The position numbers and the translations under genes were made by a program. Below, one piece after another: positions 1-64,000 of a stretch of 64,000 nt of DNA. The notes under the pieces are model-generated. The model saw only the letters and a program-made list of their open reading frames with translations, had not been told where the DNA came from and searched no databases. Source of the DNA: Panorpa germanica (taxonomy: Eukaryota; Arthropoda; Insecta; Mecoptera; Panorpidae); assembly GCA_963678705.1 (NCBI GenBank), contig OY783206.1, positions 23,881,807 to 23,945,806 of the forward strand, read 5' to 3'. The first letter of the stretch is position 1. The number at the start of each line of letters is the position of its first letter.

Positions 1-51
1 AGTATCATTTGAACTCCTTAACTATTTTTAGTAAGTTATATTAAATTTTAC

Positions 52-3000
52 CTTAGAACAAGGAAAGGCACTAGTTACTAACGTCAAAAACGTCTTGTTC
101 TCACACTTTAACATATCCCAACAATGTTTAAGACTACTGACGCTTGTATCTCGACTGCTAAGCGCATTTTGTGACCTTGCCTGAAAATAAATAAAACATT
201 TAATATTTTAAGGAGATCCTAGTACCGCTGCAGTGTAAGAAAGTTCCGTAACAATATTATATTACATATTTCATGCATATGAAAAACAATTTTAAAATTT
301 ATAGATAATATTACACTACAACTGTTGTAGAACAAATTTACAAAGTTTCAGCAAGTTGTCCATTCTTTCTACTTCACGAGGATCTCCTTAATGAGCACGA
401 TGTTATTTCCAATATGTACAAATTATGTAACTAAAACGCGATCAAATATTAAATACTATCTTCAGTTACCTGCAACGCGATGAACATAAGATGGATCCAT
501 ATTCTAGGATTTCTAGTTCTCATTGTGAAAAAAGTTTTTGAATACAGACAATGTTGACCTCTCGCTTGACAAGCGAAGTGTAGTTTGGCTAATTTCTTTG
601 CACGTCTTTCTAAAAAAGAAAATGATTCAAATTTATTAACTACAGCTGAAATTTTTTATTTAAATTTGGACACGGCAACGTCTGCCCTTTGCTTATCTAC
701 AACAAATGCAATGAAACAGACAAGTCTATCTTACCTTCTATTGTACATTTAGCGGGAGGTGGTATCCGCGAAGACACACTGTCCATGTATGATTTTATTT
801 TATCTAAATGTTTTTCACAAAAATGTTGAACTGTGTCTCTCATTGGATACGGTTCGAAGACACTCATCCTCTGGAAATAGTAAAAATAAATATGCAACGT
901 GGACCAGAATATCTCAAATTTAAGACATTATTTCGTAAAATTTTCTCAGACGTTATACGTCATTTCTTAGGGTTCGATTTTTCAAGTGTTCATTGAAATA
1001 CATGTGGGTTATTTTTTAAAAGATTAGTTTTAAGTTAAATTATATTTAGTTTTAAGAAATAGAAATAAGTTATCTGTAATATAGGTTAAGATCTTGGATA
1101 AGAACGGGGGTATATTTAAATGTGTAAATAAACCAGTGACAGACACTAAAACCGTTCAATGGTAAATGCTTAGCCGTTCACTTTTGATGTCGAGCGTACG
1201 TCTCAGAGAACGTGGCATATACAACTGTTCGCTAACTTTGAACGTGATGAGACATGTTTTGGGCGAGGCACAATATAAAGATTGTTATATGTGTTCAGAG
1301 AGTTTTATAAAGCAAATGGCGATAGAAATATGTAAAGTTTATGTATGGTCGTTATTGTGTGTTTTATAATTAAGTTAACTTTATTACGGTGTAATAATTG
1401 TTATTTTGATCATTGTTTTTGTTAGAGTTAGGCAGCAATATTAATGTTTAGTACTAAGGTGTATTTTCATTGAAATCATTGTGCTGATAACTATAGACAA
1501 TTACAACTGCGTATTATGTATTGAGACGTAAAAACATTGTGAAAAGACATTTTAATCTAGTGTATTTTGTTGTGAATATAATTAAGATTAATTAACTTTA
1601 TTTAGATGTAATTTTGTGACTTTGATAAGTGATTAAACAAACTATTAATAACCAAATTATGTGTTTACTCGTTTTAAAAGGAACTATATTGTTGTATTGT
1701 ACATCAACTTTAGGCTGATGTTAATTGTAACTTATAATTGTGGGAAAGTACCTACAAATTAGGATCTCAACAGACGGTTAGAGATATAACCTACAAATTG
1801 TGAGCTATCAACAGTGATTGAATAGTTCTAGGCTGCATAATAGAATCGCAACACGTGGTTGTAAATTCTAACCTGCAAAGCGGAGTCTGTACCGGGATGG
1901 TAATGGATTCAAAAAGTACTAATGTAGATAATTAAAAAAGTCTACATACATGTTAATAAATGACGGAGATATAGCAATTACAAATTTGAATTGTAGTTTT
2001 AGCAATACAGTAGCGGCCATATTTATGACGTAACATGTCGCACTATTAAGGGATAAGTAGGTTATTTATTATATGTATAAGAGTTACGAGTTATCTTACG
2101 CTCTGTTGTTTTAAAGAGATGACAACTTAGCGGATATGACGTAATATGTCTTAGAATTTTCTATAACGTTGAATCCCTTTAATAATTAAATGGAAAAAAT
2201 GACTATTTCAATTGTTAATATCTCCTAAAAATAATTGTACATTTGAGGTCCTGGTAGCCAACTTTATCAATATTTTGTACACTTTTATAGAAATTTAGAC
2301 ATAGGACACAAGCCCATTGGACTAGTGTGATATTCACTTGTTTGTTAATTTTGACAAATAAAAACTTAATCCTAAAATGCATTTTCACTAGAATTATAAA
2401 TCACGACGCATGACGTCAGAGAAAAAGGTGCAAAATAAGGCACTCAGTTAAATATATATTAAATTACCTGATTTGCAGCGCTGTTGGCATTTAATATAGT
2501 AACGCTTGTGTTATTATTTCTTCTAGATGTGACTGTAACGGGTCCAGAAACACTAACAGCTCCTGTAATGTTACATAACTGATATATATCTGTTACATAA
2601 ACTTCAGCAAACGGTTTGCGTATTCTCTAAACATATTTATTCAAAACAATTGTTATTATCTAAAACTAACCTGTATTGTTGGCAGGAACAACAATTGGAT
2701 TAACTGAAACCAAATGTGATTGAGACGATTTATCACCTATAATAGGATAATAATTTGTTTATGAAGCCAAATGATTATCATTGATTAGTAATATGTTTTA
2801 CCATGTGGATGCGACCCGCCTAGACCTACGGTGATAGTGCTAGACCCCAGGGCACTTAACGGCCGGCCCTGATGTCGAGGGGGCGCTGTTGTAACAGTTA
2901 CTCCTCCACTTTGTACCTGAAATAAATTATATGCATTTGCTTAATCATTCTTTGATTAAGTACAAACTATATAAACCCAATTTCTGTAAAATTGACTACG

Positions 3001-6000
3001 CATTTTTTGTAACAAGGTAAATCAAAATTTTGTAATTTTTACAGACTTTTATGAGAGGTTTTTGTTTAAATTCCCAACATAATGCAGGAACTTGTCAAAT
3101 GTCAAAACATTTGAAGTTTTGTAATTAATTAAGAACACCTATATTAACATCATCATATTCAAATGTATCAAAATCTATAGGGATTGAGAAACATGACTTT
3201 GACGCCAACTACCGAGAAAAATGTAAAGCAAAGTGGTGGCAAGTGGTATAGAAAACAATAAGGAATTTGTTAAATTAATAATTTTTTTAATCTAATCGAA
3301 ATAATTTTAAGTAATGTCTTCTTCAAAAGTATCGTGCTGTATCCGTGGCTGTTTCAATATGCCATATAAAAACAAAAACCAAAATACAAGTGTGAAATTT
3401 TATATGTGAAATAATAACAATACACAATAATAAAACAAATAACAATAATAACAATAATAAATGTAGATATTGAAACACAGAGCGTTGAAGATCATTATGC
3501 TTCTGATGCTACTCCACAAAAAACAACTCGTAGTATAACATGTCAAACTGATGAAATTGTTGATGAAAGTGTTTTAGATGAACATAAGTATTTTTTTTGT
3601 AACATAAATTCCCGTGATGGTGTAACTACTGCAGAAGTGCAAGTAAACATTCCAATTAAAAGGACAGCCGAAAAAATGTGTGATGTTAATTTGCCGCTTT
3701 TACGAAAGAATGTTGAAGATGTTGGGTGTGATCCAATTACTCCAGATCCTATTAAATCTGATTATCAAGGTTCAAGATTATCAAGAACCCGAATTTAATT
3801 ATTTTTTGCATTATTTATTTCTATTAATACTATTTCTACGCTGTTTACATCACTATCCTTTACATTTATGACACCAGAGCGATCCACTTTCGGCAGTAGT
3901 GCTGCCTCTACAGTTCTTTCTCAATCCCTATAGAATAGTGTTTTTTACAAGTATTTGATAATTGTTTTGTATCATATACAAATTTAAATACAACTACTTA
4001 CTTTCGTAGGTCCAGTATTAGGGATTCCCCATTTATTATGTCCAGTTACAACAACATTATGACTTAAAGGTGGTACAGGTGTAACATGGTTAACTGTTAA
4101 GTTAGCTGCACTATTTGACATGTTGGCAATACTAACATTTGTGTTGGTATTACTGCTTGAATGATGTGAAGTTTGTGATGTATTATTTGTATGGATTATA
4201 TTATTAGTAGTAGTGTGATGAACATTGACTGGTTGTGACATAACATTATGTGTTACAATTGGAGTAAGAAGAGCTCCTTGACTTCCGGAAGGTACTGATT
4301 GTACGACTGGTTGTTGTGGTTGTTGATTTATGTGTTGTGATGAACTTAAACGAGACATACTGTGCAGACCTCCTACGGAGCCACCTGAAAAACGGTGTTC
4401 ATGTAGAAGAAATGTAAAACACATAATATAAGGCAACACTAATACAATGGACTTCCATGATCACAAGTTTTAGTATGTTGCAACACTAGTTAAGCTGTAT
4501 CAATAAGAAAAGACTATTTTATTTTTTGAACAACATTTAAAGCAATGGGAATTTCTTTGATTTTTTAACTACGTTATAAAACTAAAATATGGGAAATATT
4601 TATGGAGTATACCATCGTTAATATATATTTTTAACTGACCCGCAATATTGAGCCTTGTCATACTTCGATGTGTGTTAGAACTGGAATGTAAACGTCCCGT
4701 ACTTCTCGAGTCTCCTAATTTAGCTCGTCTTGTGTAAACCCCACTACTAGGAGGGCCTGTAGTTTGTGCAGGAGGTGGTGACACAGCATGTGCTGGGCCT
4801 CCTAATTTCACAATAGTTACTCCTCCAGAAGTTTGATTTACTTGATTTAATTGTCCGGTTGTGCTAAAACGGCAATGTATTAACACCAAAGAGATGTATT
4901 GCTATTTTAAAATATTAAAATTCTTACTTTGTAGTTACGGTAGCGGTCGTTGGAGCGTTGTTAGCATTGGTTGTGGTGTTTGCTTGATTATTTCTCTGGC
5001 GAACACTTGATAGCATTTTGTCAGTAAATAAAACAGGATAACTGGAACATAACAGCGTGGCTTCCCGAAGCAAAGTTGTCTGGCTTCCTCTATCAGCTGT
5101 GGGCAGGTGCTCCAACACAAAATTAAGCGCTTCTTGAGCTCTATCCTAAAGAAAATTATATTATTAGACTTATTTTACAGTTTTTAAAAAATAATTGGAC
5201 ATTTGAGGTTCTAGTAAACAACGTTGTCAATATATATTCTTTACCCTGCTAAGTTTTCCAACAGCTGCGATAATTTGAGCCGCTACGCAAACGGTCGAAG
5301 GATTGCGGTTTGCTGCGGCTTTCACGCTGCTGACATGCTCTGCCAACAAAGATGGCCGCTGTTCTGCTAGACATAATAAAACCTGCATCGTGGCTGAGGC
5401 CGTCGTCGGGGGGGTCAAGTATTCGCACAGCTGGGGCACACTGGCTTCTAGCAACTGTAAAATATAAAAATTGTTATACGGTGATTGTGTTGGGAACTCT
5501 TTTTTAGGGGTCGGTTTTTTTATTCTTTATTGAAATATTGGTTCATGAACGTATATTGGCGTTTTTAATTTAATAATTATCCAAAAATTGATGGACATAT
5601 ATCTATTTAAAGTTTGAATTTTACTTTTACATTATTTAAAACAACAAATTTTATAAAAAATGTTAATTATAAGAAAAAATTACCAAAGGTTTCTTTTTAG
5701 CGATCAGAGAAAATAAATGCAGCAATGCCAATTGCTCTTGAAGATCACAATGAGGTAACAAGGCTACAAGTGCCATAGCGTGGTTGCCGAGGGGGTCGGG
5801 GGACACTTCATAGATCTGTGCTAAAACCCGGCACAATGGATAATTGCCTGAAAATAAAAAATGAACACATTTTAAACTCATCCTTCCTTCATTCCTATAT
5901 TATAATGTTCCAAATGAAAGTTTATTTGTTTATATGTTTAACCGATTCGTATGGTGGCTCGAAAACGGCTCTACGAAATTTATGGGGCCTATTTATCTAA

Positions 6001-8429
6001 CTATTTATCTGACGTCTGTTAACTTCTGACGATTTTTCAAAGCCCTATAATTTACAAATTAGGCTAGTTATGTCATTTTCAAGGTATGGGATCGATTTTG
6101 CTCTTTATTTTAAGTCTTCTGATAGTTTTGTGTAAACGTACATAGCTTATTTTAGAAAATAACGACCTTTGAAAAATCGTCAGAAGGTAACAGAAGATAA
6201 GCAGTTACAAAATAGGCCCCAATATAGTGCTATAGAACATACTAGTAATATTACCTGATATAATTGAATCCAGAATTGGCTGCACGTGAGGACTTAGTAA
6301 AGACGCATTTTCAATGGCAGCTAAAGACAAATAACTAGCTAAATTTCTTGATAACTCTTTATTCCCTTTATGCAGGAATCGGACCGCAACAGGTAAAGCT
6401 GCCTCCATTACCGGTCGCTTGCTGTAGTTCTAAAAACAAACAAAAATAATATATACAAAACAATATTCAAATTATAAAATAAAAAACGATTTTTACAAAT
6501 ATATAACAGCCAAAGTAATTCAAGATCATTTTTTTCTTAAAGCGTGGACCTTTAAGAAAAATTTAAGCCTAGAGTTACAATATCAACAAAAACATTTCTA
6601 TAACTTGCTATAACATTTCTATTTCTATGCTTTGTGGGTTGCGTTAAAATTAATGAAGGCGTTTTCTGTTTTCACTGCTTCGATATTTAATTTACATCTT
6701 TATTTAATATTTTAATCGAGATTTCAGGTTTTATTTGTCACATTTGAGTTGTTTAGTTAAGTTAGTTGGTGCGGCGTCGTTAGTAATATAAATTTTGACA
6801 GTACGACAGTTGGACAAAATTGAATGTGGAATTATTAAAATTGCTGTTTTTAATAACAATTAGTAATAGAAATTGTTTTTTCTTTTTTATGTTTGACAAA
6901 CAGAAATTGAACTTCTTTTAAAAACAAATCTTACTGCATTTTGACAAATTGTTACATTTTGGATGTTTTAATATAATATTATTTTTTTTAGTCTAGAAAC
7001 ATTGGAATGGGAACATTGGAATGGGAATGGCTACGCATATTTCCATATGCTATACAATTTAAATTAGTTGATACTTAATTATTTACCATTTATATAAAAT
7101 TTTAAACCAAAAACTTCTATTTTAGTTTCCCAACTTTTTAAAAATTGCTGAGTATGAACAAAAATAGAATTAACATACCAAAAAAATACTGGAAATAATA
7201 TCGGATGCAATCTTCGCATGTGGAGGATCTTCATCTCGATTAGAAGGCTGCAGACTGTGATGTAGGCAAGATTCAAGCAGCGCGACTAGCGCTACGGAAT
7301 GACGTTCAGCGCTTCCGGTTTCTCGGATACAGGATGTTACTCGAGTTACACATATCTCAACTACAGACTGGTCGTTGTCATTTAAACAGTAGTCTGGCAG
7401 AGAGGCAATGGATGTAATTTCTGTTAACTGTAAAACAAAATATAAAAAATTAATTGAAAAAGTGATTTTATTTAAGTAAAACTTGATTGCCGTCTATAGA
7501 AATTGATAGGAAAGAAAGGAGGTGGTGGTGATGTAGTGTCATTTACAATTTTGATAAGAAACTACGATATTTTGCGTATTCTTAGAAGTTAAATATTAAA
7601 AATACATTTTGATAGGTGTGTTTCTTGGATAAACTACTATCTTATCTAGTTTTAAAATTCATACTCAATGTTTAATTCGGAAAATTGGCGGAAAAGCTGT
7701 TAACTAACTTTTCCTGACTAATTTGGATATGCCGAATCCGAATATATTATTTACCAGCATTAATTTTAAATATTTAGGTCTCCATTTTGAAAAAAAATCA
7801 GTTTTTCTGAAATATCTTCTGACTAGAGAATCATAAGAAAAAAATAGTTTGTATCAATCGGATAGAGGACTCAATTTCCTATAATTTGTGTGTACAACAT
7901 TTTTTTGTATGTCTGATAGATATTGAGCTGCACCGCTGTAAAGTAAGCTGATGGACGAAACATACATTTCAAAAGGCAAGGAACGCAATGGGAGCCATCG
8001 CAGTTGAGATGATTTATGTATCAACGAATGAACTCATGAAGATCCAAGAACCAAGGAAAGGGATGTTGGAAGATGGATGATGAAGTTGTTAAAAAAGCAA
8101 CGATGGATGAGTTTGAAATAGAATGGGGGAAAAAACTGAAAAATAGGAAAATCATAAACTGTTTGAAATGAAATATTTGTAAATCAATAGTTGATGCACA
8201 CAAAATAAATATAAAAAGAAATAGTTTTATAAACAGAGATAACAAATTCCTTAGAAGGGAAGAGGGTAGGAAACTTTTACGACATATCGATGTGAAATCG
8301 GTATTCTAATTGTTTAATACTTACTACTTCAGTTAGGTCATTAACGATGGCAGAATCTGCTACAGAGAATAAATCGCCAGCCCTTGATAAATCTCGATTG
8401 CCAAGAACTTGGGTGAATAGCTCGTGCAT
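52..8429 (-). CDS. melt: melted / VEPH1-family protein, 3' end beyond window
   Basis: Melted is a membrane-associated PH-domain adaptor. In flies it acts in insulin/TOR and Hippo-linked growth control, and the vertebrate homologue is VEPH1. Fourteen coding exons join without breaking the frame (2409 nt, 803 codons): 8325-8429, 7179-7427, 6255-6429, 5684-5847, 5245-5454, 4928-5145, 4640-4863, 4002-4384, 2671-2736 with 2802-2916 before it, 2468-2562, 735-870, 470-609 and 52-180. The start ATG (8429) begins [20 protein letters not shown], the family N-terminus. Exons 1-6 encode the helical, armadillo-like N-terminal region. Exons 7-11 encode a Ser/Thr/Asn/Gln-rich linker, poorly conserved in the family. 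Exon 12 carries the conserved block around [19 protein letters not shown], and exons 13-14 the Cys/Trp-rich block before the PH domain. The PH domain should lie left of base 1. The last visible donor is at 51. Intron 11 (871-2467) and the 2917-4001 intron hold transposon remnants. Confidence 0.93.
1930..2316 (-). mobile_element. MITE family A, truncated copy in melted intron 11
   Basis: The right end reads GGACACAAGCCCA, one terminal repeat of the family A elements. Internally it shares the segments GACGGAGATATAGCAATT and GTAGCCAACTTTATCAATAT with the other copies. The left terminal repeat is not visible, so the left border is approximate. It lies wholly within the 871-2467 melted intron. Confidence 0.75.
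3175..3933 (+). mobile_element. THAP-type DNA transposon remnant, 17-bp terminal inverted repeats
   Basis: The terminal inverted repeats are CTATAGGGATTGAGAAA at the left and its exact complement at the right (ending 3933). Inside, an ATG at 3314 opens a short reading frame ([19 protein letters not shown]). It resembles the start of a THAP zinc finger (Cys-x-x-x-Cys, then SVKFY) and stops after 31 codons. A second plus-strand coding-like stretch (about 3475-3680) is rich in acidic residues and reads [20 protein letters not shown], typical of the linker in THAP-containing transposases. No catalytic domain remains, so the copy is non-autonomous. It sits in the 2917-4001 melted intron. No target duplication was clear. 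Confidence 0.65.
5165..5235 (-). mobile_element. MITE family A scrap abutting a melted splice donor
   Basis: The sequence AATAATTGGACATTTGAGGT and the following GTAAACAACGTTGTCAATATA match the near-terminal module of family A. The scrap ends about 10 bases from the exon-5 donor of melted (exon ends 5245). The intron side of that donor therefore appears to be element-derived. Confidence 0.6.
5515..5640 (+). mobile_element. MITE family A fragment in melted intron
   Basis: The stretch TTTATTGAAATATTGGTTCA followed by an ATATTGGCGTTTTTAATT and AAAATTGATGGACATAT pattern matches the other end module of family A (compare 27100-27200 and 43840-43930). No terminal repeat was seen. Confidence 0.5.
5983..6221. 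mobile_element. MITE family D (239 bp) in melted intron, long inverted repeats
   Basis: The ends are TGGGGCCTATTT and AAATAGGCCCCA, extending into imperfect inverted repeats of about 55 bp. Both contain the block CTTCTGACGATTTTTCAAAG or its complement. The core is TTTTGCTCTTTATTT. Related copies lie at about 15769-15980 and 57213-57443. The element ends 34 bases from a melted exon (6255-6429). Confidence 0.75.
7440..8320. other. melted intron 1, no recognisable element
   Basis: This is the intron between the first two coding exons. It holds a purine-rich stretch (8040-8240) that looks like decayed coding-like repeat DNA, with open frames only by chance. I see no gene or terminal repeats. Confidence 0.5.
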
Positions 8430-8576
8430 CTTGGCGAATGCTGCAGCGAACTTTCTTATTGTCAGCTAGCCACCATAATATCTGCAAAGATATAAAAATT
8501 ACGATGATAAGAAAATACCTAATACCATTTTATGCAAAATTTGAATTTCAGTTTTGACGCATGTTTTAGCTACGCA

Positions 8577-9060
8577 TAAGACATGTTGCACACTGCAAGC
8601 GTATTTAAGCGATGGCGAATTCGGCGGCTTGGTTGACGGCTAGAACTCTCAAAGCAAGCCGACTCCTGTGTTCTTTGCATATGTTGTGTCACAATACATA
8701 CATACCACGTACCGATACGACAGTGCGCCAGTCAAACTTGTGTACTGTAGGGTGTATTGGAGTTGTTTTGCACTAACATTATTTATCATGAGAGCAAACT
8801 TTTACTTTAATTTTTATCGATACACCACTGTTATGAAAAAGACTATTGCATTCCCTTTCATATCCTTTGCAATGTATTCGTTTGGTTAAAGTATTAAACC
8901 TACGTAACGCCCGTATTCGGACGGCTTCGTCGCTTGCAGTGTGCGAGGTTCATTACATTTACAGGGTTCGGATAGGTAAAGCGTAGTATCGCGTATACGT
9001 CCGGTTAAATTAAAAATTTTAAAATTCGCTTAAATACGCTTGCAGTGTACGACAGGCCTA
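8577..9060. mobile_element. Terminal-inverted-repeat element (family E), GC-richer interior
   Basis: Inverted repeats of about 35 bp face each other. The left contains ACACTGCAAGCGTATTTAAG (8592 onwards) and the right its complement (about 9026-9045), with outer ends TAAGACATG and CAGGCCTA. A further inverted piece of the end, CGCTTGCAGTGTGCGAGG, lies inside at about 8930. No transposase is recognisable. The element lies 5' of melted, 150 bp upstream of its start codon. No convincing target duplication was found. Confidence 0.6.
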
Positions 9061-9129
9061 ATATGTCACAGAAGAAATAAGTAATTGAGAATATTTTTCC
9101 ATTTTCACAATGTTCGTAATATATTACTT

Positions 9130-9274
9130 CATAGGATACACAACTCAGCTGCTGGTAGTAAATGTAGTATCACACACACACACACTCGTATGCGTCTACA
9201 GTACAGTTTTACGAAAAGAAGTCATGAAAATTTATTAAAAATCGACCTCTAAAAAAAGAGTTCATAAGCCATTA
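9130..9274 (+). mobile_element. MITE family A end fragment
   Basis: It ends with AAAAATCGACCTCTAAAAAA followed by AGTTCATAAGCCA, a decayed family A terminal repeat. A short CA-repeat and the ACTCGTATGC motif found in other copies precede it. Confidence 0.5.
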
Positions 9275-9664
9275 TTATTTGCTTCATTTTAAGGTTATGT
9301 ATAATATACCGAAATTAATTTATTCCAATTGTAATTACCCAACATGCATTGCACTACATGAAAGCAACACTGAACACTTCGCTGATTTTGTCTGAATATT
9401 ATTTAACATTTACAAATCCTATGCATATATGTATATGTTATTAAAACAAAATTATCATTTCTAAAGAATAAAAGCATGTATCTGTACTATATACATTTAT
9501 TATTATATAAATACGAGTAGGATAGATAGTAATTATAGTTAATATTTGTTTTATGATTCATTTTCTTTATAAAACAATTTATAAAAACATAACAAAATGG
9601 TTTGGTTGATTATTAAGTAATTCAACATCAAATAGATTTGGCAGACGATCTATAAAAATATGTT

Positions 9665-9858
9665 TTTATTCGATAGAAACCTTACTCCCGCTGTTCGAAC
9701 CCTCGGCGAGACATTTGTCAAAACATTTGTCGATATGCTGAGAGCCCGATTAGACAAGTTCACTCTCGACCGATGTCCCTCAGGCGATACATTTGCCGAG
9801 AGACTTGTGTCAAAATACCGCTACAGTACACACTCGGTCTTGGCGAGGCGAGGATTTG
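9665..9858. other. GC-richer block of unknown origin next to a MITE
   Basis: About 190 bases with clearly higher GC than the surroundings, containing repeated motifs GAGACATTTGTC, ACATTTGTCGA and GATACATTTGCCGAGAGAC. One frame is open across it (88 codons), but the peptide is not recognisable and has no upstream exon signals. I think it is repeat-derived rather than a gene. It ends directly against the full family A element that starts at 9861. Confidence 0.35.
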
Positions 9859-9860
9859 AA

Positions 9861-10497
9861 TGGGCTTGTGTCCTATGCCTTAATTTCTATAAAAGTGTAC
9901 TATATATTGATAAAATGGGTTACTAGAACCTCAAATGTTCAATTATTTTTTAATAACTCCTTGTATGTTAAGAGATATTAGCAATTAAAAAAGTTTATTT
10001 TGTCTCTTTAATTATTAAAGGGATTCACCGTTGTACACATTCCAAGTGCATGTGACATCACAATCCTTGTGTAAGGTTACCAACCTTACAGATCATAAAT
10101 CTCTGCTATATGTATTTATATATCAAAATATCAAATATTATTTACAGCTATTTCAAGGAACAATCAAATTTAAATATTATGTCTGCCTTAGCAGGGTTAA
10201 ATAAAATAAAAACTTATTATTCTTTGATTTGACTTGATTATTTGACTACCAACAGCTACAGAACATTACCACAGCACTGACCTACTCAACAAATAACTGA
10301 CGTATACAATGCATTTCACGTCATACAAATATGACCGACCATTTCTAGCGCTAAAACTACAATTCAAACTTTTAATTGCTATATCTCCGTCAATATTTAG
10401 ATATTTAATAAAATAGACACGCCAATACACATTTATTAACATCAATTTCAATCAACAATTGAAAAATCGACCTCTAAAAAATGAGGACACAAGCCCA
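9861..10497 (+). mobile_element. MITE family A, complete 637-bp copy
   Basis: Best complete copy. It starts TGGGCTTGTGTCCT and ends with the exact complement AGGACACAAGCCCA. The interior has no coding capacity. Its modules recur throughout the window: GGTTACTAGAACCTCAAATG near the left end, TTTAATTATTAAAGGGATTC, a central CAAGGAACAATCAAATTT, and AAAAATCGACC near the right end. The target duplication is unclear here. Several other copies are bounded by TTAATGGG or CCCATTA, which suggests insertion at TA- or TTAA-like sites. Confidence 0.85.
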
Positions 10498-12885
10498 TTT
10501 TCAAGATGATCAAGATGATAAGAAACAATATTAAACAAATATTATAAGCGAATTATAAATAGTTTAGTGGCTCAGTACAAGAAAGATTGTAGTACTTAAC
10601 ATAATATTTACATTTTTGTTACATTGTCATTAAATAAATGCAAAAGACATTCAAAATCTTGTACTAATATATTAATTTAATAAGTAAAATTATATAATCA
10701 TGCATAATAAGTTTTATTTTCGTCAGAAAACGTAAATGTATAGCTTTTGTAATGTAACCTTACATTATATTAACTCAAAAATTAAAATTTAATTGTTAAA
10801 TTAAAATGAAATATATGTAGTAACTGTGTTTCGCGGGAAATTTTGATATAACACCATTGGTATTTTTTCAAATCATTTCTAGTTAGGTACAGTCTAAACA
10901 CTAAAGATATCGCAACATTTTTGCTACTGGCATCAGAAGTATTTTAAAACAAGATTAGTTTAAAGGAATATAATTTTTTAAGAATTCTACTTATTTGTAA
11001 ACAATTATTTTATGTATTAATGACAGGGGCTGCCATGTTTAATTATGCTTGATTAATTGTTTTGAGAAGATTTATAATTGTAAATAAAGAATTAAAAGTT
11101 GTTATTTTTCAGAAAATCAATGATTTTGTTCGTTCTATTCTATTCTATTTTATAAAAAATATACTAAACATAAGTTGTAGACCATTAAGATGGTTAAATG
11201 ATATATGACATGTTTATATACTTCAATACTCTTATGTTAAACCTTTATGCTAAATTGGGAGGACCACATTGCTTTAGAAATTAGATATATGCGTAAATGA
11301 ATCTAAAATTTATTTAAAGCATACATTTTCACTAATAAATATATAATGATTAACAACTGCATTGGACCGATTGAAACCAACACACTATTATAAAAGTAAC
11401 TTATTAGTATAACACATGTTTTAATACACAAGACCCCCGCATAGTTCAATAATAACTCATATCTTGATTGAAATAAGATTAGAAAATGTATAAATCCTTT
11501 TATACCTTAGAAAAGTTATAATAAAATAAGAAGGTTCACCAACCCTGTCTTAAACTTTTATTAAAACATGTAATAATAAGATCATATGTACTTCTTATAA
11601 TGAGGGATATACTTTATATATATTTGTTTAGTAAATATTTTGCATTTTATTCCTTGAACAATCTCTATATACAGATTAAAACAGAAATCTAATCTACCTA
11701 ATAAAATAATTATATTTTTATCAACGTTCTGTAATAAATGTTGCAATAATATTTAATATAACCATTTTACAAATATAAAAACTACAAAATCCAACTGTTT
11801 TAAGTTGTTGACCTTTTAAATGAATTTAAAAAATATTAATTAGAAAGTATGTTTAGTGACAGGTGTATTAGTATATAAACCGTAAATTTAACAAGTACAC
11901 AAATTCTAATCTTAAAATACATATGAATTAAAGAATAAAAGATATTATATATTTATTTATTAGAATTATAATATATTTATTTACCTTAACATAACCTTTA
12001 ATACACAATTCACTTTTATTTATAAAGAATATTATTTTATTTAATTATTTGCCACATACACTGCTATCATTTTTATTTTGCTATCTGTGTATTATTCACT
12101 ATTTCACTAAGTTATAGCCAACATTTAAAATAATGCACTAATGAAACACCTGTTATTTTGCTATTTTATAAACAACTTTTATAACACCTGTAAGAACTAA
12201 TGTGAACTAATGTTTCTTCAAATTACATGTTGTTGTTATTAACTTATATAATTACTTATGTAATAAAAGCAACTATTTCTTAGTTGGAATATTAAAATAA
12301 TTGTAATATACATTTTATTGGATACTATTTCAATAATTTATTAAAGTGTATGCGGCTGTCAACAATTTGTATTACTTTTGTTTCGATAGCCATTTTGACC
12401 ATAGGCACACAGATTATTTGTGTTCGAAAATAATATAGTGTATATTTAACTTATTGTTTAATTATAGAAATATGAATTATATTCATTTATACTTAAAATT
12501 ATTTATATCAAATATAATTATTTATAGAAATATTATTATAAAATTAGATAAAATCATACAATAAATATGCAGTATTACCATAGTTGAATTTTAAGAAATT
12601 GGTGGATGAATTTTCTTTTGACAGAGTGACAGAACAAAAAGGAGAGTTACTTTGATAATTCATATAATTAAACTATAAAAATTTAAAAAAATATTAAAAA
12701 AATTTGAAGTTATGTACCAGATTAATTTGTAATATACATTTAAAAATTAAATCAATCATTAACCTATGTATCTTTCGATATATTTACAATATAACAAAAT
12801 TATTCTGCGACTTTAAATGAATACATCATAACCTATAAATATTTTATCTGTTTTAACATGTAAAAAAAATTAAATAAATAATACA
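10498..12885. other. Intergenic, very AT-rich, upstream of MARCHF5
   Basis: About 2.4 kb of very AT-rich sequence with no coding frame, terminal repeats or RNA gene that I can support. The last few hundred bases presumably contain the MARCHF5 promoter and 5' UTR. Confidence 0.6.
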
Positions 12886-15800
12886 ATGTCTAATCCAGAA
12901 GTGGTTAATATCAGAAGTAATATTATTACTCCAAATCAAATCGGACTTGCACATACAAATGAAGTTGCAGAAGCCCAATCAACAGATTCTGCTATGAGAT
13001 ATTGCTGGGTCTGTTTTGCATCCGATGAAGATGATCTTAATGCAAAGTGGGTTCAACCTTGTCATTGCAAGGGCACAACTAAATGGGTAAAGTTTATAAT
13101 TGTTTCTAATATCAAAAACAATTGATTGAAAACATTACAAAAGAAAAGAAAAACAATGCTCATAACCATATTGCACTGTAGTATTCTCCAGTTTTACTTG
13201 TCACAAATTGATATAGTTTTTTTTATAATCACAACTATTATGTGCTTAGAAGCTGGATTAGTTAGTATTTAGAATAGGATAGTACAAACACTTTTCTTTC
13301 TTAGTATTTACAGTGTTCTGAAGGAATCGCTAGTACCTATATTATTTTTTAAGTACAATCTATCATTTTGTGTAAATTTTAAAATATCTTGAATATCTTG
13401 GTTCGCAATACGGAAATTAATATTTTCTTTTGACAGGTACATCAATCATGCCTACAACGTTGGGTTGACGAGAAACAAAAAGATAATAGTTTCGGAAAAG
13501 TGAGATGTCCACAATGCCAAACGGAATACCTTATAGTGTTCCCACCAGTTGGTATAATAGTGCTTCTCCTGGATACGGCAGAAGCTCTTACTAAGAAATT
13601 AAGCCCATTTTTGGCGGCAGGAATTGTTGTAGGCTCTGTTTATTGGACCGCTGTTACTTATGGTGCTATTACAGTCATGCAGGTAAATGAACTTTAGTTT
13701 CAAAAGGTTTTCTTCCTAAAAAAATCCATGTGATATGGAGTTTTCGATTCATAAATATATTGACCTCTTTTTCCACTTATTTTTGATCTAACGGTACACC
13801 GGATGTTATTTTATCAGTAAAACACGATAACATTTACATATTTTCAGATATTTTGCTATACAATACAAAAATAATTTTACTAATCTCAAGTTAAATGACA
13901 CAAAGGTCGAGAGCACTGAGGGATTATACCAGGCTACTGTTTCTCCAAATTTGATCTCTGAATCAGACCTATATTTTCTGTTTTTTTTTTTAACGAAATT
14001 AATTTGATTATGTGCTCTCATATTTATGCAACTGATGAGGCACCGGTGCAGCCCACATGTATGAAGCCACGGCACCATAAAAACCGTCAACATAGCACCA
14101 GGTCGTCGGTGATATTAGTTAGCATAAATTAAATTAAAAAATAAATTAATCTAAAGTTAAGAAAGTATAAAACGAGTGATATGTATTTTTCTAATAGAAA
14201 ACGCCAATATTTTTTAACAATAGTTATTAATAAGATAATATCATTAATTATATAAGTTTTTCTTTATCGCTTATCATTATTTTAACACTTTATAGATAGG
14301 AAGTAAATATTAATATACATTAAAATAACAATAATGATGAACTGTATATTTTGATTAAATTTTGTGTGCACTATACGAATTTTTGTTCAATTTTTATCAT
14401 AAATATTACTAGGATTTTTAGGAATGTTCTATAACGTTGAATCCCTTTATTAATTAAAGGGACAAAATGACTTTCTTAATTGTTAATATCTCCTAACATA
14501 TAGCGAGTTATTAAAAAGTAATTGAACATTTGAGGTTCTAGTAACCAACTTTATCAATATATAGTACACTTTTATAGAAATTAAGACATAGGACACAAGT
14601 CCATTAGTGTGCTGTAATTTTGTCAAGAGTTTCTTTTTCTATTTTCACAGGTGGTTGGGCATAAGGAGGGAATGGCGTTAATGGAAACACAGGATCCCTT
14701 AGTTTTACTTGTTGGACTTCCGGCTATTCCAATCGGCTTGGTTCTTGGAAAGATGTTGCGATGGGAAGATTCCGTACTCACCTTTATAAGGAGGAATCGA
14801 TCTTTAGTTCGAAAAATACCATTAGTTAGAACTGTATTACCAACGTAAGTATAGATCAGATTTTGTTGTAACAGTTTGGTATTTGTTGCTAATTGTAGTG
14901 ATTCTTTTTGAACCAGATGATTTAAGGGTTTTGATCCTACTTCGACCAAATTAAATACTAAGAGATTTTAGGGTTTAGTTGAAATTAAAATTCAAATGAA
15001 TCTAAATTTGTGGTATACACCAGATTCTATTTTGTTCAATGCGAATTTATGATAGACTTATCACAGATATATAAATTTGACTTATCCCAGATTCTATGTT
15101 ATCCAGTATAAATTTATCATGGAGTATATTATAGTGCCAGTGTAAACTGCCATAGATTTTATTCTATCTTAGTGTACATTCTTCTTAGACTCCATTCATT
15201 TACCTGTCAATCTGATGTAGTCCAGTATTAAAGAAGACCACGTACAATTCTCCATTTGTGTCGTATGATATCGCACTTTAATTTTTGGGTTGTGAACAAT
15301 ATCTTGAATTGTAAAAATGTATATTAAATGTGATTTTCTTTTAAATATTTGCAGTATTATTAAAGATATAAGTCATTGAAATTGTCATTTAATTAGAATA
15401 ATTAAAGCGACAAAATTTTACAAAAATTTAAAGAAACATTTAACGTAATGTTATTTAATTTTCGTTTTGCGAGTATATTATATTGAAACATTATGGGTCG
15501 ACTCAGCAGCCGTTTTAGCTGGGACGTCTAATGCTGCATCTCTTTTGCACTTCTCTTGTTTATCACTAATGATAAAGGTTGTCAAATGGTAGTATAGAAG
15601 AAGGTGAGGTAGTAAATACGTCGTAAACTGAAGTCTTTTTTTTGTAAATTTTTACCTCTTTCATTATTAAAGAGAGAAAATGACTTATTTCAATCGGTAA
15701 TATCTTCTATAATATTACGAATTGAATAAAAATAATTGTATGTTTGAGTCTTTCATAGCCAATTCTAACGGGGTCGTAACTTTTTAACATACGTCTGTTA

Positions 15801-16509
15801 ACTTCTTACTATTTTACAAATTAGGCTACTTATGCCAGCTTCAAGGTATGGAATCCATTTTGCTCTTTATTTAAGGTCTTCTGATAGTTTTGTGTAAACT
15901 TACATAGCTTAGTTTAAAAAAAATAGACCTTTGAGAAACCGTCAGAAGTTAACAGACGTCTATATGTAACTTCTGTTATGGTACACAACCAAAATATTAT
16001 TTAAATTAAAATATTTCCTTCCGTCTTTGTAGCACTGCTTCTAATAAATGAAAATCTATCTGCCTTTGCAGGCGAAAATCTCATATCAATATATAGTTAT
16101 AAAAGACAGATACTAATAAATAATGTTTAATATTTTCAGAGAGTCTGACTCCGACATAAATTTAATTCAAAATGATATTCCGCCTATGAATGACCCAGTC
16201 TCGGCCACCCGAATTCTATGTGGAGCACTAGTTTTACCAACGGTTGCAGTTTTGGTGGGCAAAATCTTGTTCGAATCTATCGAAAATAATTTTCAACGAA
16301 CTCTTTTTGGTGGAGCAGCTTTTATAGCATTTAAAGGTGCATTAAAAATATTTCACAAACAACAATTAATTGTTAGAAAGAGTAAACGCAAGATTTTAGA
16401 TTTTACACCTGAAAATATTATTAATTTTGGTGATGCACAAGCTCCTGTAGGAGGGGATGCTACTAATAGCACTAATCATAATCATTCTAATGAAACATTT
16501 TCTAATTAA
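12886..16509 (+). CDS. MARCHF5: MARCHF5 (MITOL) RING-CH E3 ubiquitin ligase
   Basis: This is a ubiquitin ligase of the mitochondrial outer membrane that controls mitochondrial dynamics and quality control. Four exons (12886-13086, 13437-13682, 14651-14844, 16140-16509) join in frame with phases 0, 0 and 2 to give 336 aa. The N-terminal RING-CH finger is complete across exons 1-2: CWVC, then CHCKGTTKWVHQSCLQRW, then CPQC (C4HC3 order). Four hydrophobic segments follow, as expected for the family: VFPPVGIIVLLLD and PFLAAGIVVGSVYW in exon 2, DPLVLLVGLPAIPIGLVLG in exon 3 and ILCGALVLPTVAVLVG in exon 4. The tail after about residue 310 is Asn-rich. Intron 2 holds a family A MITE end, and intron 3 holds family A and family D pieces. 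AATAAA at 16742 is a candidate polyadenylation signal. Length and order match MARCHF5 closely. Confidence 0.95.
14415..14603 (-). mobile_element. MITE family A end fragment in MARCHF5 intron 2
   Basis: It begins with ATAACGTTGAATCCCTTTAT and ends GGACACAAGTCCA. It is about 190 bp of the element including one terminal repeat. It stops 47 bases before the exon-3 acceptor region (exon starts 14651). Confidence 0.75.
15640..15980. mobile_element. MITE pieces (family A, then family D) in MARCHF5 intron 3
   Basis: Positions 15650-15765 match the family A internal module (TTATTAAAGAGAGAAAATGAC). From about 15769 to 15980 lies a family D copy: ACGTCTGTTAACTTCTTAC, a core TTTTGCTCTTTATTT, and the complement GTCAGAAGTTAACAGACGT. 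The two abut, so one landed beside or in the other. Confidence 0.65.
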
Positions 16510-17034
16510 AAAGACGATTAACAAAAATTTCAAAAATTTTATGAAATATAAACAATTGACAAAAAAAATGCAAATGTTTTGAAAATGTATTATAGATTTA
16601 TTATATATAACTTTTTATTATTATTATTTTTCCGTTTTGTAAATTTAGCTTTCCAATTACCTTATGTAAATATAATAAATAATTTGGTTTTGTCATGAAG
16701 GACGCGATGATTACTTTAAAAACATTGTAACATTCAATTATAATAAAATGTATATATTTTTGAAAATATTATAGTGTTTTAATTTTTTCTTTTAAAGTAT
16801 GGGTATATAACAAAAGAGGACTCTATTAATCAGATTACGTTTAGGATACGTTTACTTAAAAATGTTTTTAGAGGTTGAAATATATTTTTGAGAAATATAT
16901 GTTAAAGTAATATGAATACGGTGCAGACTGCTGTGTCTTTGGATTCGATTCCTGTGCCATCCTCATATTTTCTGGGCTTAGTAGTAGTCAATTTTAAATG
17001 ATTTAAGTGCTTATATAATCATAAATTTATTAAA

Positions 17035-17650
17035 GTAGCGGTAAGGTTTCAATTTTTTTAAATTTATTTATATTAATGTGCAACATATTGAGTTTATTGT
17101 GTGAAAATTTGAAGTCGATTGGAGTAAAACACAGTCTTCACATCTGGTCTGGTTTCGTCTTTCTTTGAAATTATTAAGAGAGGTTTTCTCACACTTTGCT
17201 TTTTCAGAGTCGGTGTCCTCTCTAGCTCAAAATCTACTGCACGGATCCTTTTGAAATTTTACACACTCTTTCTTGACATAAATGCCGAGGTAACGCTGTG
17301 AAGTTTTTTTATAATTTTAATTTTAACATATTTTAAAATAACATAGTTTCCGATTTTTTCATACAAAATCGGTTTTTTTACTTCTAAGTGCTGTAAAAAA
17401 TTGAAAAATTAGTAAAAAAAACCTCGACAGGGTTACCTGCAGAAACTTATCAACTAATGAAATCATTTTCAAATTCAGATAATTCTGTCATGAGTTATGA
17501 GTGACACCGCAATGAAACTTTTTTTTGTGACGTCAGCAGAGATTCACTGTCAATGTCCTATTTTTGTATATTTATTTATGAATATTTCACAAAGTATTCT
17601 TTAAATGTAATTTTATCATCTAGTAATTATATAATTAATTATATATTGAA
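17035..17650 (+). repeat. Dispersed repeat family B, copy 1 (about 615 bp)
   Basis: It starts GTAAGGTTTCAATTTTTTTA. It contains TCTGGTCTGGTTTCGTCTTT, CTCAAAATCTACTGCAC, ATGCCGAGGTAACGCTGTG, GACAGGGTTACCTGCAGAA and ATGAGTTATGAGTGACA. All of these recur in the same order at 29361-29978. No coding frame or clear terminal repeats were seen. The class is unknown. Confidence 0.75.
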
Positions 17651-18092
17651 ATGTTATTCATGGTAGAGCTAAATGCGCCTTTAATGTTATGCAACCTTTA
17701 CTTCACTATACATTAGTACGTCATTTCTATAATTATCGCATTCTGTTTTATCGGTAATTATTGTTAAGGTAGAAACTAATATTTTTTAGCATATAATACT
17801 TTATTCCTAAACAACAGAATTTGATTCCGTGATGATTTCGAATTATTGGATTGATTAAGATAGTCTAATCTATTGACGGTTTAATGTTCAATCAATCTTC
17901 GTTATCACTTCGTTAACTGATAAGGCCTTGAAGTTGTTTTGTTTGTTTGAATATGTAAATACATGTTGACTTTTCACGGCCAGTAATTGCAAATTATTAG
18001 AAAATGCTTTTAATTATTAAACATGTATGTATATATGTATTAAACCGGCTGATTATGACAGAAAGAGTGGGGTTAATAGTCAGACTTATTAA

Positions 18093-18365
18093 TGGGCTTG
18101 GGAATTTTGCTTTTAGGGGTCCTTTTAAAAAGTTTTGGTTGATATAAAGGTCAATATATGTATACTGACGTTTTTAAATATCCAAAAGTTGACAGAGTTA
18201 TAACTATATTAAATTTAAGTTTCAGTTTTAGCTCTGTGTGACGTCACAGCAGACGTATCTCTCTTGTATAAAAGACATGGCAAATTAGCGGATGTGATGT
18301 ATCATGCATTGCAGTTTCTATAACTTTGGATGACTTTAATTATTACAAAAAGAGTTAATACAAAG
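18093..18365 (+). mobile_element. MITE family A, 5'-end copy
   Basis: It begins TTAATGGGCTTGGGAATT and carries ACTGACGTTTTTAAATATCC, AAAAGTTGACAGAG and the shared ACTTTGGATGACTTTAATTA module. It then runs directly into LINE-like sequence, so the right part is lost. Confidence 0.65.
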
Positions 18366-18720
18366 GGAGGAACAAAAAGGAGTACTTTTAAAGGAACGGA
18401 ATGGTGACAGAAGTGGAGATATAAGAGGATTTGGGAGAGAGAGATACCGGAATACATACGAGAAAAAGAGACAAGGAACATAAAAAGAATCGCAAGATTT
18501 ATATTGGGAAACGAAGAGAAAGGCAGCAGATACAGGAAAAATAGAGAGGAAAGGATGTGCAGGGCGTGCTGAAGAGAGATAGAAACGCTGAAGTTCATTA
18601 AGTAGATTGTGCAGCTATTAAAGAGAGGCAGTGAAGGGAAGCGGTGGATGGTGGAGATAGAGGGAAGGAACGAGGAAATAGAAGGAAGGGCAGAAATTTA
18701 CCTGTTTGTATTTTTATGGT
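18350..18720 (+). pseudogene. Decayed non-LTR retrotransposon (R1/Jockey-type) ORF2 scrap
   Basis: A purine-rich tract. One plus-strand frame reads RIARFILGNEEKGSRYRKN and then EERMCRACREIE, with a stop codon between CRAC and REIE. This pattern (xxRFxLGNExxGSRYW, then a Cys-rich motif) is the far C-terminal part of many insect LINE ORF2 proteins. Stops and frame changes show it is dead. The call rests on family memory, not on a search. Confidence 0.5.
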
Positions 18721-19173
18721 TATTTTTGGAAAGAGTGAAAATGGGTACATAATATGTAATTAATCACAATGATATATCATTTAATGATTTAAGGCGGAAG
18801 AATGTAATGCCTAATGGCAAAATCATTACAATTTAATAATAATAATACAAAATAAATGTACATTCATCCAGTTTGCAGACTGTTAAGTACAAAATGTTGC
18901 GTAAAATCAGGCGCAGTATTTAAAGTTATACAAGAATCAGAATTTTCATACATTCTTGTCAATATAGTGTCTTTTTGAGGTCACACCAGGTCGAGACACT
19001 GGTAGAATTAAATTTGGTGCAGAAAATATCATAATACAGCAATAAACATAATCTAGTTCTAGTTCATATTATCTAAATCATAAATCTATTTTTGCTTAGA
19101 TGTTCTGACAATGATTTTTAATACTTTAAAGAATAGATATGTATAGATACCTGGTTACTTAAATATCTACGTA

Positions 19174-19181
19174 GGTATATA
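19174..19181 (+). repeat. hAT target-site duplication, left
   Basis: GGTATATA, identical to the 8 bases at 22046-22053 that follow the element. Confidence 0.9.
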
Positions 19182-19792
19182 CAGACCCCTCTTTCCCATT
19201 GGGCACTTTGGGCAAGTGCCCAGGGCCCCGCGATCGATAGGGGCCCCCTCAGATCATATACAAAGTTCATAGTTCCTGTCAGATCATCAAACGATAACCA
19301 ATATTTATTACCAAAAAACTTATTTGATTCCAAGAAATCGAACCTAAATTACTGACTAAAATACCAACTTACTCGCTTTTAAATGCGCGAAGCTATTCTA
19401 CTCTCGCCCAAAAATTAAGCGAAAAATTATTGATTGTGTTCTGAAGTATTCTTTACTTAAATCATCGTTTGCTTGTTTCTTTTTGTGTTAGCGACTATTT
19501 TCGGTGTAAAAATAAATACCTGCTGAATTATAATATAACGTCGAACCGGTCATATCCTAGTGGATCTGAAAAAAGGAAAAAAGCTGTACATCAGAAGGAA
19601 GTAATTGAAAAGTTACCAAAAGAAACTTCTGTAAGTAGCAACTAAACCAAAAATCTTCCACATGATGAGTCGTGTCGTTCACAAATTGCGGGAATTTCTG
19701 AATCCTCATGTTTTTCAACAATTTCCACCAACTTTGGAAAAGACATTTAATCAGAAAGCAACCGTCCATATAACGAAAGAGCAACAAATTCG

Positions 19793-21983
19793 GTGATTTC
19801 ACAAATAGCGACAACTGTGTCAGTAGAACAACAACAGTTTTCCAACCCGGAAGAAATATCACACAATCTCGCCGATTACTTTCATGAAAATTTTACAGAA
19901 AAAATAGGGGAAATATTGATTCGTAACGGATCTGCATATTTTCAAAATAAAGATTCTGACTTTTCCGATACATCCAGAACCTACAAAGATGGTAATAAAT
20001 CAGTAACTAGGTATTTCAACAAAGCATTATTTATTCGCAAACTAAAGAACAATGAAAGCTTAGAAAGAAAATGGTTGTTGTACTCGCTAGAAGTGGATTA
20101 TTGGAAAAATGTACTTAAACGGATTGTAGCTGTTGTAAAATTTTTGGCATCGAGAGGGCTTTCGTTTCGCGGTGACAATGAAATCCTAGGATCTCCTAAT
20201 AATGGAAATTATTTGGGATGTGTGGAATTATTGAGTAAATTCGATCCATTTATAGCAGATCACTTAAAAAAATTTGGGAATCCTGGAAAAGGTAACATTT
20301 CTTATTTATCAGCGAATATTTGTATCGAGTTTATTGACGTAATGGGAAAACAGGTTCTAAAAAAAATTATAAATGAGGTTAAATTAGCAAAATATTTTTC
20401 CATTACTGTTGATAGTACGCCCGATCTGTCTCATGTTGACCAGCTAACTTTTATAATTCGATACGTGAATGACAGTGTTCCTGTTGAAAGGTTTCTGAAG
20501 TTTATACCTATTATAGAGCATAAATCTGGGTACTTAGCGGAAACCATCTTGAATTTTTTAGATAACCATGATATTCCCCCCAGTAAACATTTTGGAGTAA
20601 ATTCTACTTAATTTCTATTACATATCATGAATTTTTTGTCTGGAACGTGTTCGTTTTCTATTCAGTCGTTCATAGGAAAGGTCCTTTTTATGAGCTACAG
20701 ACATTGCAACGACGGTTCACTGCTGAATTAAAAGCGGAGTAGGTTTATGATTTATGACCGGATAATAAAAATATACCCATGTGGGAAAGAAACAGAAATA
20801 CTTAATGAATGATGTTGGAAAAAGAAAGAATATTATTATGAAAAACTAACACAAAATCTGTGACAGGTAGAGAACTTGCAAAGCGTTAGAATAGAATTGT
20901 ACGAGTGACTCGAACTTCACCAAATAGGACACTTCACCAAATTGTTTACTGGGCCATAAAAGATTGCAGAGGACAAAGCTACGACAATGCTTTAAATATG
21001 TCGGGGAAATATACTGGTCTACAAGCAAGAATCAAGGAGAAATGTGAATTTGCCACCTTTGTACCATGTGCAGGACATTCATTAAACTTAATAGGTGTAC
21101 ATGCTGCTGGGTGTGTATCGGAGGCAACAAAGTTTTTTGAAATGGTTCAGAAAGTGTACAACTTTTTTTCGGGCTCTACTCGTCGATGGAATATATTGAC
21201 AGAACATTTAGGTTCAAAAAAAGTTGTTAAAAGTCTTTCACAAGCTAGATGGTCAGCCCGAGCAGATGCAGTAAGCGCTTTGCATGAAGGTCATGAACAA
21301 GTTATAGAAGCTTTGATATCAATCGCAAAAGATACAGAACAGGCACGAGAAACTAGAGACTACTAGAATATATTATACTAACGGAAATTTGTAACTGTAT
21401 ATTGGAAAGAATAGACAAAATAAGTAATTATCTTCAGAAAGAAACAATAACACTGGACGTTGCAACTAATATGTTTACTTCACTTGATAATTTTATTATT
21501 AACCTCAGGGATAAATTTGATTACTTCGAATCGTCTGCCAAAGAAAGAAACCCGGAATCTGACTACAAGGACCTATCTCAAAGAACAAAACGCAGAAGTT
21601 CTCGCCAGAGTTTTTTTGATGGCTCTGCGCCGTCAGTCCAACTGAATGGAAGAGAGAAATTTAAAATAGAAACCTTTCTTCCCATAATTGATACCCTCAG
21701 CGTTCATTTAAAACAGCGATTAAGTTCGTATAAGAATATCAGTAAACGTTTAGATTTATTTTTTCGCTTGAAAACTCTCAATTCTGAAGAGTTGAGACAA
21801 AGTTGCAAAGAACTTGCTGAATTTTATTATGAAGATGTTAATGAGAAAGAGTTAGAAATAGAATGTTTGCATTTAACAGAATACTTGAAAATTGATGACA
21901 GTGAAAATAAGGATTGTATATTAAAAATATATCAACTTCAGACAAGTTTCTTTGTCTATTCTAACAAAATAGTGTTCTGTTAA
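19793..21983 (+). pseudogene. hAT transposase (DUF4371/ZMYM1-like), broken
   Basis: Remnant of a cut-and-paste transposase of the DUF4371 group, often annotated in animals as ZMYM1-like. The first open part (19793-20578) covers the N-terminal segment and the start of the RNase H-like fold, with the acidic residue of SITVDSTPDLS. Reading resumes at 20954 with CRGQSYDNA (second acidic residue) and runs to a stop at 21366. A third part, 21402-21983, holds a helical region. Breaks: stops upstream of 19793, the MITE insertion at 20579-20953, a stop and apparent loss of sequence at 21364-21402, and a missing C-terminal dimerisation domain. Without the MITE the frame on its two sides is continuous. 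Confidence 0.85.
20579..20953 (+). mobile_element. MITE family C, 375 bp, inside the hAT transposase
   Basis: The terminal inverted repeats are CCCAGTAAACA and TGTTTACTGGG. The interior has no coding capacity. A copy of exactly the same length, in the opposite orientation and about 99% identical by eye (about four differences), is at 27873-28247. The flanks here are CCC on the left and CC on the right. Collapsing a 2-base CC duplication rejoins the transposase reading frame exactly. Confidence 0.9.
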
Positions 21984-22045
21984 AGTCATAGGGGCCCCAT
22001 TATCCTAACATGCCCAGGGCCTCTAATAGGTTAAAGACGGCCCTG

Positions 22046-22053
22046 GGTATATA
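22046..22053 (+). repeat. hAT target-site duplication, right
   Basis: GGTATATA, identical to 19174-19181. Confidence 0.9.
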
Positions 22054-23309
22054 TTGTTTTAAATACATCGTAATCTTGACATGATTTTACGTACTAGAAA
22101 TACGTTCTTAAAAATGAATTACATTTTTTTACATTGGGTTATGAATCACATTTATATCTGCGCATGCGCTGATTTTAAATCAAATGATCAAATTCATAGG
22201 TCTGGCAAGAAAATAATATCGGTAAATCTCTCTGTCAAAAATGATTATAAGTGCACACAACATAATATCCGATTATTCGTTCTTTATAGTTAAAAGCACC
22301 GAAATATTTTCTTCTCCATGTTCGAGATACCGTACACACATGCGTTGACAACTGTGACAATAAAACATAACCTACAATGCTCAGTGTGAACGTATCACCC
22401 ATTATTACGTTTATTACTCATAATTTACAATTTTTGTCAAGTATTTATGTTATAGTAAACAAGTAATAATCATGCACGTCTACTCTACATCTCTAATAAG
22501 ATGGTTTGAACTTGTGGTACATGTTTCCATCCGTCAGGATCGCACAAATCTACTACACTTCTTGCACATAACGTAAATTAAGAAGTTCACGATTTCTAAG
22601 GTAAAGAGGTGCAAAATGTTATTAATTAAATTTCACACATTGTTTCACACGTTGTCGTTCAATTCGATAAATACTTTTACTGATAATAACATTTTTATTA
22701 AGCTCTTATCAAAATATTATTATCTCTGATCTGTCATACAAAAGATTCAAATCAACAAATATACATATAGACCTGCATACAACCAAGTGGAAGACCAAGT
22801 GGTATTTGATAATACAGCTCGCTCATCAACTTATTATTAATAAATATTATTTCTAAATTAATAATGCAGTGATAAGAAGGTGAATTGTGAACAGAATTAC
22901 ATCTACAGGTGAGTACATTTTTATTTATTTATATAAATAAATACCAAGCTATTTATGTAAAACTTACATAAACAATATAAACCCTTTTATTATTGTTATA
23001 AAATTAGAAATATTATTTTTGTTTTGACATGCGACATGCCATTATACATTCCAATGTGACATTCAGTAATATAGTGGCACCGGAAAAAGGTTGGGATCAA
23101 ATAATTTGCTTTATTTGTTTCACGTTTGTGTTTTAAGTAACAAGTTAACAAGTGTGTACTTTAAGACAGTGTATTTTGTATAGGTATAGCTTTTGTTTGT
23201 AATTATATAAAACTTACGAAAATATATTTTATAACTTTATTTTAAATTTGACATAATGAAATCTGTTAATATTTTATATTTGTTTGGTACAAAATTTGAC
23301 GAAATTTTT
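22054..23309. other. Intergenic; possible 5' UTR exon of the PRR15-like gene
   Basis: AT-rich sequence without a supported coding gene. A strong donor-like site, CTACAG followed by GTGAGTAC (boundary 22908/22909), could end a non-coding first exon that joins the acceptor TTTTTCAG at 25281-25288 just before the 25307 start codon. This pairing is a guess and needs RNA evidence. Confidence 0.3.
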
Positions 23310-24200
23310 CATATAGTTTAATTTCTACATGTTGATAAAGTTGACTACTAGAACCACAAATGTCCAATTATTTTTTAATAACTCGCTATATTTTAGGAGA
23401 TATTAACAATTAAAAAAGTCACTTTGTCTCTTTAATTATTAAAGGATCCAACGTTATAGAAAGTTGTACAAAACGTTCGACGATTTGCTATCCAATAGAG
23501 AAGCATACGACTGTGTGTATGACAGCTGAGTTGTGTATCCCATCAAGTTTTATATTATGGTAGATGTAAAAAAGTTAAGTTATCTTGATAACTTATTTCT
23601 TCTATTACGTCATACTCTGAGCTAATGCTAGAACAAAACTGAAATTATAATTTCAATTAGTTATATTTCCGTCAACTTTTGAATATTTAATAAAACTTGA
23701 TGGGATGTTCAAACCAGCTGTTAGTAGTAAATGATGCATAACAGAGATAGCAAATCATCGAATATGACATCACACGCAGATTTATGTTTGGTAACATTGG
23801 AACCCTTTAATTATTAAACGGTAAAAAATTACTTTTTTAATTGTTAATATTTCCTATAATATTGCAACTTATTAACAAATAATTGTGCATTTAAGGTTCT
23901 GGTAGCCATCTTTATCAAGATTATAGTACAGTTTTATAGAAATTAAACCATCCCAGTAAACATTTTGAAGTCACTTTTCCATCATATTGAAGATGCGACT
24001 GTTTGTCATGAAAGAGTTCTTTTACAGTTCAGTTTATCATAGTTGTCTATTTTATCGGCTACAAATGGCGAAACAAATCCACCTGTCGGAACAAAATTAA
24101 AAAAGTTGATGCAAACTATAATTGAAGTGTAATAGTGATAGAAACGTCACAAAACAGGACACTTCACCAAATTGTTTACTGGGATGGTTCATAATCCCAA
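23310..24200. mobile_element. MITE family A, fold-back variant, with a family C insertion
   Basis: The left half (23330-23470) reads CTAGAACCACAAATGTCC and then GGAGATATTAACAATTAAAA. The right half (23800-23930) carries the same module inverted (TTTTTTAATTGTTAATATTT, then AAGGTTCTGGTAGCCAT). The variant is therefore a long inverted repeat of the family A end module around a centre near 23690. The right terminal part, CATGGTTCATAATCCCA, is split by the family C element at 23952-24183. Confidence 0.7.
23952..24183. mobile_element. MITE family C, 232-bp variant, inside family A
   Basis: The ends are CCCAGTAAACATTTTG and CACCAAATTGTTTACTGGG, as in the 375-bp copies, but the interior is different and shorter. 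It is flanked by a 2-base AT duplication: the host reads AAACCAT before it and ATGGTTC after it, where intact hosts read CATGGTTC. Confidence 0.8.
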
Positions 24201-24699
24201 TGTACTTTTCTATGTATAGTAAAATGTAAATTAAATTTAGACTAGTGACATATTCACTCAATAATTATCTTAATGTTAATCATTATTCATTATCACAGCT
24301 ATTATTATCAATGTAATCAGATGATCTACATTGATTGCTCGATAAACGCAAGCGGATGGTTATTCAACAAAAGATTTTGCTATTGAAATATAGCCAAATG
24401 TGTGAACTACACATTCGCCATATGATATCAACTTACCCTCTTCACGTACGATTTTTTTTGTAGTGTAAAAATATCATTAAATTTTTGTATGATAGTTTTA
24501 TTCACAAAAGTTTTAAAAACATTTGAAATATATTATTTACTGTTATATATGTTGCATATTCTTCAGGCGTATAGGGAAAATTTCACAATTTAAACCTTTT
24601 GTACGATTTTTCGGTTCTATTATTGAATTGTATTGTATTTATTTATGGGTTTTGTTATAACTCTTCAAATTACATTATAATCCAGTTTTCCCAATATGT

Positions 24700-25270
24700 T
24701 TCTTCTTCTTCTAGTGTGCTTATTTGTTGTCTATTGTTTTACTTCCGCTCTTTTTTCTGCCTCTTGATAGCAATTCTTCTATCTCCTTTTTTTCCTTCAC
24801 ATTCCCATTAACCTCAAGCTTCCTTCTCTCTCCTCTTTCTCTCCAGCCATACTCTACGGTCTATATCTCCTCTAGGCTAAATTCACTTTTCACCATTTTC
24901 CACCTACTCTTAATGCGCTACAATTTCTCCTTCTCCTTCACACACATCCTCCATGTTTTCGCGCTTTCTTTTCCCCGATACGTGTTTTTTTCTTTCTTCG
25001 TAGTAAAATCCAAAATAATTCTCTTCATTGTTGTCATCCCTTTTTCTCTATTCGCATTCGTCTCTTGCCTTGTTATGTTCTTCGCCATTCGCTTCCTAAT
25101 TTTCTCACCACCTCCTTATTGTATCTTTCCTCCTCTATGTTATACCTGCTTTCTTACTGCAATACTTCTTTATTCCATTCTCTCATTTTTTCCTAAACAT
25201 TCCTCCCGTTTCGATTCTATCTCCTCCACCGTCATTCATTCCTCTTCTGACATTTCGTTTTTTAATTTTA
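24700..25270 (-). repeat. Pyrimidine-rich tract, possibly an inverted decayed LINE
   Basis: About 570 bases with strong C/T bias on the plus strand (CTCCTTTTTTTCC, CTCTCTCCTCTTTCTCTCC). On the minus strand it is A/G-rich and resembles the lysine/glutamate-rich LINE ORF2 scraps at 18350. The long open frame on the plus strand (24724-25305) is a composition artefact. It lies just upstream of the PRR15-like start exon. Confidence 0.35.
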
Positions 25271-25306
25271 TATCAATTTATTTTTCAGTGAAAAAAGAGA
25301 AATAAA

Positions 25307-26829
25307 ATGTCGAAGAAATTTCTAAAGGTATTCGTTGAAAAATCCGACGATCACGTGTCTGGAACTGTACCTGAGAGGAGATTGTCAATGTCAAAATCTG
25401 GACGGTTAAAGCAGAAGAATAAACAGAGGGAGGCACTCAGCAAAGATTTATTTGCAGATGAACATAGTGATGTAAGTATATATAAAAAAACAGTAGTTGG
25501 ATTCATCAATTATATTCATAGCTAAACTATATTGTTAATGACGAAAAGTGTTGCCAGAGGTAGTGATTGTCAAAATATTTCAATAAAAATTTAAAAAACC
25601 GAGTTCCCAGGTCTGTTGTAAGGTTTTGATAATTTTTAACAAGAATATTGACAGTAGTGTCGATTTGTGTTACATTTTCAATTAATTTAAACAAATTTTA
25701 CTTCATATTTAAGCCATTGAAAACCTATTTCAGTACATAATATAAAAGAAATTTGATTCAAAATTTTTATCTGTCGTATCGTTATAACCTAAAAATTAAC
25801 AATTTAATTTTAGTAAAAGTTTAGCATTGAAAATAAAATAATCGTATCTAATCTAATGACCCAATAAGTGCGACCAATCTATACATGTAGATCAGCTGTA
25901 TATATTAGATTAAGATTAGAAAAACATGGGCAAAAATAAGCTAAAACAATTTATATAGTTATAAGTGACACATTAAATAAAAGAGAATACATGACCGACT
26001 AATCTGAAATAATCGGCGCATGTAGACGATCAAAAATGATAACTTTACGGTGTAGTGTACTGTACACTTGAAGCTGACTTTGACAGATATTGTTGCAATG
26101 ATAATATATCAATAAAATATACAGAAAAATAACGTAAATGTTATATTTTTTATATTGTCATCAGATTAGTTATCACTTTGTTTACAAGCTGTATTATAAA
26201 AGCAGTGGGGAGGATGAAAATAAAACTGTTTAATATTACATGTTTTATAACCTTAAATTTAATTAAATTTATTGCGTTATATTAGTGCAATATCAGACGT
26301 TTTGTTTTATGTTCAGGTTTATCTTACTAATAATAGAATTCGATATAACTAACACATGTTTTTATATCGTTAATTTTATTTATTAAACATGTTGTACATT
26401 TTTTGCACAATCTACAAATATAATAACCTTAAAGACGTTCTAAAGAAAATCACTTTTCTTGCGACCACCATGAAAATTTAAATGTATATATTTTATAATG
26501 TCTTTTATACGTAGAAAAAGTTTCAATATTGCCAACTTGAAAATAATAATGTAATCAGTTTTTCTTGTTGATTTTAAAAAGTAAAAGTAACAAGTTATTC
26601 TTATTATTTCCAGATAACAACCGGCGTAAAAGATCTTAATATAAGAAAATCAAGTTATCCAAGTATAGACACAATATTACGGCAATCTAGTTATAATCAG
26701 GAAGAACCAATAAAGAAAGTAACTCATAACAATAATAATATTAATACAATGGATAAAGAAACACAAGAAAGAAGAAGAGAAGAACCGAAAGATGAAGAAA
26801 TAAAAGAAGTATATGAAACTGCTTTATAA
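25307..26829 (+). CDS. Small PRR15-like basic protein
   Basis: Two exons (25307-25471, 26614-26829, phase 0) encode 126 aa. The start context is AAATAAAATG just after a good acceptor (TTTTTCAG at 25281-25288). The only recognisable feature is the block RRLSMSKSGRLKQKNKQREAL (about residues 24-44), which resembles the conserved core of the PRR15/PRR15L family (Ser-Gly-Arg then a Lys/Arg-rich segment). The C-terminal half is Asn- and Glu/Lys-rich with little complexity. There is no signal peptide or membrane segment, so a nuclear or cytosolic protein is likely. The function of the family is poorly known. The resemblance is short, so the assignment is tentative, but the clean splice sites and shared frame support a real gene. 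The intron of 1142 bases holds nothing recognisable. Confidence 0.55.
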
Positions 26830-27339
26830 TTTAAATATTGTATAAAAATATGATTAAAAGAAATTTAAATTATGTAACGCCTGCAAAGTGGCAAATATTA
26901 TAACACTAGAGAAAGGCGGGAATTTTGAATATGTTGTTGAACTGATAATTGGAATGTGGCTTTATTATTTAAGTAATGTGTCGATCGAACTTACTTATAT
27001 TTATAAATTTAGGTTATTTTATAAGAAAATTATTGTGAAATTATTATGTTTTCAAAATAAATGTTATTTGAAAAAAATGATGGATTGTGAATTATTAATG
27101 GGCTTATGAACTCAATTTTTAGTTATTAAATATTGGTTATTAAACGTATATTAGTGTTTTTAATTGATTAAATACGCAAAAATTGACGGATTTGTATTTA
27201 AAGTTTGGATTATGGTTTACTACGGAATATTCCAGTGAAACACTAGCTCTTCGCCCCATAGTCTGGCAATGGGTGTGTATTACACGTTTGTTATAAAAAG
27301 AGAAACTTCTAGAGCAATGAAATTGATCAACTGTTAAAT

Positions 27340-27795
27340 TAAAATTTAAAATATGTACAATTTTCTGGTTTATTTTAAATCTTTTCTATACTTATAGGCT
27401 TTTTGAAGGGTTCAAAGATTTCTATGCGACCTTTTTTAAATTTATGGACATTTTCTTCTAGAGAAAATTTTAAAACTTTTAATACAGTTATATCCACTAA
27501 ATATTAAGAAGACGACCTGAGTTAATAAATTTAAAATATCTCAATTTATCTGGATTTTATAACGGGTTCTTAAAATTCATGAACTATTTTTTCAAAAAGA
27601 GAAATGATTGATTTTTAAAATTTTTTTGATGCAGTTATATCCATTTATGTTTATGAAGACGAACTGTTTTAAAAAATTTGAAATATCTTAACTATTCTGG
27701 ATTTTATAAGGGGTTCTAAAAATTCATGGACTTTTTTTTTCAAAAAGAAAAATTATTGATTTCTTAATATTTTTTTATGTATAAAAAAATATCGT
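27340..27795 (+). repeat. Degenerate tandem repeat, about 145-bp unit, three copies
   Basis: The units share CTGGATTTTATAA(C/G)GGGTTCT, AAAATTCATG(A/G)AC, TTTTTTCAAAAAGA and GCAGTTATATCCA. The best two start near 27510 and 27660, and a more diverged one starts near 27360. Confidence 0.6.
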
Positions 27796-27872
27796 CACGA
27801 TAAAAAATATCTCGTTAATCGTTAATAACTTCTATAACATTGCGAATTGAATAAAACATTGAGGTTATGATA

Positions 27873-28247
27873 CCCAGTAAACAATTTGGTGAAGTGTCCT
27901 ATTTGGTGAAGTTCGAGTCACTCGTACAATTCTATTCTAACGCTTTACAAGTTCTCTACCTGTCACAGATTTTGTGTTAGTTTTTCATAATAATATTCTT
28001 TCTTTTTCCAACATCATTCAATAAGTATTTCTGTTTCTTTCCCACATGGGTATATTTTTATTATCCGGTCATAAATCATAAACCTACTCCGCTTTTAATT
28101 CAGCAGTGAACCGTCGTTGCAATGTCTGTAGCTCATAAAAAAGACCTTTCCTTTGAACGACTGAATAGAAAACGAACACGTTCCAGACAAAAAATTCATG
28201 ATATGTAATAGAAATTAAGTAGAATTTACTCCAAAATGTTTACTGGG
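27873..28247 (-). mobile_element. MITE family C, 375 bp, inside a family A MITE
   Basis: Same length as the copy in the hAT transposase, opposite orientation, about 99% identical by eye. The ends are CCCAGTAAACA and TGTTTACTGGG, flanked by a 2-base TA duplication. The host sequence continues across it (GGTTATGATA then TAGCCAACTTT, compared with GGTTCTGGTAGCCAACTTT in intact copies). Confidence 0.92.
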
Positions 28248-28538
28248 TAGCCAACTTTATCAAATATACAGTGCAGTTTTATATAAATCATATATATTTC
28301 TAGTACTCCAGAAGAACATTTAGCATTAAATCATTATTTTAAAATCCCTAAAATTAATTTTTTAATTATTGTCAAACTTTCCACACTGAATAATCAAGTG
28401 ACCCGCGATTTTGAAACTAAAGAAAGTCCCAAATGGTCCCACAAAACAAAAGACAGACTACGTGAATACACGGTTATTTTTTAATTAGTTTAATTAAAGA
28501 ACAAATATATTTTTGAATAACTCTTGTGTGTATAAAAC

Positions 28539-31299
28539 ATGATCTTTCACGACCTTCGGGTCCTACTCATCGCGATTCTCGCAATTGTCATTCTGATAAT
28601 GCGAGTTCACGCACAAAATAGCTCCTCAAAGACGATCCTTATGCCGAACACAAATGAAACCTTTCTATGTAAGTACCTTAAGGAATTCTACTTGCAAAAT
28701 GCATCACTTTTCGATTCTTGATTGTAATTGATGTTCTTTTTTGTTGCAGACTCCAATTATACTGACCATTTCTATGATGATAAACATATCTCGCGCTCCT
28801 CCCCCGTCCACGATTCATTTAGAACGTTGCTAACCATTTCTGCTGACGGTGATGATGTACAAAATGGCGACACTTCCGTTGATGTATTAAAAGATGATGA
28901 CAGTTCCGCAAACGGTAAATATTGAACCTGTTGTTTAAATAACTCACTATTAAATGAAGAAAACATTTTTGAATTATTATTTGTTGTTTATTTCTAGATA
29001 ACGATTATGACTTGCTTAAGAAGTCCAAGGAAAAGCAAAGACAACATTCTCCTAAAACTCATTCGAATAGTAAGACGTTAAAGATTTCCAAAGGTACCTC
29101 TTTAAGCATTCCATTAGTTTACAATTAGTTTCCCTGTCCCTTTTAACCACAGTGTTAATGGGCTTGTGAACTAATTTTTTTATTGTTGATTGAACTTGAT
29201 GTTAATAAATGCAATGTTGACGGAGATATAGCAATTAAAAATTCAGCTTTAGCGCTACTGATGTCGGCCATATTTATGACGTAACATGTCGCACTATTAA
29301 GTGATAGGTCAATTATTTGTTATATGTATAAGAGTTCTGTGTCACGTGGAGCGAGGAGTGGGGGAGTAAGGTTTCAATTTTTTAATTTTTATTTATATTA
29401 ATGTACAACATATTAAGTTTATTGTGTGAAAATTTGAAACCGATTGGAGTAAAACTGTGGAAGATATAGAGATTAAGTCTTCACCTCTCTGGTCTGGTTT
29501 CGTCTTTCTTTGAAATTTTTAACGCGTTTTTTTCAGAGTCGATGTCCTCTCTAGCTCAAAATCTACTGCACCGATCCTTTTGAAATTTTGCGCACTGTTT
29601 TCTTATATAAATGCCGAGGTAACGCTGTGGAATATTTTTTTTAATTTTAACATATTTCAAAATAATAAAGTTACTGATTTTTGTCATGAAATATCTGTAT
29701 TTTGACTTTTAAATGCTGTAAAAAAATTAAAAATCAATAAAAAAAGCTTGACAGGGTTACCTGCAGAAACTTGTCAACTAATGAAATCAGTTTGGTTTTT
29801 TGATTTCAAATAAACCAATAATGAGTTATGAGTGACATCGCAATGAAACTTTTTTTTGTGACGTCTGCGGAGATTCGCTGTCAATGCCTCATTTCTTGAT
29901 ATTTATTTATGAAAATTTCACAAAGTATTCTTCAAATGTTATTTTATCATGTAGTAATTACAGAAATAATTATATATTAACTGTCAAAAGTATTATCGAA
30001 AATAAGCTTCCCCCCTCTTCCCACCCGCTTATGTAAATCGTTAGATCCATTTATTAATCAAAAGAAAAAATTACTATTTAAAGTGGGTTACTAGAACCTC
30101 AAATGTTTAATTATTTTTTAATAATTCCTTATATGTTAAGAGATATTAACAATTAAAAAAGTCACTTTGTCTCTTTAATTATTAAAGGGATTCAACGTTG
30201 TACAACATTCCAAATGTATGTGACATCACAATCCTTATGTAAGGTTACCAACTTTACAGCTCATAAATCTCCGCTATATGTATTTATATATCAAAGTATC
30301 AAATATTATTTACAGCTATTTCAAGGAACAATCAAATTTCAATATTATGTCTGCCTTAGCAGGGTTAAATAAAATAAAAACCTATTTTTCTTTGATTTGA
30401 CTTGATTATTTCGTCTACCAACAGCTACAGAACATTACCACAGCACTGACCTACTCAACAAATAACTGACGTTAAAATGCATTTCACGTCATACAAATAT
30501 GGCCGATCATTTCTAGCGCTAAAACTACAATTTAAACTTCAACATTTAGATATTTAATCAATTTTAATAAAATTTTATTTCAATCCACAATTGAAAAATC
30601 GACCACTAAAAAATGAGGACACAAGCTTAAGACATGGTTCACAAGCCCATTACAGATATATTATATATAATAAGATCAAGTAATTATAATATTATAGAGT
30701 TTAAGATTAAGGCGCTACCTAATTGTGCTTTTAAGTTTTAATGAAATTTGTTTTGAATGTTTATTTTTTAGATTAATTGTTTATTTTTTTTTTAAATGTT
30801 GTTTTTGTGTGAAGTCTATATTTTTTGTAATGTGGTTGTGTTCTTGGTTGCAGACAAATTGACAAGACTTGGACGTGATACATCAGGAGAAGAAGAGTTA
30901 CAACAATGTGGGACGAATTATAAAACGAAATGCTGTGACGGTACGATCGCAGCGAAAGATTGTGACTGTCGCTGCGGCGAGGGTAAAGACGCGGTTGATC
31001 CTGCAAATTGCTCTCCCGGTAAGTCATCACACATTACAACATCACCACCATTCACATTACAACACACGAACTCTGTGAAAATAACCGCCTTATGTTTGTT
31101 TACAGGATATGGGGCATTCTCTAACCGGCCAACGTTATATCAAGACGGCAACGATGACGGTATCGAAGACGCGGTTGGTTCCGACACATCGACCGCCGCC
31201 CGAGTTACAGGAAACCAAATATCAATATTATCATCTCAAGGTCCAACGGGTTTCCTCGCAGTACTTATTGCATACATTTTCCTATTCTTCGTTCTATAA
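28539..31299 (+). CDS. Unrecognised secreted Cys-rich protein, probably GPI-anchored
   Basis: Five exons (28539-28668, 28750-28914, 28998-29093, 30854-31018, 31106-31299) join in frame to 249 aa. Every intron is phase 1. Residues 1-25 form a signal peptide (hydrophobic VLLIAILAIVILIM, then VHAQ). The next ~110 residues are acidic and Ser/Asn-rich, with candidate N-glycosylation sites NSS, NET and NYT. A short Lys-rich stretch (exon 3) precedes a cysteine module in exon 4 with eight cysteines, including TKCCDGTIAAKDCDCRCGEG. The C-terminus is a hydrophobic tail (GFLAVLIAYIFLFFVL) after SSQG, as in GPI-anchored proteins. AATAAA lies at 31311. Intron 3 (1.76 kb) is filled with MITE and family B sequence. 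I do not recognise the family. Clean splice phases and a complete secretory architecture support a real gene. Confidence 0.7.
29157..30656 (+). mobile_element. MITE family A copy carrying a family B insertion, in intron 3
   Basis: The left end is TTAATGGGCTTGTGAACT and the right end is TTCACAAGCCCATTA. The first 190 bases match the GACGGAGATATAGCAATT / TTATGACGTAACATGTCGC module. From about 30085 the sequence is nearly the same as the complete copy at 9861-10497 (TGGGTTACTAGAACCTCAAA, CAAGGAACAATCAAATTTC, AACATTACCACAGCACTGAC). Between them lies repeat family B (29361-29978). The whole lies within one intron. Confidence 0.75.
29361..29978 (+). repeat. Dispersed repeat family B, copy 2
   Basis: It matches 17035-17650 in order and orientation (GTAAGGTTTCAATTTTTTAA, TCTGGTCTGGTTTCGTCTTT, CTCAAAATCTACTGCAC, TGACAGGGTTACCTGCAGAA). 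It differs by small indels, for example an extra GTGGAAGATATAGAGATT. Confidence 0.75.
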
Positions 31300-31465
31300 A
31301 ACATCTGGTAAATAAAGAACTTCAACCATTTCGAACTTTGACAAAAAAAATAAGTACTGTGTCACATTCCAATAATTGTACAAACATTTTTGATAACATG
31401 GAAATAATTAAAATCAGTTGTAACTGATTCTATTTTCCTTGTTGTTTTTCATGTTATCCTTATAT

Positions 31466-31470
31466 TTAAC
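31466..31470 (+). repeat. Copia target-site duplication, left
   Basis: TTAAC, repeated at 35752-35756. Confidence 0.9.
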
Positions 31471-31681
31471 TGTTATATTTAGCAGAGATAAACTATTAAT
31501 TTATATTAATCAGGTTTATTATATTTAATTAGATGTACACATTAGTTATGATGTCACTGAGTATAGAATACATAGTAGGACGGTATTACAGAGTTATAGT
31601 ATTAACTACAGTATTACCGTGTGTAGAAAGAAAGATACAAATAGTGTCAATACCGAGAGGGCGCTAAATTTAAATCCAACA
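31471..31681 (-). repeat. Copia 3' LTR (211 bp)
   Basis: On the plus strand it runs TGTTATATTT to AAATCCAACA. It appears identical to 35541-35751. Confidence 0.95.
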
Positions 31682-31781
31682 CTCCCTCTAAATTTAGACA
31701 TTCTAACAACAAATTATGATTAATTGAGTGCAAAAAACATGAAAATATTAATCAAGTTATAGTACAAGATATTCTAACATA

Positions 31782-32918
31782 TCACTTAACAAAAGAGTTG
31801 TAGTTAAACATACCAAGTTTAGATCTTAAGAATTGGAATTTATCTTTTGACAATGCTTTAGTTAATATATCTGCATATTGATCAGCAGTGCTTACAGATT
31901 TAAGATCTATAATCTTTTGAGAATATTTTTCTTTTATGAAGTGATACTTAATATCAATATGTTTACATCTTTTATGAAAATTTATATTCTTAATTACACT
32001 GATGGCACTTTGATTGTCCAAATGTAAACACATAGTGTCTTGTTTATATTCACCAATATCACTTAACACTTGCTTTATCCACATAGCTTCTTTTGTTGCA
32101 GCACAGGCGGCCATAAATTCAGCTTCTGTTGTTGACAGAGCAACCGTCTGTTGGCGTTGGCTTGACCATGTTACAGCAGCACCATTCTTTATGAAGACGT
32201 AGCCAGTAACTGAGCGTCTTGTGTCAATATCGTTTGCATAATCAGCATCACTATAACCAGTAACAGCTGGTGGCTCTGATGTTGATGAGTAGTTCAGGCC
32301 ATAATCTTTAGTATCCTTCAGGTACTTGAAGATCTTCGTGACAGCATTCCAGTGTGATTTGTTATAGCAACTTAAAAATCGACTTACCAGGCTTACGGCA
32401 AACATAATTTCTGGTCGACTGACTGTAGCTAGATGCATAAGAGAACCTACAGCTTCTCTATAAGGATAGTTTTTCTCTGGTTCTCCATCTTCCTTTTGTA
32501 GCTTGACATGGGGGTCCACTGGAACAGTGTTCGGGTTAGCGTCAGTCATGTTAAACTTCTCTAACAGTTGTTCAACATACTTGGTCTGATGTATAAAAAT
32601 ACCGTTGCTAACTATCTCAATTTGCATGCTGTTTTCACAGGATAGACCTTCAGGCGGAGTCATAAATATAGTCTCTTCAAGTTCACCATATAAAAATGCA
32701 GTTTTTACATCAAGTTGTAAGATTTTAAGTTTATTTTGAACAGCCATGGAAAGTAATAAATGTATTGAATCATACCTTACAGTCGGAGCGAAGGTTTCTG
32801 TGTAGTCAATACCTGCGGTTTGTGCAAATCCCTTAGCACAAAGTCTTGATTTGAACCGTGGACCCGTTGACTCTTCTTTTATTCGGAACACCCATTTGCT
32901 ACCTATCACTTTTGGCAT
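31782..32918 (-). pseudogene. Copia pol, reverse transcriptase and RNase H part, internally deleted
   Basis: The frame opens in the reverse transcriptase N-terminal region (KVIGSKWVFRIKEE; LQLDVKTAFLYGELEETIF) and ends with a complete copia-type RNase H. That domain shows TGYSDADYANDIDTRRSVTG, AEFMAACAATKEAMW and the LHLDNQSA motif. Near 32620-32635 the text jumps from the fingers/palm start straight to the thumb-side FIHQTKYVEQLLEKFNM. The central palm, with the catalytic Tyr-x-Asp-Asp box normally present in this family, is missing. The jump stays in frame. This part is also out of frame with the upstream gag-integrase part. The protein cannot be an active polymerase. Confidence 0.88.
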
Positions 32919-35382
32919 TTGGAGGTTTTTCTATCAATGTCCAGGTTTCATTTTTCTTATGTGCATCAAGTTCTTCATTGATTGACTTTATCCATTCATT
33001 TTTATTTGTTGAATGTACTGCTTCTTCATATGTTTCAGGAACACAGGATGAGAATAAACACAGATGAGTATGTTCTTCAGTACATGGACAGTTGAAATTC
33101 TTCTTTTTTGTTTTATTTCTTGGTCTCAATGTCACATTACTGACAGGAGGAGAATCAATTCTGGTGTTAGGTAAGTATTCACTGTCGGATGTTGACCTGT
33201 TTCCTTTTTCTGTTTCATATGAACTTTCTGAATTTGTGTCGTTGTCAATCAAGCTGTCCTCTTCCGTTGTTGCATTTTCTCTTACATCTTCTTTTCTTGT
33301 ATTTGTTTTGTCATTTTCAGTTTCTGTCTCATTCAATTCTACCGAAACAAAATCTCTTTTCACTGAGGATTCAAGAAATGTAGCATCTCTGCTCTTTATT
33401 ACCTTTCTAGTATTTGGTAATGTGAATCTGTATCCTTTTGTATGGTCGCAGTATCCGATGAAGATCATTCTTTGAGCCTTTGGATCCCATTTTCTGCGTT
33501 TTTCTTTAGGTAGATGAACCATTGCTTCGCAGCCAAATATACGCATATGATTAACATTTGGTTTGCGTCCAGACCAGATTTCCATAGGAGTCTTGAAAGC
33601 TAAGGATTTGGTTGGGGAACGATTGATGATGTAAGCAGCAGTGTGTATTGCATCTGCCCAATACAACTTCGGCAGACCAGCGTTGAGTAGCATGCACTTC
33701 GCTTTTTCAACCAGTGTCCGATTCATACGTTCCGCAGTCCCATTCTGTTCAGGCGTGTATGGTGTGGTGGTCTGATGAATGATTCCGGCACCTTTCAGGT
33801 AATCAGAGAAGGCTTTGTTATCGTATTCAAGTCCGTTGTCTGTACGAAGAACCTTTATACGAGCATCCAATTGATTTTCAACTTCTTGCTTGAATTCTTT
33901 GAATTTACTGAGCACTTCGGACTTGTTGTGAAGAAAGTATACTGAAATCTTCTTGGAATATTCATCTAGGAAGGTTAAAAAATATCTGCTCCCACCGAGA
34001 GACTGGGTTTCCATTGGTCCACATACGTCAGAATGAACCAATTCTAGTGGTTTGGTGACTCTTAATCCATCACTTTTAAAAGGTAACCGTGTCTGCTTTC
34101 CTTCTTTACAAGTTATGCATTTCAGATTTTCTGTATTTCCTGAGAAAGTTAAATGCTCTGTGTTATCAGACAATTTTTTCAAAGTTTGGAAATTAAGATG
34201 TCCCATCCTCTGGTGCCAGCAAAAAGCATCTTTTTCATGTTCAACACTGGACATGTGCGCAAGGCTTTCAGACATGTTCAGTCGGTACATGTTGTTTACA
34301 ATGCTCGCAGTTGCTATAATTTGATTCTTGCTGTTCATGATCACACAGCCTGAGGTATCAAATTTCACTTGGCCTCCATTTTTAATAATTTGACTTACAG
34401 ATATCAGATTAGTTGCCAATTCAGGAACATATAAGACATTTGTGAACAGAATCTTATTCTCTTGCCCGTTTTGGTCATAAATGTTTAAGCTGACTTCTCC
34501 TGAGCTTTGCACAGATAACACTTTGTTATCAGCAACACGAATGTTCTTTGTTATAGGGGTAGTTTCCTTTACAATTATATTCTTGGTCTTAGTCATATGT
34601 GCCGAAGCACCGGAGTCTATGTACCAAGCATCATCATAGTGGGATGATGTAACAAACACAGCAGCATGAGAAGAGCTAGGTTTCTGAGTCTTGTTCATGG
34701 TTTTGTATTTGTTGCATTCAGAACGTTTATGTCCATATTGATTGCAGGAATAACATCTCGGACCCTTGTAGAACTTCTTCTTTACAGAGTTGTTATGAAA
34801 CTTCTTGTTGACAGCAAAAGCCGTTGTTTTGTTGTCTGAATTTCTAACATCTTGCAATAGTTTTGCTTTAACACCGTCTGCAGTTATTTTTGTGCCTGAG
34901 CTTTCGATCGCAATAATCATTGGTTGATATGATTCGGGCAGACCGGAGAGCAGCAATGTCCCGAGCCACTCGTCGTCCACTTTAAAGCCAATGTTGCGCA
35001 GCTTGTGAGCAGTTGACATAATTTTGCTCACATACTCTTCTATACTTTGACATCCACTTAACGATGTGTTACATAAATCACGTAGCAGACCAACTCGGCG
35101 TGTAAGTCCTGAGTCGTCGAACACTGCAGCCAATTTGTCCCAAACTCCTTTGGCCGTGTTTTCCTCTTGGATATGAACGTAATTGATCGGATCAACCAGA
35201 AGAATTAACTTTGTTTTCGCTTTTGTATCACGTTTTGAATCTGTGGGTGACGCCGGGTTAACCTCAATACAATCCCATAATTCTTCGTGTTGTAGGTATG
35301 TTTTCACTGCGAATTGCCAAGTCGAATAGTTTTCACGGCCGGTTAACTTCTCGATTAATGCCAGTGAATTATTCGATGCCAT
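32899..35382 (-). pseudogene. Copia gag, protease and integrase part of the polyprotein
   Basis: It reads from an ATG at 35382 for 827 codons. The N-terminal gag (UBN2-type) is followed by a zinc knuckle, CYSCNQYGHKRSEC (CX2CX4HX4C), then the aspartic protease box YIDSGASAHM. A pre-integrase HHCC zinc region follows (HQRMGHLNF and CITC). The integrase core has the Asp residues of HSDVCGPM and RTDNGLEYD and the Glu in TPEQNGTAERMNRTL. An acidic linker leads toward reverse transcriptase. The frame ends prematurely at 32899. A four-A run (plus-strand T run 32910-32913) appears to hold one base too many, throwing reverse transcriptase into another frame. In intact copia these are one open frame. 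Confidence 0.9.
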
Positions 35383-35526
35383 TTTTATTCGTTGAGAACA
35401 CTTTATACACAAAGAAGAACAGAAACAGTTTCAACAGCCACGCCCTTTTTTTAAGGTTATGTTCACCACACTAAAAGTCTTTATCCACTTTTCCGAAAAA
35501 CACTCACTAAACGTCTCTAGGTTTAT

Positions 35527-35540
35527 CTGGGCCCATAACC
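35527..35540 (-). other. Copia primer-binding site
   Basis: GGTTATGGGCCCAG on the minus strand, immediately next to the 5' LTR. It corresponds to the internal initiator Met-tRNA site used by Drosophila copia. Confidence 0.85.
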
Positions 35541-35751
35541 TGTTATATTTAGCAGAGATAAACTATTAATTTATATTAATCAGGTTTATTATATTTAATT
35601 AGATGTACACATTAGTTATGATGTCACTGAGTATAGAATACATAGTAGGACGGTATTACAGAGTTATAGTATTAACTACAGTATTACCGTGTGTAGAAAG
35701 AAAGATACAAATAGTGTCAATACCGAGAGGGCGCTAAATTTAAATCCAACA
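35541..35751 (-). repeat. Copia 5' LTR (211 bp)
   Basis: Same sequence as 31471-31681. In element orientation it starts TGTTGGATTT and ends AAATATAACA. It should contain the element promoter. Confidence 0.95.
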
Positions 35752-35756
35752 TTAAC
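35752..35756 (+). repeat. Copia target-site duplication, right
   Basis: TTAAC, identical to 31466-31470. Confidence 0.9.
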
Positions 35757-36159
35757 TTTATTATAGAAAACGATTTAAGAATCTGAAAATTTTTACTAAC
35801 AGCGAGTTAAAACAGAAATTCATAAGAATTAGTGTAACTGCAATAATACATAAAGAATCATCTGAAGAACGCTTACCTTAGTGAAGTGTGTGTTGTTCTT
35901 AATTAATGAACTGGGAACCACTGGGAATAAGTACTAAGCATTGACACAATGTTTAAATAAAATTCCTCCTCGTTTTTACTCGGAATTATTTGATTTATTT
36001 ATTTCTAGTTAGCTACAAATAAATTATAACATATAAAACATATTGTCTGACTTATTTTACATTAATAAATGCACGAATAATAAATAGCTGCTGAATTGTT
36101 AATAAAACGCAACTTGAACAAATAACGCATGTGTAATGACTTTGTGAACCATGTATTAA
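35757..36159. other. AT-rich spacer between copia and MITE tract
   Basis: No gene, repeat or RNA feature seen. Confidence 0.5.
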
Positions 36160-36770
36160 TGGGCTTGTGTCCTATGTCTTAATTTCTATAAAACTGTACT
36201 ATATATTGATAAAGTGGGTTACTAGAACCTCAAATGTTCAATTATTTTCTTTATATTTCAAGAGATATTAACCGCTAGTTGCTATCTCTTTTATACAACA
36301 GAGCGTAAAGAGATTGCATATTCAAGATAGAACTCTGGCAAGTTTACAGGTTACCAACCTTACAACTCATGAATCTAAGCTATATGTATTTATATATCAA
36401 AATATCAAATATTATTTACAGCTATTTCAAGGAACAATAAAATTTCATTATTATGTCTGCCGTAAGAGGGTTAAATAAAATAAAAACTTATTATTCTTTG
36501 ACTTGACTTGATTATTTCGACTACCAACGGCTACAAAACATTTTCACGTCACTGACCTACTCAGAAATAACTGAAGTTAAAATGCATTTCACGCCATACA
36601 AATATGGCCGACCATTTCAAGCGCTAAAACTACAATTCAAACTTTTAATTGCTATATCTCCGTTAACATTTAGGTATTTAATAAAATAGATACGCCAATA
36701 CACATTTATTAACATTAATTTCTATCAACAATTGAAAAATCGACCACTAAAAAATGAGGACACCAGCACA
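36160..36770 (+). mobile_element. MITE family A, nearly complete (611 bp)
   Basis: It starts TGGGCTTGTGTCCTATGTCT after ATTAA and ends GAGGACACCAGCACA, a mutated right terminal repeat. The interior is collinear with 9861-10497 but lacks part of the TTTAATTATTAAAGGGATTC module. Confidence 0.8.
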
Positions 36771-37218
36771 TTTCTATAAACTGTGCAATATATTGATGAT
36801 TGATAAGTTGGCTAGAACCTCAAATGTTCAATTATTTGTTAATAAGTCGCTATATTTTAGGAGATATTAACAATGAAAATACTAATTTTTTCACTTTAAT
36901 TATTAAGTTCCAACGTTGTAGAAAATTTCAAGATATGTAACGTCACGTCCGCTAAGTTGCTACTGTTTTATACAACGAAGCGTAAAAGAGATAGTATATT
37001 CATCCCTGATCTATTATCTATAAATAACTGACCTATTCCTGCGACATGTATGTCATAAATATGGCCGACAACTGAAGCGCTAAAACTGCAATTCGAATTT
37101 TTAATTGCTCCGTCAACATTTAGATATTTATTAAAATAAAAATTGCAAAATGCATTTATTCTACATTTATTTCAATCAACAATTAAAAAAGCGACCCTAA
37201 AAAATGAGTTCACAAGCA
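36771..37218 (+). mobile_element. MITE family A, tandem neighbour copy
   Basis: It begins in register with the family (TTTCTATAAACTGTGCAATA, GGCTAGAACCTCAAATGTTC) directly after the previous copy. It ends AAAAAATGAGTTCACAAGCA. The two share a head-to-tail border with no extra sequence. Confidence 0.7.
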
Positions 37219-38729
37219 TATTCTATCAGTACTTAATTAATACTAATTATTACTGCAACAGATTTAAAATTACTGTATTTTTACTGCAGAAGAATAAAAA
37301 GAACAGAATATGTGTTGCAGTTACAGCAGAAGAATATGGAAATGTCAGAAATAAAGTATTCTCTTAATTAAGAATTATTACAGAAAAATATATTATTATT
37401 TAAGTATTTTTATTCTTTACAGAGATAGCCCTATCAAATAGTGACATATTTTTCATAAAATTTAATGTATTTTAAATATTGTGTTAAAATATTATTCTAT
37501 TTTCTTTATTATTATTATAATTCATTTCTATTTAGTATCACTTCGAGTGGCGGCTTCTCAATTTTATTAATATGTTATGTATGTTGCATCAAATCAGGGG
37601 CTTAGTAATTTAATGCAAACATATCATGGCTTTTTCTTTTCACGTTACAGTTGCACTTTAATTTTTCCATTAAGAATGTAACACGTTTATAGTTTTGAAT
37701 TGAATTATAACGATTTACACTCCTTTTGCTTTCTTTTCCAATAAAAATATAACACAGATAGTGCACATTTTCAATTTTAAGTTATTGGCTCAAATATTTC
37801 TTATTATAATTAAATTACTGTTAATTAAATTTATTGCGACAATATCTTTCCTGGTACAATCCACTTTTAGTCTTTGTGCGTAGAATATAAAAATAACTAC
37901 AAAGTAATTGCAACATCTAATTATAAATAAATACAAAAATAATAATAAATAATATAATATAATAATAATAATTATGAATAAATTTTTTAATTTTCTGAGC
38001 AGGATAATATATATAACACTATGAGCTGGTACATATATCATTTTTTATTAAAATGTTCAACGTTGACTCATTTTTGAACTTCACATAAATTTATTAATCG
38101 AACTCCGACCAAATTCAATACTTAGACAGTATAGGGTGGTGTGTGTACCCGAAATGAAAATATATATACAAAGAAATGGTTGAAAATTTGATTTGAAATT
38201 TAAATTTGTACACCAATAAAAATAGAAATGGTAAGCAACGGACCATATCATAAAAAATTCCATTCTATCCAGTGCGAATTTATCTTAAGACTATATTCAA
38301 TTCAGTATAAATCTGTTATAGTCCAATAGAAATTTGTTTGGGTTTATAAAATTGCTTTATTTTATTAGTAAATCGACGCCTAAAGTGATGTAACAACTTC
38401 TACTGTTGCTCATCGCCATCTAGTATTGAATAGCGGTAACATGTTTTTGTTTAATAGGTTGCAGCTCTCTTATTTAAACTGTCTAAATTAATATCTTTAA
38501 GGATATTGAAGTATAAACGGATATGAAAAATACGGAAAACTTATATAATTCTAATTAATTTATTATATTAAAATTACTACAATTACTAATATACATCCAA
38601 ACCTAAATTACTATTATAGACATTTAGAAAATTAGACAATAACACTTGGAACACAAAAAAGAAATTTTTGTATAAAAAAATTTATATTCATTAACTATAA
38701 AGTAAATAATCTAAAAAAATTAAGTATTT
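37219..38729. other. AT-rich intergenic DNA and presumed Bre1 3' UTR
   Basis: No supported coding sequence. Positions 38265-38345 (TCTATCCAGTGCGAATTTAT) resemble a low-copy repeat also seen at about 15010-15240 and 56580-56720. Several TTTATT motifs between 38340 and 38725 could be polyadenylation signals of the minus-strand Bre1 gene. Confidence 0.5.
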
Positions 38730-41700
38730 TTAGGTGGATAAATATAATCTATGATAATCGTTTGCGCCAAAAGCACAATTACATTTAGGACATTTTCGTT
38801 GACGCGTTTCATAACGTGTTCTCAAACAATCCCAACAAAATACGTGGAAACATTTTGATAGAACAGCATCCTTGCGTTTCACTTTGCAAGATGGACATGT
38901 TAAGGTTTCTTTGTATTCCCTAATTTCTTCCAACATTACTTCGTCAATTGAAGTACCTGCCATTTCCATCTTTTTCATTCTTTCTGCTTTACGTCTAAAT
39001 TGAGCTAGCTCCTCCTAAAATTGAAAATATATACATTAAGAAAAAATGTTGATCTCTTTCTGCACTTCCAATGCGCGCAGTCTTTTACCTGCAATCTCTT
39101 TGTTTTATAAGCTTCTGCTTCCAGAGAACTTGTTTTCTCCGCAACAACTTGTTGGGCTTCCTTCATTTGTGAATGATATTTTTCTAAAATACCAAATAAT
39201 TGCCATGACAAATCAGTAAAACATTCACAGAAAATGAGAAATCATTAGGAAGGCCTTAAATATTTAAAAGAAAGCTACAATTATTATGTACGGGGCCTTT
39301 CAAAGAAAAATGAGGCCTAATATTATAGAAAATAGGTTTATGAACTAATTTTTTAAAATTTTATTGAAATATATATATAATGGAAAGTTGACGAAGATAT
39401 GACTATTTAAAATTTAAATTTGTTGTACAGCTTCATTTTTATATATATTTTGGCGTTAAGCGATTAGTGTTAAAGTATGCAAACTAATAAGTAATCGATT
39501 TTATTTTTTTTGTTCATTACATTCATAATAACAAGATGTGCTCCGTGACAGTTCTCAGTAGTATCTGACGTATCACAGGCTCTTTTTCCCTCTGTTATAT
39601 AAAAGAGATAGCAACTTATAGAAAAGAAGAGAGTAAGAATTAAATTGATAATAATATTGCCACTTATTAAAAATAACTGGATATTTGAGGTCCAAATAGG
39701 CAAATTATATAGTACATTCCAAGGCATGTGACCTCACGTCCGCTATGTTGCTATCTCTTTTATACAACAAACCGTAAAAGAGATAGCTGTTCATGACAGA
39801 ACTCTGACAAGTTTACAAGTTACTAACCTTACAGCTCATAAATCATTGCTATATGTATTTATATATAGAATATTATTTACAGCTGTTTTGAGTAAAAATA
39901 AAGTTTGAATATTATGTCTGCCGTAACGGGATTAAATAAAATGAAAACATATTATTCTTTGCAAACTAACACATGCGTACTAGATACTCAGGACTACCAA
40001 TAGCTACAAAACATTACCACAGCACTGACTGAATCAACAAATAACTGACCTATCCCACCTACATGGATACGATATAAATATGGCAGACATCGTAGCGCTA
40101 AAACTACAATTCAAATTTTTAATTGATATACCTCAGTCTACATTTAGATATTTAATAAAATAGAAACACCAATACACATTTATTAACAAATGAAAAATCG
40201 ACCCCTAAAAATGAGTACACAAGCTACACTCATGAGGACACTCTACAAGCCCATTCACTCTCCAGTTTCATATTACATTACCTAAATGGAGTTTCAGATC
40301 TGCTGCAGATTGTGCCGACTCTATTGCTTTTCTTTTATGCATTTCTAATGCTTGTTGTCTTAAAACTAATTCTTTTTCAACAGTAGTTAAAGTATTTTGT
40401 AAAATTCTTTCTTTTTCTTCTAATTTTCTTAATACAGTATTCATTGCATCTATTTGTGATTCTCTAGTAGTCACCTAGATATTAAAATTAAATTGTAATA
40501 TTTCATTTTTAAACTCAATCGAATACTTCTAATTTGTCACGTAATATTTTACCTGTTCTTGCAAAATTTGCTTTTCTTCTCTAAGCATCTTATGTAACTG
40601 ATTTGCTTTTATTCTATCTGACATTAATTTAAAATTAGCGTCATCCTTTTCTCGTAGTTGTTGAACTAAACGTGAATTTTGTTCCTGCATATCTTCAAAA
40701 GCTTGACCAGTTACTTCCATTTCATTTAATAATGCTTCCTCTTCCTAAAAATAATGTACTTTAAATGGTCATCTGGCGGTTTTGTTAGTGGTTAGTCGTT
40801 AAGTTGTTACAATTTATCAATAACAGAAGGATAATACAAAAATTATAAGTGTTAGTAACAGAAGGATCTGTATCTGGATTCCTTAACTTATGGATGTTTA
40901 AAATATGACGAAACGTGATAAGGGAGACGAGTATTAGGCTCCGTACTGTCATACCTTGTTTATTAATAACTAAAGTTAACGACCAAAAGTGTTATCAGAG
41001 GTAGAGATTATTAATTGATTTAACTGTTTTATTCCGTAACTTATTGAAAATCACTATATCTGGCAGAATTCTAAAATTTTGAATTATTTTTCTTATATAT
41101 TTTATTCCTTTTTCTATTACGGGCAACCTAAAAAGTTTTAGCACTTTACTTGGTCGTTGCTGGAGCCCTGGTTTAACCAGTTATGAAATTGAACTATAGT
41201 ACAGAAATGTGAATTTGGGGGCCACTTAATTCTAATATAAATATTCTTATTAATAAAAATAGATTGTAAAACACGTTAGATCGCGTAAAATTGATTTTGT
41301 GGAACCACTTTTAAAAAAAATATAGTTGCTCTGAAACCAAAGCCAATAAAAAAAACAGAATAATTTCTGTTCTACGAATATAAATCGTACTCACTACCGA
41401 TCCGGCAAAGGGTCTGGTGTAATGCCCAGCAGGCCAAGCACCATCTGCAGGTTTCTGAGACGCAACTTGTTTCTGTAATTCATATTTTTGTTCTTCTAAT
41501 TGTTTTATCTTTCGTAGAGCATCCTCATCTGCTAACTTTTTTCTTTCATCCCGTTTATTTTCTTTTGAAAATATTGGCTAAACATAAAAATATTAGTTAC
41601 GAATTATTTGTTTTATAAAGAAAGATAAATGATAATAGATTTATTTGCAATATTTTACTTGTAATTTTTTAATTTGTTGACGAAGATCTTCTACTTCTGC

Positions 41701-44700
41701 TCTTGCTTTCTTTTCTGCCGCCATCAGAGTTACTTTGTCCCGTTGCTCTTTACTTACCCCCTTGTACATATCTAATAGTAATTTCATTTCTTTCTGGTCA
41801 TTCATTGCCTTTCTAAAAATTTAAGAAAAATAAAGTATTTAAATGTTCCGAAATTTGCTCTTTATCAATGAAAAATAAACAAGTTTTAAAAAGATATAGC
41901 TAAAAAGCTAATTTTGGCATTAACTGAGGTGATGAAATAATTTTCAGTACGGGATAATTGTTGAACTTACTTAAGTTGTGCCTTCAAATCACGAACCAAT
42001 TCTGATTCAGCGATTTTAGCTTCCTTTGCCCTTTGAGCATCTCTTTGCTCCTTTTCTGTTTTAATTGGTTCTTTCTTAACACCAGCAGCTCCTTTCTCGA
42101 TTTTAACTCCAGCACCCTAAATAAAATTATAAATATTGTATAAGTTATATATGCGGTTTATGGATTGTTTATTCAAATAAATTAAAAACTAAAGATACAT
42201 TTTGAATATACCTCTTTCTTGATAGTTGGAGATTGTGAAGAACCAGCCAAACCATCCTTATTTTCAGTATCTTCACTCTAAAGATGGGTTTTTAAAGATT
42301 TTTGTAAAAATTAAACAATGAATAAATAAATTATTGACAAGCTGGTGCAAGTATTGGTGCAGTTGCGACTTTTACTACTAAAAAACAATAAGCTATCTGA
42401 ATACCTACTTCAGTTTCCTCGCTTTCTTCTTTTTTGATACCAGTACCACCTTCCTCTTTGATTAAAGAATTGCCATCACTTCCTGCAGGTTCTTCTTTTA
42501 CAACACCTCCACCTTGTCCAGAAGAAAATCCTTCACGCTCTTGTTTCATATCTAATTCACCGTCTTGATCTCCACTGTTAGCCCCTTGTTGCCCCACACG
42601 AGCAGAGAGCTCTTCAATGTCTTTCTTGAGCTATTCAAAAAATTGTGTATATTAAGATTTAAATTATTATTAAAATGTTAAATATTTCAAGCATTTTAGA
42701 ATTGCATTCAAAACAAAAAAATGCGAATATAAAGAAAGCAATACATAAAGAATAGAAATGAAGAATAGGATATTATGACAGCAATAATGTTTAAAAACAA
42801 AAATTAAAAAAAGAGCAAGAAATGAGAGAAAACGGATATTGAGTTTATTAATCCCACATATAGTGAAATTGTCTTAACTCATGCCGAAATATGTATCCTA
42901 GAGAAACGCAAAATAAGTTAAAATAAGTAAACAAAAAGTTGAAAGGAAAGAACCACAGATATCAGAGCACACGAAAAGAAGAGAATACTCCTATTCTTAG
43001 GAGTATGATCCTTATGTTATTGTGTTTTTTGTTTTTAAGATTAGTTGGCTGAAACATTAGATCTGTTAATAACACAAACGTAATTAAAATTAAAACACTG
43101 AAAGACACGCACTTTACACTCTTGTGATTATTTTCAAATTTGCAACATATCTTATTTATTGTATATTTCATAAACTTTTACAACTTGAAAAGTACAGGAG
43201 ATATAAATTCAGATTTTCCTCTACCTTTGAGGGTTGGAGGAGTCAAATTTGAAAAAAATCAGTTAAAACATTGGCCCATATAAAAACATAACTTGAAGCA
43301 ATCTATAAATAAGTATTTCCGTGTCCCGTTTCCAAAAAAAAATATGGGAAAACAACTTCTAAGTTGTAAGATGATCTGAGTCCTTCAATAGTGTTTCTAC
43401 AAAATTGGCAAATACATATTAAAAATAATTAATTTAGTTAGTTGTTATTAATTTAAAAAAAAGTAGCTCACTGAAGTATTGACCTTGGCGTTCTCCGCAT
43501 TCGCATCTTTATACTTCCGTTTATAGCGATGTACCTCTCCTTTTAACTGACCATTATGATTCTGCAAAGATGTTATAAGATGTCTCATTTCTCTATTAAT
43601 GGGTCCTGTTTGTTCATTAGCAGCTAAATTTTGTTCAAATTCAATTCGTAACATTTCGTATTCTTTGCGTAGCTGAGCTAACACGTCCTCTAATTGTATC
43701 ATCTCACCACGCAGCTTCTTCTGCGCAATTAATTCTTCACTCTATTAAAATTAAAAGAAATTAAATTTATACAGGCTGTTGAAAAAATTATCAAATTTAA
43801 TGTGCTGAGAAATAGACTTGTGAACTTATTATTTAAGTGACATTTTTTTTATTATTGATTGAAATATATGTACATTGGCGTTTCCCTTATTTTAATATCC
43901 AAAAGTTAACGGAAAGGTAGCTATTTAAAATTTAAATTTCAGTTTTGCCGCTTGTGATCTGCATATGACGTCCCAGCAGAAATTTTTCTTTTTTAACAAG
44001 AATCATAATATAAAACGTGATGTGATGCACAACGCAGTTGTTAGAAGCAAATGAGTATCACACACAGACTCGTATGCTTCTCTGTTGCAAAAAAGAGATA
44101 GCAAATCACCGGATGTGACACAGGCAGATTTATTTTTAATTAACATTGGATCTCTTTAATGTTTAAAGGTATTGGAGGTCCTGTCAGTCAACTGTATCAG
44201 TATATAGTACATCAATATATAGTAGTTAGTTTATAGAAATTAAGTCATGATTCACAAGTCCATTAAAGTCTCCGGCCAATATAGGAACATGTTTTGTAAC
44301 CTTATGTCTAAAATACACACCTCCATCATTTCTATTTGCCTAAGATGATGATTTTTCGAGCTCTGCAGCGCACTCCTTGTTTCATCGAGCACTGTCTTGA
44401 TCTGCATCGATTCATTGTATAGTACAGAAAACTGCGACTGTAAACATTTATATTCGGTTGTTTCTACAATAACAGATTCTGGAAGTTGACGAATCTGATA
44501 AAATAAAAAATTATATAATCATTATTATTACTTAAGAGAATGTTTATAATCTAAATATATTATAAACATACATCCATTTTAAGTTTTTCAACTTCTTTAA
44601 GGGCGTCTCTATGTTGTTGATGTAATTTATCGAGCTCCTGAAGACGATTATTTGATAATTCGCGATATTCTTCTATTTCTTTATGCAAATCTTCTAATTG

Positions 44701-47064
44701 CGAAGATGCCACACTAGTCGTTGCTACGGCTTTACCTCCTAATAAAACGTAATAATACCTTTATGTTTTACAATTAAGGATTTAGAAAAACAGTAATTAT
44801 TTATGAATTTGTTGTTAACACATTTTTAGTAAATATTTTCAGGTGTGTAATTATTTATAATAATTACAAATATGAGTAATTGACTTAAATTTATGTCCCC
44901 AAGAGAGTACGTATAAAAAGTGTGTTAAACGAAAATGAAATGCACAAATAACTCCTCTTTAGTTTCTGTAATTTTTATATACAAAAATTAATCGTGCTAA
45001 CCTGGTCCTGAACTTGTCCCTGCTTTATCATTGTCACAATGAATTTGATGATAAGTTTTAAGTTTTTCGATAGCCTCTGCAAGATGATTTTCTAATTTAT
45101 CATTCCTGGAACGCACCTAAAATTGTTACGGTATTAATACAGATTAGCTTTTTCTGCAAATTAATATTTAAATCAGAGTTTCATCCATTTATAATAAAGC
45201 GTATGGATGCATTCCTTTTCGAATTGGGCGAATTAATATCGTGTAATTGTGAGATATCTACTACTAAAATTATTTAAGGATATTATTTATAGATTGGTTA
45301 CAGATATTAAGTTCCATCTATTGTATCGGCTCATATATACAATTTTATTTACCTTTAATAACTCGTATTGTAAATCATCAATTTGATTTCTTAATTCAGC
45401 AGCTTCAGTCTCTTTTCCAGTAACTGAATCTTGTAATTCAGAAGTTTTCAAACACATAGTGTGATATTTTTCATGTAAAGATGTATTTAAAGCTTGTAAA
45501 TTTCTATTCTCTGTTTGAATTTCGATATTAGTCTGTCGAATTATCTCGTCTAGATTTTGATTGTATGCGCCATCATCTCCTTTTAAAGCAAAAGTAATTT
45601 TTTCATTTCTTTGCATAAGTCGATCAAACACTTGAACTATTTTAGCAACAGCTCTTTTTGAAACTTGAACTCTGTTTGCTAATTTGTCATCGAGTTCTTC
45701 TTTGTCCCAAGTTGATAATTGCATAAGGAAAGATGTTGTCGTTTCACTTTCATCTAAAATTTGAATTTCATAATAATTACAAAAAATTTGGTTTGAATTT
45801 AAGTATATATATAATGGAATAGTAAAAAGTTACTTTTATTTTCTGATTCGTCTGCTGTTTCTGCGTCAAATCTTTGGAGAAGAACTCTAATATCCTCGTT
45901 CAGTTGATTCCAATAACGATTTACAACATTTAAAACAGCGTCATCCTGTGTTTGACGTTTTTCTAGCTGTTCTATTCGCTGGCGAAGCTCTGCTTCTGAA
46001 CGATGTCTTTGTTCAATACGCTATGAAAATGGTATTGGTATATAAATGAATATTACAGCGTTGCAAGTCATTTTAAAATAAATAATTTCTTACTAATAAG
46101 ATACATATTGATAAATTTCGCTTTTCTTATTATTTTTGTAATAATTTAAAATTAATTAATTAAAGAATAATTTCAGTTACTTCCCGCTAAGACAGTTGCG
46201 TGATGACAGTTGTATGATTTATTTGATATAAATTATTAATATTTCCATGGAATATTTAATTGCATTAGTTTCCAGTCCAGTTTGGTTTATTAAAAACACA
46301 ATATAAATGAAATTTGAAAAAAATTAAAAAGAAATGAAACTTGAAAATGAAATGAAATCTAATTAGAATAAATATTACTAGCATTCGATTATCGATCTAT
46401 CTGCAGTGTTTAGCATATGTTACGAAACTATTTATTAGAGAGTAACTAAATTTAAAGAAATGTGTGTGCTGTGTGTTATTACAAGATGATTTTAAGTAAC
46501 TTAAATTGAATTTATTTGCTCTTTTATTCAGAAGAATTTGGATTGATTGTTAAAATTTATATTTCTGTAAATAATTTGACAAGACACTTGCAGTTATTAT
46601 TACATTGATATAAATAAGTATTGCGATGTTAATATGTGTCCATTTCTGTTAAATATTATTAGTAAACTATTTTATTTAAGGTTAATACAACTACTAATTG
46701 ATAAATGATTGAAAATAGGAACTCAGCTCTGACATTCGTTTGACAGCTGTCATGAACCATTATTTCGATTAAAAAGGAATTTTAATAGCAAAAACGTTAT
46801 GATAACTAAACGAAGGACCTTTTAAGCAATGAAGTTTCATTTTAATTTAATTGTGCATTTAAAAAAACTTAATATAATATGGTAAGGAAATACCTAACAC
46901 ATTTGTTTTACCTGTGCTAACTTCTTGTTTTGAAATTGTAAAACCTTTATGTCCATTTCTTCTAATGTAGATATAGGCCCAATTAAATGGGGCTCAAATT
47001 GAACTTTTTTAATAGGGGGCTGTCCCTGAGGTTGGTTTCCATCATCAGCCGGTCGTTTCGACAT
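38730..47064 (-). CDS. Bre1: Bre1 (RNF20/RNF40) histone H2B ubiquitin ligase
   Basis: Bre1 is the nuclear RING ligase that works with Rad6/UBE2A-type E2 to monoubiquitinate H2B, coupling transcription elongation to H3K4 and H3K79 methylation. Sixteen exons join in frame to 1000 aa: 46912-47064, 45834-46020, 45353-45753, 45002-45116, 44572-44738, 44321-44494, 43472-43741, 42409-42630, 42212-42277, 41971-42116, 41659-41812, 41395-41577, 40553-40744, 40282-40474, 39089-39183, 38730-39014. The N-terminus [15 protein letters not shown] is typical. Long coiled coils fill most of the length. An acidic, Lys/Glu-rich linker (about residues 480-580) holds KKEE- and KEEP-type motifs. The C-terminal RING ([20 protein letters not shown], then [19 protein letters not shown]) is complete, and the protein ends at LST. 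The exon-12 donor could be 3 bases shorter. Introns near 39.3-40.3 kb and 43.8-44.3 kb hold family A MITEs. Confidence 0.97.
39335..40256 (+). mobile_element. MITE family A, long composite copy in Bre1 intron 14
   Basis: It opens AATAGGTTTATGAACTAATT and ends GAGGACACTCTACAAGCCCA. Inside, modules of both orientations appear: TTGAGGTCCAAATAGGCAAA, then GTGACCTCACGTCCGCTATG, then the right-hand modules of the complete copy (ACATTACCACAGCACTGACT). It is probably two merged copies. Confidence 0.65.
43810..44267 (+). mobile_element. MITE family A, about 455-bp copy in Bre1 intron 6
   Basis: The left is AATAGACTTGTGAACTTATT and the right is AGTCATGATTCACAAGTCCA followed by TTAA. This is a shorter subfamily with the ACATTGGCGTTTCCC, CATATGACGTCCCAGCAG and AGTATCACACACAGACTCG modules. 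Confidence 0.75.
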
Positions 47065-49222
47065 TTTTTCTCTTTAAGTTATATATGTACTGTTTCTGAC
47101 TAGTATTTATTAAATAATTAATAATTACATTTGTTATTTTAATTCCTTTGCTGTATAAAATAACTGAAAATATAAAATTAATACAGGTTAAGCACCAAAT
47201 AGAGCATTATTTCCTTGAACAAGTATAACCTAGCCCTTTATCATACTTACATTAAGTATGTTTTAAAAATTGTTATTTACTTTTACGCTGTATTTTTCAT
47301 TCGTCGTATTATATTGTATAATAAAGGTTTTGTTTAAATTTTATTAAATATAACAATCTATAATTTAATGACGACCGCCATCGCATATATTATAAATTGT
47401 TACAAATATACAACTTTTTCTTAACTTTTCTTACCTGATGCTAACAAAATCATATTTTAACCAGAGAATTTCATAATAACTAGACCTCACTGAACTATAT
47501 CTTCAAAATATTAAGAGCCCGTCGACCTGGTTTATCGTTCAGGCAATACCGCCTTCTTCAACTTAATAAAAAATCAATATAAATGTAACAGAAACTACGA
47601 AGGAAAATAAAGCCTAATATCTGCAATTTATATTGATAATGTTACCTACCTCCAATTAGATGTAATTATTTTTTATTTTTAATTAGAAAAAATATTATAG
47701 AAGCCATTACTAACTAAAAGAGCGATGGAATGGTACAAACGCTACGTTAATCCGTGACATATTATTTGTTGGGTATGTTAAAGATTATCGTTCTTGAGAG
47801 AATCTCTAACTTAATGCTCTTCCATTGATCTACCACGGTTGTAGATAAATATTTAATTGTTACCGAAACCAACATGAACAATTTGTACAGACAACAATAC
47901 ACAAAGAGGTTTCTTATGTATAATTCTTGCATGATTATATACGAACAAGAGTACCCACACTATTAATGTTCGTATCGCATTTCAAAAAGACTCACGTTCA
48001 CGTTTAAATAATATTCAACTTTACATTCTCTTATTTAAGTAACTAAAAAATCGTTTACATTATTTTATCTACACGTAAAAATTATCCTTTTATTCTCAAT
48101 GCATTCTATTAGACAATCTATAGACTTGTTTTCTATTAAAAATAAAAAACCAGTGTAATGTCATGATTATGACATGTCAAAATGTATTTACTTCTCATTG
48201 CAAATTATTTGAACTTTGAGTAAATTTATATCGAGTTCGAAACGGTCATTAAGTCCTACTTTCAGGTTAATTACATAGATAATAATATAAATAAACGTTA
48301 ATAGCACATTACTTTGCTTAGTAGACACTTTATTTATTTTAAAAAGATAAAAAAATTGTTTTCGAAATCATAACATTTGATATAAGATGCTGACATAATG
48401 GGGCTCCTAATTAAGGATGACTCGTGCATGCAAAATCTAATTTAACATATTAATATATGCATATTTGTGTTTTAGGATTACTTATTGTTTGTTTTAGATA
48501 TGCATATTACGTCACAGAAGAAATAGGTAAACGTATGAACGTACAATGCATTGGAAATTTAGATCCCTTTAATAATTAAAGAGACAAAATGACTGCATTA
48601 ATTGTTAATATATTCTAAAATAAAGGTAATAAAAAATAATTGGACATTTGAGATTCTGGTAGCCAACTATATCAATATATTGCACAGTTTTATAGAAATT
48701 AAGTCATGGTTCACAAGCCATCAAATAGAAATGAAGACCTCTATTTTGGAATTATTTACTTTTAAAGCCTATATTTTCTAAAATTATGTACTTAATTTAC
48801 TCAAAGCTATCAGGTGACTTTAAATAAAGTAGAAAATGCCTAATACCTTGAAATAGCCTGATTTGAAAAATATAAGCCTTTAAAAATCATCTAAAGTTAC
48901 AAAATGGGGACTAACTAACACATGGATCACAAACAAATTTATAAACCTTAATTTAATATAGAATAATTGTTAAATTTAATCAATAAAATTGCATGATTCA
49001 TAATTACAAATTTCTCTTACTAGAGCATGATAATTCTTTAAAGTAAAAGTTTAAAGCTTAAAAATAATGCATTATTTCTTAAAAACAGAAAAATCGTAAT
49101 AAAAAAGAAAATAAAATAATATTCTTAAAAATAAAATTATAAACATGATTAAAAATGAATATGGTTAGTAAATAAACCCTTTAGAAAGTAAGAAGATATT
49201 CTTATAAAAATATATGAACAAT
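47065..49222. other. Bre1 upstream region and spacer to the chimeric gene
   Basis: AT-rich sequence of 2.2 kb without a supported gene. It must hold the Bre1 promoter and 5' UTR and the 3' UTR of the Bre1-like/C2H2 gene. A family A fragment occupies 48490-48720 (GGATCCCTTTAATAATT-like module, right end GGTTCACAAGCCA). Confidence 0.6.
48490..48720 (-). mobile_element. MITE family A fragment with right terminal repeat
   Basis: It contains TTAGATCCCTTTAATAATTA, GGTAGCCAACTATATCAATA and the end TCATGGTTCACAAGCCA. The left part is missing. Confidence 0.7.
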
Positions 49223-52200
49223 TTATTTTTGGTTTAACTGTCTTTGGACAAGTTCATGCATCTCCAAATGTTCTTTAAAAGCTTTAGTTCGGATAAATGA
49301 TTGACCACATTGATTGCAGGTGTGTTGTTGTTTGCTACGAGTATGGATAGCCATGTGGGCTTGCAGGCTTTGTAAATGATCGAAAGTTTTACTACATTTA
49401 GTACAATTTATCTTCATAGGATCATGTTCATTTCTATGTTTAGCCAAAGCTGCAGGAGTTTTATATTTCTTTCCACAATCAACACATTTTAAATTTGAAT
49501 TTGTATGTGAAAGCATATGACGATTTAAACCATCCAACTTTATAAATGAAGCATCACATAAATGACATTTATGTTTCTTCTCAACAACGGCATGAATTTC
49601 AAGAGTGTGCTCCTTTAATTGGCTCGCTAATTTAAAGGTTTTGTCACATACTGAACAAGCATGCTGTTTAGCATCGGTGTGACTTGCTTTATGTTTTAAA
49701 AGACTGCCTTCTAGTGAAAATACTTTTAAACAAATTTCACACTTATATGGATTAAACTTGCTGTGGGTAAGTTTGTGAGTTTTCAAATATTCTAGAGTAT
49801 CAAACCGACGGAGACACATATCACATTTATATTCATTATCGCAGAATTTGTATTTCTGATGCCGGATAAATTGACCCTCTTTTGTAAATATCTTTTTGCA
49901 GTTTTTGCATTCGAAAGTTTTGGTACTAGTGTGTTCTAATACATGACCCTTTAAGTGCCTTTTATTGCTGAATTTCTTTGAACAAACACCGCATTCATAG
50001 AGTTTTGCTCTCGGTTTACTTGTTTTCGGAGTTTTGTTTTGTGCTTCCTTTTCTTCTGGAACTTCTTCTTCCGCTTCCACTTCTTCTTCGGTGTCGGAAA
50101 TATTATCAGAATCATTTTCCTCATGCGCTTCTAATGATGTTTCCTCAACAGTACTAGGAGTTTTTGCAGGAGACTTTACTGGAGTCACCTTGTTAGCAGT
50201 TCTTGATGAAGCCGACTTGATAAGTGATTTTACAGGAGGCTGTTTGGTAACTGGTTTTGCTGGGGTTATTTCCTCAGATTTTACAATAACTTCTTTCTTC
50301 TTAGCGGGACTATTCTCGCTTTGTGATGCAGTTGCATCATCCACACGTTTTCTCTTTAGTGGTGATGATGGAGCAACAGGACCTGAAATTATTATCGATT
50401 TATTATATACATAAAATTTTTTTAAAAAAACATAACATAAATAAATCGCAAATGTATTGTGAGAGAGAAAATAGGAAGAAGGAACCCCCCAAATGAAGAA
50501 CCAGCAGAATTACGATATAATTAATATATATTTACTTGTTTCCATTTCTTGTTGCTCGTTACTTTCAACTAGTTTGCGAAAACTGCTTAGCTTGTCCAAA
50601 GACTCAAACATTATTTTGTGAATTTCATCGCTCTTTGATGTTACCTGTGAAAAAACATTGTCAATAATAAATAAATAGTAAATATATAACTTTTATTATT
50701 TATTGTTTTAATATATTCCGTTCAGGGTGATTTATAATATAAATTGTATATCAGAGTATCTTCTAAAACACATGATTGGGATGTATATTTAAACATAAAA
50801 AATATGTAAAATTCCGTTTTTTATAGATAATAACTATTTTTACATGAAAATGTTATGTAAAGTTTGTTAGTCCATACACGTTGAACTTCTATTCGTGTCA
50901 TTATTCTACGGCGTTTCCTTTTGGTTAAATAATAACATATAAATTGATGTCTATTCCTCTTTATATTACAAATAATTATGGAGCCGTCAAACATGTTATT
51001 TTTTATTGAATTAAATCTATTTTCAGCTAAAGTATTTGCAATTTTTTAAGGTTTGCAATGAAATGAATTGCAATGAACAAGGAACCGATCATGTGAATTT
51101 ATATGAAAACAAATATTTCATTATACAGCTTTTCGCTTTATTTGAGAAGCTCGAAAAATGTGTCTACTCAGACTCCGTACAGTGCAGAAATTAAAATTGT
51201 ATTAATTCTATTAAAGCAAGCAAGTGAATATGCCATTAAATGTCTGCATTTTTTTGTTCAATTGTGCCCCTTTAGTTATCCTTCTTTAAATAACTATTTT
51301 AATTGTTTATATCTCTAATAATATTGTTATTATTTAAAACAAATCACATTTCAGATTCCGAGTGATAACTTTATCAGTAATTGTTAGGATATTGTTCGCA
51401 AGACAAATTATAAATATATGCTATTCTACGTGAATCACTTCATTGGTTCTCAACATATTTATACTGGACTCTAGAGCAGATTTACTACTATGAGGTAGTC
51501 TAAGATAAATAGACATTTAATAAAATGGAATTTGATGATGTGGTCAATTGTTTAGTATTTCTATTATTATTATTAGAGCACAAATTTAGATGAATTTATA
51601 TATTTTTCATTTTTCTATTACACAAACTCTGGTATTTAATTTGGTTGGTGTCGGATGTTTTTTTTATAGACTCCGCAATCATGAACTTATTCCTACGTAT
51701 GAGTTCAAATGAGTTTTGAATGTAAATGCTTTTGAATAGATTGTAAATGAATTTACGATTTGCGCACAGTCATATAGTTGCAAACACATATTTTGTTACA
51801 CCCAAAAGTTAGCCTACAATGTAGACCATGTTTATCATTAAAAATTATTACCTTTGTTAATTCCTTCTTCAAATCAGCAACTTTCTTATTAAGTTCAGTT
51901 ATTTCGGCGTCTTTAGATGATACATCTTCTTTCAATTTCTCATGCTTCGCATTAATTTCGCGATAATTTTTAAAAAGCGATGTGTTTATTGTTTTTAATC
52001 GCACTATTTCAGTTTCCAATTCAGTGTCAACTATGGTTGATTTATTTCTTCCATTTCGTGGTTTTGGAGCACCTGTAAATATTACAAATTTATAATCAAA
52101 ATGATTTTAACTCGTTTTAAATGTATACACACTTTTTATATACCTTCAGCCGCAGCGTTTTCATTTTTCTCTTTTAAACCATCAAATATCTTTAGCATTT

Positions 52201-52738
52201 TAACAACATTATTTTTAGATTCTTTCACCTTCTCCAATAGATGACTTTTTAAATTAGCAGATTCTAATGTTGATAAATCCAATTCTGTAGTAACTATTGA
52301 TTTTTCATCTAGAAATAATAAATTGAACAAAATCTAACCTTCAATAAATCAGTTCATTTATATTCTTACCTATTTCACATTCATATGATCGCAAAAGTAC
52401 ACCAATATCTTTATTTAATCTGTTCCAATATTGACAAACTGTCTGCACGACTTCAGATCCCTTAGTATGTTTCTTTTGAAGTTGACATACAAGCTGACGA
52501 AGCTGGAAATTAGTAGACTATAAAACAGATCTTTACTTTTATTTACTCAAAGAAAATGTTAAAAAGCTGTTAATTAATTTGAATAATTAGGTTAAGATTC
52601 AATAAAGTGTTAACTAATCCACTGTATGCTAAAATATTTTTTTAAGTCAGAATAATTACTACTAGAAATTTTAATAAAATGGTTACTAACTTGCTTCACA
52701 TTTTGTTCGTATTCTGTCTTAATTACATCCACATCCAT
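49223..52738 (-). CDS. Chimeric protein: Bre1-like N-terminal coiled coil fused to nine C2H2 fingers
   Basis: Six exons (52691-52738, 52370-52502, 52144-52308, 51852-52072, 50536-50644, 49223-50382) join in frame to 611 aa. The N-terminal 220 residues match the start of Bre1 next door: VCQYWNRLNKDIGVLL against Bre1 [16 protein letters not shown], and DLKKELTKVTSKSDE against [15 protein letters not shown]. The intron phases are the same (0, 1, 0, 1), with one extra phase-1 intron after 52144. The last exon starts with a basic KRKR stretch and a Lys/Ser/Pro and acidic linker, followed by about nine C2H2 fingers (CGVC, CKNC, CDMC, CEIC, CSVC, CHLC, CVDC, CTKC, CNQC). The second ends in Cys rather than His. 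There is no RING. It is presumably a nuclear DNA- or chromatin-binding protein. The start M52738 (GACATGG) is the first in-frame ATG, but an upstream coding exon is possible. Joining of the two halves is inferred from phase and homology. Confidence 0.78.
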
Positions 52739-53652
52739 GTCTGCCTCTAAATAATTGATTTTGTCACAGAAACTTGTTTTAATTTGTATAATGTTATTCA
52801 ATAATATGTAACTTTTATTTGGAAATAATTTAATAGTTTTCTGAAAATGACGCTGAGCACTGTCAATATTCTTGCAAATGGAATCAACTGTTTATTCTCA
52901 AAATAAGTTTATAGCACCATAAGAGGATGGATTGATATACAAAAAAATTAAGTTATTAAACTTTGATATATACTATTTAATAACGTACAATATTGATAAT
53001 AAATTAAACAAGCGCTGAGTAGCCTAACCTCTAATATCTTCTAATCAGAACAAGCAAGAACAAGTATTTTAATAAACTCTGGCATCCTTTTGCAGCGCCA
53101 ACGTTTGATAAAGTAACGGATAAATTAAAATGTTGTGGCGGGAAATTTAGATGTTAACTTTTACAGTTAATACATAGTAATTATTTTCTATGCAATTCGA
53201 TTCTCTTAATCTGTACAAATTAGAAGGTATTATAATTAACAATTAAACGTATGGGTAGGTTATATCTTTACATAAAAATAGACCTTGGCTGTAACGAGTG
53301 TACTAATCCAGTAAAACATTTAATAAAGTTTTTCATGAGTTCTTAATTGTTCATTCTACGAATTTTAATATGAAAACTTAAGTAAACTTTAATTAAAAAG
53401 GTGCTTTTCAGATTTCAAGATAAAATTGAATTAGGCGTAAAGTAAAAGAAGATGAAAAGGTAATTTAGAACAAGTAGTAGGGAAGTTAATATTTGTAAAT
53501 TTTACATTCTAAAAAGAGAAGAGAAAATAATTAAGAAATAAAATTGCCCCAGCGGTGTACAGACACCTAGCTAAAAATCCATCCCTGATTTAAGGCAGTT
53601 CTGACAATTCCCATCTGGTAGCACCACAGCTGTCATTTGAAAATCATTGAGA
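52739..53652. promoter_or_regulatory. Divergent intergenic region, candidate bidirectional promoter
   Basis: The 914 bases between the start codons of the minus-strand chimera and the plus-strand phosphatase must contain both promoters and 5' UTRs. No TATA box position can be fixed. No transposon is seen here, unlike most spacers in the window. Confidence 0.45.
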
Positions 53653-54243
53653 ATGAGTTTTCTTGATCAAATAAAATTAAATAAAATTAAATTAAAAGAA
53701 TCAACAACAGTAGTAACTAATTATGATGGCACTAGATATCTAGAATCTAAAAATTCAAAAGATATTAAATTGGAATCCTCAAAATATGGTTTTGTTGTTG
53801 ATAATAAACCAGATTGTACGCCAGTATGTGTTTTTGAAGAAAAACTATTCTTAGGGTCTCAAGATTGTGTAGATTTAGAGATTTTACAAAAATATTTAAT
53901 AAATAATGTTTTAAGTGTAGGCATTGAAACACCAAATATGAAATTAGATGATAATTTCAAAATAAAAAGTATATTCATTCCCTGTCTTGATTTACCGGAT
54001 ACTAACTTAACTGATGTATTGTTTAAATGTAATAATTTTATAGAAGATTGTTTACGAAATAATGAAAGAGTTTTGGTACATTGTAATGCAGGAGTTTCTA
54101 GATCATCATCTGTGATCATAGGATATTTGATTTTGAAAATGAATTATAGTTATGAGGAAGCTTACAATACTACTAAGGCAGCCAGGCCTTGTATTCAACC
54201 GAATACTGGTTTTGTAAAACAATTAAAGATATTGAATAAATAA
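53653..54243 (+). CDS. DUSP19-like dual-specificity phosphatase
   Basis: A single exon of 196 aa. The start ATG at 53653 follows an in-frame TTG AGA that is not used. Residues 1-50 resemble the N-terminal region of DUSP19 (MSFLDQIKLNKIKLKES). The catalytic domain starts near residue 60 (VFEEKLFLGSQD) and includes the general-acid loop ILDLPDTN-like segment (CLDLPDTNL). The active-site P-loop VHCNAGVSRSS fits HCX5R with all catalytic residues present. The AARPCIQPNTGFVKQL segment is typical of the family. DUSP19 (SKRP1) acts on or scaffolds the JNK pathway, so a cytosolic MAP-kinase role is likely by family. The lack of introns may mean retroposition or simple intron loss. AATAAA overlaps the stop codon region. 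Confidence 0.88.
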   Translation: MSFLDQIKLNKIKLKESTTVVTNYDGTRYLESKNSKDIKLESSKYGFVVDNKPDCTPVCVFEEKLFLGSQDCVDLEILQKYLINNVLSVGIETPNMKLDDNFKIKSIFIPCLDLPDTNLTDVLFKCNNFIEDCLRNNERVLVHCNAGVSRSSSVIIGYLILKMNYSYEEAYNTTKAARPCIQPNTGFVKQLKILNK

Positions 54244-54581
54244 ATGTATTTCAAACTATATTGTTATTTATTTGCCGCCAATACCTAATCCTTTATTAGA
54301 GACTCGGTGCAAAAAAATTCTCGAAAGTAATTGCACATTAAAAAAAATATCTCCGTTTATTTATACGTATTATTTTTAAAATTGAAAAGAAAATGATAAT
54401 AACAATGCACGTATTTATTTTATCAAGTATATGCAGGGTTCACGACCGTTTCTGTGAATAAGCCTTTATAACTGTAATGAATTGACACTTGGTACTACTG
54501 TAATTCAAATCTGAGTTTATTTACCAAACAAACGCGGGAGAAGCTGATCACATATTTCACGTAGTTTTAATATTTGTTAAA

Positions 54582-55608
54582 ATGGAAAATATAAGGTGTT
54601 CTCACTGCGACAAAATAATACGATTACCTTTTAATCAGTGCAAATTATTTCATCTTATTTGTTCAAATTGTTTGAGTCATCAAAATATGACCACTGGAGA
54701 CATTGAAGATTCGACAGGTTGTGGCAGTTTAATTATTTTTATGCCACTATTCAACAAGATATATTCGTAAGTAAAAATTAATATTACAATTTATGTAAAA
54801 TACAAATAAAATATAGCTTATATTGTTTTGTAGGAATGTTGTCGAGACTTGCCAATATAACTGTGGATATCAAGATTTGAGTATTAAACTAGCGGATCAC
54901 GAAAATAATTGTTTCAAAAAAGATCGACTTACAAGATGTCAAATATTTAACTGTAACTGGGTTAATGTCTTATCAAAACTTGTTGAACATGTTAATATTA
55001 GCCACAATAATAATTTAAAAAATATTGAAAATATAATTATTTCTTCAACTAATGGAATCAATCAAATTTATTTGGTCGACCAAATTTTCGAAACGAGTGG
55101 AGATAAAGAATTATATTGGCTTAGGTTCGAGCAAAAAGATGGTGTAAAAAATCTTTCGATGCAGCATATAGGTCCTACAGATCCTAAAATGGATGAAAAC
55201 AGGATCATTAAAAGATTCACAGTCTCATCACTTGAAAATAAGAGACTGTTACTCAAATGTGATGTTTTATTAAATTGGAATTATCTACATAGAATTTACA
55301 AACATATAAAAAGCAGGGGTTCTGATATAACAGTTTTAAAAGGAGAGACTTTTGCTGTTAAACCAGACGTTGTGATGGATGACTCTTTAATGACATTCAT
55401 GGGTAAGGAATTACAATGTGTAATCTGCACTATGATTATGCTATCAGGTATTAGATTATGTCTCAGAGGACATAGCATGTGCGAGGAATGTTCCAAAAGA
55501 ATTACAGCGTGCCCAATTTGTCGAGGGGCTATATCAGAAGGTAGAAATTACAGTCTGGAACATGTGGCTGCAAAATTTAATGAAAAATTACAATTACGTT
55601 CCTCTTAA
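54582..55608 (+). CDS. SIAH-like zinc-finger protein with a C-terminal RING
   Basis: Two exons (54582-54766, 54834-55608; phase 2) encode 319 aa. The N-terminus looks like a decayed RING (CSHCDKII, then LFHLICSNCL) that lacks the final Cys pair. A SIAH-type zinc finger follows (CQYNCGYQDL, HENNC, CQIFNCNW, HVNISHNN), then a divergent region in the place of the SIAH TRAF-like fold. A clear RING closes the protein: CVICTMIMLSGIRLCLRGHS, then MCEECSKRITACPICRGAI, with NYSLEHVA after it, as follows the RING in SIAH proteins. Canonical SIAH order is RING, zinc finger, TRAF-like, so the good RING is at the wrong end. It may derive from tandem units with the first RING decayed and the second unit cut short. 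A ubiquitin-ligase role is inferred from the intact RING. Confidence 0.75.
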
Positions 55609-57784
55609 AGTGATTATATATCGCTTATCTTTTTCATTTTAATATTTTTATGTTTGTCAATTTTTACAACTATTATATCTATGGCTAGAATTTACAGGAA
55701 GATTGCTACATTTAAATGCAGTTCAGCATTGTTTGCACTTTAAGATAAACTAAGATACATGTGCAAACGGTATATCGTTTGTATTCAATATTTTTCTACT
55801 GCACAAAACATTCGTTTGCAACTGTACATTCTTCTTTATAAATTGTTAATATTATTTCTTGTAATAGAGGAACATTTTGTAACAGAAGCGTAAATATGTT
55901 ATAATTACATAACAAATAATTTACTACTTACAATATTTATTTAAACTATGTCTTACTATATATTCTTTTATCTGCATAAGTTTAAATTTCCTCATTTTTT
56001 ATTAATTTACTTTAATGGCATTCAATATTTGAATTTATGTACTCATTACCAAATTTTTAGCATGGTGCAAATAGACAATTATTTGAACAGGTAGTTAGTA
56101 TTTAGTTTAGGTTTAGTAACTACATTTTTATATATTTTTAATAATTTAATAATTGGCTGAATAATATTTTTTATACACTGAAACAAACATAAATGTTCAG
56201 CCGAATATATATTTATTTATTTTTACTTTATACTAATTAAAGAAGATAATAATTCATATGTACTTCTATGAATATATTGTATTTAAACAAAAAAAGAATT
56301 GTAAAATAACTATTTATATACGAGTATAAACAATAATATATTTTTTGTATCTCAAGATATTATAATAATGAAATAAAATTATATTAAATAAAGAGAAATT
56401 ATTTGTTTTTCTATAAGATTCCTAAATCCAAAATAAATATCACAAATAAAACTAATGTTGGTAACAAAAAGCATCTAACTATTTTCCTCATTAAATACTA
56501 AGACATTTTAGAAAAATATATGTAACGAATTGATTCAACATTTGTATTCTATTAAACGTAGAAATATTAAGTAATATACTACACCACCAGATTGTATTTC
56601 ATCTTGTGCGAATTTACTATAGACATCACAGATTTATACGTTTTATTTATTTTAGAGTCTATTTTATTTTCGACTTTGATTCAATTCAAAGTAAATGTGC
56701 CAGTGTAAGTCTGGTAAAAATTTGTTAAAGATTGGTTTGCTGTTCTCTCGTACAATTGCCTATTTTTCTTAAGGAGGAAGACACTTTAATTTGGATGACG
56801 AATAATATATCATATTCTAGAGATATGATATGTACTGATAAAGTCGAACTATCAGAATCGCAAATGCGCTTCTTTTTAAATGTCACTTAAAGAAGAGGGA
56901 CAATTAAAGCGGAAAAATTCTACAAACATTAAGTATCATGTCAAGCCTTTATATAATTTAACTATTTTGGAAATGGAGGTCAAAGCGGAGATAGTATATT
57001 TCCTAGGACTCCGCAGCATTGGTTAGAATAGTTATGTAAAATGGTTCTATATAAGTGTTAAAATAATAATTATTACAGTAGAATAAGTACTATTAGTAGC
57101 GCAACAAATGCCTGATAATAATTAAAATGCGATTTATTTCATATCATTCAAAAAAGTTTATTAGCAATAAATATATTATAGATTAAAATCATTTTCGTCA
57201 TTTATCTTATACGGGCGCATGAGACTTATTTTGTAACTGTTTAACTGCCGTCCGTTAACTTCAAAGGTCTCTACATTTTATAAATTGGACTACTAATAAT
57301 ATAATAATCGCTCCATGATGTGGGATTTATTTTGCTTTTTATTTAAGATCGACTGATAGTTTTGGGTAATGTTTATAAAATATAGCTTTGAAAAATCATC
57401 AAAAGTTATCGGACGCCAATTAATAAACAGTTACAAAATAGGTGTTATTTTAGATCGTAGACCACAAAGCTACTAAATAAATATTATAAACAAATAAAAT
57501 TTATTTTATAAAAATTATAGTCCCAGTTCTGTTATGTGCAATGCAGACTTAAACTATTTTGATATTTTTCTACATATAAGCATACTTTAAGAAATAAGAA
57601 ACATATATTCTGATGGTATACTTATTTAATACTTGGATAGTTTTTTTACTTATTATTACACCTTTCTTTTTTTTTAAATTAAATTTATACAGGTATTTAA
57701 CAATATGTTTACAATACAGAATCAACTTGTATGGTATGTGTCCAGTGACACAGCTGTATTTAATTATTATTTTATTTAATTAAG
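55609..57784. other. AT-rich intergenic DNA with one MITE
   Basis: No supported gene. Positions 56580-56720 resemble the low-copy repeat near 15010-15240. A diverged family D element occupies about 57213-57443 (GTAACTGTTTAACTGCCGTC; complement CAGTTACAAAATAGG). Confidence 0.55.
57213..57443. mobile_element. MITE family D, diverged copy
   Basis: Long imperfect inverted repeats (TTTTGTAACTG near the left, CAGTTACAAAATAGG at the right) with the TATTTTGCTTTTTATTTAAG core. It is more diverged than the melted-intron copy. Confidence 0.65.
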
Positions 57785-58025
57785 TCCTGAGGCGCCGTCC
57801 TCTTTACTCTGTCACTGATGTATTTGGATGGTTCACAACTAGGTCTTTGTATTTCACCGTTCGAGTTTTAATTTCTTGTCTCACTGTAGGTATGGCAAGA
57901 TCGTGGCGCAGTCTTTCGTTTGTAATATACCACGGTGCATCTATAATCATGGTAATGTTCTTCATTGGAATCTTTGTAAGGTTTCAATGTTAGAGCTAGC
58001 CAATATACCCCAAGAGTATTCTTTA
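57785..58025 (-). pseudogene. Jockey-type LINE ORF2 C-terminal scrap
   Basis: The minus strand reads SWGILASSNIETLQRFQ, then after a frameshift DAPWYITNERLRHDLAIPTV and KYKDLVVNHPN. This is the conserved C-terminal region of Jockey-clade reverse-transcriptase polyproteins. It is broken by a frameshift and stops. It begins just downstream of the stop codon of the ZAD gene, so it may form part of that gene's 3' UTR. Confidence 0.75.
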
Positions 58026-58046
58026 TTATTTTACATCTGCTGAACA

Positions 58047-61035
58047 CTAAACATTGCTATGTGTTTTCATATGACTCGTCAGAACAACTTTTGTGGTGCA
58101 TGCCTTTCCACAAATTTCACAAACATGTGGTTTTTCGCCTGTATGGGTTCTTCTATGATTTTGTAAACTAACTTTAAGTCTAAATGCCATTGGACAAATA
58201 TCACATTGATGAGGCCTTTCACCTATAAAAAAATAATTGTTTAAATAGATATAAAATAAACAACGTTTCCGTTTTTACTATTTGAAGGAGGTGTATCTCT
58301 TCACCAATACTTACTGCTATGTGTTTTCATATGTGTAGTAAGAACCACTTTTGTTGTAAACGCTTTTCCGCAGATATCACAAACATGAGGCTTTTCCCCC
58401 GTATGAGTTCTCCTGTGATTCTGGAGAATAATCTTAAGTCGAAACGACATAGGGCAGAGATCGCACTGATGAGGTCTTTCTCCAGTGTGAATTGAATTAT
58501 GTTGCGATAATTCAGTAGAAGTTCTAAATTTTTTATTACATACGGTACATTCATATGGTTTAATATCGCTATGCGTTTTTAAATGCCTTTTAAGATCACC
58601 ATTAGTTCTTGCTGTATGGGGACACAGACTACATAGATAATTCTTTATTCCAGTATGTGTTAACTGATGGTTTTTTAATTTTGACGTTGTCTTGAAACGT
58701 TTCTCGCAGAGCTTACAACTATATGGTTTCTCATCACTATGTCTTTGCGCAACATGTATCTAAAAGAATTTAAACATCATTATTAACATTTTAAATAGAT
58801 AAATTTATAAGGTAAAGGGATTTATATACTATTATACCTTTAAACTTGAATTTGAACGAAATGCCTTTCCACAACCATCGCAAACGTAGCTCCGAATTCC
58901 CCTATGTATTAACTCATGCGATCGTAGATACCATTTATCAGCAAAACCTTTCCCACATTCGAGACACTTGTGATTTTTTAAACCTTTATGACGAATCATA
59001 TGTTTCTTAAGGGATTTTAGATTCTTGTAAACGCCATTGCAAATTTCACAAATTTCTTTCTGAAAATAATTAATTACCACAGAAATAAGTGTCTGATTTT
59101 AGCAATATAATATATATCTCCTCGTATATTTCTTTGGAATTAAAAGAAAGGATCTTTATCAAAATTTTCTTCCACAAATTTGATAATCTTTCTACATATT
59201 TTCTTTTAAATCAACAAAATTAGTACCTTTACAGCTCGTGTTGAAACTTTCTACAAATTATACCCTACAAACATATCTCTAATTATATTCTACAAACATA
59301 TCTCACGTAACGTAAAAATAACATAAAAAATGTACCATTTATATTTTTTTTTCTTTATAATATAATGTAAGATTACATAACAAAAGTTAGTTCTCGATAT
59401 AAATTTACAGTTTTTGAAGTTAATGAAGCTTTTTATGCCAGATATATACACACATAGAAATAAATATATTACACAATATATCTCTTTTGTGTTTTTGTTA
59501 TGCTATAATAATAATATATATATTATTGTATTATAATTCTACATGATTTTACGATTTGTGTATATCGAGATTTTTCCAAATTAAAAACGTGGGAATTGTG
59601 ACATATGAAAACTTATTGCATAAGCCATAAACTAAAAAAATTCTCAGTTTTTTATGGGTTATAATTAATATTATATCCTGCTTATCGACAATACTTTGTA
59701 GTTTTTTTTTAAAAAAGGGAGCTACTTAAAGATTGGAGTAAATAAAAAAAAAACATTTAGATCCTTTACTATTTCGAAAAGAAGATAGGATCAGACAAAC
59801 TTTCAAAAGCGTACCTGATCTTCGAAATGTTTACTGAAATGCTCATCTAATAGACTTGGTTCCGTAAAACTTTCTCGACATTCTGGACAAGATAAGGACA
59901 AATTGTAATCTCTATCAGATGTTTCGTCTTCTTGAACTGAAGATTCATTCTTAGAGTATTCGATATGTTTCCTGTATGTTAGAAGACGCAGAATCGAAAA
60001 TCAGAATGTTTTAAATATATATAACAAATAAGAAACGTAAACTATACACAAAAAAATTGACGTTCACGCACCTTTCTTTTTGATGCCTTACAGCCTTTTG
60101 GATAACTTTTCTACTTTTCCTTATAATTCTTCTTTCAACTCTTTCTTTAACTTTTCTTGAAGGTTTTATTTTTCTAATGTTTCTTTGTTTTCTAGCAGCG
60201 TTTTGTAATTGCACTTCTGAGATATTTGATTCTTTGATTTCAATTTTTAAATGGTTTATTAATTTTTCGTCTACGCTGGTGCTGGGGCTATCAACTGATT
60301 GAGATGATTCTTCTTTTACGTCTATAAATTCAAAATTCTGACCTACCGATTCAGTTTCAATATATGTAAGATTTCTAACTTTATCTGAAATTTCAAATAA
60401 CATTTAGGTATGCCTTTCATCAATTTATATAAATAATGATAAACTCTGTAGTACAGAAATTTATTAAATATACATATTAAATAGGCTCAACAATCAAATT
60501 AAAAACAAACAAGCGTCTACATTATATACAGTCAAATAATTACAGATATAAATTAAATAAAAATAGTAAATACAAAAGATTCATTATTTCACTACCTGTA
60601 AAGAAATCTGAGTCTTCCCGTTTGATTATCTGAAAATGTATATTTTATAAATAAAGTAGGTCATATTTGTTATTAATAAAAGAATATTTGACAGTAACAA
60701 AAGTACCTCACTCTTTTTTAATATATCATCATTTTTTATGCACTGATTACGAAAATTAAAATACAAATCAAGTCGTTCTACACAATTAATACATAAATTT
60801 GAAGGCAGTCCATCATTTTCTTTTACCTGAAGATACAATTAACATATTATCAAAATAATATCAGTTGTTTATTTATAATAAACAAATCTAACCAAACCTC
60901 TAAATTTGTTAATACACTGTATAAATTTTTTAAATTAAAACTGAAAATTGATTTCATAGTGATTTCTGCCGTTAATAAACAAGCTCTACATGTTTTATGC
61001 ATATCATATTCGCTTTTTGTACTATTATTTGTCAT
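58047..61035 (-). CDS. ZAD and C2H2 zinc-finger transcription factor, 11 fingers
   Basis: Eight exons (60898-61035, 60707-60826, 60596-60629, 60072-60384, 59815-59971, 58838-59059, 58315-58759, 58047-58222) join in frame to 534 aa. An upstream TTG is in frame, but M61035 is the first ATG. The ZAD dimerisation domain spans exons 1-2, with its zinc ligands in CRACL and CINCVERLDLYFNFRNQC. A Glu/Ser then Lys/Arg-rich linker (exon 4) follows. Eleven C2H2 fingers begin with CPECRESFTEPSLLDEHFSKH. Exon 7 holds five with TGE(K/R)P-like linkers. Exon 8 adds two that copy the last two of exon 7. The exon 7 donor is GTAAGT. If it is not used, translation ends five codons later at 58301, giving a nine-finger form. 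It is expected to be a sequence-specific nuclear factor. ZAD genes form large, fast-evolving insect families. Confidence 0.85.
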
Positions 61036-62346
61036 TTTATTAAAATCTTGTATTGTTGTATATGGAATTGTTTCTGTCAAATAAAAAAACTGTCAAATGT
61101 TAAATGAGTAAGGTCAGTTTACATGCTCGTTTACGAACATTCGCGGCTTCTAAAGTAAAGCTGAAAAATTCGCATCTTTGACGGATGTGGAATATACAGT
61201 ATTTATTGAAAATTCATTTATAACAAATGTTCAAATTAATTTTATTGTTGAATAATTTTTTATCTTAAATGTTTATTAAAAGTTTTATACATTGCTTATA
61301 GTTTTTAAAAGCGAGAAAATTGACGAAGGTATAATTATTTACACAAAGATGTTCTAAGTATGCTAATGTGCAAGATATATTTCTCAAAAAGAAATAAAAT
61401 AGGTAACAAAACGTTGTTTCTTAGGTACATCGTTTACTGTAACAGGTAATTTTTGTTATATTATATAAACCTTAACTTAAACGTACCTTTGTTGTACGGG
61501 TAAATTTATGTATTTAGCGAGATAATAATATATTATTATATACCATAAAACAGTGTTTTACAAATTTTATAATAGCAAATTTGTTTAGTCCAAATCACGA
61601 TAGTTCGGCGGCAATTTATACTTAAAAGAGGTTATAACAGCGGTATTAATCTATAATGCGTTAATGAATTTTATCTTATTCGTTTCTATATACATTTTAG
61701 AAAAATAAGAGAGTGTTTTTTAGTTATATCGGCAGTTTATACTCCACAACTTGTTTTAAGTCTGAGTCACCGCCGAACTCTCATAATTTGAACTATACAT
61801 ATCATTATCATTGTATTATGAGGATTAACAAAAGATTGAAGGTTGAAAGTGTGAACTCATTTCTTATGGGTCGTTTTTTTAATTTTTAATTGAAATAAAT
61901 ATTAATATATGTATTGACGTTTCTATTTGTTAAAATATTCAAAAGTTGACGGGGTATGAAGTATGAATTTCAATTTTGCAGCTACTTTGACTTTTTTTCA
62001 CAACCATCGTAATACAAAACTTGATGGGATACACAACCAGATGTTAATGACGTATCACACACACAGTATGCTTCTCCGTTGTATAAAAAAGATGACAAAT
62101 CATCGGACGTTATATTTGTTATAACTTTGGATCACTTTAATTATTAAAGAAACAAAATGGCTATTTTTATTGTTAATATATTCTTAAACATAAGGAGTTA
62201 TTAAAAAATAATTAGATATTTTAGGTTCTGGTAGTTAGCTTTCTCAATATACAGTACAGTTTTATAGAAATTAAGTCATGGTTCACAAGCCATTTGCATA
62301 AATACAATAAAATCACAAAGCTTATTAAATTTGTTTAACAGAATAA
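61036..62346. other. Spacer between two ZAD/C2H2 paralogues, with a MITE
   Basis: AT-rich, holding the promoter of the 61035 gene. A family A copy occupies about 61852-62292. No other gene was seen. Confidence 0.5.
61852..62292 (+). mobile_element. MITE family A, about 440-bp copy
   Basis: It begins near GTGTGAACTCATTTCTTATG and ends AGTCATGGTTCACAAGCCA. It carries ATGTATTGACGTTTC, AAAAGTTGACGGGGT, GTATCACACACACAGTATGC and the GGTTCTGGTAGTTAGC module. The same short subfamily as 43810-44267. Confidence 0.7.
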
Positions 62347-62799
62347 CTAAGTACTACTGTGAGTTTTCATATGCGTGGTCAGAACAACCTTCTGGGTAAA
62401 CGCTTTTCCACAGATATCACAAACATGAGGCTTTTCCCCCGTATGAGTTCTTCTATGATTCTGGAGAATAATCTTCAGCCGAAACGCCATGGGACAGAGA
62501 TCGCACTGATGAGGTCTTTCTCCAGTGTGTATAGAATTGTGTTGCGATAATTCTGTGGTCGTTCTAAATCTCTTATTACAAACAGTACATTCATGGGGCT
62601 TCTCATCACTATGGATTTTTAGGTGTCTTTTAAGATCCCCATTTGTTCTTGCTTTGTGTGGACATAAATTACATAAATATTTTTTTATTCCTGTGTGCGT
62701 TAGTTGATGACTTTTTAAATCGGAAGTTGTTTTAAATTTCTTTTCACATAGATTACAGTTGTATGGTTTTGCATCACTATGCCTTTGAGCCACATGTAT
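62347..62799 (-). CDS. Terminal exon of a second C2H2 gene, paralogue of 58047-61035
   Basis: One exon of 151 codons including the stop, with an acceptor at 62800. It encodes five C2H2 fingers (CNLCEKKF, CNLCPHKA, CTVCNKRF, CDLCPMAF, CDICGKAF) nearly identical in order and sequence to exon 7 of the downstream gene. It opens with the same phase-0 IHVAQRHSD. It ends THSST, with no GTAAGT donor at that point. No further exon is recognisable up to 64000, so the rest of the gene (ZAD and first fingers) probably lies past the right edge, unless this is an isolated duplicated exon. Confidence 0.78.
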   Translation of the reverse strand: MHVAQRHSDAKPYNCNLCEKKFKTTSDLKSHQLTHTGIKKYLCNLCPHKARTNGDLKRHLKIHSDEKPHECTVCNKRFRTTTELSQHNSIHTGERPHQCDLCPMAFRLKIILQNHRRTHTGEKPHVCDICGKAFTQKVVLTTHMKTHSST

Positions 62800-64000
62800 C
62801 TAAAATAGAATTATGTTTTAATAAAAATATTTATCAAATTGGTGATAAGGGTTTTGTACACTCAATAGTAAATAAGTAAGGCAGCAATAATTTTAGAAAG
62901 AGCTGCGAATTATGAAGGCAGACTGGAGATAGTGTATAGGAAGATTAGAAAAAAAGAAGCACATCCTGAGAGAAAAATGGATCTCTTTTGTTCTCACAGC
63001 ACGCCTTTTTTGCTACTACAAGAAGAATGGAATAGCGTTGATATAGATAAAATAAAAAGAGACAGAGAGAGCATAATTAATGAGGCAAGCAAGAGGGGTT
63101 ACAGTCAAAGAAATTAAAAAACTAACATTACTAGAACATATGATGTAAGAGAATGTAATCCTCAAAATAATATTTGATATATAATCATTTGACATAAAAA
63201 TGATTATCTTTTGCGTAACATATTTACATATACTACATAAAACATTAAGACTGCATAATAAAACTTATGTTTTACCATAAATGTATACGTTATATTTTAT
63301 GACAAAAATAAATCCTTTATATAATCCCAAGATTATATAAAGTTACATATGTTTTAAAGTAATACATTACTAAAAGATTTATATTGTTTTTTTTAAATTT
63401 ATTTAATGGGAATGTAACAGAATTATGTTAAACTTCGGTAAATAATTAATATAATAAGGTAAATAAAATGAATAGAACGTAACAGTAGGTAAAAAACATT
63501 ACATTAAATAATAAATGAGTTTACTTTTTAGATTTAGTGGTCACAGACAGAGCGAGTCGTAAAAACATATATATAGAAAATATTGGGAAAAAGAGAATAT
63601 AATAATAAAATAGAAGGAGGAGATAGAAGAGGTGAATAAGAAAGAGTTATTATAATTGATGCATCTTCAATTTTGGGAGATACTAGTAAAAAATGGAAGC
63701 AGAGATCATGAAAAGAGAGAAGAGGAAAAAAAAGGAGATTTAAGTAAAGCTTATGTTTAGAAACGAAGAAAACGGAAAAAAGAGCAATAACGAAGACGAG
63801 GAGAAAGAAAGACAGAAAGAAGATATGTTTTAGTTAGATGAAAACAGAAAAGTGAATTAAAATATGGATTATATTATATATAATCTTCTTTTGGAAGTAG
63901 CTGAACTCCATCACTATTTTGTTATTGTTTTAATTAAGTCTATATTTTAGGAGTAATTGCAAAGAACATTGTATTTACGAAAGGAAATAATAAATAAACA
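62800..64000. other. Presumed intron or spacer with purine-rich repeat debris
   Basis: Positions 62900-63115 contain an open plus-strand stretch of 61 codons, rich in Lys and Glu. Positions 63570-63850 are strongly purine-rich (GAAGGAGGAGATAGAAGAGG). Both resemble decayed LINE ORF2 DNA like that at 18350, but I cannot name a domain. No exon of the C2H2 paralogue is visible. Confidence 0.4.

Follow-up and report, generated by a model that had tools for sequence, protein, structure and literature searches.

A predicted chimera of a Bre1 N-terminal domain copy and nine C2H2-type fingers adjoining Bre1 in Panorpa germanica

Next to Bre1, in a 64,000-nucleotide stretch of Panorpa germanica contig OY783206.1 (the whole of which was analysed and is called the window), lies a gene that is very probably a real Bre1-derived chimera, mechanism aside. 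Its front half is homologous to the N-terminal domain of Bre1, the ubiquitin ligase for histone H2B, and its last exon encodes nine C2H2-type zinc fingers (Table 1). Bre1 is the next gene downstream and on the same strand, as expected from the tandem position proposed in the initial annotation. The chimera is a shuffled dimerisation domain placed before fingers, a known plan with an unusual donor, and it is a probable gene regulator.

Table 1. Features of the chimera locus and the neighbouring Bre1 gene, in window coordinates.
Feature	Position	Strand	Description
Chimera gene	52738..49223	minus	six exons, one reading frame
Chimera exon 1	52691..52738	minus	residues 1-16 (MDVDVIK...); phase-0 donor
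Chimera exon 2	52370..52502	minus	YWN-LN-DI-VLL part; matches Bre1 63-105 (Bre1 exon 2)
Chimera exon 3	52144..52308	minus	matches Bre1 124-164 (first half of Bre1 exon 3)
Chimera extra intron	52073..52143	minus	71 nt, phase 1; without counterpart in the window's Bre1
Chimera exon 4	51852..52072	minus	coiled coil; matches Bre1 191-247 (second half of Bre1 exon 3)
Chimera exon 5	50536..50644	minus	109 nt; matches Bre1 248-278, weak alone; phase-1 donor
Fusion-point intron	50383..50535	minus	153 nt, phase 1; counterpart of Bre1 intron 4
Chimera exon 6	49223..50382	minus	KRKR basic stretch, charged region, nine C2H2-type fingers, stop
Bre1 gene	38730..47064	minus	16 exons, 996 aa; N-terminal domain, coiled coils, C-terminal RING

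Gene model and homology of the front half

The spliced frame of the chimera comprises 611 codons plus TAA and starts at its first in-frame ATG, with no further in-frame ATG 5′ of it within the open frame. All five introns have GT..AG ends. The frame runs through all 611 codons without a stop; read in its other two forward frames, the spliced N-terminal part contains 22 and 30. G+C content by codon position was 45/27/25% in the N-terminal part and 45/36/26% in the rest of the chimera, compared with 31/22/26% in the long intron, used as a non-coding comparison. The first in-frame Met of the finger exon is residue 414, inside finger 3, so this exon needs the upstream exons. Given the lack of an early Met and the shortness of the preceding intron (153 nt), a single mRNA most likely carries both the coiled-coil exons and the finger exon.

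The initial annotation held that the beginning of Bre1 had been copied upstream of the fingers, and this was upheld: the similarity exceeds that expected of generic coiled coils. With chimera residues 1-242 as query, blastp aligned residues 16-227 in order with Bre1 62-285 (103 bits; 71/225 identical, 32%). The Smith-Waterman score of the N-terminal part against Bre1 was 295, above all 2,000 shuffles (four kinds, 500 each). The strictest kind, which keeps each residue's class (hydrophobic, basic, acidic or other) in place, gave a maximum of 206 (n = 500) and a mean of 133; the three other kinds reached at most 104 (n = 1,500), with a mean of 63 for ordinary shuffles. Bre1's hydrophobic and charge pattern is evidently kept in the front half of the chimera. 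Taken singly, exons 2, 3, 4 and 5 had their best Bre1 matches in the right order. The Bre1 scores of exons 2 and 4 were each equalled or beaten by 0/500 ordinary and 0/500 class-keeping shuffles, and that of exon 3 by 0/500 and 1/500, respectively. Exon 5 was weak alone (13/500 and 49/500). Exon 1 alone was not significant (15/500 and 34/500) and matched best elsewhere, at Bre1 426-438; in multiple alignments, chimera M1 stands opposite Bre1 M37. Judged by sequence, the copy took Bre1 exons 2-4, for which the homology is clear, and exon 1 was probably copied as well.

Searches of larger sets pointed to the same parent. Across the whole window, tblastn of the N-terminal part (E ≤ 1e-3) had Bre1 exons 3 and 2 as its only non-self matches, and tblastn of the first 300 residues of Bre1 found chimera exons 2 and 3 (E 1.3e-11). 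A profile of human RNF20/RNF40 only matched the front half with an hhalign probability of 91.2% (E 1e-6, 189 columns), against 1.2% for the middle coiled coil of Bre1 itself as control; for a profile of three Bre1 proteins, the corresponding values were 98.1% and 1.7%. In a PDB search with the N-terminal part (177,635 sequences, E ≤ 10), RNF40 (BRE1B) was top at E 0.0017 among the 30 matches listed, followed by a match at 0.1. Generic coiled-coil models also matched the N-terminal part weakly (Pfam DUF3450, below its cutoff; NCBIfam SMC model, E 0.003), and a profile of the Bre1 proteins plus the chimera found a designed helical protein in the PDB at E 0.0019, after two human Bre1 chains. Since the unrelated DUF3450 model reached E 1.3e-4, the whole-PDB result is not decisive alone. 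Because unrelated coiled-coil models score weakly too, we give most weight to the blastp match, the shuffling tests and the controls run with the profiles. A generic coiled coil was rejected on the class-keeping shuffles and the middle-domain controls.

The parent gene itself is readily recognized: its first 298 residues match human BRE1B (E 1.1e-48) and BRE1A (E 2.7e-41), and its C-terminus carries a RING (Pfam zf-C3HC4, E 2.9e-6).

Introns, junction and age of the copy

The initial annotation read the intron phase order of the chimera as that of Bre1. The first four Bre1 introns (phases 0,1,0,1) do have same-phase counterparts in the chimera, one exactly placed and three within gaps; however, the order in the chimera is 0,1,1,0,1, not identical, with the extra phase-1 intron inside the equivalent of Bre1 exon 3. 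Bre1 intron 3 and chimera intron 4 share an identical site between K and V in phase 0, and the last chimera intron falls within 2 residues of Bre1 intron 4. Bre1 introns 1 and 2 agree with the first and second chimera introns only if gaps of 11 and 7 residues, respectively, are placed beside them. Random draws matched all four introns in 2/2,000,000 trials, or 1/2,000,000 with uneven phases, under tolerances fitted post hoc; with a uniform 11-codon tolerance and uneven phases, the count was 292/2,000,000. Chance agreement of all four introns is rare.

The departure from Bre1 after the equivalent of its exon 4, also claimed earlier, was confirmed, with the junction at a phase-1 intron. Bre1 exon 4 is 115 nt, similar to the 109 nt of chimera exon 5. 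We propose that a partial tandem duplication of Bre1 (exons 2-4, probably exon 1) supplied the N-terminal domain, and that the copy became linked, within the phase-1 intron that follows, to a last exon encoding the charged region and nine fingers. As for repeats marking the duplication ends, none of 13 direct-repeat families (≥40 nt, 36000-58000) paired the chimera with Bre1.

In a four-sequence alignment, the front half of the chimera had 34% identity with the Bre1 of the window and 21-24% with the two human proteins, to which that Bre1 was 42-47% identical. With the two human proteins held together, six models had the chimera join 12-17% of the way along the path from the window's Bre1 to the human proteins; over 100 bootstraps, the central 95% of joining points lay at 0-24%, and none reached half-way. 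Branch lengths were 1.25 for the chimera and 0.12 for Bre1, about tenfold apart (bootstrap median ratio 12, lower bound 4). The duplication most likely postdates the separation of the window's lineage from vertebrates and took place on that lineage; the copy then changed fast. This dating assumes similar Bre1 rates on both sides and uses a tree of four sequences. Pattern searches for relatives of the chimera yielded 62 stretches in viral contigs and 59 in prokaryote genomes, with 0 confirmed in either set.

Retained parts and possible function

As far as the alignments tell, only the N-terminal domain of Bre1 is copied, and the middle domain and RING are absent. The 16 Pfam matches of the chimera (E ≤ 1) include no RING family, in agreement with the initial annotation, nor ZAD, BTB, SCAN or KRAB. 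The middle coiled-coil (WAC/Lge1-binding) domain is absent, the main alignment ending at Bre1 285 and giving way to a charged stretch and fingers. RNF20/RNF40 are predicted to have an N-terminal domain, a WAC-binding middle coiled-coil domain and a RING (PMC12802937, PMC13083169), with predicted flexible linkers between the N-terminal and middle domains; an RNF20 middle-domain construct begins at residue 321 (PMC12802937). The copied part ends near the predicted linkers.

Conservation is uneven along the copy. The YWN part keeps 20/43 Bre1 residues and 7/20 positions invariant among three Bre1 proteins, the exon-3 helix 15/42 and 7/12, and the exon-4 coiled coil 21/57 and 8/17; among the parts kept, exon 5 beside the fusion point is conserved least (6/21 and 1/8). 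Of the Bre1 tip (residues 24-62), the chimera has either no counterpart or a degraded one. Over Bre1 37-62, where the window's Bre1 is identical to human BRE1B at 18/26 positions, the chimera scores 3/16 with 10 gapped; it keeps one of the 11 invariant positions in this stretch, and a gap takes three.

This pattern bears on partner binding. The N-terminal domain of Kluyveromyces Bre1 is a parallel coiled-coil dimer with one Rad6 bound at one end, and K30A, R35E and R41E in yeast Bre1 abolish Rad6 pull-down (PMC10036116). Rad6 is bound by the N-terminal regions of Bre1 complexes, and by RNF20 residues 1-381 in combination with RNF40 (PMC10036116, PMC10959955); a further sequence analysis, cited in PMC10036116, assigns the yeast domain to RNF20 328-528, which lies outside the part copied into the chimera. 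Dimerisation looks kept in the chimera, to judge from its residues, and Rad6 binding seems doubtful because the Bre1 tip is lost or degraded. The E2-binding role suggested in the initial annotation was thus its weakest claim, with the reservation that the yeast-animal equivalence, drawn by hand, is weak: in a hand alignment of the yeast stretch, the window's Bre1 too is without K30 and R35. The yeast Bre1 domain, present in the PDB, was not among the matches of the chimera or animal Bre1 profiles, and because it goes undetected by sequence similarity the dimer step rests on name and position.

The other half of the protein was as described earlier: the KRKR stretch lies ahead of the fingers, at about 50356..50345 in exon 6, and nine fingers, at about 49993..49256, were recovered both by Pfam zf-C2H2 (E 1.2e-33, nine stretches) and by a ligand pattern (nine complete sets, the second being C2HC, with Cys for the final His). 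Inspected by eye, the eight interfinger linkers all depart from the classical TGEKP type, so tight DNA binding is not assured. A PDB search with the fingers returned 45 sequences at E ≤ 1e-10, with ZNF568 best (1.3e-40) and CTCF at 8.6e-28; many C2H2 proteins match, so these name no donor. An origin of the array in the finger genes at 58-63 kb is not supported: matches to those genes are at 23-38% identity, compared with 31% for the array against itself in a shifted register.

By analogy with known finger proteins, we lean towards reading the chimera as a sequence-specific DNA-binding protein that acts as a dimer, with dimerisation as the role of the Bre1 domain. The Bre1-type domain would pair chains, as a homodimer and possibly also with Bre1; the fingers would choose the DNA site; and, being without a RING, the protein should not itself ubiquitinate. 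Homodimerisation is suggested because the yeast Bre1 domain is dimeric. We infer splicing into one mRNA, dimerisation, DNA binding and use of the domain for dimerisation rather than Rad6 recruitment. In flies, over half of the C2H2 proteins have at their N-terminus a ZAD, which mostly dimerises, and N-terminal homodimerisation domains are present in most of the architectural ones known (PMC8998743). A Bre1 N-terminal dimer ahead of nine fingers would fit this plan. Like the ZAD-ZNF proteins, CTCF and CLAMP (insect C2H2 proteins; PMC8998743), the chimera has a likely N-terminal dimerisation module, a charged middle and C-terminal fingers, but its module is of the Bre1 type, with no ZAD among the Pfam matches. 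It likewise shares an interaction domain plus fingers with BTB-ZF and SCAN-ZF proteins (PMC8998743) and with MADF-ZF proteins, and differs in the donor of the domain, which is Bre1; our searches turned up no other case with this donor. Compared with Bre1/RNF20/RNF40, it is homologous over Bre1 62-285, has introns in common and is the adjacent same-strand gene, but has no middle coiled-coil domain or RING, a degraded tip, fingers instead and only about 32% identity.

Other readings deserve less weight. Targeting of the H2B ubiquitination complex, or competition with it, as suggested in the initial annotation, is one possibility among several. The chimera could be a site-specific recruiter, its domain pairing with Bre1 or binding Rad6 and its fingers bringing H2B ubiquitination to chosen genes; we regard this as a tentative possibility. 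The domain is that of the Bre1 N-terminus, with its invariants partly kept from the YWN part to the exon-4 coiled coil, and the RNF20 1-381 fragment binds Rad6 with RNF40. However, the missing or degraded tip corresponds to the end that contacts Rad6 in yeast, the alternative RNF20 counterpart (328-528) lies outside the copy, and the copy changes about tenfold faster than Bre1. The tip argument is weak, because the window's own Bre1 is without K30 and R35. Alternatively, pairing with Bre1 could yield RING-less, inactive dimers and less H2B ubiquitination, as the absent RING and the kept domain pattern would allow. This is improbable: Bre1 chains also pair through their middle domain and RING (PMC12802937, PMC10959955), so the N-terminal domain may compete poorly, and 32% identity leaves pairing with Bre1 uncertain. 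A sequence-specific adaptor for H2B ubiquitination, which would pair with Bre1 and direct or block the mark at chosen loci, is on the whole unlikely; if real, it would be a paralogue of the ligase's own N-terminal domain that, with fingers, steers the mark in one lineage.

The remaining two readings question the gene itself. The model may have merged two genes, one for a short coiled-coil protein like Bre1 and one for the fingers: chimera intron 4, between exons 4 and 5, is long (1,207 nt), and a stop within a dozen codons past the exon-5 donor makes a short form possible. Yet intron 5 is short, has GT..AG ends and shares its phase with Bre1 intron 4, and the finger exon offers no start codon until finger 3, which makes two genes very improbable. 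That the locus is a decaying, functionless copy of the Bre1 front domain would suit the long branch of the chimera, but is scarcely credible in view of the 611 codons without stop (against 22 and 30 stops in the other forward frames), the coding-type codon-position composition and the nine complete ligand sets.

With the chimera, the N-terminal domain of Bre1 would join the interaction domains put before fingers by exon shuffling, an example of evolution making a probable gene regulator from spare parts. Since the donor is a chromatin enzyme encoded next door, it can be tested directly whether a fragment of a ligase may turn into a partner or antagonist of its parent at particular loci. The claim that no Bre1/C2H2 fusion had been described agrees with the titles and abstract openings of open-licence PMC papers, among which we found none; an orthologue with an automatic annotation may well be on record as a zinc-finger protein.

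Other features of the window

Head to head with the chimera, a dual-specificity phosphatase gene lies at 53641..54243 on the plus strand (Pfam DSPc, E 8.6e-30). It is followed by a Sina-like gene of odd layout (54570..55608, plus), with a weak N-terminal Sina_RING match (E 5.9e-4, below cutoff) and a better one (E 1.6e-7, above cutoff) towards the C-terminus of the open stretch that comes next. Two very similar finger stretches of the TGEKP type, recognized by eye on the minus strand (62799..62347 and 58759..58301), probably reflect the tandem duplication of a finger gene. By eye only, a CRAC stretch at 61092..60850 resembles a ZAD; Pfam gives no match there. The stretch 16120..16509 (plus), without a Pfam match, presumably represents the C-terminal part of a MARCH5-type protein. 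Mobile elements include a polyprotein in two overlapping reading frames of 843 and 382 aa (35430..31782, minus), which we take to be Copia-type, and a broken transposase in three ORFs (19751..21983, plus), presumably hAT-like. A diverged interspersed repeat links 36321..37217 with 39710..40224, in pieces up to 91% alike, and one of its copies lies within a Bre1 intron.
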